A stretch of 64,000 nt of DNA, from positions 62,001 through 126,000 of the forward strand of contig JACKQL020000015.1 in assembly GCA_018296165.2 (NCBI GenBank). Direction: 5' to 3'. Both the position numbers and the translations under genes were made by a program. Shown piece by piece: positions 1 to 64,000 of the stretch. This stretch comes from Termitomyces sp. T153 (lineage: Eukaryota > Basidiomycota > Agaricomycetes > Agaricales > Lyophyllaceae). A model generated the notes under the pieces. That model was given only the letters and a program-made list of their open reading frames with translations, was not told the origin of the DNA and made no database searches. How positions within the stretch are numbered: the first letter of the stretch is position 1; the number at the start of each line of letters is the position of its first letter.

Positions 1-3000
1 GGATCCTACTGAGTAGGTTCCAGAGTGTGTTCCATCATGCGGCCTATGTATTATGCAATGTTCGATACTAGGTACAACGATTCTTCTCTACCCAGTACCT
101 ACACTGTAGCCGAGACACACCACCCCACACTTTATATGTACATACATGCCAAGCGTGATCAGCGGGGACGCCACCCCCACACTTGCCAAGGGATGATACT
201 TACATATAGTCGGTCTATGTTTACTTGGAGGACTTGTATGCCTAAATACGAGTCCAGTGAGACTAGTCCGAGTCGATCGATCGTTTAATGTATTATATTT
301 CTCTTTCTTTCTTCTTCGTAATGGTAACCCCCGTTTTTTTTGCACGAGTACCCCACTTTTGGTGGATTTCTGCAGAAGGTCGAGAAACTTCGTTGTGTGC
401 ATGACTTTATAGGTATAGTAAATAGGAAAAGGAAAAGTTTATCCGTGTCTATATCCATACACCTACTAATCAATACACCACCTCTGCTAACTAGAAATAT
501 CAGGTTTGCTAGTTTATTTTTGTAGTATGAAAACATACAGCATCTCTCTAGCTCTAAGTTTGTCGGACATGCTCAAAAATGTGTACATGTACCCCCGTTC
601 CAATCGAAAAGTGGCGCCCTGACACGCCCCGGAACTTGAACACCGCCACCTCCACATCCCCCCAATCCAAAGCCAAGCCCAAAGCCCAAAGGTCCAGGCC
701 CAAGTCGAGGCACCGGAATGATCAGTAATTGTAAGTAATCCGACTACAGATACTTATATGGCGGAAGCATATATCTATATATATATTTATATAATATATG
801 AATCCGTAATGACGTAGCGCCACCCTCGGGTGTGTTTTGAGTCCGGTCGAAATGCTATGCAGCGGCCCGCCTCTCTCAGATACTGTATGATCACGGTCGA
901 GGATTTTGAAAGGGCGGAGAGGGGGCGCCCGGCTAATGCGGTGCCGGGGGTTGGTGGGGGCGCGGGAGGGCTGAGGATGTCGCGGTCTGAGATGAGGTGA
1001 GCCGGTGCGGTTTGCGGGGATGTTTAACGATCGCATCGCTGTGGTTTGTGTGGGCGGTCGGTCCATTTTGTTCGACGCCCAACGGGTCTGATCTCGTTCG
1101 GGAAGGTACGGGGATATAAGGGGTTTCTCGTTCAAGGTCTAATTTGAAGCATGTATTAATAACCCACGTGTCGTGGTGTAAACCCACCACCAGGTAGTTG
1201 TATGAACAAGTCCGAAAGGGTAAGCTTGTATCCTGTTGAAACACAGTGAGTCGGCCAGGCCAGGTGTGGGTGCCAGCGAATGACATAAAAGTCTCGAACA
1301 GTCACGTTTCTGGACGACAAACGAATGACCATTGATCATATGGCATGCAAGAACTGATTTCTGTCTTCGAGATTACGGGTCATTGGCTTTATACACGTAC
1401 ATGCCATAATACAGTCTTACAAGTTCTGGAACCATGGATTTCTGATGTTCTGAGCTGGTCCAACACGGAGTTCGAAGAATCAGAGGTCTTTGTGCGAGGA
1501 AAGTAAGTCTTCGCTGTTTCGAGCCCGACTATCATAGAAAAGATACATGCTCTCCTTGATATGGAGATTTATGCGGCAATACATGAAGTGCCCGTATAAT
1601 CTGATAGTTTCCAAGGACCAGCCAATGTACCCTCATTGATCCCAGAATCCGTGATCGTGTAGCCATTATTTGATGAGCGCATTCCCAGACTCAGAACACC
1701 GTGCTAAGTAGGACCCTCGAGTAAGTGGATCTCCCGAATAGCTGTGTAAGTATGTATATGCTATCTCCAGCGGGGATGGCACAAAGTCGGTCTCGTGATA
1801 CATATATCCATCGATAGAGCACAGCTCGCCTCAAACTGTCTGTGGACAGACAAAAGGAAGAGGCGCTTCTTGAATTTCCCAATCGGTAACACTTCGTGGG
1901 GAGCGCCTAATACAGAATCAGGACGAGAACAAAAAAGAACTTGGAAGCGCAGGAAGGAATCATGGGGTCACGATGGTTGCCTGATAAGATGATATGATCA
2001 AACACGGCGCAATGGGGCATGGCATTCGATAAAGAACAGTCGAAAGAGACAAAGCAGCCACTCAGGCTAGACTGCCGGCAGGGGAATCATGCTCCCGCGG
2101 CCAATATCCACGTTCATGTCATGATGTTGTGGCAAGACTCATCGAAATTCCTAGACGAATTCTATGAACCAGGTCGATTGTGTTTACATATCCCATTTTG
2201 AGGAGGGTTCCCGACATACGCTAATCCAAATTTGTGGCATTGGAGCAGAAGAAGAGACGATCGACTCTAAAGGGGAGACTTCCAGGGAAAGATGTGTGAG
2301 GAACAATCCAAACGGCAATGCGCACCGGAATCATGAAGCTATCTAGAGCAGTATAGTTAGGAAGCGGCCTCATAAACTTTGTTAGAACACACGACCGTAC
2401 GCTCTTGCCGGTGGAACAGGTAGTTATAGATATACCTATACATAACTCACTCTCTTTTCACATCTTCTTTTCTCAGGATTGCCTGCATTCCCGCTGTCAC
2501 GCCACCGACCCCGGCTGTGTGGCAGTGTGTGCAGCATGAGTACCAAATAGGTAAGGTGGATCAGGTTATCCTCCCACGGACAATGCAATCTTGGGCGTCC
2601 GGGGCTGTAGGCTCCAATAACAAATGATGTGGAAGGTATGCATCCAGCGTGGAGGAGCTGCGCGATACAGGGGTGGGGCGACCCTTGTTCGTCGGCCAAG
2701 AGTGGGGAAGTCATGCTTCTAGCTGTAAGCACGAGGCGGGAGGCGCGCTGCTGCAGCAAAGGGAAGAAGAAACAGGTGGCCGACAGCTTGTGTCATCTAA
2801 GGGTTCAAGGCTCACCACGAGGTCAGGACACGTTTCCTAATATGGTAATCTTATAGATATCGCTGTATATTTGCTGTGTATTGTAGATAAAGCCTGCGAC
2901 CCTGCGAGTCGTGGCTTGCCTGGTGTCTAGAGGAATGGGTCAGATGATAGATGTATTCAAATACCAATTCTTACATAGAAGAAATTCATATTTCATTAGG

Positions 3001-5395
3001 AGTATATTCCCGGCGAACAATGCCCAATGTGGGTGATCCATGCCAGTTTTAGATGACAGATAAGATATGAGGACGCCGTAACTTTGAGTCAGTAGCATTC
3101 TGATCCATTCTGATTGGCAAGCGCGATGTGTATAGATGTTTTAAGTGTGTTTCTGAACATTCTATTCGGCAAGGGATTAACTTGCCGCCGCTAGAGAACG
3201 AGTCATGAGACTATGCGAGAAGTGCTTTCGAGTATGATTTCCAAGTGTATGTTTAAATGGTACCATCGCATAATGAGCGCGTATACCACGTCAGGTTAGC
3301 TGCAATGAGAAGCGTGGCAACATTAATTTTGGACCTCCCCGCGAAGTGGGACACAGTCGGGAGATGTCAATCATCCTTGATTGGACTATAGTTGAACTGT
3401 CGAGGAAGCAGTAGAAGTAGAACGGCAGAACGGCGCGCAGTCAAAGGATGTCAGGATATCGAAATAAGAAGCACTATGAGAGTTATTTGTGATCGCATTC
3501 GGGGGCCACAATCAGGAAGGTGTTTTATCCCGGAAGAAAGGAATAATAATGTTCGAGTTAGGACCAATCCATGTTCACGTATGTTCGACATTGCCGATTG
3601 ATATGCGGACAAAAGGACGCGATGACGTCGAATTGTAAACGTCTGTATCAGTCTTAGTCAGCTTTCGCACAAGCACTGACTGGTGAGATAGATGACAAAG
3701 TGAGAAGTCGAAGGATCATTCAGCTATTTCCAGCACAATAGGGAATCGGGAACACACAGCGCGGATCCTGCCACGGCCATGACAATCTACATATGTAGCC
3801 GCAGTCATTCATCGTTTAGACGCCGTGGCCGATATTGCCGCGTGAGACTTCCCTCGGCCAAGTGATATGAACCAAAGAGAACAACAAAGTTAAGGCCTGA
3901 TGCAACCGTATGGTCCACGGTAATTGCGAGGTTCTCGGGACCCATATCCTAGTGCAGAAGGAGTTTCTTCAAGTGATCCCACAAAACGTGGAAAGAACAC
4001 TTCAGTAAAGGCTAGGCGCCTGTGAGACCATAACAAAATCAGGGTATCTAGTGAGAAATCCTTCCAATTTCCAAGCCAGTTCAACCGCACTCAACGGAGG
4101 TGCTCAGCGTCTATCAGAGTCGTATCCCTATCAGTAGAGTAGGCATAACTCTCCATGTCCGCAATTGCAACCAGTCCTCAGGGGTCATGACGGCTATAGC
4201 GTTTGAATGGACAATGAATGACGCAAAGCACGAAAGATCAATTAATCACGTGCCAAACTCTTTCACTTCACGATGAAGCTGACTCATGAGTTCGTTTGTC
4301 TGAAATCAACCACAATCAGACTTTACCCTATCCGTCACCTCTGGCCTTGGGTTCTTCAGAACATCTGTTCATCCTGGTCATCTCCGATCAAATTAACGTC
4401 AACTTTGCACTGGAACGACGTAAGACTGATTCATCAAGTATAAGTTGTATCTCTCGTCTCAAGCCGTGCCCACGGTTAGCAATCGGTGACTGTTCAAATG
4501 TCCGAAGATCACTGACATTATGCTTGCCAGCCTAGGGATTGTCTGGAGAAGTCTTCCGGTTCAACGGCACGGCTTTGACATTTGGCCATGTTCTTATACC
4601 GGTCCGCATTTCTAGGAAACTTCTGTTCTAATCCTGAGGTATCGCTAGCAATCGTCTTGTGATCTCGACAATTCCCAATCATTTCGGTAGTGGTGATCAT
4701 CGGTCAACGAAGCTTCACTGATAGTAGCTTGCTCATTTTCCATATGTAGTATACCCTGCCATCGCGTTAATCGCGGGGTCCAGTATGAGTGGTACTCCTG
4801 AACTGCCGCAAGAATATATATCCCGGAAGGCAAATTCAATTCTCACGTACGCTTCAGGCGTATGTTGGGGATCACCTAGGGGCAAAACTGTTAGTATTGG
4901 CTGCTTTCTTCACCTCAATCTTGAGAGGTTGGGTTGCCGACATGACAGCACAGCTGCTAAAGCAAGAAGCTCATATTCAGAGGGGAGAAACATATTCTTC
5001 ATTGGACAAACGTCCGGCATTTCAACGGCTCATCAAGCCAACCAAAATGGGTTCTGTGATTGGACTTCGAGAGAATCGGTAACTCACAAAACTCTTTCAT
5101 TCTGGTCACCGGATATCTATTTTCCAGTTACCCAGGATTTTCATTTACCGGCCATCTATATGAGTCTAGAAGTTGTCAGTTCGCTGCTTTGTGGATGATA
5201 AATCCGACTGGTTTCTATTCTTGTGGCAATCATTAACACCCATTTCGGTCTGTGTCGACCAACGCTCCGTTAGAGGCAGGTTCGATGAATCCTTTGTAGT
5301 AACTCCCGTCTGAAGTATACAATATATTCCACATTCATTTTCATATTCTCACTGCATAAATGTTTGTGTATATGTATATCATATACTTTACGAAT
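1..5395. other. Left flank without a supportable gene
   Basis: Base composition and CG content look like ordinary host DNA, but no reading frame shows a recognisable domain, a signal peptide or a run of exons joined by good splice sites. All open frames are short and overlap on both strands, as chance predicts. A small proline/lysine-rich low-complexity patch lies near 655-705. I see no tRNA, rRNA or transposon ends. It may hold untranslated or very degraded sequence. Confidence 0.5.
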
Positions 5396-5429
5396 TGTTG
5401 TTTAACTCGACCAAAACATGGATCCACAC

Positions 5430-7809
5430 TTATTTTTTCGAACCCACTCCTCCATTGAATGCATTGATAGGTTTGACCGCGTGCTCTTTGAGCGTCTGAC
5501 TGGTAGAAACTGGTACACTCCTTGGAGCAGACGTTCCTTTGCCCTTGTTTTGAGGCTTCCACGATGCGAGCCACTTCTTCATGAAACCGAGGGCTTCTGT
5601 TTGAACCGCACGCACAGTCGCATCAACCGTTCCAGACCTGGTGAGCAAGTCCGAGCAATGGAATCCGTCACCCACTGCAATGGGTTGCGAGTCCGTGCTC
5701 GGCACTTCAACACCTGTTGCAGAAACTGTGGCATCTTTCCAAGGATCACCTATAGTAAAGAACATGTTTTTGATCAATGTATGTCCGTGATGGTGAATTC
5801 AGGATAGTCGTACGCATTCCATTGGCGAAGAAGAGACGGTCGAGTCTGACGTCCCAGCCTTTGTAGAGCTCGTTGGTTTGATTAACCTGCACATTGACTG
5901 TATCTGGGAAGGCGGCAGGGAACATCATCTTGCACTGTCGCTGTAATTGGGGCACATGAATGGATGTATCGCGAGGCTATGAGGTAGTGAGGTAGTCACT
6001 CACTAAGTCATAAGGAGGCTGGACGAGGCGCGTTACGATTGAGGGGTGTCCCTCAGGTGCACCTTCCTGCTCATATAAGATTAACAAGAGATAAATACAG
6101 CGGCAGAGCGAACCTGAAGGTATCCAACGAAGTTGCACCTATTCAGGAGTTAGCTGTTGTCTTGAAGACATCACATAACAGTGTGCTTACACCATCCAGA
6201 ACCAGGACCTATTCGCATTATCAACCTCCGTATCAGTGTAATAGGACTGAGTGCCATCATGCGTTCCCAAGCAGTCCCTATGAGAAGACAAATCAATCCT
6301 TGGCTTCGACCGATGTGTATTATGGTGACTCGCTCGGGATCCAGACCACCGCAAACTGTGAGTTGACGAGAAACCTCCGGTCAATTTACGAATACAAGCA
6401 AGCGGAATGTGTACTTACGTTCTTTTAGATACGTTTCCCTCCAATAAGTACCCCAAGCATCCAGAGCGTGATCCAAACCCCAACCAGACTCAGGAGCGAC
6501 TTGGCCATTCTTGACTTCCAGCGCGTCGCAGAACTCGTAAAACTGGGTACCAGGCCCTGAGTAAACTTGTAGGGATTGCCAGTCAAACAAGTTGTTGCGC
6601 ACTAGCAAGCGTCAGGTAGGCATGACCTCCATCTTCAGTCATTGACGGCTAGCTTACGGGCACCAGCAACATCGTCCAGATGCGTCATATCTCCCAAACC
6701 AAAATTGTTCTTGATGGCTTGAATAGCCGTCTGATTGGTCCCGGTGAAGACTTCATCGATATGGGCGATGACAGCCTGTACGTCAGCGGAACAGTTTTGT
6801 GGCATATTGAGACGGACAGGCTCGAAGTATTCCCAGAAGTCACTATAGCGCCATGATCGAAATCAGTGAAAGAAAAGCTGAGTGGTTGCTGAAGGACTAA
6901 CAGTATAGCTTCAACGACAGCAGAAGAGGCGTAACCGGCCCAGAAGACGCCAGTTTGGCTATGATATGCAATGAACAACATGTACAATATTTTACAAAGA
7001 GAAACATACTTGACCATTGTCCAGCTCGTAAGAGCCCCTACCGATATATTAATCTATAGTTCCTATCTACAATTACGAAAAACATACCTGAATAACTGCC
7101 TCCGGTCAAAATCCACGGCGCCGCATCCGGTCCCACGTTATCACCCCCAGGCATCGGTAAATTTACATTTTGAGCAAAATATACCAAATCATCGATCGCC
7201 TGCTGCAACGTGAGTAATTTCAGACTCTCCACGGTCAAATCTGGACGAGGATTGCTAAAACCGAAGAAACGATGTTCAAGGATGACGACACTAGCATTTT
7301 GTTGTTGTGCGATCTGACCGTTGATAGTACTGTTGGTTAGGTAAGTAAAATAACCTTGGGTTTGAAATCGTAAGAAAAGGGGAAGAAAGAAGAAAGGAAG
7401 CGGAGAGTGTGTACCTTGGGCATTGGCTTCCCCGGGAGTCATGAGAATGATCGGGCCGCCTAGGCTCGAACGAAATTAGATTGTGGCAAGCTACACAATG
7501 AGAGGAATACCCACCAGGTTCGTAGAACTCGTAGGTATGCCAGAAGCGTTGTTTGAACGTCCCAAGAGAAGGATTATTGTGGTCGATGAGCTGGTCGAAT
7601 TCGTACGTTGTGTTATATGGGGGGAGAACCGTCCCGTTGCGGCTCGTGACAGGGTGTTGAGAGGGGTCTGAGGGCACTTTCGGGAGGAAAGGTCGGGGCA
7701 TCATATTACCGTGCATCCGTCCGTCAGGGAGCACAGCACCTACAAGCTGCGCCAGCACGAGCGTGCTAAGAGATAGTGAGAGGAACATGGCGAATGGAGT
7801 TCGTATCAA
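5430..7809 (-). CDS. Secreted serine carboxypeptidase, peptidase family S28
   Basis: Family S28 (prolyl carboxypeptidase/dipeptidyl peptidase type) cleaves at proline residues, here probably outside the cell or in the vacuole. The start at 7809 gives a hydrophobic signal peptide (residues about 5-26). Clear early exons are 7515-7809, 7415-7459, 7088-7354 and 7010-7037, joined by short GT-AG introns; more exons follow to the stop at 5430. Visible motifs, in order, are LMTPGEANAQGYFTYLTN, EHRFFGFSNP, the nucleophile motif GGSYSGALTSW (catalytic Ser near residue 202, codon 7089-7091), GVFWAGYASSAVVEA, RSWFWMVCNEVGYLQ, NGMRDPW with the presumed catalytic Asp, and GDGFHCSDL with the catalytic His. 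The triad and order match the family, and no break is seen. The last residues (about 40, lysine/serine-rich) are family-variable. Exact borders of the middle exons are not resolved. Confidence 0.9.
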
Positions 7810-9384
7810 TGTCGTATCAACGAGTTGGGAGGCCTCTTATATGCCCGGCTTGATTGGCGGAAGAAGGCTCAGGATTGAGGCCTGATCTCGCAGTCGACCG
7901 GAGACCAATGAATGTTACTTCTAAATACTCCGAAGAATTGCGATAGAGATCGGTTCCATATGTATTGATTGATTCCCAAATATCGCACCTAATGGCATGG
8001 GTTGGTCAACACGCGATGTCACACGGCTAGCGAAACCTGAAATATATTTTTAGACCCTTATCATCTCTCACGAGGGTACGGCAGTAACAGAGGATGAGAA
8101 TGTCATATGCTCAAGAGCGCAGAGCTGAGAAAGTATTTTGAGACATATGGGTGGTTATGAGGGGAAAAGATCCAGCATACCATATATAGATGAATGTAAA
8201 TGGCGTTTCGTTTTCTTTCGCTCTTTGTTGAAGCTTTGGGGAAGTTGTATGCGTATCATGACCGATGATCATGATAATGATGCCTTGAAGCATTACTCAT
8301 GTCTCAATGGAGCCCGGGGCTTGGATAGTCCATGATCGATGGAAGGCAAGTGCTGAAAGTATGAGGCCGCGGCACTGTATCTTGGGAAGCACGGCCGAAA
8401 CAAGTACATCCATAATAACAACGTGAAAAATCATACGCACATACTTATGAAATACATTTGCGACCAGGCATTGAAGGAGCCGATCGCTGGCGCCCAGCTG
8501 TTGCCGGATACGCTGAAACAGAATGTGGAGTGCGAAATATTGGATACGTAGATCTTGCCTTGCCTTTCTTTCGGGATATGCATTTTTCGTGCCAGTTCCA
8601 GGCGTGACCAGAAAAGATATCTATGTATTCATCTGCCGAATTTGTACGCGTAGACTTGAGTACGCGTCTTATCGATGACGGGGTCAACAGTCTTATATAC
8701 GCCGCGTCACGCATCAAGATACTCATCCGTTCTGATCAATCATGGCATCAATCGCTGAGCTTCGTGGTCCGCGAAAAGACTTGATGGTACGCGATATATT
8801 TGATGTAAGTCTGATGTAAGTCTAGCTGCTCCCGCTTTTCTGGAGAACTCCCTTCAAGACTAGGTACATGATCGAAATACAAGCGTTCTTATATTCATTG
8901 AACCAGAAAATTCCCATGTCAATAAATTTTGAACACGTCCATGAAGGTCCAATGACTGTGCATATATATTGTCTTGTGACCTACATGGATGATGATACAG
9001 GATGAATCCTTCAACTAGGAATAAAGGCTACCCGAGCCACTCGGCGGACTCGGATGAGTTTCAGTCCATCAAATCTGCAGAGGGGATCATGGTCTCTCGA
9101 CGAGGGATATCAAAGGGTGTCAAGCTAGGTCAAGAAGAGGGTCAAGCTTACAAGGTTGAGAGTTTTTGTATTTGGGCATATTTGGCAGTGACGGCTGTTG
9201 CTGACGATACCAACAAAAAGTTTCCCAAAGCTCTGCCCAGCATCGTTTGCCCATCGATTAGGCCATAGGAAAACAGCTGGAAAATCAGCTATACAGCTGT
9301 CCGGAAAAGCCGCATTGTAAGCCCTATTATCATTCACTATAGAATGCTTCATAAAAACCTCCTAAAACAAGACTTCAGGCCACG
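7810..9384. other. Intergenic region between S28 peptidase and deubiquitinase
   Basis: This 1.6-kb stretch separates two divergently transcribed genes and must contain both promoters. I see no further gene that I can support. A short ATG-led stretch at 8741-8806 is followed by an 11-bp sequence with a GTAAGT donor-like core, repeated once in tandem near 8806-8823, but nothing convincing continues it. Confidence 0.45.
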
Positions 9385-11795
9385 ATGTATCCTGATCCAC
9401 CGTCATCGTCGTCGTCGGCGGCGGCGACGTTCGTGACGCCCTTTTCAACATATAGCTTGTATTCAAATGGAGGAACGCTTTTACCGCTTCCTAAACAGCT
9501 TTCTATGCCTCCGCCGGATACGTCTTTTATGCATCATCAGAAACTTCCTACTCCACACTACCCATCTGCGCCTCATTCTCCTACTCCAGTACCTGCTCCT
9601 TCTCCATCTAATTATGCGCCGCCGCCACTGCAATCGCAGCCAGTCCATCTCCCTCCTTCCCCTACTCCATCTCCACCATCTCCACCACCTCAACCTAAAG
9701 TCCAAAACCCGGTCGTGGAATGGGCAGTATGGTCTCGAAGGCCGCAGAACCCAACCCAAGCACCAGGAATCATTATTTCTCCAGGTGCTATGCCACCACC
9801 CTATGTGGTACAGCATGCCTTGGAATTACCTACTCCACCGATGACCCCTGTCCTCTTGATTGAAGAACTTGAACCGGACTCACCATTCCCCCCACCGCAA
9901 ACCGAAGCTCAGCCTGATTTTGAACCAGGTTCTGAACACGAGCATATTTCTGAATCTCCTCTCAGCGAGTCTGGAGCTGCGCCGTCCTCAACCATCCCAT
10001 CATCAAGCGTGACAGAAATTACAGACCTGGACACGCCCGCAGCCGCTTCCCCTGCCACTTCCGTTACATCACTTTCAGCTTCACTGGAAAACAATGCATC
10101 CAAGATTGTTTCTGCTTCATCAACTTCTGCTATTGTACTTTCTTCGTCTTTACTATCACCGGAACCTGTACTCACACCCACACCTACACCTGTCTCGCAT
10201 GCACCAAAAAAATCTTGGGCCTCTCTTCTGCAATCCACCTCCTCAGCTCCTCCTTCTCCCGGACAAAGACGTCTTCCTACCTCTAACGTTGTCGGTATCT
10301 CCGTTCCTGCTTCTACACCCCAACAACTTTCGTCGGTGCCTTCAAATTCAAGTTCGAATCTTCAGCAACGAACAACATTCGCCCATCCAGCCCTCTCCCT
10401 CCCACACACAAAACGCAATGAGCTCCTAGCCCTCCTTACATCCGCACCAGAAAACGGCAGTGTCCCTGTCATTCGCCCTCGTGGTCTCATTAACTCCGGC
10501 AATATGTGCTTCGCAAACTCCGTCCTTCAGGTCCTCCTCTTCTGCCCGCCATTCCATCGTCTATTCACCGAGCTTGGGCGGTACGGATTCGGGTTCCGTG
10601 CAGGCGACGAGAAGGAGGTGAAGGGCCCGACGCCACTCGTCGATGCCATGGTCGAATTCGTCCGCGAGTTTTCTCCGGCTCCAAGGAGTCGTACTAAGGT
10701 CAATGATGTCATGAACAGTAAAGGAAAAGGGAAGGAGCGTGATGAGAGTGGCGGTGAGGCAGATGACGACGGGGCAGCATTTTTACCTAGCTATGTGTAC
10801 GACGCGATGAAGGAGAAGACGATGTTTGACGGGATGCGTAGTGGACAACAAGAGGACGCGGAGGAATTCCTTGGGTTTTTCCTTGACGCACTGGAGGAGG
10901 AACTTCTTGCTATCGTCCAGGCCCTCTCGGGATCACCACCAACCGTGAAGAAGGCGAAAGCAAAAGCGAAAAAAACCGAGAACGGTGTAGAGGAGAGAGA
11001 GGTGGAAGAGGAAAGGGAAGATGGGTGGTTGGAGGTTGGGAAGCGCAATAGGATGGTTATTACCCGGACGGTACGTTCTTCCTTTCATTTTTTTGCCACT
11101 TGTATGTGTTTGCTCATCGTCCGAATGTAGATCAAAGTAGTTGAAACACCCATCACCCGCATATTCGGCGGCAAAGCCCGTTCAACCCTCAAATCACCAG
11201 GCCAAAAAGATTCAACCACAATCGAAGCATGGCGAGCACTCCGTCTCGACATTCAAACAGATTCAATACACACCGTCCAGGACGCTCTCGCCCATATGGC
11301 TGCTCCGCAGCCTCTTGAACTCGACTCTGCGCGTCATGCGTCCATCCAGCATCTGCTAGAAGCGCTTCCGCCTGTGTTGGTCGTTGCTTTCAAGCGGTTC
11401 TTTTACGATAAAGATGTAGGTGGTGTTGTGAAGGTGGGGAAGGCGGTTCAGTGGGATCAAGAACTGGAAGTTGGTGGTGATATCATGGCTCCAGCATTGA
11501 GACGGCCGCCAGCAGCGCGCTATAAGCTCTTTGGAGGTATGTGGTCTGTTCATCCAAATACGACCCCCACTCTTACGAAACGTCTCACTACATAGCTCTA
11601 TATCATCATGGCCTGTCTGCGTCTGGCGGACATTATACATTGGATGTTCTACATCCAGGCCGTAACGTAGCAGAGGGGTGGATGCGTATCGACGATGAGC
11701 TTGTTTCCGATGTCCGCTTGGAAAATGTCTTCGTGCCTCAACACGAGGATGAGAACAAGGCTGCGTACTTGTTGTTTTATCGGAGAATTCGGTAG
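9385..11795 (+). CDS. UBP3: Ubiquitin carboxyl-terminal hydrolase, USP10/Ubp3-like (family C19)
   Basis: Cysteine deubiquitinase. Three exons, 9385-11070, 11131-11536 and 11596-11795, with 60- and 59-nt introns, give about 763 residues. Residues 1 to about 345 are low-complexity Pro/Ser/Thr-rich and probably disordered. The catalytic domain begins with the Cys box RGLINSGNMCFANSVLQ (nucleophile Cys about 375), contains the QQEDAEEFLGFFLDALEEE box, and ends with the His box LSASGGHYTLDVLHP (His about 710) and AYLLFYRR. An acidic/lysine-rich insert (about 505-550) splits the catalytic domain. The layout (long disordered N-terminus, single USP domain at the C-terminus) resembles yeast Ubp3 and animal USP10, which act on 40S ribosomal proteins, autophagy and secretion. 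Subfamily assignment is inference; membership of the USP family is clear. No break is seen. Confidence 0.9.
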
Positions 11796-13383
11796 GGTGT
11801 CTGGCTGTTGTTACTCGTGGCTGTTGCTGTTATGGACCTTTCGTTTGTGTGCACTTTCGCCTGAGGAAAGCACTCAAGGAAGTGCCGTGGAATAAGGTTG
11901 ATACTTGTTATGTCACCGGTTTGTTCTTGTGCTCTCATTGCTCGAATGATGTATACATACATTTTATCGAGCGGCAATTTGTGAGGCCTACTGTTGTGAG
12001 CTAAATTGTCCCTCTTGTTCCAAATCTGAGGTGTTTACATAAACCAAATAGTTACTACAACCGGCAAAAGGCGGGTTTTTTGACCACACCGCACAGATAA
12101 TTCCGGTCTTTTCGCTCGACACCCTCCTGAATCCTTGCCCCGTCTCGTAGAACTTTGTTTTTATGCTTTGTTCAGTAGTTTTAGAATCATTTTACTCTCT
12201 GATTGGTATGATATATGACTGTCCCATCTCTCTCCTAGCATTGCCTGACAACGACGAATGCTCAGCTACTGTCAACATTTGGACAGGCTCTTGGGTGGCT
12301 AGTTCCACCTTCACTTACCTATTTCTCACCTGTTCCTACAACCTATGAGTATGTTTGTACCGTTGCAGCCGGCTTGCCACATAAATGAACACCATAAACT
12401 TATTCTGATGATGTCTGTGGTCCAAGTGCAGTAGCTGCCCTTTGGTCCACCCATTAAAAATCTTTGCAACTACCCTTCAATGCACATCCTTCAAGGAATT
12501 TAGCTGTTTGGGAATTCATATGCACATATGCATACATCTACAAGTGGACCTGCAGATGTGACTACAGTTCAGTATGCATCAACCTTATGTTCATCTCAAC
12601 CATGTGACAAACAAGTACATACTGTATCATATAAATGTGTTATATACTAACAATGACCATTCATTCACATTTGAACCCATTCAATTGCATGTCAGTTGAC
12701 TCTTGATTTGTAGAGCTCATCAGCATGCCTAAACTGCCCCATGAATATTCCATCACCTTGTGGATGAACAGAGTACAGGCTGTTAACCATTTTCTATCCC
12801 TCATAACTGATATACAATCAGATATGAAGTGGACCAACATTGATATGTGATACTTGGTAAGCCATCAATACAGGTCTTTGCAAATGACCTTACCATCAGA
12901 TTGACATAACCAGATGCCAAAGAATGTATGTGGATGCTGTGCAACTGGTTTGTCTACCACAGGTACTTTATGGGTGTATCAGATGCAACATGAAATCATA
13001 CTGTGTAAGTTCTGTCAACCACAATCAGCTTATCAACAGTGAACAAAGTAATGTTCCATAGGATGATGGCTCCCAAATAGTGTATTCACCTGTTCACACT
13101 TGGTTGTGCTGACCCGTCACTTCACTCAAGTTATCTTTGCCTCAACAACTCATGTTAAGGTGGACATGTGCATATTCCTATTATGTTCACAACATGTATC
13201 ATGCAATGTTCAACCTCCATCATAGTCTATCCCATGACATGCAGCATCACTAGACATTAGAGCCAAGAATGTTGATCCTGTTTACCAGCACAAGACACCT
13301 AGATCAACATTCATCTTGCACAGAACTCAAAGTCTTAGCATATATCAAGACTAATGATTCTGCATGATTATCTTGATGTAAGC
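11796..13383. other. Gene-free left edge of the repeat island
   Basis: From about 12,260 the CG dinucleotide almost disappears and TG/CA dinucleotides become frequent, marking entry into the repeat island. No reading frame is recognisable. The sequence is probably an old decayed repeat, but I cannot name it. Confidence 0.5.
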
Positions 13384-13582
<199 letters not shown>

Positions 13583-13619
13583 CAAATGATTACAATATTA
13601 TGTATGGACATGATGCAAC

Positions 13620-13797
13620 AACCTACCTTATAATAGATAAAACAGAGTTTTGGTCCTTAGTGACTCAATGCAGATGTGGTTGACTGAGTATATTATTACC
13701 TGTATATGAAACAGAATTTTGGTCTACAGGGAGAATAAGTCAATATACATATATGTATAAGTAAACTAACTCACCCTCAGTGACTCCATACAGATGT
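13620..13797. repeat. Dispersed repeat shared with 43,620-43,752
   Basis: The phrase AGTGACTC followed by CAGATGTGGTTGACTGAG, TATTATTACCTGTA, and GGTCTACAGGGAGAATAAG recurs in the same order upstream of the copia gag at 43,620-43,752. Within each copy the phrase 'gatgaaacagagttttgg' is itself present twice in variant form. At 43.6 kb it lies just upstream of the copia gag start, so it may be copia LTR or leader sequence. It ends exactly where the next LTR starts. Confidence 0.6.
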
Positions 13798-14133
13798 TGT
13801 AAGGGTGACCTCTGGAGGCTGTGGCTCAATCATACAGCTGGCAAAGGGAGATCCAAAGTGTATTTAGTATGGTATGGTGCCTACAAGTAAACTACTACAA
13901 GTAAACTACACACCTGGCAAAGGGAGATCCAAAGAGAACAAGTCTGAGGACTCCCTAAGCTAGATGCTACACTACAGGCCTTTGGACTTGTGGGACACAA
14001 CTGTATAGTAGGACATGTAAATCACATGACTTGCATGGGGCCATGCACATGCTGGCTAAATCACATGACCCAGACTTGCACATGCATAATTATGGCCATG
14101 CATGTGCTGACCTAAAACAGTGGTCTCCTGACA
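13798..14133 (-). mobile_element. Family F LTR (3' LTR of the minus-strand gypsy relic)
   Basis: On the plus strand it begins TGTAAGGGTGACCTCTGGAG and ends GGTCTCCTGACA, so on the minus strand it has TGTCA...TTACA ends. It is followed at 14134 by a purine-rich tract on the minus strand (AAGAGGAGGGTGA), a polypurine tract, which makes this the 3' LTR of the minus-strand pol relic next to it. Its U5 end matches the LTRs ending at 16032, 21131, 39021 and 43086 and the one starting at 52388. Confidence 0.85.
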
Positions 14134-15476
14134 TCACCCTCCTCTTAGTGTGTGGTGTCTCAACATACTAGATAGAAAAAGTCACAAATTGCCTGGTCAG
14201 CTGTTGAAATGGGGTAGATGCCTCAAATGACTTTTGGAGCATTGGAATACCTATGGTAGAAGTCCTGGACTAAGGTTGGTGCATGTACATTAGCCTGCAG
14301 TTCCCAAGAAATGTCCTCAATACTATATCCCTTCCATTTCACCTTGAACTGCAACTTCCCTCAGAGTATTCTGCTATCCAAGATTTCCTCCACTTTATAC
14401 TCCTCCTCATCATCAATCAGAACTGGTAGTGGGGGTGGCTTAGAGTGGCAGCTGGGGATTGAATCTTCTGGAGCTGAGAACAGTTTGACAGCAATGAAGA
14501 CTGGGTGCAACTGATGTAGGCCTGCTGAGAGTTTAAGACGATATGCCAAAGACCCTACCTTCTTCTCCACTAGGAAGGGGCCAAGATGACAATGTGACAG
14601 CTTCTGGAATGGCCTTGTTGTCTTAATGTCCGAGCTATTCGAGTACACATGGTCTCTGGGCTTGTAAACTGGGGCTGGTGTCCATCTGCAATTATAGTAC
14701 CATGCCATGTCCTTCTTGGCCTTCACCAATGCAGCTTTTGCCTCCTCCTGTGCCCTCTTCATCTAGTCCACAAACTTGTTGATGGAGTCATTCTTAGAGG
14801 GGCATGCCCAAGGTTCAAATCCCATTTGCTAGTGTCCAGGAAGAATGGAGTTATCTGCATAGAAGAGTAAACATGGTTGTTGTATTGAAATCCAGTGTCT
14901 GGCAGCAGCTCATCCCAGTCATTCTGCCTCTTATTACTAAACAGGCAGAGATACTGTTCTAACTCCTGGTTAACACATTCTATCTGTCCATCTGACTGAG
15001 AGTGATAGGCTGTAGTGGTGTGGAGCTTCACTCCTAGCAGGCAATACAGTTCCCAAGTGAACTCTGCCACAAACTGGGGTTCCAGTTAGAGACATACTCA
15101 TTTGATAGACCATGAAGCTTCCAGACATTCTTGCAATATAGACTAGCTGCTTCCAAGGCAGAGCATGTTGTGTGGGTGGGGATGAAGTGGGCTTATTTGC
15201 CATAGAGGTCCACCACTACCGTCACAGCATCATATCCATGAGCATCTGGGAGTTCCACAATGAAGTCTACTGATACAACACTCCAGTGAGCCATTGGAAT
15301 AGAGAGAGAGTGGAGCTGCCCCATGGATACCTGGTGGCAAGGCTTGGTGCAAAGGCAGAGATCACAGGTGCTAGTGTAGGTGCCTACATATTGGGAGATT
15401 TGAGGCCACCAGTCATTTCAGGATACCAGCTCCAATGTCTTCTACCTTCTAGGGTGTCCAGTTACTTAAGAGTCCT
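14134..15476 (-). pseudogene. Ty3/gypsy integrase-chromodomain fragment, minus strand
   Basis: Minus-strand frames read part of the H2C2 region (about 15,440-15,250), the integrase core stretch LLGVKLHTTTAYHSQSDGQ (about 15,030), the C-terminal integrase region, and a chromodomain with EEYKVEEILDSRIL (about 14,390). Several stops and frameshifts break it. The sequence is closely related to the plus-strand relic at 19,160-20,720, which shares the chromodomain and the EILDSRI phrase. The gag and RT parts are missing: the copy stops abruptly at 15476, where another LTR begins. Confidence 0.85.
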
Positions 15477-16032
15477 TGTCAAGGGATGTCTCAGTTCCCC
15501 TCTGTGCTGTTCTCCCTCCTTATGGTTTTCCTTTCTTCTCTTTTGCTTTCCCTGTCTTCTGGTCTTAGTTCCAGCCCTCAGGCTGCACTGGTGCTCTGTC
15601 TGTAATTCCAACAAGTGTCACTTCTTCCAATGGCCTCTTACCAGACCCCTGGACTGTTTCCTGTATTCCAGGCCTACCACTGATTGTAGGCCTCCCATCT
15701 TTGGAGCACAGGTACTTTTGACCAAGGGCTATCTTTTGGTTATATTTGTATGTGGTCATGTGCAGGAAGTCTGGAGATCAAGGCCATTTACAATAAATTT
15801 CCACCTTTTGATTGGATTCCAGATTTAGTTGTTGTTGGGTGTTGTTTCCAGAAGCTCTAGAGTAAATTTTCTGAACATTGGCATTGGGGATCCTGAAACT
15901 TGTTCTCATTGGTTCTCTCTATGCCAGGTGAGTAATTAGAACTCTAGAACTTCTTGTAAATACTGAATAAACTTTGGATCTCCCTCTGCCAGTTGTGTGA
16001 TTGAGCCACAGCCTGTAGAGGTCACCCTCACA
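15477..16032 (+). mobile_element. Family F LTR (candidate 5' LTR of plus-strand gypsy relic)
   Basis: It starts TGTCAAGGGATGTC and ends GAGGTCACCCTCACA, 556 bp. It is full-length compared with the solo LTRs at 42474-43086 and 52388-52941, with which it shares the pyrimidine-rich U3. The 5 bp on either side (GTCCT and GCAGA) differ, so it is not a simple solo LTR. It directly precedes a plus-strand gag, so a 5' LTR is the natural reading, although the 3' LTR at 20729 has a different U3. Confidence 0.75.
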
Positions 16033-17260
16033 GCAGAACAAGTCTCTAGATTTGGTCTGGGAGCCCCCTTGGTTCCTCAAAAGGTCTCTCCCCCACCAGT
16101 GCCTTAGTGCTCCCTGTGCTCCTCCTATGACCCAGCTAACCCCTCCAGCACCTCCTCCTGATGCTTCAAACCCACAGGATGATGCCTGGAGTTGTTTGCT
16201 GTTCCTGGAGACACAGGTTCAACTTACCCAAGCCTCCCTTACTTCCCACACAGCTGAACTCACTGGACTCTGTCAAACTACTGAAGCAGTGTTCCTTTCT
16301 CTTCAAGCCCTTATGGAATGTCTTCCCCTTGCTCCTACCACACCTCCTATGCTCCTAGCAGATGCAGAATAGTTTGTGTCTGCACCTAGCTCAGGCTTTT
16401 TGGCTCCAGCTGCTACAGAATAGTTTGCATCTGCATCTGGCTTAGGCCCTTTAGCTCCCCATTTCAAACTTCCTTGTTCTACACTCCCTAATGTATATAA
16501 TGGAGATTGTAAGGCTGGAGAACATTTTCTCCAGTCCTGTATCACCTATATCCAGCTGAGAGGTGAAGCCTTTACCTTGGATGCCTTGAAAATTGCCTGG
16601 ATTCTCTCTTATATGAAGGCCAGTTGAGCCTCAACCTATGCACTGCATATCTTCTAACACCTAGGAGGAGTTGAGAGTTTCTCTGGCTGGATGGAGTTTG
16701 AGAAGGAGTTCCAAGTGGAGTTCTTTCCCCTTGACTCTGCCAAGACCACAGCTCTTTCTCTTTGAGACCAAACTCAGTATAGTCAAGGAAAGCAGTCACT
16801 TGATGAGTACATTGACTCTTTTTGTACCTTAGTTAAAGGCTGAATATCTGGATAGTCTACAACTCTGCCTAACTTTCCATAATGGACTCCACCCCTCTCT
16901 CAGGGATCACATGGACAGCATGGCAGAGGGGCGCCCAGATGATGAGCATGTTGATACCTGGTACAAGGTGGCATGTGAGCAGTGGCAGCTCATGAAACTG
17001 CAATATGAGTTGTGGTGGATGCAACTCTTGACCTTTTCTTTCTCTCATGAAGGTTTTACTCCGAGCTCCCTCTTCCACACCTGCATTAGCATCCCTATGG
17101 GTAGGTACATCTCCTTCCTTCATGCCTTATGCTACTCCCCTGTGCTCCCTACACCAAGGAGTCCCAATAGATGTTGACACTTTCTAACAGTAGTCCTCTA
17201 CTCCTTTGCTGTGTTGATGCTGTGGGAAGGCAGGTCATTTTGCCTGCTACTGTCCTCAAG
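16033..17260 (+). pseudogene. Ty3/gypsy Gag relic, plus strand
   Basis: A proline-rich start (MTQLTPPAPPPDASNPQD near 16,120) is followed by a helical region in broken frames. It ends in a zinc knuckle at 17212-17253 with spacing C-x2-C-x4-H-x4-C (CGKAGH core). The second codon of the knuckle is TGA (17215-17217), most simply an old CGA arginine codon. A second, fragmentary gag of the same kind lies on the minus strand at 39,022-39,480. The frame is destroyed by several stops. Confidence 0.75.
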
Positions 17261-17479
17261 GGCTAGAAGTCCGCTACCTGTCAGCATCAGAGCAAGAAGA
17301 GCTGCTCATCCAGCAGAGAGCTAAGATTTGTAAGCATGCTGCTGTGCATGCCTGTCATGCTGGGCATCTCCCTTATGCTGATCTTGACCTCCTGAGTCCC
17401 CCCCCTCTGGCATTCCCTCATAGAGAGGCCCTCCACAAGGATGTCTGAGGTGTTGGGTATGAATCTCCAGAGAAAGAGG

Positions 17480-19163
17480 AAGGTGAGGGAAAATGAACTT
17501 ATATTCCAGACACAGAGTCCCCAGATGAGACTATAGAGGTGGGTGATTGGATCTATGCTACAACCCTCTGCCCCTATTTTACAGCAGCAGAGATTCAAGC
17601 TAGTCAGACTACTTCTCAGCATCTGGCTGAGGCATTTGTGGCAAACTCACAGCCCAAGCCTTTTCATACCACTGTTCCCAATCACCTCTATAACTCTGAG
17701 GATGTATTTTCCAAGGCCTCCTTTGATTAACTTCTGGAGTGCAAGCAGTGGGATCATGCAATTGAGCTGATACTAGATGCAAAGCCCTCCAGCTGCAAGG
17801 TCTATCCACTTGCACCCTGTGAGCAGGATGAGCAGGATGCTTTCCTGCAGGAAAATCTTAGCTCAGGACAAATATGACCCTCCAAGTCTCCAATGGCCTC
17901 TCCAGTCTTTTTAATTAAAAATAAGGATGGGTCTCTTTGTTTGGTTCAGGATTATTGTGTCTTGAATGCAATAACAGTGAAAAATTGCTATTCTTTGCCA
18001 CTCATCTCAGAACTTGTCAATAACTTTCATGGTGCATGCTATTTCACAAAGTTGTTTGTTCATTAGGGCAACAACAACATATGCATCAAAGAAGGAGACA
18101 AATGGAAGGCAGCATTCTGAACCAATCATGGACTCTTTGAACTTCTGGTGATGTTCTTTGGTCTCACCAATAGCCCAGCCACCTTCCAGACTATGATGAA
18201 TGACATTTTCTATGATCTAATTGTGGAAGGTGTTGTCTGTGTGTGTGTATTTTGATGATATCCTTATCTACACTCAAACTCTGGAGGAGCATTGCCAGGT
18301 CATGTGCATTGTCTTGGAATGCCAATGCCAATACCAGCTCTATTGCAAGCCTGAGAAGTGTGAATTTGAGCAGACCAAGGTGGAGTACCTGGGTTTGATT
18401 ATTTTGCATGGAATGGCCAAGATGGACCCCATTAAAGTGGCAGGTGTAGTAGAGTGGCCTGAGCCAAGGAACAAGAAGGAAGTGCAGGCTTTTCTTGGGT
18501 TTGTCAATTTCTATCGGAGGTTTATACAGAATTTCTCCCACTATGCATGCCCCCTCTTTGACCTCACAGTTAAGGATACAGCATAGCAGTGGGAGCTCCC
18601 ACAGCAAGCCACCTTCAATGCCCTCAAGCAAGCTATGACCTCAAAGCCAGTCCTCTTGTTCCCTGATAATGACCCTCCATTCTGTGTGGAAGCAGATAGC
18701 TCAGACTTTGCTACAGAAGCAGTCCTCTCCCAGCAGTCAAAGGAGGATGGTAAATGGCATCTGGTAGCCTTCTACTCTAAGAGCCTTAATGCAGTGGAAC
18801 AGAACTATGAGATCTATGATAAGGAGATGCTGGCAATTATTCAGTCCTTTGAAGAATGGCAGCATTTCCTTGAGAGTGTGTGGCATAAGTTTGAAGTCTG
18901 GACAGACCACAAGAACTTCAAGTACTTCCATTCTGCTAACAAACTCAATTGATGCCAAGCTTGGTGGTTCCTGTATCTGGCCAACTTTGACTTCTCACTG
19001 CATCACAAATCTGGATGGAGCATAGGCAAACCAGATGCATTGTCCAGGCAGGCTGATCATGGCACAGGAGAAGGAGATAATGACAACATTGTCCTCCTCA
19101 AGCCTGAGCTCTTTGCTATCCATACACTAGAAGGGATTGTAGTTCAAAGGGATCAGGCAAACA
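17480..19163 (+). pseudogene. Ty3/gypsy reverse transcriptase-RNase H relic, plus strand
   Basis: Broken frames read the RT palm (SPVFLIKNKDGSLCLVQDY near 17,895; [15 protein letters not shown] near 18,160), a catalytic FDDILIYTQ at about 18,250 (usual form YxDD), and the connection phrase VQAFLGFVNFYRRFI near 18,485. RNase H motifs follow (VEADSSDFA near 18,690; YDKEMLAII near 18,815; WTDHKNFKYF near 18,900). Stops such as TAG at 18,583 interrupt the frame. Sequence and order fit a chromovirus-type Metaviridae element. No protease domain was recognised between the zinc knuckle and RT. Confidence 0.85.
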
Positions 19164-20717
19164 TTGTTAGAGACATTTGAAGAGGGAAATGAGAGGGTGC
19201 ACAGGAGGATGCAGTGGCTCAGGCAGCACAGACCCTACAAGCTCAATAGGCAAGTGGAGTCAACAGTGCATGCAGATGAGTGGGGTCTTCAGGATGGGCT
19301 CCTGACCTTTAGAAGATGCATTCATGTGCCTAACATTTCAGAACTTTGCTGGTGCATTGTAGAACAACATTATAACTCTTAGGTAGCCAGACAACCTAGA
19401 AGGTGGAAGATGCTAGAGCTGGTATCCCAGAACTATTGGTGGCCATAGATCTCCCAATATGTAGGCACCTACACTAGCACCTGTAATCTTTGTCTCCACA
19501 CCAAGCCTCACCATCAAGCACCCATGGGCCAGCTCTACCCACTTCCTATTCTAGCTGCTTGCTAAAGTGTTGCATTGGTGGATTTCATTGTGGAACTCCC
19601 AGATGCTCATGGATATGATGCAGTGATGGTAGAGGTAGACTTCTATAGTTAACAAGCCTATTTCATCCCTACCCACATGACATGCTCTGCCTTAGGAGCA
19701 GCTAGTCTGTATCAGAAGAATGTCCGGAAGCTCCATGGTCTGTAAAATGGGTATGTCTCTGATTAAGGCCCCTAGTTTGTGGCAGAGTTTATTCAGGAAC
19801 TGTACCACCTGCTTGGAGTGAAGCTCCATACCACCACAGCTTATCACCCTCAGTCAGATGGGCAGACAGAACATGTTAATCAGGAATTGGAACAGTATCT
19901 TCACCTTTTTTGTAATGAGAGGCAGGATGATTAGGATGAGCTCCTGCCAGATGCTGAGTTCCAATACAACAACTATGTTCACTCTTTCACACAGATAACT
20001 CCATTCTTTCTGGACACTGGTAGGCACTCCTGCATGGAATTTGAACCTTGGGCACACCCCTCTGAGAATGACTCTGTAAATGAGTTTGTGGTCAGAATGA
20101 AGAGGGCACAGGAGGAGACAAAGGCTGCATTGATGAAGGCCAAGGATGACATGGCATGCTACTATGACTGTTGTCAGACACCAGCTCTAGATTACAAGCT
20201 AGAAGACCATGTGTACTTGGATAGCTCATATATTAAGACAATGAGGCCATCTCAAAAATTGTCACATTGTCATTTTGGCTCCTTTGTAGTGGAGAAGAAG
20301 GTGGGGCCTTTAGCATACTGACTTAAACTCTCAGCAGGCCTATGCCAATTGCACATAGTCTTCAATGTTGTCAAACTATTTCCAGCCCCAGAGAATTCAA
20401 TCCCCAGCCATCACCTTAAGCCCCCCCCCCCTCCACCAGTTCTAGTTGATAATGAGGAGGAGTATGAAGTGGAGGAAATTTTGGATAGCAGAATATTCCA
20501 AGAAAAGTTGCAGTTCAAGATGAAATGGAAGGAATATGGTATTGAAGACATCTTTTGGGAACCACAGGCTAATGTACATACACCAACCCTGGTTAGGGAC
20601 TTCTACTGTAGGCATCCCAATGCTCCTAAAGCCATTTGGGGCATTTATCCTGTCTCAACAGCTGATCAGGCAATTCAGGACTTCTTCTACCTAGTGTGTC
20701 AAAACATCACATGCTAA
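19164..20717 (+). pseudogene. Ty3/gypsy integrase with chromodomain, plus strand
   Basis: The zinc-binding part (CNLCLHTKPHHQAPMGQLYP near 19,480), a core Asp in VDFIVELPDAHG (about 19,580), and TTAYHPQSDGQTEHVNQELE (about 19,835, with the core Glu nearby) identify the integrase. The C-terminal chromodomain lies at about 20,450-20,610 (EYEVEEILDSRI, FKMKWKEYGIEDIFWEP). A run of ten C lies at 20,420-20,430. At least five stops disable it. The chromodomain would direct insertion to heterochromatin, in keeping with the nested island here. Confidence 0.85.
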
Positions 20718-20728
20718 AAAGGAGGTGA

Positions 20729-21131
20729 TATCAGGGAACTGCCAATGCACATGCTTGGCTTGGTCATGTGTTTGGTCACATGATCAGTTGCCATGTGCAT
20801 TCTGCACAGAACCCACATGGCAAGATGTGCACATATTTGGCAAGGTCATGTGAATGCATGTGTTTTGTCATGTGTTTGGTCACATGATCAGTTGCTATGT
20901 GCATTCTGTGCAGAACCCACATGGCAAGGTATGCACATGTTTGGCAAAGTCATGTGACCAGAGTAATTTTTCCAAACCCTGGCATTAGAAATTCTCAGAC
21001 TTGTTCTCTTTGGATCTTCCTCTGCCAGGTGTGTAGTCCTACTTGTAGACATTGTACTGTGCTGAATAGACTTTGGATCTCCTTTTGCCAGTTGTGTGAC
21101 TGAGCCACAGCCTCCAGAGGTTGCCCTTACA
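20729..21131 (+). mobile_element. Family F LTR with internal 104-bp tandem duplication (3' LTR)
   Basis: It follows a purine-rich tract (AAAAAGGAGGTGA) and starts TATCAGGG, best read as TGTCAGGG with one change. It ends CAGAGGTTGCCCTTACA. The U3 contains two consecutive copies of a 104-bp unit starting at 20764 and 20868 (each begins TCATGTGTTTGGTCACATGA). This U3 is unlike the pyrimidine-rich U3 of the LTR at 15477, whereas the last ~180 bp match. Confidence 0.85.
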
Positions 21132-23265
21132 ATTGCCCCCATATCTGGCATATCCCCCTTTGAGTATCAAGTGATGCCCTTGAACAACTAACTCCCTTGC
21201 TCCCTTCAATATTTGCAGGCAACCTTCTCCTCAACATGAACAACAATTTTGCACAGTAGGACAACAGCCCAACCTGTTCAACTTCTTGAGGAATCCACTG
21301 AAATACACCTGCTGTATCTCAGAACAATTCTAAGAACACTTGCTCTTACCCAATAACTCTACCACTTGCTGCTCACTGGCCCAAGAACCTCTCTGAAATA
21401 CAGCCTTAAACTCCACTACTCCAGGGTCAACTTAATCTTGGCACCCCTGCTAAGCAACCAATGGGTACTTAAGAAAGCCTCTTTAAGCTAAGCAGAATGA
21501 ATCCTGCCACTCAGTAGTAATCTCCATTAAACATTTACATGTCATAGAAGGTAAATCCCAGTCCAGACCCCCTTTCTTGCCCAGCACAATCTCTGATGCA
21601 ACCCCACCAACAAGCCAACCCCCCAATCCACCCCTTTACACTGCCTCTGGACTCTTAGTTCCTGCTCTGAAAAGAATGAATTGACAAAACATACTTTTAG
21701 ACCCCTTCTTCTACTCAGCACTGTCTCTGGAGACAACCCCATCAACAAGCCAACATTCAACCAGCCCCCCATGCTAACTCTGGATCATTAGCTCCTACTC
21801 TGAAAGAAGATATACACCATAGAGCTCACCTCCAGACCAACTTCGCATGCACCATAACCTCAAAAAGTAACTCTGCCAAGCTAGTGCTCCACCAACCCTT
21901 GTGCCATTTCCTGACTGCTGACTCCACTCTGGGAAGGGACAAATACACTGCTGGACCTTTCCAATACAACTCTTAATGCAACTTTACCAATGAGCCAGCA
22001 GCTAACCCACTCCTTGCACTACCCCCAGACCACTGGATTCTTACTCCCAGAAAGAACAAACCCATGGAACAGCAACCCCAAACTCCTCCCTTGCTCAATA
22101 CAGCAGCCAGAACAACTCTGCTAAGAATCTGCCAACTAGCCAATGCTCATGCTACAAGAATCCACCAACCAACTAGCACTCACATCAACTCCAAACTCCT
22201 GGCTCCTATCCCAGGAAGGACAACCTAAGAACAGCAACTCCAAACCCCTTCCCACTCTGCACCTCACTAGAAGCAACTACATCAAGAATCATCTACCAAT
22301 CAACCTCTGTGCTATCTCTAGACTACCAACCCCTATTCAAGAGGGATGAACTCATGCTCTAGACTACAAACATGCTTGTCCTGACAAATCTTGGCAGCAT
22401 TGCAAGCCCCAAGGATGCCAGAAATATATAAGACTCTCCTACTTGCTTCTGGACTTATCCTTGGCAAGGAATAAGAAGGAATGTCATATAGCATATTCAA
22501 ACCTGCAAACTCCAACTCTGGACCAAGGAAACCCACTGAGACTGGTCACCTTGGAATTCTGCTGCCCCACCACCAATACTTTAGAGTGCAGCAAACCCTT
22601 AACCAAGTATGTTCCTAACAGAACACAAAACTCTGGAGTGCAGCAAACTCCTAATCAAGCATATTTCCAATAAAATGCAATACTCTGGAGTTCAGCAAAC
22701 TCCTATCCAATCATGCCTTTGCCAAAACAAAAACCTCTGGATACTCTCCACTCTTCAAATCAATTCACCAACCCCCTTATACTCAGAGATCAACAGATTG
22801 CAAGGATGGGTGGACTAAACTTTGAGAAAGTATCTCTGCTCCTATGCTAACTAACTAATAGCTGGTATGTAAAATGGTTCCCTACTAAGTCCACTATGAC
22901 AACAGCTCCAACCCTGGAGCCCTCCCTCATTATGCTGCCAAGGACTCCCATCTTTGGCCTACTCTGCCCTCTAAGGATGACTTCCACTCCATTGCCCCTA
23001 CAGTCATCAAGAGACCTCCACCCCCCTTTCTCAACTCCTCTGGGACAAAATCAACACCACTGCCAAGCATACTTGAAGCACTCTCACTCTTCAGCTGGAC
23101 CTTCAGCAACCCTGCCCAACTCAACTAACGTCACTCCAAGATCTAGAGAGTTCTTCTCAAGCCCAATCACAAATGCTTGACCCAACCCCAAGCTTGAAGA
23201 AACTCCACTCATAATCTCAGTCTGACCTCTTAAGAAGCACACTCCAGAACAACACCCCACCTATT
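21132..23265. other. C/A-rich, CG-free block of unknown origin
   Basis: About 2.1 kb dominated by short recurring phrases (CAACTCC, ACTCTGGA). One phrase, 'ctctggagt(g/t)cagcaaac' and variants, occurs three times near 22,580-22,710. No reading frame shows a recognisable domain and no LTR ends were found. By position it should correspond to pol of the older family A element whose 3' end lies at 23,270-25,896, but I see no pol motif. It may be a deletion derivative, a non-autonomous internal region or another inserted repeat. Confidence 0.4.
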
Positions 23266-23599
23266 GACACCTTCAAAACATTTAGAAGCCCCATAGAAAC
23301 CCCTCCAGCACTCCCACTAAACTCTGGGACCCCTACTTGCAATGCTCTGCCAAGCCTTAGTAACTCTGGAACTAGTCAACACAGATGGTAATAGTGGGCA
23401 TAACCCCCACCTCTAAATTCATTAGAAATTCAACTCCCACAAGCAACCCCCTGTGTATTTTATTTGCTTATTCCCTCACATAATCTAAGGCTTAGCATTT
23501 TTTCAGCAGTTCAAGATAATATTAACAAACTACAATTACAACATAGTATGACAAAAGACAATGGACAGCAGGCAAGGAAAGCTCAGGCCCCAAGACACC

Positions 23600-25450
23600 T
23601 CATCTCCTCACCCTCTTTGAAGCTCCCCTCTCCACTTCTCTGACCTCCAGATCCATCTCCATCTGTACCCTCACCACAGCCAACACCTGTATAAGTCCAA
23701 ACAGTTCCTCCCCCACATCTGCTGCCACTCCCCACCACAACTCTGGGGCCACTACATTATGCTACTAGTGCCCTACCAGCAGTCACCTCAGCCTCACCAT
23801 TCTCTGGTCCAACTCCAGAGGATGGTCCATGGGCATCTGTGCCAACCTGTTCTAGATCAATGCAAATGCGCAGAGGCCCTATCCATGAGGACTTGGTGCT
23901 TTCAGACCCAATCTGCCTCAAGCTTGTTAGTAGAAGCCAGAGAGAAGAAGAAGACACTTATGCAAAATCTCTGCATGCTCTAAGGCTGCCTTGTTTACCA
24001 GCCACTCCTCCCACCACCTCCTAGCCTCTGCCTCTGCTCATAACAAACTCCCTTTCATCAGACTCTGCCATTCCTCTGCTTCCTCTATAGACTGTGCCTT
24101 TAACTATGTCAAGCACTCTTAGAGACCCCATACCTCCAACACCCTCACTGTGGCCATCTGCACTGCTGTGTTATAATCCTGCTGTAGCATATCCCTCTCT
24201 CTTTTTGCTATGTCCTGATCCTCTCTCACTCTTTGAAGCTCTTTCTCTTGCATTATCAATATCCTTAAAAATTTCTCCACTTGTCAATGAAGGAACATTT
24301 CAGTGATTGAGAGCACAGGCTCAGAAGACCTTGATAGATGCCCTAGCAGCATGCTCAAGCTAGAGGAGAACATATGAGGCCCAGGAGGGCCTGCCATTGA
24401 TTCCTGGCCTCATGATCACTTGCTGGGCCCTGCCTCTGGTAGCAGGGAGGCCCTCCACTTTCTCTTGTTGCATGACATTAGAGCCTACTCCCTCTGCCCA
24501 CTATGTGGGGGCCCCACCTTCTCTGCTAGCTGCCCTGCATTCTCCTTGTTCTCCAAATCAGAGCCCCAGCCTGACACTCTGGCCTTCCAACTCTCACCCA
24601 ACTGCTCTCTCACTCAGCCCTCCTCCCATTCCTGCTCTATGGCAATGCAGGCCACATGCCACTCCAGCAAAACCAGACACTTCTTGTGCCTTGCACAGCA
24701 TGGGAGGCAAACTGAAGTATCATGGCAGGACCCTGCCAAAGGTTTGTCAAACTCACATGGTTCTTCTTGCCAAGCACAGAGGATGCACTGGAACAACTAA
24801 TTAGCAAACACTACAAAAAAGGCTAAGAACTCACTAGAGCCTCATTCTGGCACCACTCCAGGGTCAGAGGACTCCATGCCCACTCCAGCACCCCTGCAAA
24901 CATCTCCAGCATCACTTGTGCCTGTAGAATTCTCTTCACCTCTAGAATAATGTGGACAATCCCTACCTTAAAACTAAGCCTTGTGGAATGACCTGGGGCA
25001 GTTAAGAATGAATGGCCAGCAGGCTCTGACTCCCTCACACAAGAGCTCTGGAGGAGCTCACCACTGCCAAGAATAACTCTATCAAAGCTCAATCAGCAAC
25101 TGGCAGTGCAATAAATCCACCTTCCTATAGTTCTGCTGCTGGTCAAACTCTCTCTGCTAACACTCATATTCTGCCCACATGGCCATGTAGTTGTTGTTAA
25201 AGGGGGGTGGTTAATGAGGGAGATGGTGACAAAGATGCTACAAAAGTCATGGAAAGAAATGAGGAACACTAGAGTATGTCCCACCTCCCTTTAAAGTTTT
25301 AGGAAGCACTTCTTGATGGATGACAATCACACTTCAACTTTGTTCCCCATACTGCCACCACTTGCTGCAGTTTGATCAATATTGCTCAGGCTTTGATTTT
25401 CATGCTCTCCATTCATTCCTGACTCATGCCCCACATCTCAAGAGTCTCAA
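23600..25450 (-). pseudogene. Antisense zinc-cluster gene of the older family A element
   Basis: Read on the minus strand, opposite to the orientation of its element's 3' LTR (25468-25896, plus). The cysteine module CILCAWQEEPC ... CLPCCARHKKC at about 24,790-24,680 has the same spacing (C-x2-C-x6-C twice, 15 residues between) as the plus-strand gene in the young element. Upstream, near 24,850-24,890, the phrase FAGVLEWAWSPLTLEWCQ matches FAEAAEQARGPLTLE. Downstream, about 23,860-23,600, MPMDHPLELDQ, LLVGH and WWGVAADVGEELFG match MPRDLPLELGQ, LLVGH and WWEVAMDVAEPLLG; the stop is at 23600-23602. Several in-frame stops disable this copy. The function of the protein is not known. Confidence 0.65.
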
Positions 25451-25467
25451 TGTTAAAGAGAGGGTGA

Positions 25468-25896
25468 TGTCATGACCCACTTCCAGAACCCTGGACCTTG
25501 TTTTCAGCCACCTTGCTTCCTCAGAATTCATTCCCAACTCCTCCTTTGACTCCCCCAACCTTTGTTCATCTATGGCACCCACTCCAGATAATTCCAATGC
25601 TTCTCCAGCAACCTCCAATGGGCTCCTGGCTAACTCCAATGCCTTTCTCACAGCATTCAACACTTCTCCTGCCTCTCCTGAGCCCCTGAAACCCTCCCCC
25701 ACTGTTCCTAACACTAGCATACATCACTAGTTTGTTACCTTAATTGATCCAACTAGCTCCAGAGCATCACAAAGACTCCAGGATGACCCATGTCCCCAAC
25801 TGATCCCATCAGTATATCACTGTGGCCTACTCCTTAATCACAACTGACACCTGCTAGCTCCATGTGCCTCCAATGAGCCCTACTACCTAACCTGTT
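25468..25896 (+). mobile_element. Older family A 3' LTR, left part (interrupted)
   Basis: It starts TGTCATGACCCACTTCC and is preceded by a purine-rich tract (AAGAGAGGGTGA, about 25,456-25,467), so it is the 3' LTR of a plus-oriented element lying to its left. It stops at CTGTT, the target site of the young element, and resumes with the duplicated CTGTT at 37883. Joined to 37883-38615 it is about 1,160 bp, close to the 1,146-bp solo LTR at 27271-28416. Confidence 0.88.
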
Positions 25897-26853
25897 TGTC
25901 AGGTTCCACTGACGACGGGGGCTCAGCTACACTGGCAAATCCTTACTAGGCAGACATGATGTCCTGCACTTATAACCAAGTGTCTGGGATGGGTGTGGAG
26001 GGGAGGGACTTGCAAGGGGGAGCTAGGGGGGGGCGGTCCGAGCAAGTCCGGAGTGGTTTGGGGACATCTAAGACCAAGTGTATTAGACATTGGACCTGGA
26101 TGGGCGTTGGAACAAGTTCATGGGCGCGCAAATAGAATGCAGGGTAAGCAGAGGCTTCATGATTGATGGGGGTGGAGCCAGAGTTTGGCGGGAGATCACC
26201 AAGGCGTGATGAGTTCCTGGGCCAAGTGGGGAGTGAGGTTCAGAGTTGTCATAAGAATGTTCAGGTCGTAACACATGCATGGGGTTCATACTGATGTTGG
26301 AGAAGAAAGGAACTTAGAAAGACAAAGGAAATATACACAGTTGAGACAAGATGGAGACAAGGTGAGATGAGACAGAGAAAAGAGATAGATTCAAAACTAA
26401 AAATAAAAACAGTGACAAGACAAAGGATGAGACATAAGAAACCAGTAAATGCAATATCAAGACTAAAGTACCAGGGGTTACTCTACGACTGATATACCTA
26501 CTACTGAGTGGTTCCGGAGAGCAGAGGATATGGCAGCAGGCTTGACAGAATTGCACAGAGTCGACAGTTGTCAGGTGCAATCTTGGAGCAGGCTGTGGTG
26601 ACATTCTGATGGGATCAGTTAGAAAGCGGATTGTTCTGGGGTTGGGGGAAGCCTCAGGAGTCCAGAGGAATTCAGGGGATGCATCAACTGCTGTGGAGAA
26701 GGCGTTGGAGTTGTTTAAGGAGCTGTCAGGGTTTGCCGAGGAAGTGTCAGAGTTGCCTGAAGTGGGCGCAGAGGGTGGGCGAGAGTTGGGGAGTTTGGTG
26801 GAGTGTTGGGGGGGCTGGGAGCAGTGTCAGGGTCTAGGGAGTGGGTCGTGACA
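25897..26853 (-). repeat. 3' LTR of the family A element
   Basis: 957 bp with short inverted ends TGTCA/TGACA. It matches 36927-37882 along its whole length. Differences between the two are mostly C/T or G/A at places where one or other copy has CG. Confidence 0.95.
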
Positions 26854-26919
26854 TCACCCCCCCTTCAGCGTTGAGACCCTTGAGATGCGGGGCACAGTTC
26901 AGGAATTGGTGCGGCATAA

Positions 26920-27265
26920 GAATTGAAGTCAAGCAATATTGATCAGACCACAGTAGCGGCAGCAGCATGGGAAACGAAGTCAAAGCATGGCCGCTGCTCC
27001 TCAGGGGGTTCTTTCCTAGTCATTGAAAAGGGTCAGATGTACTCTGGGGTTCCCAAACTTTCCCAATATTGTCTTCTGTGTATTTTCCAGCAGCATCCAT
27101 CCCCATCAGCACATACTTCAACTTCTTCCTTGGAGGACTCTGAGGGTTGGCAAGACCATAGGTGGGTGCAGGCAATATACCGTAGTTGTAAGTACCATCT
27201 CTTGCTCATCGTGGCCAGAGTGCTGAATAAGTCCCATCAGAGTTGTCGGTGGCAGTGGTGGGCCC
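26920..27265 (+). other. Possible 5' part of the antisense gene in the young element
   Basis: The stretch from about 26,925 (AGCAATATTGATCAGACC) is conserved with the old element near 25,360-25,390 on the opposite strand. It lies upstream of the cysteine-module exons of the antisense gene. Candidate acceptor TTTTCCAG near 27,090 and donors TAAGT near 27,190 and 27,230 suggest splicing, but I cannot fix exon borders or a start codon. A later solo LTR (27271-28416) separates this part from the remainder. Confidence 0.35.
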
Positions 27266-27270
27266 CTCAG

Positions 27271-28416
27271 TGTCATGACCCATTCCCTGGACCCCTGTAC
27301 ATCACCCAATAAAACTCCATCCCCCCAAAACCTCCCCCAACACTCCGTCAAACTTCCCCAGCACTCCGTGCCTACTCCAGCTAACTCCGACACATTCTCA
27401 GCTAACTCTGACAGCCCCCTGGCCAACTCTGACATCTTCCCTGCAGCTGCCAGTGCTTTTCCCCTGGACCTCCTGAGCCCCTGGGACCACTCCCCCACTG
27501 TGCCTAACTCTGTTACACATCATCAACTCAACACCCTGGCTCCTCTGACTTACCCTGAAACATCATGACAACCTCGGAACAGACCGCATCAACAATTGAT
27601 CCCACCAACATATCAACGTGGCCTGCCCTCTGGTCATAACCAACACCTGCTGACTCCGTCAAGCTCCACCAAGCCCTGCCACCATAGCCGATGTTCCCAG
27701 AGCTCTTCAGTAGTCAGTATATAAGACGTAGAGTAGCTCTTCTTACTCTAGTCTTGAGGTTACTTATCTACCTACTGGCCTTTCCTGATGTGTTTCTGAT
27801 TGTTCTTCTTGTGTTTTGTGTTCCATGTCTTGTTTTCCTTATTATCAGTCTCCCAGTCTTATCTTGTCTCTATTCTGTTATCATTTCATTATCATTCCAT
27901 GTCTCTGCCTGAATCTATTCTCATTCCCATCTCATCTCCATCCCACTTTGTTCGACTCCGTCTCATCTCATTTGATTCTGTCTATCATGTTCAAGTCCTC
28001 TCAACCATAATGTCCTCACGAACTCCATGATTACAATTATGAACCCCAATGCTCTTTTACCAACTCCAGACCCCACTACATGCTTGGCTCCAAACCCCAT
28101 CAATCCCCATTGATCCCCCATCAGAACTCCAGCTCCACTCCTGTCATTCATGTAGCCTCTGCCTCCTCCACACCTGCAATACTCACACACAGACTTATGC
28201 CTGAACCCCGCCAAGCCTGTCCCCCTTCCCTGCAACTCATCCTCTACTCCTCCAGACCTCCTCAGACTTGCTCAGATCAATTTCCACTAACTATCCTCAC
28301 AAGTCCCCAGTGTTTGGAACACCTCTGAGTGCCTGGTTGTCAGTGCAGAGAATCACATCCACCTAGTAAGGACTTGCCCAGTGTAGCTGAGCCCCCATGG
28401 TCAGTGGAACCTGACA
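27271..28416 (+). mobile_element. Family A solo LTR inside the young element, opposite orientation
   Basis: 1,146 bp, TGTCATGACCCATTCC at the start and GTGGAACCTGACA at the end, flanked by a perfect 5-bp duplication CTCAG (27266-27270 and 28417-28421). Its end is the reverse complement of the start of the host element's LTR (GTGTAGCTGAGCCCCC). No internal sequence remains, so it is a product of LTR-LTR recombination after insertion. It must be later than the 25897-37882 element. Confidence 0.93.
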
Positions 28417-28429
28417 CTCAGAGCCTTTG

Positions 28430-29905
28430 TTGGGGGAGGCTCCAGCACAGTTGGTGGGGAAAGTGGTCCCTGCTTCTCATTTCAGGCCTGGTGTTGCCTC
28501 CGGGGTGGTCTGCCCCATCCCTATGGGGTCAAGAGTCGTGCAGGCAGACGTGACACTGGAGTACTTTGCAGAGGCTGCGGAGCAAGCAAGAGGTCCCCTG
28601 ACGTTAGAGTAGTGTCAGGCGGTGGCCCCAGTGTGTCATTGGCATGTCCCTTCCTTATCAAGCTAACCCACATTTCTAGTGCGTGTCCTGTACCTGGCAG
28701 GGTGAACAGTGCGAATTTGAGGAGCCCATGCCAGGAGTGTGGCAGGACATGTCAGTGTGTTTCCCATGTTGCTCACAGCATAAGAAGTGCTCTGTCACTC
28801 TGAATTGGCATGCCACTTGCATTGCGGCAGAGCAGGGATGAGACCATGAGTGGGTTGCTGTGCAGTTGGAGGAGGGTCGGAGGGGTAGGGTCTCAGGGAG
28901 GGGTTCCAGAGTAGAGGGGGGAGTTGGCACGAGGCAGCCCCTGATGAAGGTTGGGCCCCTGCAGGGTGGGTGGAGGGAGGGGGCCCCCATGATGTGCAAC
29001 AAGGGTAAACAGAGGGCGTCCCCCTTGCCAGAGGTGGGGCCTAGCAAGTGGGCATTGGGGGAGCCAGCAATGGTGGGCCCTCCAGATCCCACGGTGTATT
29101 CCCCGACTTCTGGGGCCTTGGTTGAGAAGTCTGTGGGAGGGTCATGGTTGGTTGCTGAGGCTTTTCTGTGGTATTGGGTGGAGGAGTTGGAGAGGTTGTT
29201 GGCCACATGTGGGGCGGAAGTTTGTAGGGTGGGGGAGGAGAGGAACAGGCTTTGAAGGGAACTGGATGGGGCTCAGAAGAAATGGGACTTGGTGCTTAGG
29301 GATAAGGGCATTGCCATGGGAACAGCCATGGAGCAACTGTCGCAGCTTCAAGAGCTGTGAGTGCATATGGGGCCATTGGAGGTGCAGGTGGAGGTGGTGG
29401 GGCAACAATCAGAGGGGTTGGAGATGCGGGGAACTCAGTGGGGGTCCAGTGTAGAAGTAACCTGAGCGACGGTAGAGAGGGTGCAGCAGCAGGAAGAGTG
29501 GCTTGCCAACAAGGTGGCCTCAGGGCGGTGGGGAGTGCTTCATAAGTCCTCCCTTCATCTCCTGTTTACTATGAGCTGACATTTGATTTCGCAGACTGGG
29601 CCAGAGAGCACTGCATCCTCCTCAACAGAGCGTCAGCAGCACTGGAGTCCATCCATGACAAGTTGGTGAGGATGCCCAGGGATCTCCCGCTGGAGTTGGG
29701 GCAGGGGGTCACGCAGATGGGGCATCTGCTGGTGGGACATCGGCGGAGGGTGACAGCGGACTCTGGAGCATGGTGGGAGGTGGCAATGGATGTGGCAGAG
29801 CCACTTCTGGGGCATCCCAAAGTTCTGGCAATGGTAGTAGCGCAGCTGGAGGTGGATCTGGTGGGGAGGATAGCAGAGGTGGATTTAGAGGGGGAGAGGG
29901 AGTAG
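28430..29905 (+). pseudogene. Antisense gene of the family A element: Zn2Cys6-like cysteine modules plus helical C-terminus
   Basis: Read opposite to gag-pol. Upstream exon: about 28,540-28,615 (VTLEYFAEAAEQARGPLTLE). Cysteine exon: starts at 28680 after acceptor TTTCTAG, with CVSCTWQGEQC, a 15-residue linker, then CFPCCSQHKKC. This gives six cysteines in two C-x2-C-x6-C modules, the arrangement of a Gal4-type binuclear cluster with an unusually long linker. A glycine/proline-rich linker and a helical part (VEELERLLATCGAEVCRVG) follow. The last exon is 29595-29905 after acceptor TTTCGCAG and ends EVDLEGERE. In-frame TGA codons at 28839 and 29253 fit old CGA codons; the expected last donor reads ATAAGT (29542). 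The old element holds a diverged copy with the same protein-level conservation. DNA binding is inference. Confidence 0.65.
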
Positions 29906-30215
29906 GGGTTCTCTGGATTCTGGTTTCTCATTGCCCCACACTCCCCTATTTCTATATTTCTTCCTTGTAGCTTTTGTGAATATCGGACTTCTTGTACTTT
30001 TGCTGAGCATAAGAAGTTTTCAGAATGAGTAAGGGGCAGAGTAAGTGAAAACATGTAGGGGAGGTACTCGTGGGAGTTGAATCCCTGATAAATCCAGAGG
30101 CAGGGGTTATACCCACTGATGCCATCTGCACTTGCTAGTCCCGGGGGTCCCAGAGCTTGGTGGGGTGTTGTCAATGGAAGTCCTGGAGTTTGTTGGGGGC
30201 TCCATTGAGGTTTTT

Positions 30216-31643
30216 TCAGGGCTTCCACATGTCATCCTCAGGTCTGTAGCCCTTCCAGTGGACTAAGTACTGGGGTTGTCCACAGACCAAGCAGGAGTCA
30301 AGGATCTGGTTGACCTCGTAGTGGTACTTGTCCTCGACCTCAATGGGGGGTGGTTGGCTGGGGTGCTGGCCAGGGAAGGGGTCTGAGGCATGTTTTTTGA
30401 GGAGTTGAATGTGGAACATGGGGTGGAGGCCTTTCAAGCCCAGAGGTAGGTTGAGTTTGTAGGCATGCGTGGGGACCTTCTGGAGGACTTTGAAAGGACC
30501 AAGGTGTTTGTGGTCTAGTTTGATGGAGGGCCTCTGGGTCTTGAGGTTGCATTGATCAAGCCAAACCAAGGTGCTGGGGGGCCAGTTGGGGGTGGGATGA
30601 CGTCGGGCATCAGCATGTTTGGAGTAGGCTTGATTGGCGGTGTTGATCTCATCCCAGAGGAATTGGTGAAGGAATCAGAGGTCCTTGGCAACTTTGTGGG
30701 TGGCGTGGGAGGGGATGTCCTTCAGGGACAGGGTGAGTCAGGAGTTGTAGCCTTTGTTGGCATAGAAGCGGGAGACTCCAGTGGCAGAGTGGGGCATGTT
30801 GTTGTAGGTGAATTTGGTGAGGGGGAGTTCTGCACACCAGTCGTTCTGTAAATAGTTAACATGTAGGCAGAGGTACTGCTCCAGTGTCTGGTTCACTTGT
30901 TCTGTTTGTCCGTCGGTCTCTGGGTGATAGGTGGTGGAGAGGCTGGTTTTGATCTCAAGTGCCTTGCATAGCAATTGCCAAAAGTGGGATACAAACAGGG
31001 GTCTACAGTCGGAGATAATGTTGTCTGGGAGTCTGTGCTTGGAGAATACATGTTCAAGGAATAGTTTGGCAAACTCCAGAGCATTGTCAGTAGTGTGGCA
31101 GGGGATGAAGAGGGCTTGCTTGGTGAGGCAGTAAATGATGACGAGGATTGCATTGAAACCTTCAGAGTCAGGGAGTTTGATGATATGATCCATCAATAGG
31201 GAGGACCAGGGGCGGCGGCTGATGGGGAGGGGTTTCAATAATCTGTGGGGGCGGTGACAGGGTGCCTTGGCCTGGAGGCAAGGTTTGCAGGCCCTTACAT
31301 ATTGTGTGATGTCCTTCTTCATTCCTGGCCAAAAGTAAGTCTGGGAGATGAGTTGAAGGGTCTTACAAATTCCTGGGTGCCCCCAGAGCTTATGGTCATG
31401 ATGCTGCCGGAGTATGTCAAGGCAGATGGACTTGTGGTCCAGAGCATAAATTTGTCCACTCCGGAGCAGGAGGCAGTGGTCCGGAGACAGCAAAAAGGGA
31501 TTCTCAGCACTCGACTCATTGGGGTTGTTGTGGGGGTCATGCTGGGTGAAGAAGGAGTCTGGGGGTGAATTTCTGATTTGCTGGAGGATTCCTTCTTCAT
31601 TTAAAATCAGCACAGCATGTAGATGTTCAGGGGGGATTACCAC
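30216..31643 (-). pseudogene. Family A integrase with chromodomain
   Basis: The first frame (31643 to 30738) is open over 301 codons. Zinc-binding HHCC region: HHDHKLWGHPGICKTLQL and VRACKPCLQAK. Catalytic core: MDHIIKLPDSEG (first Asp), NIISDCRPLFVSHFWQ (second Asp), TTYHPETDGQTEQVN (Glu). After one frame break near 30,740-30,570 the C-terminal integrase domain continues ([27 protein letters not shown]), then the chromodomain ([24 protein letters not shown]) ends at 30216. All three catalytic acidic residues are present. It joins DNA ends of the element to the host genome; the chromodomain points to silent chromatin as target. Confidence 0.9.
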
Positions 31644-33128
31644 TCAATGGTTGAATGCATTCCATTTGGCTTTGAATGACTTCTTTGGATACACATTGGA
31701 CCTTTGAGTGAGGGCATCGGTCTTTGTGCTGAGTTGCCCAGGGTGGTAGTGGATGGTGAAGTCATACTCCGAGAGGGTTTTGGACCATTGGGCTTGGCAG
31801 CGGCTGAGCTGTTTCATGGTCATGAAGTATTGCAGGTTGTTGTGATCAGAGTATACTTGGATGCAGTGCAGGGACCCCTTGAGGTAGGCCTGCCACTGAC
31901 AGAAGGCTTCAACAATTGCAAGGAGTTCTTTGTCATAGATGTTGTAGTTGAGTTCTGCTGGAATCATTGATTGGGTGTAGAAGGCAACAGGACAGAGATC
32001 TTTGCCCCCCAAGTCTGACTGGGAGAGTATCCCAGTGGTAGCATAGTTGGAGGCATCACATTTGAGCATGATTGGCAGGGAGGGGTCAAAATGGTGGAGG
32101 ACCAGAGCAGAGGTGAAGGCCTTCTTCAGGAGGAGGAATATGCTCTGGCACTTGCTGTCCCAATCCCAAGGGGTGTCCTTCTGCGTGAGTTGGTTGAGGG
32201 GTTTGGTAATCCCAGAGTAGTTGTCGATGAAACAGCAATAAAAGTTAGCAAACCCCAGGAATGACTGTACCTCCTTGACATTCCATGGTGGGGGCCAGTT
32301 GAGTATTGCGTCAACCTTGGTGGGGTCCATGCGCATGCTGTTGGGGGTGACAATGACTCCAAGATATTCAACCTCCATCATGTGGAAGAGCATTTCTTGG
32401 GTTTGGCATGAAGGTGGTACTCTCAGAGTTGTTCTAAGATGCAGCAGATGTGCTCTGGATGCTCTGTCAGCAAATTCAAGTAGATCAGGATGTTGTCCAG
32501 ATACACAATAACAAAAATGTCATTCATGTTGTGGAAGATGTTGTTCATGAAGTACTGGAAAGTGGCGGGGGAGTTAGTCATTCCAAAGGGCATTACGAGG
32601 TACTCAAAGAGGCCATAGTGGGTGCAAAAGGCGGTCTTCCATTCATGTTCTGGAGCAGAGGTCTATCTTTGTGTAAATCTTCGCACTGCGGAGATGATCA
32701 ACAAGGTCTCTGATCAAGGGGAGGAGATACCAGTTTTTTTCGGTGACTTTGTTGAGTCCCCGATAATCCACACAGAGTCAGAGTGACCCATCCTTCTTCT
32801 TGGTGAACAGAACTGGAGCGCCGGTGGCGGAGATTGACAGGCATATGAAGCTCTTGCCAAGCATGTTGTCAAGGTATTCTTTCAAGGCTTGGAGCTCAAT
32901 CTTGGACATGTTGTAGATCTTGCCAAACAGGGGTGAGGTGCCTTCTTTGAGGTCAATCTTGTGGTTGTAGGAGCAGTGCGAGGGAAGTTCTTTGGCACTC
33001 CCTTCAGAGAACACATCAGCAAACTCATGATACTCCGGGAGAACTACTTTGGATAGGATCTGTTCCTCCATCTTGCTCTCCAGCATAGTGGTCCCTGTGC
33101 GGAGGTGCTCCTTGGGTAGGGCTGGCAT
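31644..33128 (-). pseudogene. Family A reverse transcriptase-RNase H
   Basis: The N-terminal part (LPEYHEFADVFSEGSAKELP, near 33,040) and the RT fingers (VLFTKKKDGSL then a stop at 32,780) are followed by palm sequence in shifted frames ([14 protein letters not shown], near 32,760). The catalytic loop region near 32,500 reads only in a broken frame. From 32393 to 31644 the frame is open: VEYLGVIVTPNSMRMD, VQSFLGFANFYCCFI, and RNase H motifs LKCDASNYATTGILSQ, YDKELLAIVEAF, VYSDHNNLQYF, and HPGQLSTKTDALTQRS. Domain order and motifs are those of Metaviridae. The stop and frameshifts make it inactive. Confidence 0.9.
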
Positions 33129-33329
33129 GATTTGTAACTGGAAGGTGGGGGTGCTGTCTTTTAGAAGGCATGCAAAAGGGATGGCACCAATGATTTTAAT
33201 GTTGAGGTTTCCAGAGTCGACGGAGTTGGATGTCGGAGTGGTAGCAGAGTTGGTTGGGGGCTTTGAGCATCACTGGTTGGGGTACCGCGGGCCTTTGTAT
33301 TGATTCCGAGGTATGTTGGGAGGCAGCCG

Positions 33330-34300
33330 TCATAATGTGATTGAGGGTGACTGAGGCAGAGTGGCATTTCCTTCTTTGTCGGAGTTGTCATTGGAGGTTG
33401 AGGGACTCTGGGTTGCTCTGGAGGTACTGGCGCTGGAGTGGGAGATGTCAGAGTCCAAGATAGACTGGAGGTGGAGGGGGATGGTGGCCACTAAACTCAC
33501 TTTGGGGCCAGGGAATTGCATGGTGAGGTTCTTCCAGTTGATGTTGGAGTTGATGTCTTGCAGCCATGGGAGTCCAAGCATGATTGGAGTCGGCAGAGGT
33601 AGTTGGGTGACAAGGAGCTGGGCCTGAAACTGCAGGTCATTGTCAAGGGTGAGGGTGTTGTCATGGTATTGAGTGATTCTTGTCATGGCGGGGCTTCTGT
33701 TGAAGAGTTGGAGCTCAAGGAGTTTGTCGAGGTCATTGCACTGGAGGCCAAGTTGATTACTGACAAAGGTGCTGGAGGCACCACTGTCAATGAGGGCAGG
33801 GAATATCTTGGAAGAGTTGTCAAGTCAGACATTGATGATGAATGACCATGCAGATCTAGAGCGGAGCTGCGGGGGAGTCTGGAAGTGGTCGATTGTGGTC
33901 TTGGAGTTCTTGGAGGAGCGTGAGACATTGAAAAGTACCAGCCTGGAGTTGGTGGGGTTGTCCTGGTCAAGGCAGAGGGTGAGGCTGGGCCAGTCAACAT
34001 GGGGGTTGGTGGAATGGAGCCATGAGAATCCTAAGACAATGGAGGCGGAGGAGTGTAATTTTGTGATAAGTAGTTGGAGTTTTTGCTGTCGTCCATTGGC
34101 AAAGGTCATGGTTGTTTCTAGGCAGTGTGTGATGTCTCCTGCTGGGGTAGGGTCTCCATCAAAAAGTTTGAGGGGAATCAAGGTGGGGAGGCATCAGAGG
34201 GAGTGGGGAGCAAGCACTGCTAAGGATTCATCAATGAAGTTATCAGTGGCGCCACTGTTGACTAGTGTGGGGATGGGGTTGTCGGTGAAGGGGAGAGTGG
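33330..34300 (-). pseudogene. Family A protease region with two tandem retropepsin-like domains
   Basis: Two homologous units lie 157 codons apart in one frame. Unit 1: LVNSGATDNFIDES with Asn codon 34257-34259 where the catalytic Asp is expected, a later strand ITHCLETTMTFANGRQ, and SIVLGFSWLHSTNPHVDW. Unit 2: ALIDSGASSTFVSNQ with intact Asp codon 33786-33788, ITQYHDNTLTLDNDLQ, and PIMLGLPWLQDINSNINW. Each unit has the Asp-Ser-Gly loop and the ILG-like psi-loop strand of retropepsins. Retropepsins usually act as homodimers with one such unit per chain; here the two could pair within one chain. A TGA separates the units near 33,835, and another stop lies near 34,190. The protease would mature the Gag-Pol polyprotein. 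Confidence 0.75.
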
Positions 34301-34439
34301 TGCAGAGGAGAAGGTTGGTGGATGAGTGGGAGGGGAGGTGTACTGGGGGGCTGTCTGGGGCGAGTATTGTTGCGCAGAGAAGTGTGGCCAGGGCAGAGAA
34401 GACATCGGGGTCTGGTCCATGGTCTAGTGTGTCTTCAAG

Positions 34440-36899
34440 ACCTAAACTGCCGACTCATTTTCCATAAACTGGTAGTTATAGTCTTCTTCATCAATTGTCC
34501 ACATAGCATGTCCCATCACCACATAGGATGCACGCACCCTCCTTCCATCATTTCTCCTGTGTTTCCTCCGGCACATTGATCCATGGATTATCCCAAATCC
34601 TATTTGCGCATAAGGCTTCTTGGTTGTTGGCGGGGTTTGGAATGTCATCAGGGTCATTGGGGTTGGTGTCCAGGGGTTCCAGAGTTTCATGGAGGTCGGC
34701 GGCGTTTAGCTGGTTGTCCTGGGGGTCGATTGGTGCTGGTAGTTCCTTGGCCTGGGGGAAAATGGGGTGTGGAGTTGGCAGGGTTAGTGGGGATTGAGGA
34801 TCAAATGCTGTTGGTTGCTCTGGCCTGCCAGTTGGTGTTACTGGAGGCGTTCCAGGGGGTCCAGGGCACCATGTTTTTGCTGCAATCTTCCCAGTAATGT
34901 TGGTCAACCTGGGTAACAAGCGCCTTGTACCCATTGTAGGTGGTTTGCTTGGGTGCAAGGCAAAGGACATCCTTGATCCATTGAGGCAGGGCACGATGGA
35001 GGGCAAATTGGAGAGCGTTGTAGTTCCAGCCAGTCTTGTAGGCTTCCCATTTGAATTGTACAATAAAGGTCATGAAGCGTTTGTTGTTGCACATTCGGAG
35101 GTTGAAGAGATTTTCCTCCACCTCTGCTATGGTGTCAAAGACACCAAACTTACTCAAGAATTCCTGGGTGAAAGCAAGCCAATTGGAGAGCATGGAGTTG
35201 TTGGGATCAAACCAGAGTAGTGCAGTGTAATGATCAAAGGCAATACCCTGTAAATATGATGCAGCAAAGGCCACTCGTGAGCTCTCAAGTTGGAAGGTAA
35301 TTGGCTTCAATTGAAACATAGTCAGACACTGGGTTAGAAAAATTCGCCACTTCTGGGAGTCGTGGCCAGTGAAGGGTTTGGGCTTCTGAATGTCGAGCTT
35401 ACCCTCCTGGGCCAGTGCGTTGCAGGTATTGTCCTGTGGATTTTGAGCTTGGGGCGGGGGTCCGGCATTGTAGTAGTAATAGTAGTTGTTCCTGTTTCCA
35501 CGCTGGAGGGGAAAGTTGTCCATCACCGGGCCCCATCCTCCAGGGGGTCTGCCGTTGGGTGGCCCTCTGCCAGGGGTTTGGCCCACATTGCCCAGGGCAG
35601 GCCCTGGGGCCCATCGAGGGGGTCCTTCTGGAGTGGGGGGTCCAAAATAATTGGCGTTGGTGGGAGGGTTAGGCATTGAAGCAGGCAGGGGATGAGGATG
35701 GTTGGTAAGAAAGGGTGGTTGGGGTGCCCCGGGACCCATGCGCTGTTGCGGGGGGGCTGGGGCATTGGAATGGGGTGGAGGGGCATTGACATGAGAGGTG
35801 CAGAGGTTGAAGTGGGGGGGTTGGTCTTGTGGAGGTCTGTTGCATGGGGCGTGCTTGTTGGCGGGGTTACCAGGCTTGTCAATGTAGAAGAGAGTCCGGT
35901 TGTCGTCGTCGATGTGTGGGAGTGGCCATTGGGAGCGGGGTTCAGGGATGGTGGGCTGGTCCCAGGTTCAGAAGGCACTGGGGACGGAGTTGGCCCAGGG
36001 GCAAGCGGAGAGGGCCAAGATATGGGTGGCTGGTTGGTCGAACAATCCCCCTGTGGGGTTAAGGTTCCTCAAGATGCTGGAGGCCATATTAAGTTCTTCC
36101 TGCTGACAGGGAATGGAATGCGGGGCTTTGCTTCATGTTCCAATAGGCTCCTTGCATTGCACATGGCAGGAGCAGGTGGGGTCTAGAGGGTCTTCAAAGG
36201 GGCAGAAGTTTGGGCTGGTGTGGATTTCTTCAACCAATGCACAGAGCTCATTCCGTAAGTTATTGTCAATGTCCAGGGTGCCTTGCATAGTCTCCAGGAG
36301 ATTCCCTTGCAGATAGTGCTCATGGAAGTTGAGGAGTTGATCTGCCCAGACTTCCAGAGTCATGGAGGTGTCAGAGTAACCTAGGTTGGTGAGGAGGGTG
36401 CGGGTGCATCTTGTGAACTCCATAGAAGAGAGGTGGAGGAAGCAGAGGACTTTGTCACGCTGTTAGGCATAGGCTTTGACTCTTTGCTGCCTGGGAGAAG
36501 GAGGAGCTTGAGCGGGAAATGGCATATGAGGGGGGGAATAATTATTCATAGGCCCCAAAGGGGTTGGGGCTGCAGCAGGGACTGGGTACGCATAATAGTG
36601 GGCAGAGAGAAGGTAGGCAGGGTTAGGGGGTGCTGCGGAGTATCCTCCAGGGTACATACAGGGATTGTTGCCATCAGCAGAGAATGTAGGAGGGCGGTGC
36701 TAGCCCGGAGGTATCTCCTGGCTGATGGAAGGGGCGTAGAACACCTAGTTGGGGTCAGGAGTCCAGTGACAAGGAACGTACTGATCTGTGGGGGGGCCTG
36801 GGTAGAACAGAGTGTAGGGATTTTCTGGTACTGGTTGACTATAGACATTGGTTAGGTAGCTGGTGGGGTTGTATGTGGGGTTATACGCAGACATCAAGA
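34440..36899 (-). pseudogene. Family A Gag
   Basis: The likely start is MSAYNPTYNPTSYLTNVYSQ at about 36,897. A Tyr/Pro-rich N-terminus is interrupted by stops near 36,745, 36,700 and 36,465. A helical segment (36,423-36,133, WADQLLNFHEHYLQGNLLE) and a long Pro-rich linker follow. The conserved capsid-like domain (retrotransposon gag family) lies in the open frame 35739-34801, with KPFTGHDSQKWRIFLTQC, VAFAASYLQGIAFDHYTALL and FNLRMCNNKRFMTFIVQFK. After a TGA at 34801 the frame continues (DNPWINVPEETQEK) to a Cys-rich ACILCGDGTC near 34,530 in place of a canonical CCHC knuckle. Gag would form the particle. Confidence 0.85.
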
Positions 36900-36926
36900 A
36901 TGGGGTAAGGGGGAGTCTTGATATTA

Positions 36927-37882
36927 TGTTAGGTTCCACTGACAATGGGGGCTCAGCTACACTGGTGAATCCTTACTAGGTGGACGCAATGTCCTGTGCT
37001 TATAACCAAGCATCCAGGATGGGTGCAGAGGGGAGGGACTTGTGAGGAGGAGCTAGGGGGGGGTGGTCTGAGCAAGTCTGGAGTGGTTTGGGGATGTCTA
37101 AGACCAAGTGTATTAGACATTGGACCTGGACAGATGTTGAAACAAGTTTGTGGGCACACAAATAGAATGCAGGGTAAGCGGAGGCTTCATGATTGATGGA
37201 GGCAGAGCCCAAGTTTGGTGGGAGATCACCAAGGTGTGATGGGTTTCTGGGCTGAGTGGGGAGCGAGGTCTGGAGTTGTTGTAAGAATGTTCAGGTCATA
37301 ATGCATGCATGGGGTTTGTACTGATGTTGGAGAAGAAAGGAACTTAGGAAGACAAAGGAAATATACACAGTCAAGACAAGATGGAGACAAGGTGAGACAA
37401 GACAGAGAAAAGAGATAGATTCAAAACTAAAAATAGAAACAGTGATGAGACAAAGGACAAGACATAGGAAACCAGTAAATGCAATATCAAGACTAAAGTA
37501 CCAGGGGTTACTCTATGACTTATATACCTACTACTGGGTGGTTCCGGAGGGCAGAGGATATGGCAGCAGGCTCAATGGAACTGCGTGGAGTTGACAGTTG
37601 TCAGGTGTGATCTTGGAGTGGGCTGCAGTGACATTCTGATAGGATCAGTTGGAAAGCGGATTGTTCTGGGGTCGGGGGAAGCCTCAGGAGTTCAGGGGAA
37701 TTCAGGGGATGCATCAACTGCTGCAGAGAAGGCATTAGAGTTGATCAAGGAGCTGTCGGGGTTTGCCAAGAAAGTGTTGGAGTTGCCCAAAGTGGGCGTG
37801 GAGGGTGGGCAAGGGTTGGGGAGTTTGGTGGAGCATTGGGGGGCTGGGGGTGGTGTCAGGGTCTAGGGAGCGGGTCGTGACA
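36927..37882 (-). repeat. 5' LTR of the family A element
   Basis: 956 bp. It carries the promoter for the minus-strand element. It ends at the duplicated target site CTGTT (37883-37887). Compared with the left LTR, many CG sites here read TG or CA, and the reverse at fewer places. Confidence 0.95.
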
Positions 37883-38615
37883 CTGTTATTCCTGGAGATG
37901 TTCCAGTAGTCAGTATATAAGTCATAGAGTAGCATCCCATACTCTAGTCTTGATATTACCTGCCTTATGTGTTTCTGATTGTTTCTCTCTTGTGTTTTGT
38001 GTTCTCTCTATTATGTATTCTCTTCTCTTAGTCTCTCAGTCTTATCTCAGTCTCCCAGTCTTGTCTTGTCTCTATCTCCATTATTGTCTTGTTATCATTT
38101 TATATTTCTGCTTGTATTTATTTTTGTTCTTGTCTCAATCTTGCCTCGACTCCATCTTGTCTCATTTGACTCTGTTCCTCTTATTGTGTTCAAGTTCTTT
38201 AAAATCTTAATGCCATTATAAACTCCATGCTTACAATCATGAACCTTGAACATTTATAAGCCAACTCTAGATCTTGCTAATTGCTTGGCCCTAAGACTCA
38301 TCAACATCTATTGATCTCCCATCAAACTCCAGCCCTGCTCCCATCACTTGCATAGCCTCTGTTTGCCCCACACTTTCAGTACTTGCTTCTGGACTTGTGC
38401 CTGACATCCTTTCAAGTTCAAATCTTCTCTGTATCTTGTCTTAGACTTCCCTGGACCATTCCAGACTTGTTTGGACTACTCTCCCTTGCTTGTCCTCATA
38501 AGTATCTGAAGTCTGGACTTCTTCCAAGTCCCAGGTTATCAGTGCAGGACATTGCATCTGTCTAGTAAGGACCTGCCTAGTGTAGCTGAGCTCTCATAGT
38601 CAGCAGAACCTGACA
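37883..38615 (+). mobile_element. Older family A 3' LTR, right part
   Basis: It continues the LTR broken at 25896: CAGTAGTCAGTATATAAG here matches the same phrase inside the solo LTR near 27,711. It ends GCAGAACCTGACA. To its right the sequence GCCCCTTCCACATGGCC is the interior of a family F LTR, so the older element itself landed in a family F LTR. Confidence 0.88.
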
Positions 38616-39021
38616 GCCCCTTCCACATGGCCTCTTACTAGCCTTCTGGATTGTTTCCTATATTCCAGGCCTACTGCTCATTATAGGCCTCCCATCTTTA
38701 GACCACATTAACCAAGGCCTATCTTTTGGTCTTATTGGTAGGTGGTTACATGCTGGGAGTTTGGAGATTGAGGCCATTTACAATGGATTTCCACTTTTTG
38801 ATTGGACTCCAGATTTGGTTGTTGTTGGGTGTTTTTTTCCAGAAGCTCTAGAGTAAATTTTTCCAAACACTAGCATTGGGGATCCTTAGACTTGTTCTCT
38901 TTGGATCTCCTTCTGCCAAGTAAGTAGCTAGAACTCTAGAACTTGTAGATACTAAATAGACTTTGGATCTCCCTCTGCTAGTTGTGTGATTGAGCCACAG
39001 CCTCCAGAGGTTGCCCTTACA
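38616..39021 (+). mobile_element. Family F LTR, right part (5' part displaced by the older family A element)
   Basis: From GCCCCTTCCACATGGCC to CAGAGGTTGCCCTTACA it matches the distal two thirds of the solo LTR at 52388-52941 (reverse complement). Its 5' third should lie left of the older family A element's 5' end, but I did not find it in this window. Confidence 0.85.
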
Positions 39022-39485
39022 ACATGCCACCTTGTACTAAATATTGATATGCTCATCATCTGGGCATCCCTCTGCCATACTATTAATATGATCCATGAGA
39101 GAGAGGTGAAGTCTGTCACAGAAGGTGAGGCAGATTTGTAAACCATATGAATAGCCAGCCTGTTTAACTAAGGCATGGAAGGAATCAATGTACTCATTCA
39201 GTGACTGCTTCCTTTGACCATACAGGGTTCAGTCTTGAAGAGAAAGAGCTGTGGTCTTGGTGGGATCAAGGAGAAAGAACTCAGCTCAAAACTCCTTCTC
39301 AACCTCCATCTAGCCAGAAAAACTCTCAACTTCTCCAGGGCATTAAAAAATGTGCAGTGTGTAGGTTGAGGCTTGGCCTGCCATTATGTAAGAGAGAACC
39401 CAGGCAATTTTGAAGGTGTCAGAGGCAAAGGCTTCACCACTCAACTGAATATAGGTGATGCAAGACTGGAGGAAACATTCCCCAA
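39022..39485 (-). pseudogene. Gypsy Gag fragment, minus strand
   Basis: It is the reverse-complement counterpart of 16,560-16,970 in the plus-strand family F relic: the shared phrases include 'gaaagagctgtggtcttg' and CATGAGAGAGAGGTGAAG. It ends near 39,485, where copia reverse transcriptase sequence begins. No open frame remains. Confidence 0.7.
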
Positions 39486-39489
39486 CTCT

Positions 39490-42400
39490 ATAGCCTTCTA
39501 GGACAGGGATATTGCACCCATTGCTACATCTTGGTGAATTGCCACTCCCAGGATGAAAGTGGGCTCACCCTTAACTTCATAATTTTTGGCCAACTCTTTT
39601 TTTACTGTTACTGCATCTGTTTTGGTTGTTGAAAGTCCAAAAGTGTCATTGTTGAAGCTGTTGATAATGGTCCTCTCTGTTCCAATAGTCCTCAACCATA
39701 CACATGGGTCAGCTCTAAATCTCTTGTATTCTAAATTGATGTAAGTGCTATCAAGGGTTCAGTACCAGTCAAAGATACTCTGCATTAGCCTGTAGATTGT
39801 TTTCTAGAGTAGCATGAGCTTCTCCTCCTCCCCTGAGAAATCTGGTGGCAGATGCATATACACATCATATTCTGGTATGCTATTAAAATAGGCAGAAACA
39901 AAACCCACTTGCTATATCTCCAGTCCCTCTTGAACTGCAGCAGCTGCAGACATTCTAAAGGATTCTAAATGCACCACCACAGCATAAGTTTTGTCAAAGT
40001 CTTCACCAGCAATCTGCAAGTACTCTTTTGCCACCAATCAAGCCTTGCACTTTGTGACCTCCCCTTTCACATTATACTTGTTCACAAATACCCATCTACA
40101 ATCCACTATATTCTTGCCCTCCAGGACTTTCTTCTCATCCACTACTTTGAGAACACCTTTCTCATCCATCATTCTAAGCTCTAGCTCCACCATGAGTTGC
40201 CATAGCTTGAACCATTTCATTGCCTCCATATAAGTTTTTGGCATGTGACCATTATCTCCATCATCTTTGCACATCAATGCTGCTTGATAAGCATATGGCC
40301 CTTCCACCTGGAGTGCAGTTTGTACTCCACCTTTGGTGGCCCAATCCTTGCCATGGTTCCAAGCCTCTTGTTTTTTCTGCAATGTCTCTCTTGCCATAAT
40401 AAGAGCTGGAGTAGATTATGCCAGTTGTGAGGATTGTTATGGAGGTTGTACTGTAGGTTGGGGTGGTGCTTCCAGCACAGTTAGCAGAGTGCATGATTGC
40501 TGGATGGATCAGTGGCACATTCAGGGTGATTCAGGATGATATTTGTTCTGATCCTTGGTGTGACATGTTGGCAAGCTGGTAGTACTCCCACAGTGGTGAT
40601 GGACACTGTAGTTGGATTGTCTGTTGCTGTGGGCTGTATTTCATCTCCAGGGTTACTTAGGATTGAGAGAGAGTGGTGGCCTATGCCTTCCTCAAAGATA
40701 ACATTGCAGAATGTAACAATTGATCATTAGCCTCTATCAAACAGTTTATACCTGCTGTTGGAATAGCCCACAGGCATGTATTTACTGAATGTGGGTCAAG
40801 TTTTGATGTTATTAACTCATTAAGAACCTTTGCCCATACTAGACAGCCTCATGGCCTGAGGTAATACACCTACTGCCTCTGACCTGTCCACATCTCCTTT
40901 GGGATAAGCCCAGAGTGCTGAGCTAATGGGAGTAAGTTTTGGGTATAGATCTGAGTTGTGGCCACTTCTGCCCATAGATCCTTTGGTAAGCCACTCTCAA
41001 CCAACATGCATCTCCTTTCCTCAAGTAAAGTTTGATTTGCTTATTCAGCAAGACCATTTTGTGTGTGTGCATATGGGGTGGTAACATTTAGAATAATGCC
41101 ATGGTCATTCAGGTACATTGCCCAGGCCTTGTTCAGCCATTCATGGCCAGCATCAACCCTGACTTTGTAGAGTTGGCATCCTATTTTGCATTCTGACTCT
41201 TGATGATAGGACATGAACACTGTCAACATAGTGATTGCATCTTTTCTTATCAGGAAATACTTAGACATGTGTGAAGAGCCTCTGTCAACTGCTACCATCA
41301 TGTATATTGCCCCTTCCAGAGACACATACTCAATGGCCCCCAAAGGTCAATATGAATACAGTTGTTTGGTGCTCCTTCCAGAGTGACTTCTGAATTGTAG
41401 GGTCAAGATGCATGTTTACTATACATGCAATCTTTACAGAGGCCAGGTATAGCTAGATTACCTTTTACCACCAACCCATCTACTAAGTTCTTTGCCAGGG
41501 TCTTGATGCTCACATGGCCTAATTGCTGGTTCCATACTTCAAGAGTAGTCATTTTCATTTGGGATTGGGTGACCAGAGCAGTAGGAGTTTAAACTTCACT
41601 GAGGGAACTAAGTAAGTATAGTCCCCTATCCATGGGTCCACAGAGTACCTCTCTACCACTTGGGTCTAGGAAACAAACATGTTCTCCCTCAAACACCACA
41701 TAGAATCTAGCCTTATCAAAGTTGGTGATTGATATCAGATTTGAAGCTAGATCAGGGGCATGGAGGGCATTCCTGAACACTAGTTCTGATAGTCCATGCA
41801 ATGTCCAGCAGATCTTTTTGACTATACCTTGGCCAATTACTTAGAACATTGTCTCTTTTGGAGTGACACATCCTTCTATTGGGTTTGGTAGCTCTTTGTA
41901 ATCAGTGAATGCTTTTTGCTTTACAAAGAAATGATCTGTGGCTTCAGAATTGGCAATGGTATGTACTTCTTAGACTTTGGTGACATTTGCTCCTGTCCAC
42001 TTAACCATTGCTAAATTTGCTTGGCAATCAGGATTACCCTGAATAGTCACTGATAATGCATCAGTAAATTGCATAGTGGTAGCTTCTGGCTGGGTTGCTG
42101 GTTGGGTTTGCATTGCAGCTGCATTTGACAAAGTTTGGCAAGAACTGGCCTTCCTTTCCTCCTCCTTTCTAGTAACAATTTCAATTATGTGACCTCTTCT
42201 TCAGCAGTTTGGGTTCACACAGACCAGCTTAAATTTGGTTTGTGCTTAGAGGGCCATTGCTGACACCCCCACCTTCTGTCTTTGGAGCACTAGTTGATCC
42301 TAATGTACTATGAGTGTGGTGATTATGTCTTTGGTTTTAGTCATGGCATATACTCCAGGGACTATAGCAATCAACGATTTTGGTAACCAGGCAATCAAGA

Positions 42401-43523
42401 TGTTTTGGAAAGCTGCTTCATTAATTTTTGCTCTTTTGGTGGCTGACTTTCATTTATCTCTTAAGTCCTCAACTGTCAGGGGATGTCCATTTCCCCCTTG
42501 GCTCCATTCTCCCTCCTTATGGTTTTCCTTTATTTTCCTTTGCTTTGCCTATCTGCTAGTTCTAGTTTCAGCCCTCAGGCTGTGCCAGTTCTCTGTCTAT
42601 AATTCAGACAAGTGTTGCCCTTCCACACTGCCTCTTAACAGACCCTTGGCTTGTTTTCTTTATTCTGAGTCTGCCACTCATTGCGGACTTTGCATCTTTC
42701 ATCACAAGTACTTCCATTTTTATGGGATCACATGCTGCAGACCCATAGATCAAGGCTGTTTACAATGGATTTCTGTGATTGAATTAGCATGTGACTGGTT
42801 GACTGGTTGACAAGTCACATGCGCAGGTCAGGCAAGCTCCAGGCCATGTGACCAGTTGACTTATTGGCTGGTCATGTGACTTTTCTGTCATACTGTACAG
42901 TTGTATCCCATGAGTCTAAAAGCTTAGAGTGTAGCATTTGGCCTAATGAGTTCCTCAGACTTGTTCTTTTAGGATCTCCCTTTGCCAGGTCTGTAGTTAT
43001 ACTTGTAGATACTGTACAGTACTGAATAGTGGATCTCCTTTGCCAGTTGTTTAATTGAGCCACAGCCTCCAGAGGTTGCCCTTACATCAACATGCTTAGC
43101 AAAATCTATGCCATTTGTAAATTTAGTAGATCATAAGCATTCTTCCATGTTCATCACTGCTATCTCTGAAAACACACCATAATTTTCTTCTAGTATGATC
43201 CATGCCTGAGCTGCCTTCTCATCCATTTTTATTCCCAAGCCAATTGGGCTTTTTGTGATATAAATGATCAGTCCCAGTGTCCATGTGTTCCTTTCCTCCT
43301 ATTCCTTGATGGATGGGGTTTTCAAGGATTATTTGGTTGCTCTTATCTCTCCCATACTGTCTTCTATGGAACTATCTGATTTTTATATTGTTCTGTTTAA
43401 ATACCCATGGGCACCTTGCACTCTTGCTATTATCAAGACTTGATTTTTGAATGCTGTGTAGTTTGTTTTTTTGAAGTGTACTTCTGGGAAATTTGGTGGG
43501 TTTGCTGAGTGGGTGGATGTCAT
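39490..43523 (-). pseudogene. Ty1/copia Gag-Pol relic, minus strand, split by a solo LTR
   Basis: The start is near 43523 (MTSTHSANPPNFPEVHFKKT). Gag runs to about 42,180 with a knuckle-like CVNPNC-RRGH region, interrupted by the LTR at 42474-43086. Then follow a protease region near 41,960 (SEATDHFFV), a GAG-pre-integrase domain at 41801-41589 (NALHAPDLASNLISI), an integrase at about 41343-41041 (AVDRGSSHMSKYFLIRKDAI; VRVDAGHEWLNKAW; NVTTPYAHTQNGLAE) and an RT N-terminal part at 40397-40038 (DCRWVFVNKYNVKGEVTKCKA). RT continues in shreds to 39,498 (GEPTFILGVAIHQDV). The order protease-integrase-RT is diagnostic of copia. The RNase H end is lost at the junction near 39,490. Many stops. Confidence 0.85.
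42474..43086 (+). mobile_element. Family F solo LTR in copia gag
   Basis: 613 bp, starts TGTCAGGGGATGTCC and ends GAGGTTGCCCTTACA, flanked by a perfect duplication TCAAC (42469-42473 and 43087-43091). Copia gag reads into it from both sides. Confidence 0.95.
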
Positions 43524-44130
43524 TTTGAATGGACTATGTGGGTATGTGATGTGTATGTGTATGTGTGAGTCAATGTTTGGAGCAGTGGCTCAACATAATA
43601 TGGTAGTGCAAATTGAAACCTATAATTTGTAGATGAAACAGAGTTTTGGACTTTAGTGACTCCATACAGATGTGACCAACTGAGTATATTATTACCTGTA
43701 GATGAAACATAGTTTTGGTCTACAGGGAGAATAAGTCAATGTACAGATATGTTGATGAGACCCTTATTCTCCTTTTTTTTTTTGGTGGTACCACTGTAGG
43801 ATAGTAAACAATTCACAAAGTCAACCTTTACACCCTGGGATATGCAATGTTACTTGCATCATCTAGTAAGTCTTAAGTCTGGAGCTGCCACCCCAATAGA
43901 AAATGCCTTTATGTAGAGTGTGGGACTTGGAAAAACTCTTGGGGGAATTAACCAATATCTACTAAAACCTTGTTGCTTTCTTCCATGACTTGACATCTAT
44001 AACCTTCCTACCAAATTGTCCATCATTTGTTGCTCAGCAGTCCATTTTTATTCTTTGTGCTATTGCAGCTTTATATTTATTCTCTTTCTCTATCTTTGTA
44101 GGGAGGTGTGTTGGGTCTGCCTCTCTTGAT
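43524..44130. other. Copia leader/LTR-like repeat and spacer
   Basis: The segment 43,620-43,752 repeats 13,620-13,755. By position it may be the copia 5' LTR or leader, but I could not find its terminal inverted dinucleotides or a second LTR. From 43,760 to 44,130 there is a T-run and no recognisable feature. Confidence 0.45.
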
Positions 44131-44144
44131 ATCCTCCACTCACA

Positions 44145-46190
44145 TCATGATTTCCATACTGTGTATGTAGCCTCAGACACAACAATAGTGGAGAACCTGC
44201 AAGCATCCACTCTATCTTTGCTCTCTTCAAGTACCTGTGTTAGTAGAGAACAGCCTAGCTGTTCTCCCAAGGAGGGCTTTCTGAATGGTATTCCTTGTTT
44301 TTCATGGAGTGCCTGGGCTAGCTCCCAGACTGTCTCTTGGCCAGATGAAGTACAGTCTGTAAGGATGTGTTCCATAGATTTTGTAACCCCACATTGGTGG
44401 CAAATAGCCCTGTGCTTAAAATTTAGTATGTGCTCCCAGTATCCACCCACTTTGTATGCTTTGTACATAGTTTTCCAAAGGAATGCTCTGACTTCTCTAG
44501 TCATAGTATTGTCTTTGAGTGAGATCCAGATCCTATCATCTGTTGGGAACTCACTATTGTGATCATTTATAGTCCACCTGGTTATGTCAAGGTATACAAG
44601 TATTCCTCTACACTCTGGGGTGGCTAACCTTTCAATTATGCCTTTGTAAACTGTAGACTGGGTTATTGTTGCAAGTCTAGCTCCATGGAGCTCATACCCC
44701 TTTGGTATATTTATATCTATTTGGTCTGGGAGTTCTTTTCTTGCTCCCTCATTTGTCAGCTCATCTGCACCCTCATTTCCTTCTATGCCTGCATGGCCCT
44801 TCACTTCTTCAATGATCACCACTCCTTTCCTTAGCCTGAGGTGGGCAATAAGGATCTTCATAACATCCCTATTTGCAATGCCAATCCATGCATTGTCTTC
44901 CCTATTATTAAGAAACTTTGTGATGCTCTTTATAATCAGCAGAGAGTTGCTCTTTATGTGCAGTGGCCTGTTCAGTAGGACTGCCTAGGATGCTGCCAGG
45001 ATGGCCACAGCTTCACCTGTGTTGTTTGATTAGAGCAAGTTGGAGGAGATCCAGAGGGCTAGGTTTCTTGTATCACCAGTCCCAAACCAAACACCCACTC
45101 CTGCAGTGGCATCTGCACTGCCATTTTTCAGGCAGGAGCCATCTATAAATACTGTGACAATTCCAGAGTTTGTATTACTTTTTCATGTGTATTTGACATC
45201 AACTGAGCTCTTATATTTTGTAAGGTCAGCAAAGATTCTGAAGCCATTCTTAAGGAAATCTTGGGTTATAAAGTCTGGGTTGAAGATGTGCATGTTTTCA
45301 TTTCTTTTTAAACCTTTCTCTGCCTCAGTGGTTTTTCAGGCATCAGCTGGTGCTCCTGGGTCCCACCTATGCCTTAGTTTACTCAGCATGTCCTGGGAGT
45401 ATGATCCACATTTGTATGGATTTATGCATCCTCTTCTCCTCATTTCCTTGCAGGGGGGGCATGCACAGTTACATCTAGGTTTGTAGTGTGGGTTTGTTGC
45501 TTGGTCTGTTTTCTCAGCTAGGATCCTCATGTCCCCAACTGTGAGCACTTGGTGGACTGTCCTTAGGCAGCCTGCTGTGCTGGAACTGTACCTTATGTAT
45601 TTACAGTCAAGACCCAGATGGAACTATATAGGCATTTTGCTTCTTAAGCCTTGTTTTAGAATCAAGGGGCAGAAAGCTATGTTGTACTTTTGTGCTACTT
45701 TGAGCATTCTTTGTAATGAGGGAGGAAGATCATCTTTCCATAGTCTTGCATCAATGCTCAGATTCTGTAGGAAGCTATTCTGGATAACTCCCCTATTCAG
45801 GGCAGCATGCTTCTTTGCCATGTTAAGTCCAATGTTTTTGTCTCCAATTTCTGCCCATATTGAATGGTTGTTGTTTAATTTGAGGTATTGCTTTGCTTTT
45901 ATCAGTTCAATTGCCTCATTCCTGGCCTTTAGCTTTAGCAGCTTCTTTCCTCCCCTTTCATGTGAGAGGCACAATGTATCCAGGCCAATAGTGGGGCATA
46001 CATTTTTGTGTACTCAACAAGACCCCTATTTTTGCTGAGTACAGATTTCTGACTTTTTCTAAGTTTTTGCAACTTGCAGAATTCCTGGTTTCTATGTGAT
46101 GTGATGGTCACATGATCTGCCAACTTTTCCTTAGTGCTTTCTGGCACCCTCCTAGCAAAGTTCCTTACAATATTTCCTTTCTTAGTATTA
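44145..46190 (-). pseudogene. Non-LTR (LINE-like) retroelement relic with RNase H, minus strand
   Basis: Upstream frames read WAEIGDKNIGLNMAKKHAALN and MLKVAQKYNIAF (near 45,870 and 45,700), then a Cys-rich stretch CNCACPPCKEMRRRGCINPY (near 45,450). The open frame 44861-44145 (238 codons) holds the RNase H end EEVKGHAGIEGNEGADELTNEGA and a reverse-transcriptase-associated zinc-binding-like region FLWKTMYKAYKVG with CHQCGVTKSMEHILTDC. These belong to the C-terminal part of LINE ORF2 proteins with an RNase H domain, as known from many Agaricomycetes. The RNase H core between about 45,170 and 44,870 is broken by stops, and no RT palm (YxDD) is seen. Confidence 0.7.
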
Positions 46191-47639
46191 TTGTCACAGA
46201 TTTCATTATTTCTTGATTTGGACTTATTTTCTTAATACATGCCACCCTAGCAACTGGCATACTGGCTGTCATTCCAGATGTCAAATTAGCTCCACTCTGG
46301 GTCATAGCCTTGCACAGCCATTCCTCCTGACTTGCCTATGTTGCTAGCAACCCTTTTCAATGTTATTGACTCCTTTTAGGTTCATTACCTTACTGACTAT
46401 ATATACTGACATGTGTTCTATACTCTCATTGAAGAATTGCACTTTGTTTTGAGCCCCAGACTTCAGATCTAAGTCTAGCAATTTTAAAGCATCTTCTTTT
46501 GCTTTAGTGCCTGCTCTCTTGAGTTAGCACTCTCATTGTTTTGCTCCACCAGTACCACCTTAGGGTGGTAAGTCTACATTTAGCACTAGCACCTATGGCT
46601 AGTTTTGTTTTGTTATTGTTTCTGCTACTAACACACTTTGCTACTCCTAGCATTAATTGTTAGCCTTGTTCTACTAGTGACCTACTCTTTAGCAAGCTCA
46701 GTCTGACTCTAGCTGGGTTTATCCACAGTGCAACATTTCCATTATGGGTTACACAGCTTACAGTCCACACCTTATAAGTTAAAACTGGTTGCTTAGTCTT
46801 GTCTACAAAGTATGAAGTAAGGCACTGCTTTACATAATTACAATATGAGTATTTAAAGGTAGCATCATGTGATGCTACTGAATAATAACATAGTAAATTA
46901 ATATCAAAGAGTATTAATTACAGAGGGGTAACAGGTGGTCCATCACATACTTCTCTTTTGAGTCTGTTAACAGACTCACAACAAATCAGAGAACAAATAA
47001 GGAGGTGGAATACAGCATCCCACCTGTGAGTCTCACTAAAATCCAAGCATGGACTCTTATGTTAAAGCAGTGGTAGAAGCAAATGGTCCTACTCCATAAG
47101 ATAGACATAGTACCATCTCAGCTCACTGCTCAACTGCACTGGGTGACAATGTTGGGCACTCAGTTAATTTGCATTCTTTTTCAAGTTTGATTGGTGGACT
47201 CCTATGGTAGTTCACTCTGCCCTTCATCCATTGTAGTACTGGGTTAGAGTAATACTGATAGTTCTGGGGCTTTCTTGAAGACTTAGGCAGTCTACTCCAA
47301 TTCCACACTGATGTCTTGATGAATGCTTGAAGTTGAAGGAGTTTACTTCCAAAATATTTCTATTCTGAATGCAGAGGGGTCTCAACAAACTCCAGCCTAA
47401 GTGATTCACTCCCTGGGAACCACCGAGCCTTTGCCTATTAATTGCCTGTCCATTTGCTACTCTACTTGGGCTTTTTATACCTCTTTCTACAGTGCACAGA
47501 CCACCCCCTACATGCGACTTTTGGTTCCATACTTTCCAGCCCCTTATTCATAACTGTTATTCTAATTCCCCCTTTTGGCATGCCTGTTACAGTGCCACAG
47601 GCCAGTTCCTGGTTCCATCATTCCTCCTTTGCATTCTTA
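46191..47639. other. Decayed repeat without a recognisable gene
   Basis: AT-rich, CG-poor sequence; all frames are short. It may be the remaining 5' part of the LINE-like relic, but no motif supports this. Confidence 0.35.
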
Positions 47640-47935
47640 GCTTCCATTTGCCCCATTTATCTCTCCCTCCTTTGTATTTCTCCCATTCATATTCTTCCCC
47701 ATTCAGGTTCTTTCCCATTCAGACTCTTCCATTCATCTGTTCCCTCCCATTCATTCCATTCATCTTCCTTTGTTCATTTCATATTCTTCCCCATTCAGGT
47801 TCTTTCCCATTCCCTTCATTCCATTCATTTCATATTCCTCCATTCATCTTCCTTTCCCTTCCCTTCATTCCATTCATTTCATATTCTTCCATTCATCTTC
47901 CTTTCCCTTCCCTTCATTCCATTCCAATCTGGTTA
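47640..47935. repeat. Pyrimidine-rich tandem repeat (CCATTCATTC / CATCTTCCTTTCCC type)
   Basis: Direct repetition of units containing CATTCCATTCATTTCATATT and TCCATTCATCTTCC, with two nearly identical blocks of about 53 bp at about 47,830-47,935 and shorter variants before it. The open frames rich in Phe, Ser and Pro here follow from the repeat. Confidence 0.85.
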
Positions 47936-48044
47936 GTCTTAGATCAGATCCAGATCTTGCCAGAATTGATGCTACTCAGGTGCTTTTGCCAGTCCCATGC
48001 TTCCCCTCCCATTACAGTGATTGGACTATTATTGAGTGTATAGT

Positions 48045-51000
48045 CTAGTATAGTCCTTGTCCTATCCTGTTCTGTCTTTCTTCTGGTGTATTTAAAGGGA
48101 TAATGTTGCTGGGACTTGTTTTACCAGGAGGCTTACAGTTTTCAGCCTTAATAAATGTTTGTTTTGACTTCTGGTGTTTATTATGTTCCCAATGGTGTGA
48201 CAACATCGTATCACCATCTTTGAGGCTGCTACTTCTTCCCAGCACTCTGATACAGTGTTAGCTGTATTATTAGAGCCACTTGGTCCAGCTTCAGGAATGG
48301 CCAGTATAACAATATTAGTTGCTATGGCCATGTCCAAAGGGCTAGGGACAACTTGTGGAGTTGTCTCTGAGTGGGGGTTTGTGAGTGCCAAAGAGTTGTT
48401 GGCATAGTCCAGTTATGGGCTCCTCTGTATGCATGTCCTGAGAGGATGCAGCAGAGCTTGCAGCTGGGTCAGTAGTGGTTGATGCCATTGATACAGAGGG
48501 CCCCTCCTCAGTTGGAGCTGTACTTGCACTTGGGGGAGGAGCCACTCTGCTTCTGCAAGGAAGGCTCTTACCACCTCTGTAGGATGCTGCAGGAGGTGAG
48601 TGAAGATGGCCACCTCACTATAGCACAGCCATTCAGCTGCACTGAGTGGGAAGTGACCATGGCTCTTGTGGAGTTGCAGGAGCACTTAGAAGTGCTCTTA
48701 ATTGTCAGCAGTGAGAGCATACCACCTATTGTATCCATCCAAAGTGGGGGGCATGCCAATGGTCTGGAGTCAATGATGGCATTCATTGTCAACCCTTGTA
48801 AACACAGGTCCATGTGTAATGTGCTCCCTGACCAATGATGATTAAAGAAGCATATACTATAGGTATATGCATGATTCACCCAGGCAGGAGGCATGCAGTT
48901 TGCTAAGAGGTGACATATAATTTATGTCTCACTAAAATTGTTAATTTGCATAAGCAGCACTTGCAGCCTATGCAGAGTGAAAGTGTAAGGAGCAAAAGAA
49001 GTAAACTCCCCTACATGAGCATAGTAATTGTCAACTGCATTCTGATAGAGACAAGGTTGAGCAGCCACTATAGCAAACAGCCTTATATAGGCCATTTATG
49101 CATATAGTGTAGTTAGAGCAAGTGTCTAACTCAGTAAACATCCAAAGACCAAATATTGGTCTATATATAACAATGCATCAATGGCCACACCTGAATACAG
49201 GTTCTGCAAACCTAGGTGGCTGTGGTGGAGAATATGTTGCACTCACATGTCAATGTCAAAGTGACAGCTAATTGAGACTTGATCAAGTCCCACTCTGCAT
49301 GTATTGTTATCTATGTAGCAAGCATGGCTGACAAACATGACAGCAAGGGGACTGGTTGCCAATGGCAGTCCTCTCTGGAAAGAGATGTTTCCAACTCTCT
49401 TGGAGTCAACTCCATGACACACTACATAGTGTGGTCCCTGGGGTCTGGAGCTATGTAAAAGAAGATCCAGTGGAACTGCTGAAGGGGAAGAGTGGCATGT
49501 ATCTGCTCCCTCATAGTAACCTTAGCCCAACTCTTGCAACTGAGCTTCAGGATCAGCTTAGCTGTTCTGGGTTCATGAGCATCTAATGGAGAGCCCACCA
49601 ATATAGTAATTTAAAGTGCAGGGATATATGTGATATTCCTGCCATCTCTGTGGAGTGGGCAAAGACTGCTGTGTTGCCAACAAAGACCACATTGATTGTT
49701 GGCAACCAATAGAAGTTGGGGTGAAGAATACCCCTGAAGTCATTCTAGCACTCAAAGTGCCCTCATATCAATATGGTCTCCTAGCTATCTGAAAGGTGGC
49801 CAGGCACTGTATCATTCAGATGTTTGAGGTCTAGTTTGGACTTCTTAGCATCAATAGCTAACAGTTGTTTAGCATTAGCATTGTGCTGCTTAGTGTTGCT
49901 ATCCAAAATACATTGTTTAGATGTTGGGACATCATCATTGTCATTGCTCCCCAAGTCAGATGCCACTAGGGCAGCTTGTACTTGGGTAGCAAAGAATTCT
50001 TTGTCATGGGGGTCCCAATGCACTGGTGGAAAGTACTCATGGGACAGGGCAGTAGGGATATTGTAGGTCTTCAGTTCAAGGACCTCAATCATTCCTGCCT
50101 CTAATCCCTGCAGCACATTTGCAGAAAAGGCTACCAAGGTGGCAATGACTACAGGGTCAGCTGCAACAACTGGAGTTGTAGCTGGCTTTGCAAAGCCAGC
50201 CTTTATCATTGCTGGCCTTAACAGTATAGCCTTAGCTGCCACTGGTTTTAGTGGCCCAGCTTTAGCTGCCACTGGTTTTGATGGTCCAGCAGTGGACAGA
50301 GATGTCTTGAAGTCAGGGTGCTCATCCATCCTCCAGTCATTACCAGCAGGCACATCATTGTCATAGAGCAGCAAAGGTGCCCTCTGAGTTGAGGAACCCT
50401 TGACAAACACAGAAGGCTTCATGCAAACCTTCTTTGCCTCTCAAGGTTTAGAAGGGGACACTACCCACTTCCCCTTCTCCAAGGCTGAGCAGAAGAGATC
50501 CATTCAGGCCTCATTCTTTTGGTTTCAAACAATATCAAGTTCATTCAGGACTTGAGATAGTGCTAGTTGCACTACTGGATTATTGAGGATGTCAGCTCTA
50601 ACATCCTCTGGAACTCTGGCTCCATGAAGCCACTGGAGAAGGTGAGGGAGTTGCTCATCTGCAACAGTGAAGGGCTCAGGCTCCTTTGCTTTGCCCTTGC
50701 CCTTCTCCTTTGCAGAAAAGCATTGCTCAACAAGGAAGTGCTACTCTCCTATGCTGGTGTGGGTGGTTATATTGCAGTTGCCTTTTTTTTTTCCTTTACT
50801 GATCAAAGCAGCTGTTGGATGCCCTGATGTGCTTGAAGCTAAAGATGTGGCATTCAATGAATGCACTGTAGTGGGCAGCAGAAAGTATGACTATCACAGA
50901 GAAGCCAAGGATTGCATTAAAGCCATAATAGACTCAGAGCTATTGTCATCCACTTCCATTGCCTCTGATAAAGATGATTCAGGATCAGAGATCCCTACTT

Positions 51001-51890
51001 GTGGTAAAATGGTGGCAGATCATTGTTAACCTGCCATGCTTGCTGTATGGCCAGGACTACTCCCTGGCAATGGGGCCCCATTGTATTGTAGCACCACATA
51101 CTGTTGAAATTCCTGGGACCACACAGGCTGTGGGCTCACAGAGTATCCAAAGTTCATTGGTGGGGGCACCTGAAGTCCCTCACATCCTTTTCCCACACCA
51201 CCATGCTGCAGAGGTGCACTGCTCCCTGCATTGGCAACTGCTGCATTGCTACTGTGTAGCTGAGTGGAGCCACATTAGCTGGCACCACTGCAGGTCCTCT
51301 GTCCATGGGCCTTGTTTCTCTTAGGGCCAGAGCCACTCTTCTCATTGCTGGGACACTATATTCTCAGGCACCAACCCTCCTGCCAATACAGCAAAACCAC
51401 CAAAATCTGGGAGTGAGCTGCTCTCTGGGACTCCTCCTCCTCTTGAGCTTTGTCAAAAGCTCATCAAATATCTTGGCAGACTATTGTCTGCCTTGCCAGT
51501 TGCAACCAGCCAAAAAACTGAGTGATATGATATTTAATAGCTGCCAGCATGGTGGCCTGTCTACCTTCTAAACTAAGTCAAGTTGACTTAGTCCTTCTAG
51601 CCAACTGCACAGAGCACTGGATGCCCTGCAACTCCAAGTACCTGTCAAGGGCTTCTCAAGTGGTGTTCTCCAGACTCTAACAAACCTCAAATTTGAGGTT
51701 TGCTCCATCCTAACAATGACCTAACAGGTCATTGACAAACTACTCCTGGCCATCTGGAGCACCAAGGTCATATAGCTCTGGTGTTGCTCTTTGGTAAACA
51801 GCATGTTGTTACTGGCCTTGTACAGTCACAATAGCAACACATAGAACTTAAAATGTATTTTTAATTCCTGGAGTGCTATAGGCAGCTCCA
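48045..51890 (-). pseudogene. Unidentified decayed coding block on the minus strand
   Basis: The frame 50422-49781 is open for 213 codons and contains the internal repeat AGPSKPVAAKAGPLKPVAAKA in part, then acidic and Asn-rich sequence. Another minus-strand frame from about 49,740 to 48,570 stays readable with few stops (for instance CMPPAWVNHAYTYSICFFN near 48,880). Codon-like continuity suggests an old protein, perhaps a Gag-like or accessory protein of a retroelement; no known domain is visible. It lies downstream of the integrase relic at 51,900-53,760 in the same orientation, but may belong to a different insertion. Confidence 0.3.
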
Positions 51891-51899
51891 ACACATAAT

Positions 51900-53760
51900 T
51901 GGAGGTCTCATTGTAGGCCTCCAAGATTTTATATGGCCCAACCTACTTTGGACAGAGCTTTCTAGCTCTGCCTTCCAAAAGGTTGAGGTTTTTTGTCAAA
52001 AGGTACACCAATGCACTTTTCTCCAGCTCTGGATTGGGTCTATGATGCAAGTTTGCAGTATCTGACCTGATCTTGTGTATTATTGACAGCATGTAGCCAC
52101 CATTCAACTCAAATGGTGCAAAATGCATTGTCTCAAAAATGCATGTGTTAATTGCAAACTCATTTAAGTCTATCTGACTGAACCAGTCCTTCTGATCTGG
52201 GAACACCACAGTGTGCAATATCTGACCAAAATTCCTATTGGCACATTTGGTCTGTCCATCCATCTATAGATGAAAGGATGTTGACATTAGGAGCTGTGCT
52301 CCTAATAACTTATGCAGTTCATGCCACTATTTAGATGTAAACTGAGGATCCCAATCACTGACAATCAAGCTTGGGAGGCCATGGAGCTGTAAGGGCAACC
52401 TCTGGAGGCTGTGGCTCAATCACACAGCTGGCAGAGGGAGATCCAAAGTCTATTCAGTATTTACAAGTCCTAGAGTTCTAGCTACTCACCTGGCAGAAGG
52501 AGATCCAAAGAGAACAAGTCTAAGGATCCCCAATACCAGTGTTTGGAAAATTTACTCTAGAGCTTCTGGAAAAAACACCCAACAACAACCAAATCCAGAG
52601 TCCAATCAAAAAGTGAAAATCCATTGTAAATGGCCTTGATCTCCAGACTCCCAGCACATGATCACCTACCAATAAAACCAAAAGATAGCCCTTGGTTGAA
52701 AGTACTTGGGGTCCAAAGATGGGAGGCCTACAATGAGCGGTAGGCCCAGAATACAGGAAACAATCCAGGGGTCTGGTAAGAGGCCATGTGGAAGGGGCAA
52801 CTCTTGTCAAAATTATGGACAGAGAACCAGTGCAGCCTGAAGGCTAGAACTGAGACCAGCAGATAGGGAAAGCAAAGGAGAATAAAGGAAAACCATAAGG
52901 AGGGAGAACAGGACAAAGGGAAGATGGGACATCCCCTAACAGGAGCCTCACAATTTCTCACATGTAAATTCAGGACAGCTGCAATACTGTCATAGTAGTG
53001 TGCACTAGAATCAAGTGCAGCATGCTTGTCATGTGACAGATAACTACCCATAAGTAGTTTTACCCCTTAGATTCAGGAAATGGGCCTATAAAGTCCATCC
53101 CTATGGAATCCCAGGGTTTAACTGGCATGGGCAGGGAGTGTAATTTCCCTGAAGGGAGATGATTGCTCCCATTGGCCCACTGGCATAATTGGCAAGTGGT
53201 GTAGAATCCATTCACATCTGTGACCACTGTTAGCCACCAATACCAATGACAAATGTATTCTGTCATTCTCTAGATGCCAAAGAGCCCAACTACATGATGT
53301 GCTTGGCCAAGCAATTTGGTTACAATCTCCCAATCACAAGGTATACACAACACCTTGTGGCCCAAGAGATTTGTAGTCCAAATTAGCTTGTCTTTCAGCC
53401 AGAAGGACTTATAGTCTTTTGGCTAAGTCTGGATCTCAGCAAAGAGCTTGTCTTTGCTATACAAGGACTGGATCCAACAGAGGAATTCCTTGTCAGATTA
53501 GTCCTGAGGCTGTAGAGACTGGGCCATCCCAAAGATAGCCTCACTAAGAGTCATATCCCCCATGTTGTCAGAACTATCAGACCCCTGATGGGCCTGAGCA
53601 GATCCCTCCATGCTATCATTACTGTCAGCAAGACCTTGTGGTTCTACATCACAAAGTTTATGACAATCTCACACCCACTGGCTTTTGTGGCTTGGTCTGC
53701 AGGATAGAATATTCTCAGACCAAAGAATAGAAGTGTTCACCAGGTCTGTCCATTTATCTG
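51900..53760 (-). pseudogene. Ty3/gypsy RNase H-integrase relic, minus strand, split by a solo LTR
   Basis: The part right of the LTR reads a linker (DKEFLCWIQSLYSKDKLF near 53,480), zinc-binding CQLCQWANGSNHLPSGKLHS (about 53,190) and the first catalytic Asp in KPWDSIGMDFIGPFPESKG (about 53,110). The part left of the LTR continues with a second Asp in SDWDPQFTSK-like sequence (about 52,350), MDGQTKCANRNFGQILHTVV (about 52,260), and FELNGGYMLSIIHKIRSD. The reading resumes across the LTR once the duplicated GGAGC is removed. Stops are frequent. It is a third gypsy lineage, distinct from families A and F. Confidence 0.8.
52388..52941 (-). mobile_element. Family F solo LTR in gypsy integrase
   Basis: 554 bp. 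On the plus strand it begins TGTAAGGGCAACCTCTGGAG and ends GACATCCCCTAACA, flanked by a perfect duplication GGAGC (52383-52387 and 52942-52946). It is the best-preserved family F LTR in the window. Confidence 0.95.
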
Positions 53761-55260
53761 ACTGTAAGATCCTTCAGCATTGTCTCTGTGCTTAGCTTGC
53801 TGTGCTTGCCCTCTGCCTGACTCCTGGCTGCCCCTGTGCCCCTCAACTCTCACTCATTGCTTGTGACTTGCCTGCTCTTGCCAGATTTACCTGCAGAGTG
53901 ATCATTCCCCTACAAGGAGGGATCATGCTAATTGATGGATCAACTAAAAAAAATTGAAAGAGTATGCTTTGGGAATATACCTGCAATTTAAAAAATGAAA
54001 CAGGTGCATATCTTGCTCCAAAACCAATTTTAATATTTGCACTTGATTCCATCTCTCCCTTGGAACTTATAAAGCTCCAACTTTAAGTTGTCAGTTGTTG
54101 GTCATTCAACAAAAAATCATTTAAAAAAAGACTCACACCAAATCAATATCAATACCTGCAAACTTTGATCTCTTGTGTCAAGTTTTTATGGTGGTGGATT
54201 GGAAAGCATTTTTGCAAGAAAGTACTGTTAACTTTATAGAAGAAAATGTTTGGGATGAAATACCAATCATCTCTGCTGATGGGCACTCTAAATATGTTGA
54301 ACCACACTATCTTGGCCCAACATTGAAGCTTCAAAACTTAAAGTAGTCATCCAACAAGCAGTGAAAGGCCATCTTATAGGTAAATTAAAACAATTGCATC
54401 TAGAAAAGGTGACCTGACAGGTTCTCAGGCTCAGATATACCAACACAAACTTCAATTAAGGAAGCTAGGCCTGCTCCAAATCATCCTCCTTCTGCACCTT
54501 CTCCATCAGTGGACAATAGGCTCTTACAGAATACACAATCTAATTCAGATCTCAACATCATTCCAAATGTGATTAACTCAAATCTGGAAAAAATCAAATC
54601 ACAAAGGAAAGATGTCATTTATAAACCTACTATGCAAAAATATAGCAACAATTATATCTATACCCCCAAATTTGAGGAACTTTTCCATCAAATTTATTCA
54701 CATTGTTTTTCCTCCCTTGGATCTAAACTTTAACCTGAACTTTGTGTCATATTCTATAAGTTTTTTTGTATGGAATTAAAATCTGTACAATGTGAAATAA
54801 ACAAGAACAATGAATTTATTCATATCAATGAGTAATAAATATAAAATAGTACTATATGTCTTATCTGGCTGCACTTTCCTTTAATGCAATATATATTAAA
54901 AATTATGAATGATGGTACTGTGTGCTTAATTACCACCAATTTTGTACAATCAAAGCCACTCACTGAAAATTGATCAAATTTTTTCTTCTGATAAAATACA
55001 TCTAATCATGGGGATCATGCCCATTGCTGTCTAGCTACTGTGTAGAGAACATAAACAGCCAGTTCTTTCTTCTCTTCACATTGCCTTACTAATTTACTAG
55101 CAATCTCATTCCTTACACTTTCAAAATTCTCCATTTCACAACTTCACATATTTATTCATTATTTAATCTCAATCTCAAATTCTACATTTCACAGTTCACA
55201 TGTTGACAAGTACCACAAAAATTCTCTATTTCACAAAGTTCACATATCTTTGAACAGAAC
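53761..55260. other. AT-rich decayed sequence at the right edge of the island
   Basis: Strongly AT-rich with almost no CG. Short plus-strand frames (54,509-54,733) show no known domain. CG-containing host DNA resumes at about 55,265. No terminal repeat was found. Confidence 0.4.
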
Positions 55261-55387
55261 AGAATCTACGAGATTTGGAATTACACGAACAGCTTACAGT
55301 TCTGAATTGGGTGGATAGATAGAAATAGAAATCTATGACCGTGGTCCAAGTCAATGCGTGACCATGGAATAATAATGGCTAATTTGG

Positions 55388-57655
55388 TTAAGCCACGGCA
55401 GCAGCAGAGCATATGAGGGACACTGCTTCCGTTGAGCGCGGCCGGATCATACACTTGAAGGGAAGCGGATGACTACGCAAAGGTATGATTCAGTACCCAT
55501 TCCTCTACAATTATTCTGAGACTATCACTCACGCAATCAGGCCGGAAAGATATTCCTGAGAAGGCTCTATCACACGGCCATCGTTATCGACAGCCTTAGA
55601 CAGATGGAATGTTGTGAGTATAGATGCGGCGGCGATCCAGATTGACGATATAGCCATGTGACGACCGGGACAAAATCTAAGAATATGCATGTGTCAGAAT
55701 AAGGTTTCATTGTAAATTACATGCTCACCTTCTTCCAAACCCGAATGCCATACTGGGGTCACGGATGTCTGGGTTGAGCTTGCCGTCTTTCATGAAACGA
55801 TCCGGGTTGAAGGTATCGGGATCAGGATAAATCGACCTAGCAATCGTCAGAGGTACATCAGAGCTTGTACTGAAATGATAATAACACACTCGTCATGAAG
55901 CATGGCCCTTTGTTGGATTAATGCGAGAAGGTTGAGTGATTGACATCTGTGATGGAATCATTGTCTTCTTACCACGCGTTCCCGATGACAGTGGAACCTG
56001 CGGGAATATGATAGTTGTTATAGGTATCGTCATTAGTAGCGTAATGTGGAACTGCTGCTCAAGTGCCACGCTTTAGAATATGAGAGATAAACCTAGGAAA
56101 CAGGACCAAACCGAGTGGTACTACAGGTTGCCATCTGGAGGATAAATTAATTAATGCTCATCCCATTCTTCTGCACGATTTTATCACACACCTGAGAACT
56201 TCTTTGATAATGGCAGAAAGATAGGGTAGTGCTTGTTCGTCACTGAAATCAGGTAGATGTCCAGGAGGCAGAACACTATCCAGTTCCGTTTGTGCTTTCC
56301 GCTGCACTTCTGGGTGACAGACCATAGCTAAGACAAAAGTGTTTAGAGCTGACACTGTTGTGTCCGACCCGGCTGTTGATGAAGTCAGAAGGTACCAGAT
56401 TTACTGCTGGAACATGTATTACCTTCGTATAAACTTGCTGCAGTATCTCGTATTATGCGTTGCTGAACATCGATATCCCCTCCAGATGAATCCATGTTTC
56501 CTAAACAGTAGGAAACAAACGAAGGTTCCATAGCTTCTCCCTTGGCCTTTAGGCTCACTTTAAGGAGTGGAACACAAGGAGAGATGAAAAATCGCGAACC
56601 AATTTTTGCTGTACGACAGCAAATGGATTTTCAACCAGCTGCATGGTACAATCTCTCCAGGCCTTGGCCTTTCGCTGGAAATCTACTCCTGGCATCCACG
56701 CAGGGACATATTTGAGCAAAGGGATGAAATCAACTAGGAATCTTCCTGGAATTGTGGCTTCGCTCATTCCATGCATCGCGGTTTCGGCAATCGCAATGTA
56801 TGGATCGTTCTCCGGCAGAACATCGATACCATACGTGACAGACATTATGATAGTCCCTGTAAGGCTTGTCGATACATCAATCAGAACGCTTATAGAAAGG
56901 AGAAATAAATTGTGTCCTACTCTCGTAAGTGCTTGGCGAAATCGTCCGGTTGATCAAGGAGACGCCGAAGCATGCGTCGTGTACATTTAAGTTCATGTGG
57001 TCGATATCTTTCGACAGAGGTGGGGTGAAATTCTGGAAAGGTTTGATTGTAAGTTGACTCATTTAGTATCGCCATATAAAGGTTCAGATGACCTCGATGA
57101 AATAAGCGTCTGCGGACTTTCCAGGCATCACCGTAGGGCATGAATGTGAACAGCCAACTCCACTCCATTCTACAGACAGAAACTTCAGGTTGTCCACATG
57201 GGACAGAATAGATTGGCTTCTTACAGCTCATTCAACATGACAAACCGCGGTCTTGAACGATATTTGACAGTCAGTGTACTTACTATAGCCATTGAGCATG
57301 ATTACCTGCTAGAGTAATTAGCGCATCTATTCTCGAAAAGCTCGTTTGCGGCTTCTAATGAATTGACGACAATGACACTCCGTCCAAGGATGTTAAGATA
57401 GATGATGTCCGAGCCTGGATGAAGGGACTCGAACATAAACCTTGAATATGAAACGAACACCATAGACTCACCGAATTGACGTCCCCAGTTTGCGTACGCA
57501 ATCCATTCAAAGGTACGTGGCAGTCCGAAAAAGTTTCCAATGATAGGTAGTCTTCTGGGGCCAGGAGGAAGGGGACAATTTACAACTCGTCTTGAAAAAA
57601 AGAAAGCAACAGCTGCAACGGAGGCTAATAGAAAAATTTGCAAGGAGGTCGACAT
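55388..57655 (-). CDS. Cytochrome P450 monooxygenase
   Basis: Heme-thiolate monooxygenase anchored in the ER. The start at 57655 gives a membrane anchor (residues about 5-22), then the hinge CPLPPGPRRLPIIGNFFGLP. Exons visible: 57306-57655, a 27-nt exon 57225-57251, 56921-57169, and more with short introns. The I-helix AGSDTTVSALNTF is near 56,350, the K-helix E-x-x-R in IIKEVLR near 56,200, and the heme loop FGFGRRFCPGRH is split by an intron (55,676-55,730). The last exon, 55388-55472, follows a 60-nt intron (55473-55532) and gives the usual ending HPLPFKCMIRPRS; without that intron the protein would end early. Key residues are present and no break is seen. The sequence resembles the OrdA/CYP64-type clans expanded in Agaricomycetes; substrate unknown. 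Confidence 0.9.
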
Positions 57656-58296
57656 GGTGGTATGAAGATATAGCCACTTCTCCTGCCAGCGTAGCTATGG
57701 CCGTCAGATTTTGATCTTGTTTGTATTGTAACTTGTTTTGTAGCTTCACATTTTTCCTTTCGAAAACTTCTGGCAGATGAAAGGTGCCAGCCATGATTCC
57801 CAGTGAAAAGTACCTCGGGCCGATAGCAGGATCAATGCAATGCAAGCCACCAGAGCCCCGGATGCATAATTGCAAGGTACTTCTTTTAACTTAGAAAGAA
57901 TATCCTCAAAATTTAAAAAATCTTGGAACTTTAGAAAGAGATCCTCGAACTTTGAAAATATATCTAAATAAGTGACAAGTCGAAACGTACCTACTTTGTC
58001 CTCTCCATTGCTGCCTGCCACACAAAAACGATATATACAAAGTCGACAAGGAAGAATCATACAGCACGAAACCATAATATCTTCGCATGCAACGATGCAA
58101 TGCGCACGACTAGGAGGAGGTTGGAATCCCAGAACCGCATGTATGATACATTGGACCACTTTTTTGGCCCTGGTCTACTCGTTCGTTCTTGGGATCGCAC
58201 GTTCAGACCTTCTGAATTAGCATGAATGATACGTAGTTGATTGAGTACACAGAAGCAAGTCCGAAGCAGAGGTACCGAAGGACAGGTATGATCACT
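57656..58296. other. Intergenic region between P450 and uS19m genes
   Basis: Holds the P450 promoter and the uS19m 3' end. Near 57,895-57,966 a phrase like TCCTCGAACTTTGAAAATAT recurs imperfectly about three times. No gene is supported. Confidence 0.5.
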
Positions 58297-58736
58297 TTAC
58301 TTATTCTTTGTCGGCCTGCATACCAGTTAGATGCCGCAGAGGAGGAAAGATGACGAGTTACACACTTGGGGTTGAATTTCTTTTTCGTATGAGAAAACTC
58401 TCCCAACTTATGTCCGACCATATCCTGCGTCACCAACACCGGGAGATAATCTCTGCCGTTGTGCACCATAAATCTAACACTGTAGAACATGAGAATCGGG
58501 GCAAGACCATGCGGCTCCAAAGCAAACGTACCCAACAAAGTTCGGTAGTATTGTACATGATCGTGCCTTTGTCTTTATCGCTTGATGGTTGGCAATAGCT
58601 TCACGGAGGTTGGGAAAAGCAACAAAGTACGGCCCTGCAGCCGAAAGGTCAATGACGATTCGATACAGAAGCTGTAAAAAACCAGACCTTTCCACGCTGA
58701 GCGCCCAGACTTCAGAAGTTGCATGGTTGGCCGCAT
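58297..58736 (-). CDS. RSM19: Mitochondrial small-subunit ribosomal protein uS19m
   Basis: Four short exons, 58688-58736, 58532-58634, 58366-58479 and 58297-58315, with three introns of 50-53 nt, all GT-AG. Joined they give 94 residues, close to yeast Rsm19. Family motifs in order are [49 protein letters not shown] and [17 protein letters not shown], ending PTKNK. uS19 sits in the head of the small ribosomal subunit near the A-site finger. The start at 58736 gives a short basic N-terminus (MRPTMQLLK). The last exon codes only six residues but supplies the conserved TKNK tail, which supports the model. The gene is nuclear, for a mitochondrial product. The upstream region is shared with the divergent gene at 58899. 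Confidence 0.9.
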
Positions 58737-58898
58737 TTTGACGACAAACACGCTCGTGGACTGAGGAAACGTCGCGGTTCAAGGAAAATTCATGTCACGT
58801 GCATTATTACGAAACCGAGGAAAATGATCAAAAATGGAAAATGACGTCTGTCGCCCCGACTCGGACGTCTTCGCCTCCTACTTGAACGGCAGTGCATC
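58737..58898. promoter_or_regulatory. Short bidirectional promoter region
   Basis: Only about 160-190 bp separate the start codons of uS19m (minus) and the PY-motif protein (plus). It contains a palindromic E-box CACGTG (58796-58801) and a CRE-like TGACGTC (58842-58848). Factor binding is inference. Confidence 0.45.
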
Positions 58899-59904
58899 GT
58901 GGTACATGCTCTCGACGCACTATTAGCCATGGCCTTTCGAGGTGCGATGAGTTCTGCGTTTTCCACAGAATTCTCTAGTACCACGTCTCTACTTTGGCCG
59001 CGTGCGCCCCAGACGTCAGAATCACAGACAAATTTTGAGTCGGGTCCGAGTCCATCGCACAGCTCGACGGCAGGGACCGCCTCGAGCAGTATTGCAACGA
59101 GCAGTCGGCCGTTCTTTCAGGGTCCACCGACGGACACGTCTTCGGCTAGTATCAACCAGAGTCAAGCGGTTTCAAAGGTGTGTCTTCATTTCCTTTTTCT
59201 CGTTTATCCATAATGTCAAGCGAATGATGTTGGTAGGCTGTTCTAGAATATATTCTCATTGTAGCGTTTTCCATGATTTTTGCAGGGCTCTTGGTTCAAA
59301 GGTACATATACGCGTTAGTCATATCACATTTATCTCCTATTGACGAAACTATCATTCATTCGCTCTCTACTCATCTACGTTCCATATACGACTCTAAATC
59401 AGAGTTCTGTTCAGACGACGAAATCACGCATTACTCTGGCGGCGTTCTTCTCCCCCGGACACTGATGTCCCTGCCCTCCCTCGACGCTTCCCACGTACGA
59501 TTGGCCTAACACAAGTCCCCCCATATCCATACTCACGACGCACACGTGCACTTGACACAGATGCAGCTGGTCGTCGTGTCCTAGACACCGTCAATATTTC
59601 CGACCACGACGGGTACATTGGTGACAAGGACGTGCTTCCCGCATATGACAATTCTGGACGACCACCCCAGTATAGGGAAGTGGCACTGGAGCTCAACATG
59701 ATGCCCACCATACGAACTGTCATGTCTGAAAATAGTACCATTACTGGGAATGCGGGAGATTCTCATCCGCCTCCGCGTGATCCGGGCGATGCCAGTGAGA
59801 CTCGAGACTCTCACTCATTCTCAGGTTCTGGTCAAGTGACTGCTGATGCGGTCCTCGATCTAGAGAGTCCTACGGTACCACGCGCTGCGCATGTGCGTCA
59901 ATAG
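58899..59904 (+). CDS. Serine-rich protein with PY motifs, function unknown
   Basis: Exon 1 (58899-59177, or start at Met11, 58929) is Ser/Thr-rich (TASSSIATSSRPFFQG). A 16-nt micro-exon 59286-59301 (GSWFK) seems to follow between TTTGCAG and GTACAT. The last exon begins near 59,408-59,415 and reads a basic, Pro/Tyr-rich region (RRFPRTIGLTQVPPYPYSRR) and LPAYDNSGRPPQYREVALELN, then a Ser/Asp-rich tail to the stop at 59,904. The acceptor at AATCAGAG (ending 59,407) keeps the long frame; TTCTGTTCAG (59,414) would end it at 59,509. The LPAYD..G.PP-Y pattern resembles the cytoplasmic tail of many Agaricomycete membrane proteins and WW-domain ligands, but I see no clear membrane helix. The gene is not recognised; the exon model is provisional. 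Confidence 0.5.
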
Positions 59905-60521
59905 ATGTTTGTCAAGGATTCAATATGCATGTCCCAAGCTTCAGTCTCTGAGACATTTGGGATCTGGCATTTTATGGAAATCACAGTTATGTTTTCTTGA
60001 ACTGTTTCCCTGGAAGGATCGGAATACTCACCCCTTTTTTGTTTCCCCTTTTGTAATCCTTTTGTGGCGCTATCGGACGCTGATGCCCTGACCAATAACT
60101 TTTTGCTTTTTTCGTTATGATGGACACAAGTACTTCTGCATACGTATACGCCATTATTTGTATGTAAATACATTCTGTCGTCTGTTCCATCTCCATCAAT
60201 CGGACATTTGCAGATTTTGGACGTAATCTGACCTCCTATGCAACTCGCCCAATACGGATAAGCGCAGACAGTCAGAAAACTGTCGGCATCGATACGTGAG
60301 AGGGAATAGACACCCATTGATGATGACTTCAAGAACCTGATACCCAAGCAGTGTACGATATTCAAAATGTCCAACTTCGAGACTGCAAATCTGACTTGGT
60401 GCCCGCTGGAGAAGGAGCCCGTTGGAGAATATATATGATTACAGATCTGACGCAGTGGGAGTATCTTGGATCGTTAACATTTACTGTTACTCTCACTCTC
60501 TTGCATAAAACCCAGAGACTT
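59905..60521. other. Convergent intergenic region
   Basis: Lies between the 3' ends of the PY-motif gene (plus) and the Hel2-like gene (minus). No coding or RNA signal is supported; the minus-strand open frame of 158 codons has no domain and unlikely codon content. Confidence 0.45.
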
Positions 60522-63106
60522 CTAAGTTGGGAACGAACCCAACGTGAACAATGTCTGCTTTTGTTTTCCTTTGCCCTTCTTTCCCTTACCAGTACTCAGG
60601 GTAACATTATCACTACCATCTCCACCAGTACCTTGTCCCGTGGCGGAAGACCCAGGCACACCGCCCCAAGCTGACACAGCTGGTGGCGTCGGGTTTCCAA
60701 GAATATTTTGCAGAGACGAGTTCCCCTTCACAGGCGCTTTAGGCCTTGCTGGAGTGACAGACCGTAGTTCAGGGAACAAGGCATTTGAAAGCTTAGGTGG
60801 TGGCGCCTGAGGTGTACTTCGCCCTGATGGTGGTCTCGACGAGCGAGGATCAGGGACAACCGTGATATGAGACGAGGACGCTTGAGCTGGCGTAGGCATA
60901 AACATGGGTGGTGAACTAGAGTTAGAGGTATTGGTATTGCCACTTGCTGACCAGGCTGTTGTACGCTGGTTTTGTCGGTGTGCAGGGGTATGTGAAGGGC
61001 CAGCACTTGACAAAGACAGAGCAGGAAACCGATCGACGGGTCTGGTCGCGTTGGCGGCTTGGGCGACACGATCCCAAACTTGTCGAGAAGAACGCTGAGC
61101 GGAGCGCGTTGCGGTGGCGTGTTTGGCATTCAATACTCGGCCATTAGTGATAGCTGCATATCCAGCAGTACCTGAAGGTGCGATTGCAGTCGGAATCAGA
61201 TCGGGGAATTGACGACGTTGCTAAGATGTCATTGAGTTTTTTATTCGTTCAAAGTCCAGCGGCAATCGACCAACCTCGATCTCGAAACCCTTCCAAGAGC
61301 TCAATAGATCTTGTTTCTTTTCTTCTTGATCAAGAAGGTCGACGAAGGCATTGATAATACTGGCAGTGTGTTCCAAATTCTGGTCTAGAACGTTCCATAT
61401 CGTCGATATAAAATCCTTGGCACTGGATTCAGAGGCACGATAGCCACGAATAGCAGCCTTGACTACAGGCACCGCAGTAGTCGGATTCGCAGCAAGGCAT
61501 TGTAATCGACCGATGAGCAATTCATGCCTCCTTTAAGAATAGAGGCAGAGCTTAGACCAGATATAGCAGTAGCAGCGTTGAAACACTTACTCTAATGTCG
61601 CAGGATCTACGTCACCACGAGGTGGTGATGACGGGCGACTTGAGGTAGCACTATTTGCCCCCTCAACAGTCAAATTCGCTCCAAAGCCCTCCCTGCGGCG
61701 ACCCGGTCCCGGAGGTCTAAGGACAGCAGGTGCAAAAGAGGGCCCGGAATCTTGCTGTCCTTGTCTGTGCGGCGGAGGTTCGCGTTCGCGATCTCTATGG
61801 CTACCGCGATCTCGACGTCCATGGCGTCCTACTTCTTCGAACTCGAAGTCTGCTTGGATGCGACGAGCATCCTTTTTGTCGCGCGAGGACATGTCACTAC
61901 CGTGTTCCTCTACCATGTGCGCCTGAAGATCGAGCGGAGTGTTAAAAACGACAAATTTGCGCGCAAGACACTGAGATTGAGCGCATGGATGATGTGCCGT
62001 ATTGAAGTGATTTTCCTATGGAAGCTTGAGCCATGCTCAGAGAATTGTGAAGCATGGAAAAGTCCTACCAGGCTTTCATAGTTCTGAAAGCTTAAACTAC
62101 AAGTTAGTTCCACGAGGCTTCAGTCAGTCTGGGATCTTGCTCACTATTGATCTTTGATGCCATTTCGCTTGCAGATAAAACATTCTTCATGTCGTTCCCT
62201 CATATGAGAGTACAACTCATCGTCGCTGAAGAAACATTCGCGACAGAATTCACAAATTGGATGAATCCCTCCATCTATTTGATCCTTAGGCATAGATTTG
62301 CCGTATGAACGGTGATACATCGAGGGAAGATGTAGAGGAAGAACATTCGGTGGATATAAAGCGTGTTCGTGCGCAAACACCTTTTTTGACCGGATACACA
62401 GATCACTGTCGCGAAGAATCAACATCGGGAGATTAATCCAGGAGAAAAATGGTAGTACTGACCACATGAGCTTTCCATGAGTGGCTCGTACATGTAGTTT
62501 GAGATCACCCCATCCGTTTCCAATATAAGGACAATCAGGATCAGGACAGTTGAATCGGAGGAGCAACAATGTCTCTTCCATCATCTCCTGAGTCTCGAAA
62601 GAGATCGAAAGCTTCGTGTCCTTATATGGTACTGATTCGGGAGCATACGACGAGAAAAGCTCTTCAGGAGACGTCGTGAATACCACGGTTTGTTGAGGCT
62701 CCTAAAATTTAGATATCACGAGATGAAATCAATACATTTCAAGTAGAAGGCAACGGACCTTGCAGAAAGTACAATCTAATCTTTTGTAGAGCGCTCTTAG
62801 ACGCAACGCACAGACGTGACAGGTGCGGTGGTTACATTCCGAGACGGAGTAGTATTTGACAGGTTCTGCGCAAATCCAACACACGTCCGCGTCCTCGCTA
62901 GCCTCAGCACTTGTATTACCCTCTTCTGAACCTTTTTCCAGCTCTTTCCTCTTCATTTCAGGCTCTGAAAGCGGCACGGCTGCAGGTGTCTTGCCATTCG
63001 GACGTCCACCTCGACCACGATTGCCTCCACCTCGGGGGTTGCCACCTCTCTTTCCAGTTACACGTGCCGTAGCTGGATTCTGAGTGTTCGTAGTAGTAGT
63101 AGACAT
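60522..63106 (-). CDS. HEL2: RING-type E3 ubiquitin ligase, Hel2/ZNF598-like
   Basis: Ribosome-quality-control E3 ligase that marks 40S proteins of collided ribosomes. The start at 63106 precedes a Gly/Arg-rich region (RGGGNRGRGGRPNG), then a RING finger with C76, C79, C91, H93, C96, C99, C112 and C115. Next come a C2H2 unit (CPDPDCPYIGNGWGDLKLHVRATHGK), a second zinc region (CEFCRECFFSDDELYSHMRERHEECFICKR) and, near 61,960-61,890, FVVFNTPLDLQAHMVEEHG. An Arg/Pro-rich linker, a helical domain (61,520-61,221, LIGRLQCLAANPTTAVPVV) and a long Pro/Ser-rich tail with GKGKKGKGKQKQTLF end at 60522. Several short introns split it. This order (RING, C2H2 fingers, disordered Pro-rich tail) is that of yeast Hel2 and ZNF598. 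No break is seen. Confidence 0.88.
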
Positions 63107-63258
63107 AGATCAGACAGATGAGAATAAATACGCGGAAGCGAGCACGAAAGGAGGCAGAGGCGATGAACCCAAGAGCTATAGTAGATTGTCGGATTTTATT
63201 TAATCAATCAGGTGATCACCTGGGCCCAATCAACTATGGACTGACTAACAGAAGTGTT

Positions 63259-63678
63259 CTAACCAGTGACCTGACGCGAATATTCTGAATGGTATGAGGA
63301 AGGTGTACTAAGGATTACTACACAAGATCCTTGCCGCTTATACTCATGCACGCCACCAGCAGCGTTTTCCACAAACACGCTCGAATACACCAGCCCTCTG
63401 TCGTTCCCTCTTGCAGTCCATAATTGCACAACATCTCCTTGGTTAGCCGGAATATCCACTAGATTAATCAGAGGAAGCTGGAGTAATGTCTTAGGGAAGC
63501 TGATGGCTTGGAAGACGGGGAAGCGGAAGACTGACCTTGAGAACGCCAAAGTGAAAGTCTCCCCGTCCAGCTGTACCTGTTCCTGCTGTCGTATTGTGCA
63601 GAGGCTTTTTCGTGACTGGAACCAGGTGTTTGTCGTCTTTGGAGTAGAATAAGGCCTATGTCCTTTGGTCCCAATCAA
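63259..63678 (-). CDS. Unrecognised minus-strand gene at the window edge
   Basis: An open frame of 139 codons contains VFRFPVFQAISFPKTLLQLP and GDVVQLWTARGNDRGLVYSS, then YKRQGSCVVILSTPSSY. The alternating hydrophobic pattern suggests beta strands. Donor- and acceptor-like signals lie near 63,460-63,540, so introns are likely and the true protein may differ; it may begin beyond 63,680. I do not recognise a family. The 300 bases after it (63,680-64,000) show no clear coding sequence. Confidence 0.35.
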   Translation of the reverse strand: MIGTKGHRPYSTPKTTNTWFQSRKSLCTIRQQEQVQLDGETFTLAFSRSVFRFPVFQAISFPKTLLQLPLINLVDIPANQGDVVQLWTARGNDRGLVYSSVFVENAAGGVHEYKRQGSCVVILSTPSSYHSEYSRQVTG

Positions 63679-64000
63679 CTTGAAGTTATGCCAGGATTTG
63701 TGAAGGGGGTTTCAAAGGGTACGTTCAGAGCATGGTCCAAGATTCTGAACCAGTGAGCTTTCGGAACAGAGAGAAGTCCTGTCGGGTTTGTGAAGGGGTA
63801 GTCTAGGATCCAGCACTCTAAGTCAGATGTGCATACCAAGTTGATACAAAAGACGTGGGTACCATCACTTGGTTCAATGAAAACAATAACAATTTGATAT
63901 TCGTACTCTCATCCATTATTGCAAAATGAAAAATCCAGTCTCCATCTCTGCGTTGAATTGGCCAGACTATTACTGCCATTCCTCAGCGATGAGTTAGGTG

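What the first reader, a model, noticed from the sequence alone, without database searches (positions are those of the whole stretch)
28430..29905. Antisense spliced gene with a Zn2Cys6-like cysteine cluster carried by a fungal Ty3/gypsy element
Between pol and the 3' LTR, on the strand opposite to gag-pol, the young family A element encodes two C-x2-C-x6-C modules separated by 15 residues, then a helical C-terminal exon. The older, oppositely oriented copy (23600-25450, minus) encodes the same protein, again antisense to its own LTR. Conserved pieces include the six cysteines, LPLTLE/GPLTLE, MP.D.PLEL, LLVGH and WW.VA.DV.E. Zn2Cys6 clusters are DNA-binding domains of fungal regulators, so the element may encode its own regulator, or a protein that controls silencing. 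Antisense accessory genes are known in some plant LTR elements (for example Grande); I do not know of a described zinc-cluster one in fungal chromoviruses.
Basis: partly seen in the sequence, partly recalled or inferred. Interest (0 to 1): 0.87.

Follow-up and report, generated by a model that had tools for sequence, protein, structure and literature searches.

The report
Backwards zinc-cluster gene in fungal retrotransposon
A jumping gene of a termite-farmed mushroom (Termitomyces or a close relative) carries, written backwards behind its normal genes, an extra intron-bearing gene for a probable DNA-binding protein that natural selection has kept intact, which suggests that the element brings its own regulator.

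Summary
The true element is 25897-37882 (minus strand, 5-bp duplication CTGTT), a decayed chromovirus. Younger copies in the same 72-Mb genome carry a four-exon, 514-codon antisense gene between pol and the 3' LTR; one has 99.3% identical LTRs. Of 99 scored gene copies, 88 have a scored pol on the opposite strand (median 237 bp away) and 46 have no stop. Between sub-lineages, transversion dN/dS in exon 3 is 0.25 (0.17-0.35); each of the other five frames of exon 3 has stops in all 33 copies. The protein has C-x2-C-x6-C-x15-C-x2-C-x6-C, an NLS-like stretch, a long helix and a conserved helical end. The cluster matches Pfam Zn_clus just below its cut-off, with the two halves in swapped order. 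Listed relatives are all from Termitomyces. A second lineage, without detectable gag-pol, keeps the gene. Most likely it is an element-encoded nuclear regulator, comparable to the antisense genes of Grande, Retand and Boty (brtn). Transcription and DNA binding are untested.

The parts
25897..26853 (-). 3' LTR of the element (element lies on the minus strand); duplication CTGTT at 25892-25896
26854..26869 (-). polypurine tract next to the 3' LTR (GCTGAAGGGGGGGTGA on the minus strand)
   Evidence: sequence
26870..27065 (+). conserved non-coding block upstream of the antisense gene, candidate promoter (inferred)
   Evidence: 75% identity to lineage C over 207 bp; ATATTGATCA core in 20 of 23 aligned rows
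27066..27187 (+). antisense gene exon 1, window copy (ATA in place of the start codon)
27241..27270 (+). exon 2, first part, ending in CTCAG
27271..28416 (+). solo LTR inserted in exon 2 (duplication CTCAG); 85% identical to the LTR of a lineage-C element on contig C125
28422..28630 (+). exon 2, second part (one in-frame stop)
28680..29541 (+). exon 3: cysteine module, NLS-like stretch, long-helix region; four in-frame stops in this copy
29595..29905 (+). exon 4: conserved helical C-terminus, stop at 29903-29905
30216..33824 (-). pol remnants: RNase H, integrase, SH3/chromodomain and protease-like pieces, broken by stops
   Evidence: the protease match is below the Pfam cut-off
34804..35967 (-). 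gag open frame (PF03732)
36927..37882 (-). 5' LTR; duplication CTGTT at 37883-37887
23600..25467 (-). same gene in the older copy (lineage C), decayed; zinc exon starts at 24787
25468..25896 (+). first part of the older copy's LTR; continued after the nested element at about 37888-38615
37888..38615 (+). second part of the older copy's LTR

Best explanation
The region is the 3' accessory gene of a Ty3/gypsy chromovirus lineage so far seen only in Termitomyces. SHOWN from sequence: it lies antisense to gag-pol between pol and the 3' LTR, has four exons and three introns, is intact in young copies, and its protein sequence has been under purifying selection. INFERRED: it is transcribed on its own, from a promoter in the conserved block between polypurine tract and start codon or in the 3' LTR; its introns persist because only the sense RNA, in which they cannot be spliced, is copied into new elements. 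The protein is inferred to be a nuclear, dimeric DNA-binding factor (zinc module, NLS-like basic stretch, coiled coil, helical partner domain) that acts in trans on the family's own LTR or leader DNA and tunes its expression or escape from silencing. The lineage without gag-pol probably uses the autonomous element's enzymes and kept this gene, as expected for a gene that helps its carrier.
For: Antisense position: 88 of 99 scored gene places have a scored pol on the opposite strand, 183-937 bp away; 115 of 150 scored pol places have the gene antisense and none has it in sense. Intact recent copies: 46 of 99 without stops; LTRs differing at 7 of 989 sites, duplication AGTTC. Intron joins agree with annotators' models in other Termitomyces genomes. 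Selection: exon 3 transversion dN/dS 0.25 (0.17-0.35) between lineages A and B and 0.29 (0.20-0.43) between B and C; transversion columns 29/22/66 over codon positions. Conserved cysteine module in every lineage. Retained in a lineage without detectable gag-pol.
Against: No transcript, zinc-binding or DNA-binding data. The Zn_clus score is under the cut-off (19.3 against 21), module 1 alone gives no match and P0130 gives none. The zinc region is not resolved in the model and no PDB fold matches. Selection within lineage C alone is not distinguishable from neutral. Within lineages A or B alone the transversion position test is not significant (p 0.098 and 0.14), nor is it for exons 1+2 (p 0.22). 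Only 1 of 21 lineage-A sequences has exon 3 free of stops. No binding site in the LTR was demonstrated.
Confidence: 0.55

Rival explanations
1. The gene is real and selected, but its product has a structural or replication job (nucleic-acid chaperone, targeting of integration, nuclear entry) and does not regulate transcription.
For: Eight conserved cysteines and a histidine fit other metal-binding folds too; the halves are swapped relative to Gal4-type clusters; no fold match.
Against: Order of zinc module, basic stretch and long helix resembles fungal regulators; a trans-acting structural protein would more easily be encoded in sense with gag-pol (inference).
Confidence: 0.25
2. The antisense RNA, not the protein, is what matters: it makes double-stranded RNA with the genomic RNA and limits copy number.
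For: Antisense overlap is built in; this possibility is discussed for plant elements in PMC7264820 (passage).
Against: Third-position excess and dN/dS below 1 in the protein frame, exons better conserved than introns.
Confidence: 0.08
3. A captured host gene that merely hitchhikes, without function for the element.
For: Most lineage-A copies are broken (1 of 21 with exon 3 free of stops); within lineage C selection is not shown.
Against: Selection between lineages A, B and C, and presence beside pol in 88 of 99 scored places.
Confidence: 0.07
4. The protein is an anti-silencing factor that counters CpG methylation of the element.
For: CpG observed/expected is 0.26 in the window element and 1.07 in the L029 stretch, so old copies have probably been methylated.
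Against: No direct evidence; the family searches run show nothing of the kind.
Confidence: 0.05

Closest known systems
brtn, antisense gene of Boty-like Ty3/gypsy elements of Botrytis cinerea (Zhao et al. 2011; paper not seen, only passages citing it in PMC7264820, PMC8365987, PMC4227169, PMC5987419)
   Same: Fungal chromodomain-bearing Ty3/gypsy element with an additional antisense gene between pol and 3' LTR
   Different: Sequence of BRTN was not available, so homology is untested; no zinc module is mentioned in the passages seen; Botrytis is an ascomycete and all relatives listed here are Termitomyces
Retand antisense TRP28 proteins of plants (PMC11963269, abstract and passages)
   Same: [quoted passage not shown] predicted DNA binding; regulation proposed
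   Different: Plant non-chromovirus lineage; TRP28 domain (PF04195) instead of a cysteine module; no TRP28 match reported here
Grande gene23, RIRE2 and PvRetro13 antisense genes of plants (PMC7264820, passages)
   Same: Antisense accessory gene in most copies; gene23 product nuclear and transcribed from its own promoter, according to that review
   Different: Different proteins and hosts; expression is shown there, untested here
HBZ-type antisense genes of HTLV (mentioned in PMC7264820 and PMC11963269; details recalled)
   Same: Antisense gene of a retroelement proposed to regulate it
   Different: bZIP protein of a retrovirus; no homology claimed
Fungal Zn2Cys6 (Gal4-type) regulators, PF00172
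   Same: Two C-x2-C-x6-C halves, basic residues in the second module, coiled-coil-like helix downstream
   Different: Halves in swapped order, linker of 15, score below cut-off, two further conserved cysteines and a histidine

Membership tests
Ty3/gypsy chromovirus | LTRs with short target duplication, gag, RT-RNase H before integrase, chromodomain at the integrase end | tested here: met
   LTRs and CTGTT; RVT_1, RNase H, integrase and Chromo in L029; gag, RNase H, integrase and Chromo in the window copy
[quoted passage not shown]
   88 of 99 gene places and 115 of 150 pol places in capped lists
Antisense accessory gene between pol and 3' LTR (aORF-3R, as in Grande, Retand, brtn) | Own antisense transcript | not testable with these tools
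   no RNA data held
Zn2Cys6 binuclear cluster (PF00172) | Score at or above the curated Pfam cut-off | tested here: not met
   19.3 bits against 21 for the 62-residue module; lower for the whole proteins
Zn2Cys6 binuclear cluster (PF00172) | Six cysteines as C-x2-C-x6-C, linker, C-x2-C-x6..8-C (linker 5-12 recalled) | tested here: inconclusive
   Spacing within halves met in 46 of 46; linker is 15
Zn2Cys6 binuclear cluster (PF00172) | Canonical order of the two halves | tested here: not met
   Module 1 aligns to profile 13-35 or 20-35, module 2 to 2-14 or 2-15; one weak exception, P0033 (101-124 to 2-25, E 6.9)
Zn2Cys6 binuclear cluster (PF00172) | Binds two zinc ions and DNA | not testable with these tools
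   needs purified protein
brtn of Boty | Sequence homology to BRTN | not tested
   sequence not held; all listed database relatives are Termitomyces proteins
Non-autonomous LTR element (lineage C) | LTRs, leader and polypurine tract kept, gag-pol absent | tested here: met
   One complete copy (C125) with LTRs 94.6% identical, a second (C8) with the same gag-pol-less interior up to its 5' LTR; gag and protease queries have no positive control

The most novel reading that the evidence does not exclude
A retrotransposon-borne zinc-cluster regulator with its halves in swapped order, read antisense and spliced, serves a two-part mobile system: the autonomous chromovirus supplies the enzymes, while a lineage without gag-pol has shed everything except this gene and the cis-acting ends, that is, a parasite of the element that keeps its own trans-acting regulator or anti-silencer.
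Probability: 0.2. Interest if true: 0.85.

Novelty: new variant of a known kind. Interest (0 to 1): 0.62.

Why it matters
Antisense accessory genes recur in unrelated LTR elements (plants, Botrytis, here a basidiomycete), and their function is unknown. This case offers young intact copies, a clear selection signal, a DNA-binding-like module, and a natural experiment in a lineage that lost gag-pol but kept the gene. It makes the question whether retrotransposons carry their own regulators testable. If the swapped halves fold as a binuclear cluster, that would be a new arrangement of one of the commonest fungal DNA-binding domains.

Tried and rejected
Sense-strand coding of the region (env-like) was rejected for exon 3: all three minus frames have stops in 33 of 33 sequences. 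In exon 4 some copies lack stops in other frames (for example 9 of 33 in one minus frame), so exon 4 alone does not exclude this. Chance open frames were rejected on the frame controls and position tests. The palindrome TTGATCAATATTGATCAA upstream of the gene was considered as an operator. It occurs at 144 places in the genome, 0 in the reversed control, but the full palindrome was seen only in lineage-B sequences; A and C rows share only the core ATATTGATCA (20 of 23 rows; 4 further loci gave no match and were dropped). It stays a lead. Structure: single-sequence model pLDDT 47.9, 49-row model 62.6; best PDB fold match E 2.6; sequence profile against PDB best E 0.023, Mediator subunit 4, coiled-coil region; NCBIfam no match below E 0.2. 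Literature: ten searches listed no paper on an antisense zinc-cluster gene in a fungal LTR element; for most hits only the listing was seen, and the library lacks most subscription papers.

Weak points: genome searches score only the best candidates (40 of 687, 150 of 1199, 99 of 2428, 150 of 2745, 103 of 3477, 94 of 1988), so a missing neighbour in my lists is not absence in the genome. Selection tests used 21 lineage-A, 12 lineage-B and 13 lineage-C sequences out of far more, chosen mostly from best-scoring or least-broken places; decay after insertion pushes dN/dS towards 1. Copies are related, so intervals (codon bootstrap) ignore shared history. L039 (has an indel) was left out but kept. 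The L017 slot caught a nested lineage-B copy; it was corrected. Pol is not a usable positive control (lineage-A pol stretch shows no codon-position signal, probably misaligned or too decayed). One search ended in a script error, so the exon-4 frame controls for lineage C are missing.

Full report
WHAT IS IN THE WINDOW. The window belongs to a 72.4-Mb assembly of 307 contigs. All listed database relatives of the protein are from Termitomyces (12 of 12, 120 listed of 135, 41 of 41), so the host is probably Termitomyces. On the minus strand lies a complete but decayed Ty3/gypsy chromovirus, 25897-37882, with LTRs 25897-26853 and 36927-37882 and the duplication CTGTT. Its LTRs are 87.8% identical: 113 transitions, 90 of them in CpG context, 3 transversions, 1 gap. 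Gag, RNase H, integrase and chromodomain pieces are recognisable, and pol aligns in pieces to the intact relative. Between pol and the 3' LTR, on the plus strand, is the reported gene.

CORRECTED GENE MODEL. In the intact relative L029 the gene has four exons (L029 2622-2745, 2797-3035, 3085-3955, 4007-4317), three short introns with GTGAGT donors, and 514 codons. The same three joins appear in proteins annotated in other Termitomyces genomes (P0014, P0021, P0001). In the window the exons map to 27066-27187, 27241-27270 plus 28422-28630, 28680-29541 and 29595-29905. Exon 2 is split by a solo LTR, 27271-28416, flanked by CTCAG and 85% identical to the LTR of another lineage. The window copy has ATA at the start codon, one stop in exon 2 and four in exon 3. 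It is a pseudogene.

INTACT AND RECENT COPIES EXIST. L029 and L030 are 99.5% identical over 5.4 kb. The L029 element has LTRs that differ at 7 of 989 sites and the duplication AGTTC. With the 421-residue frame as query, 99 places were scored of 2428 candidates; 46 have no stop. Conversely 115 of 150 pol places, 68 of the first 75, have the gene antisense in my lists, and none has it in sense; the other 35 have no partner in those capped lists.

SELECTION. Between lineage A (21 sequences, window copy included) and lineage B (12), exon 3 in the proposed frame gives dN/dS 0.61 (0.50-0.74) for transitions and 0.25 (0.17-0.35) for transversions. Four of the other five frames give 1.0-2.9. The fifth, the opposite-strand frame whose third positions coincide, gives 0.68 and 0.41, but each of the five other frames has stops in 33 of 33 sequences; the proposed frame is stop-free in 11 of 12 lineage-B and 1 of 21 lineage-A sequences. 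Exon 4 gives 0.39 (0.29-0.54) and 0.49 (0.12-3.08). Columns with transversions fall 29/22/66 on codon positions 1/2/3 in exons 3+4 of A and B together (p 6e-7), against 17/19/28 in introns, 18/15/19 in the spacer and 54/48/66 in exons 1+2, none significant. Within A or B alone the same test is not significant (p 0.098, 0.14). Within lineage B: 0.65 and 0.30 (0.11-0.79) over the whole coding sequence (11 sequences). B against C: 0.68 and 0.29 (0.20-0.43) over 135 codons. Within C: 0.83 and 0.59 (0.19-3.44) for 125 codons of exon 3, not distinguishable from 1, with 8 of 13 stop-free; one minus frame is stop-free in 10 of 13. Identity between A and B is 59-78% in the four exons, 40-58% in the introns, 65% in the spacer and 78% in pol.

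THE PROTEIN. Order: Ser/Pro-rich start, GPPTLEWC, the cysteine module, an NLS-like stretch (KGKRRASPSPEAGPSKRARG, judged by eye), a long helix, a conserved C-terminal part. Of 150 retrieved proteins 46 hold both modules, and all 46 have the exact 2-6-15-2-6 spacing; the other 104 lack one or both, many being partial models or models that differ from the gene structure. This includes P0142, 36% identical to P0128. In a seven-sequence alignment eight cysteines and one histidine of this region are invariant. The eight cysteine codons read Cys in 19-21 of 21 lineage-A and 12 of 12 lineage-B sequences; seven of them were checked in lineage C: 11-13 of 13. The 62-residue module scores 19.3 bits with Zn_clus (E 0.0012, cut-off 21). 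Its first module aligns to the second half of the profile, and the second module alone aligns to the first half (2-15); the first module alone gives no match, nor does P0130. Whole proteins show the same swapped correspondence, with one weak exception (P0033, E 6.9). AlphaFold2 on 49 sequences gives a confident helix at 255-331 of P0128, moderately confident C-terminal helices and an undefined zinc region. No fold match in PDB.

A LINEAGE WITHOUT GAG-POL THAT KEEPS THE GENE. A third lineage (C), found with P0132, had 103 candidates scored of 3477 (234 matches; not each checked to be lineage C). On contig C125 its element has LTRs 94.6% identical around about 5.2 kb, with the gene antisense. 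Pieces of gag, protease and pol give no tblastn match (E up to 0.01) there, in a second copy on C8 that has the same interior, or beside the window's C copy; the control locus L018 gives pol, but gag and protease lack a positive control (interior shared). Four short, collinear DNA matches to pol (64-70% over 70-112 columns; a fifth of 46 columns is out of order) suggest that C arose by loss of gag-pol. The polypurine tract and the leader after the 5' LTR resemble those of the autonomous element, as expected of a non-autonomous partner. The older opposite copy in the window aligns to C125 at 61% over 3.1 kb.

HOW IT PROBABLY WORKS. Shown: position, orientation, predicted introns, selection, conserved metal-binding-type residues. 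Inferred: independent antisense transcription, nuclear location, zinc and DNA binding, regulation of the LTR. Three introns on the strand that is not copied into new elements fit this. The block between polypurine tract and start codon is well conserved (75% between C and the window element over 207 bp; core ATATTGATCA in 20 of 23 rows) and is a natural place for a promoter, although part of that conservation may serve plus-strand priming.

WHAT IS KNOWN. [quoted passage not shown] PMC8365987 (passages) cites brtn. PMC11963269 (abstract and passages) reports that 97% of recent Retand clusters carry antisense TRP28 reading frames with predicted DNA binding. PMC3248453, a survey of LTR elements in fungi (passages), has no occurrence of antisense, zinc or additional ORF. 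So the kind is known. The zinc-cluster module, its swapped halves, this Termitomyces family and its gag-pol-less partner were not found in the ten searches named in Tried and rejected. Verdict: new variant of a known kind. Odds: in the returned filing the regulator reading carried no usable number; 0.55 is my estimate now, and 0.2 for the boldest reading is unchanged.

Noticed in passing
window 15477-16035, 20960-21132, 38616-39024, 42474-43089, 52388-52942: Another repeat family recurs in both orientations next to further pol pieces (for example pol-like matches at 17671-20630, 14232-15474 and 51829-53368): at least one more Ty3/gypsy lineage is nested around this element.
   Followed up: no
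genome-wide, e.g. C1:958482-958499: An 18-bp perfect palindrome TTGATCAATATTGATCAA lies upstream of the gene in lineage-B copies looked at and occurs 144 times in the genome, 0 in the reversed control.
   Followed up: partly
window 25897-37882 against L029: CpG observed/expected is 0.26 in the window element and 1.07 in the young L029 stretch; LTR differences are mostly CpG transitions, as expected from deamination of methylated CpG.
   Followed up: partly
window 20760-20957: Two tandem 94-bp copies, 91% alike.
   Followed up: no
window 13414-13582: A long simple repeat that also occurs at the edge of L029 (98-147).
   Followed up: no
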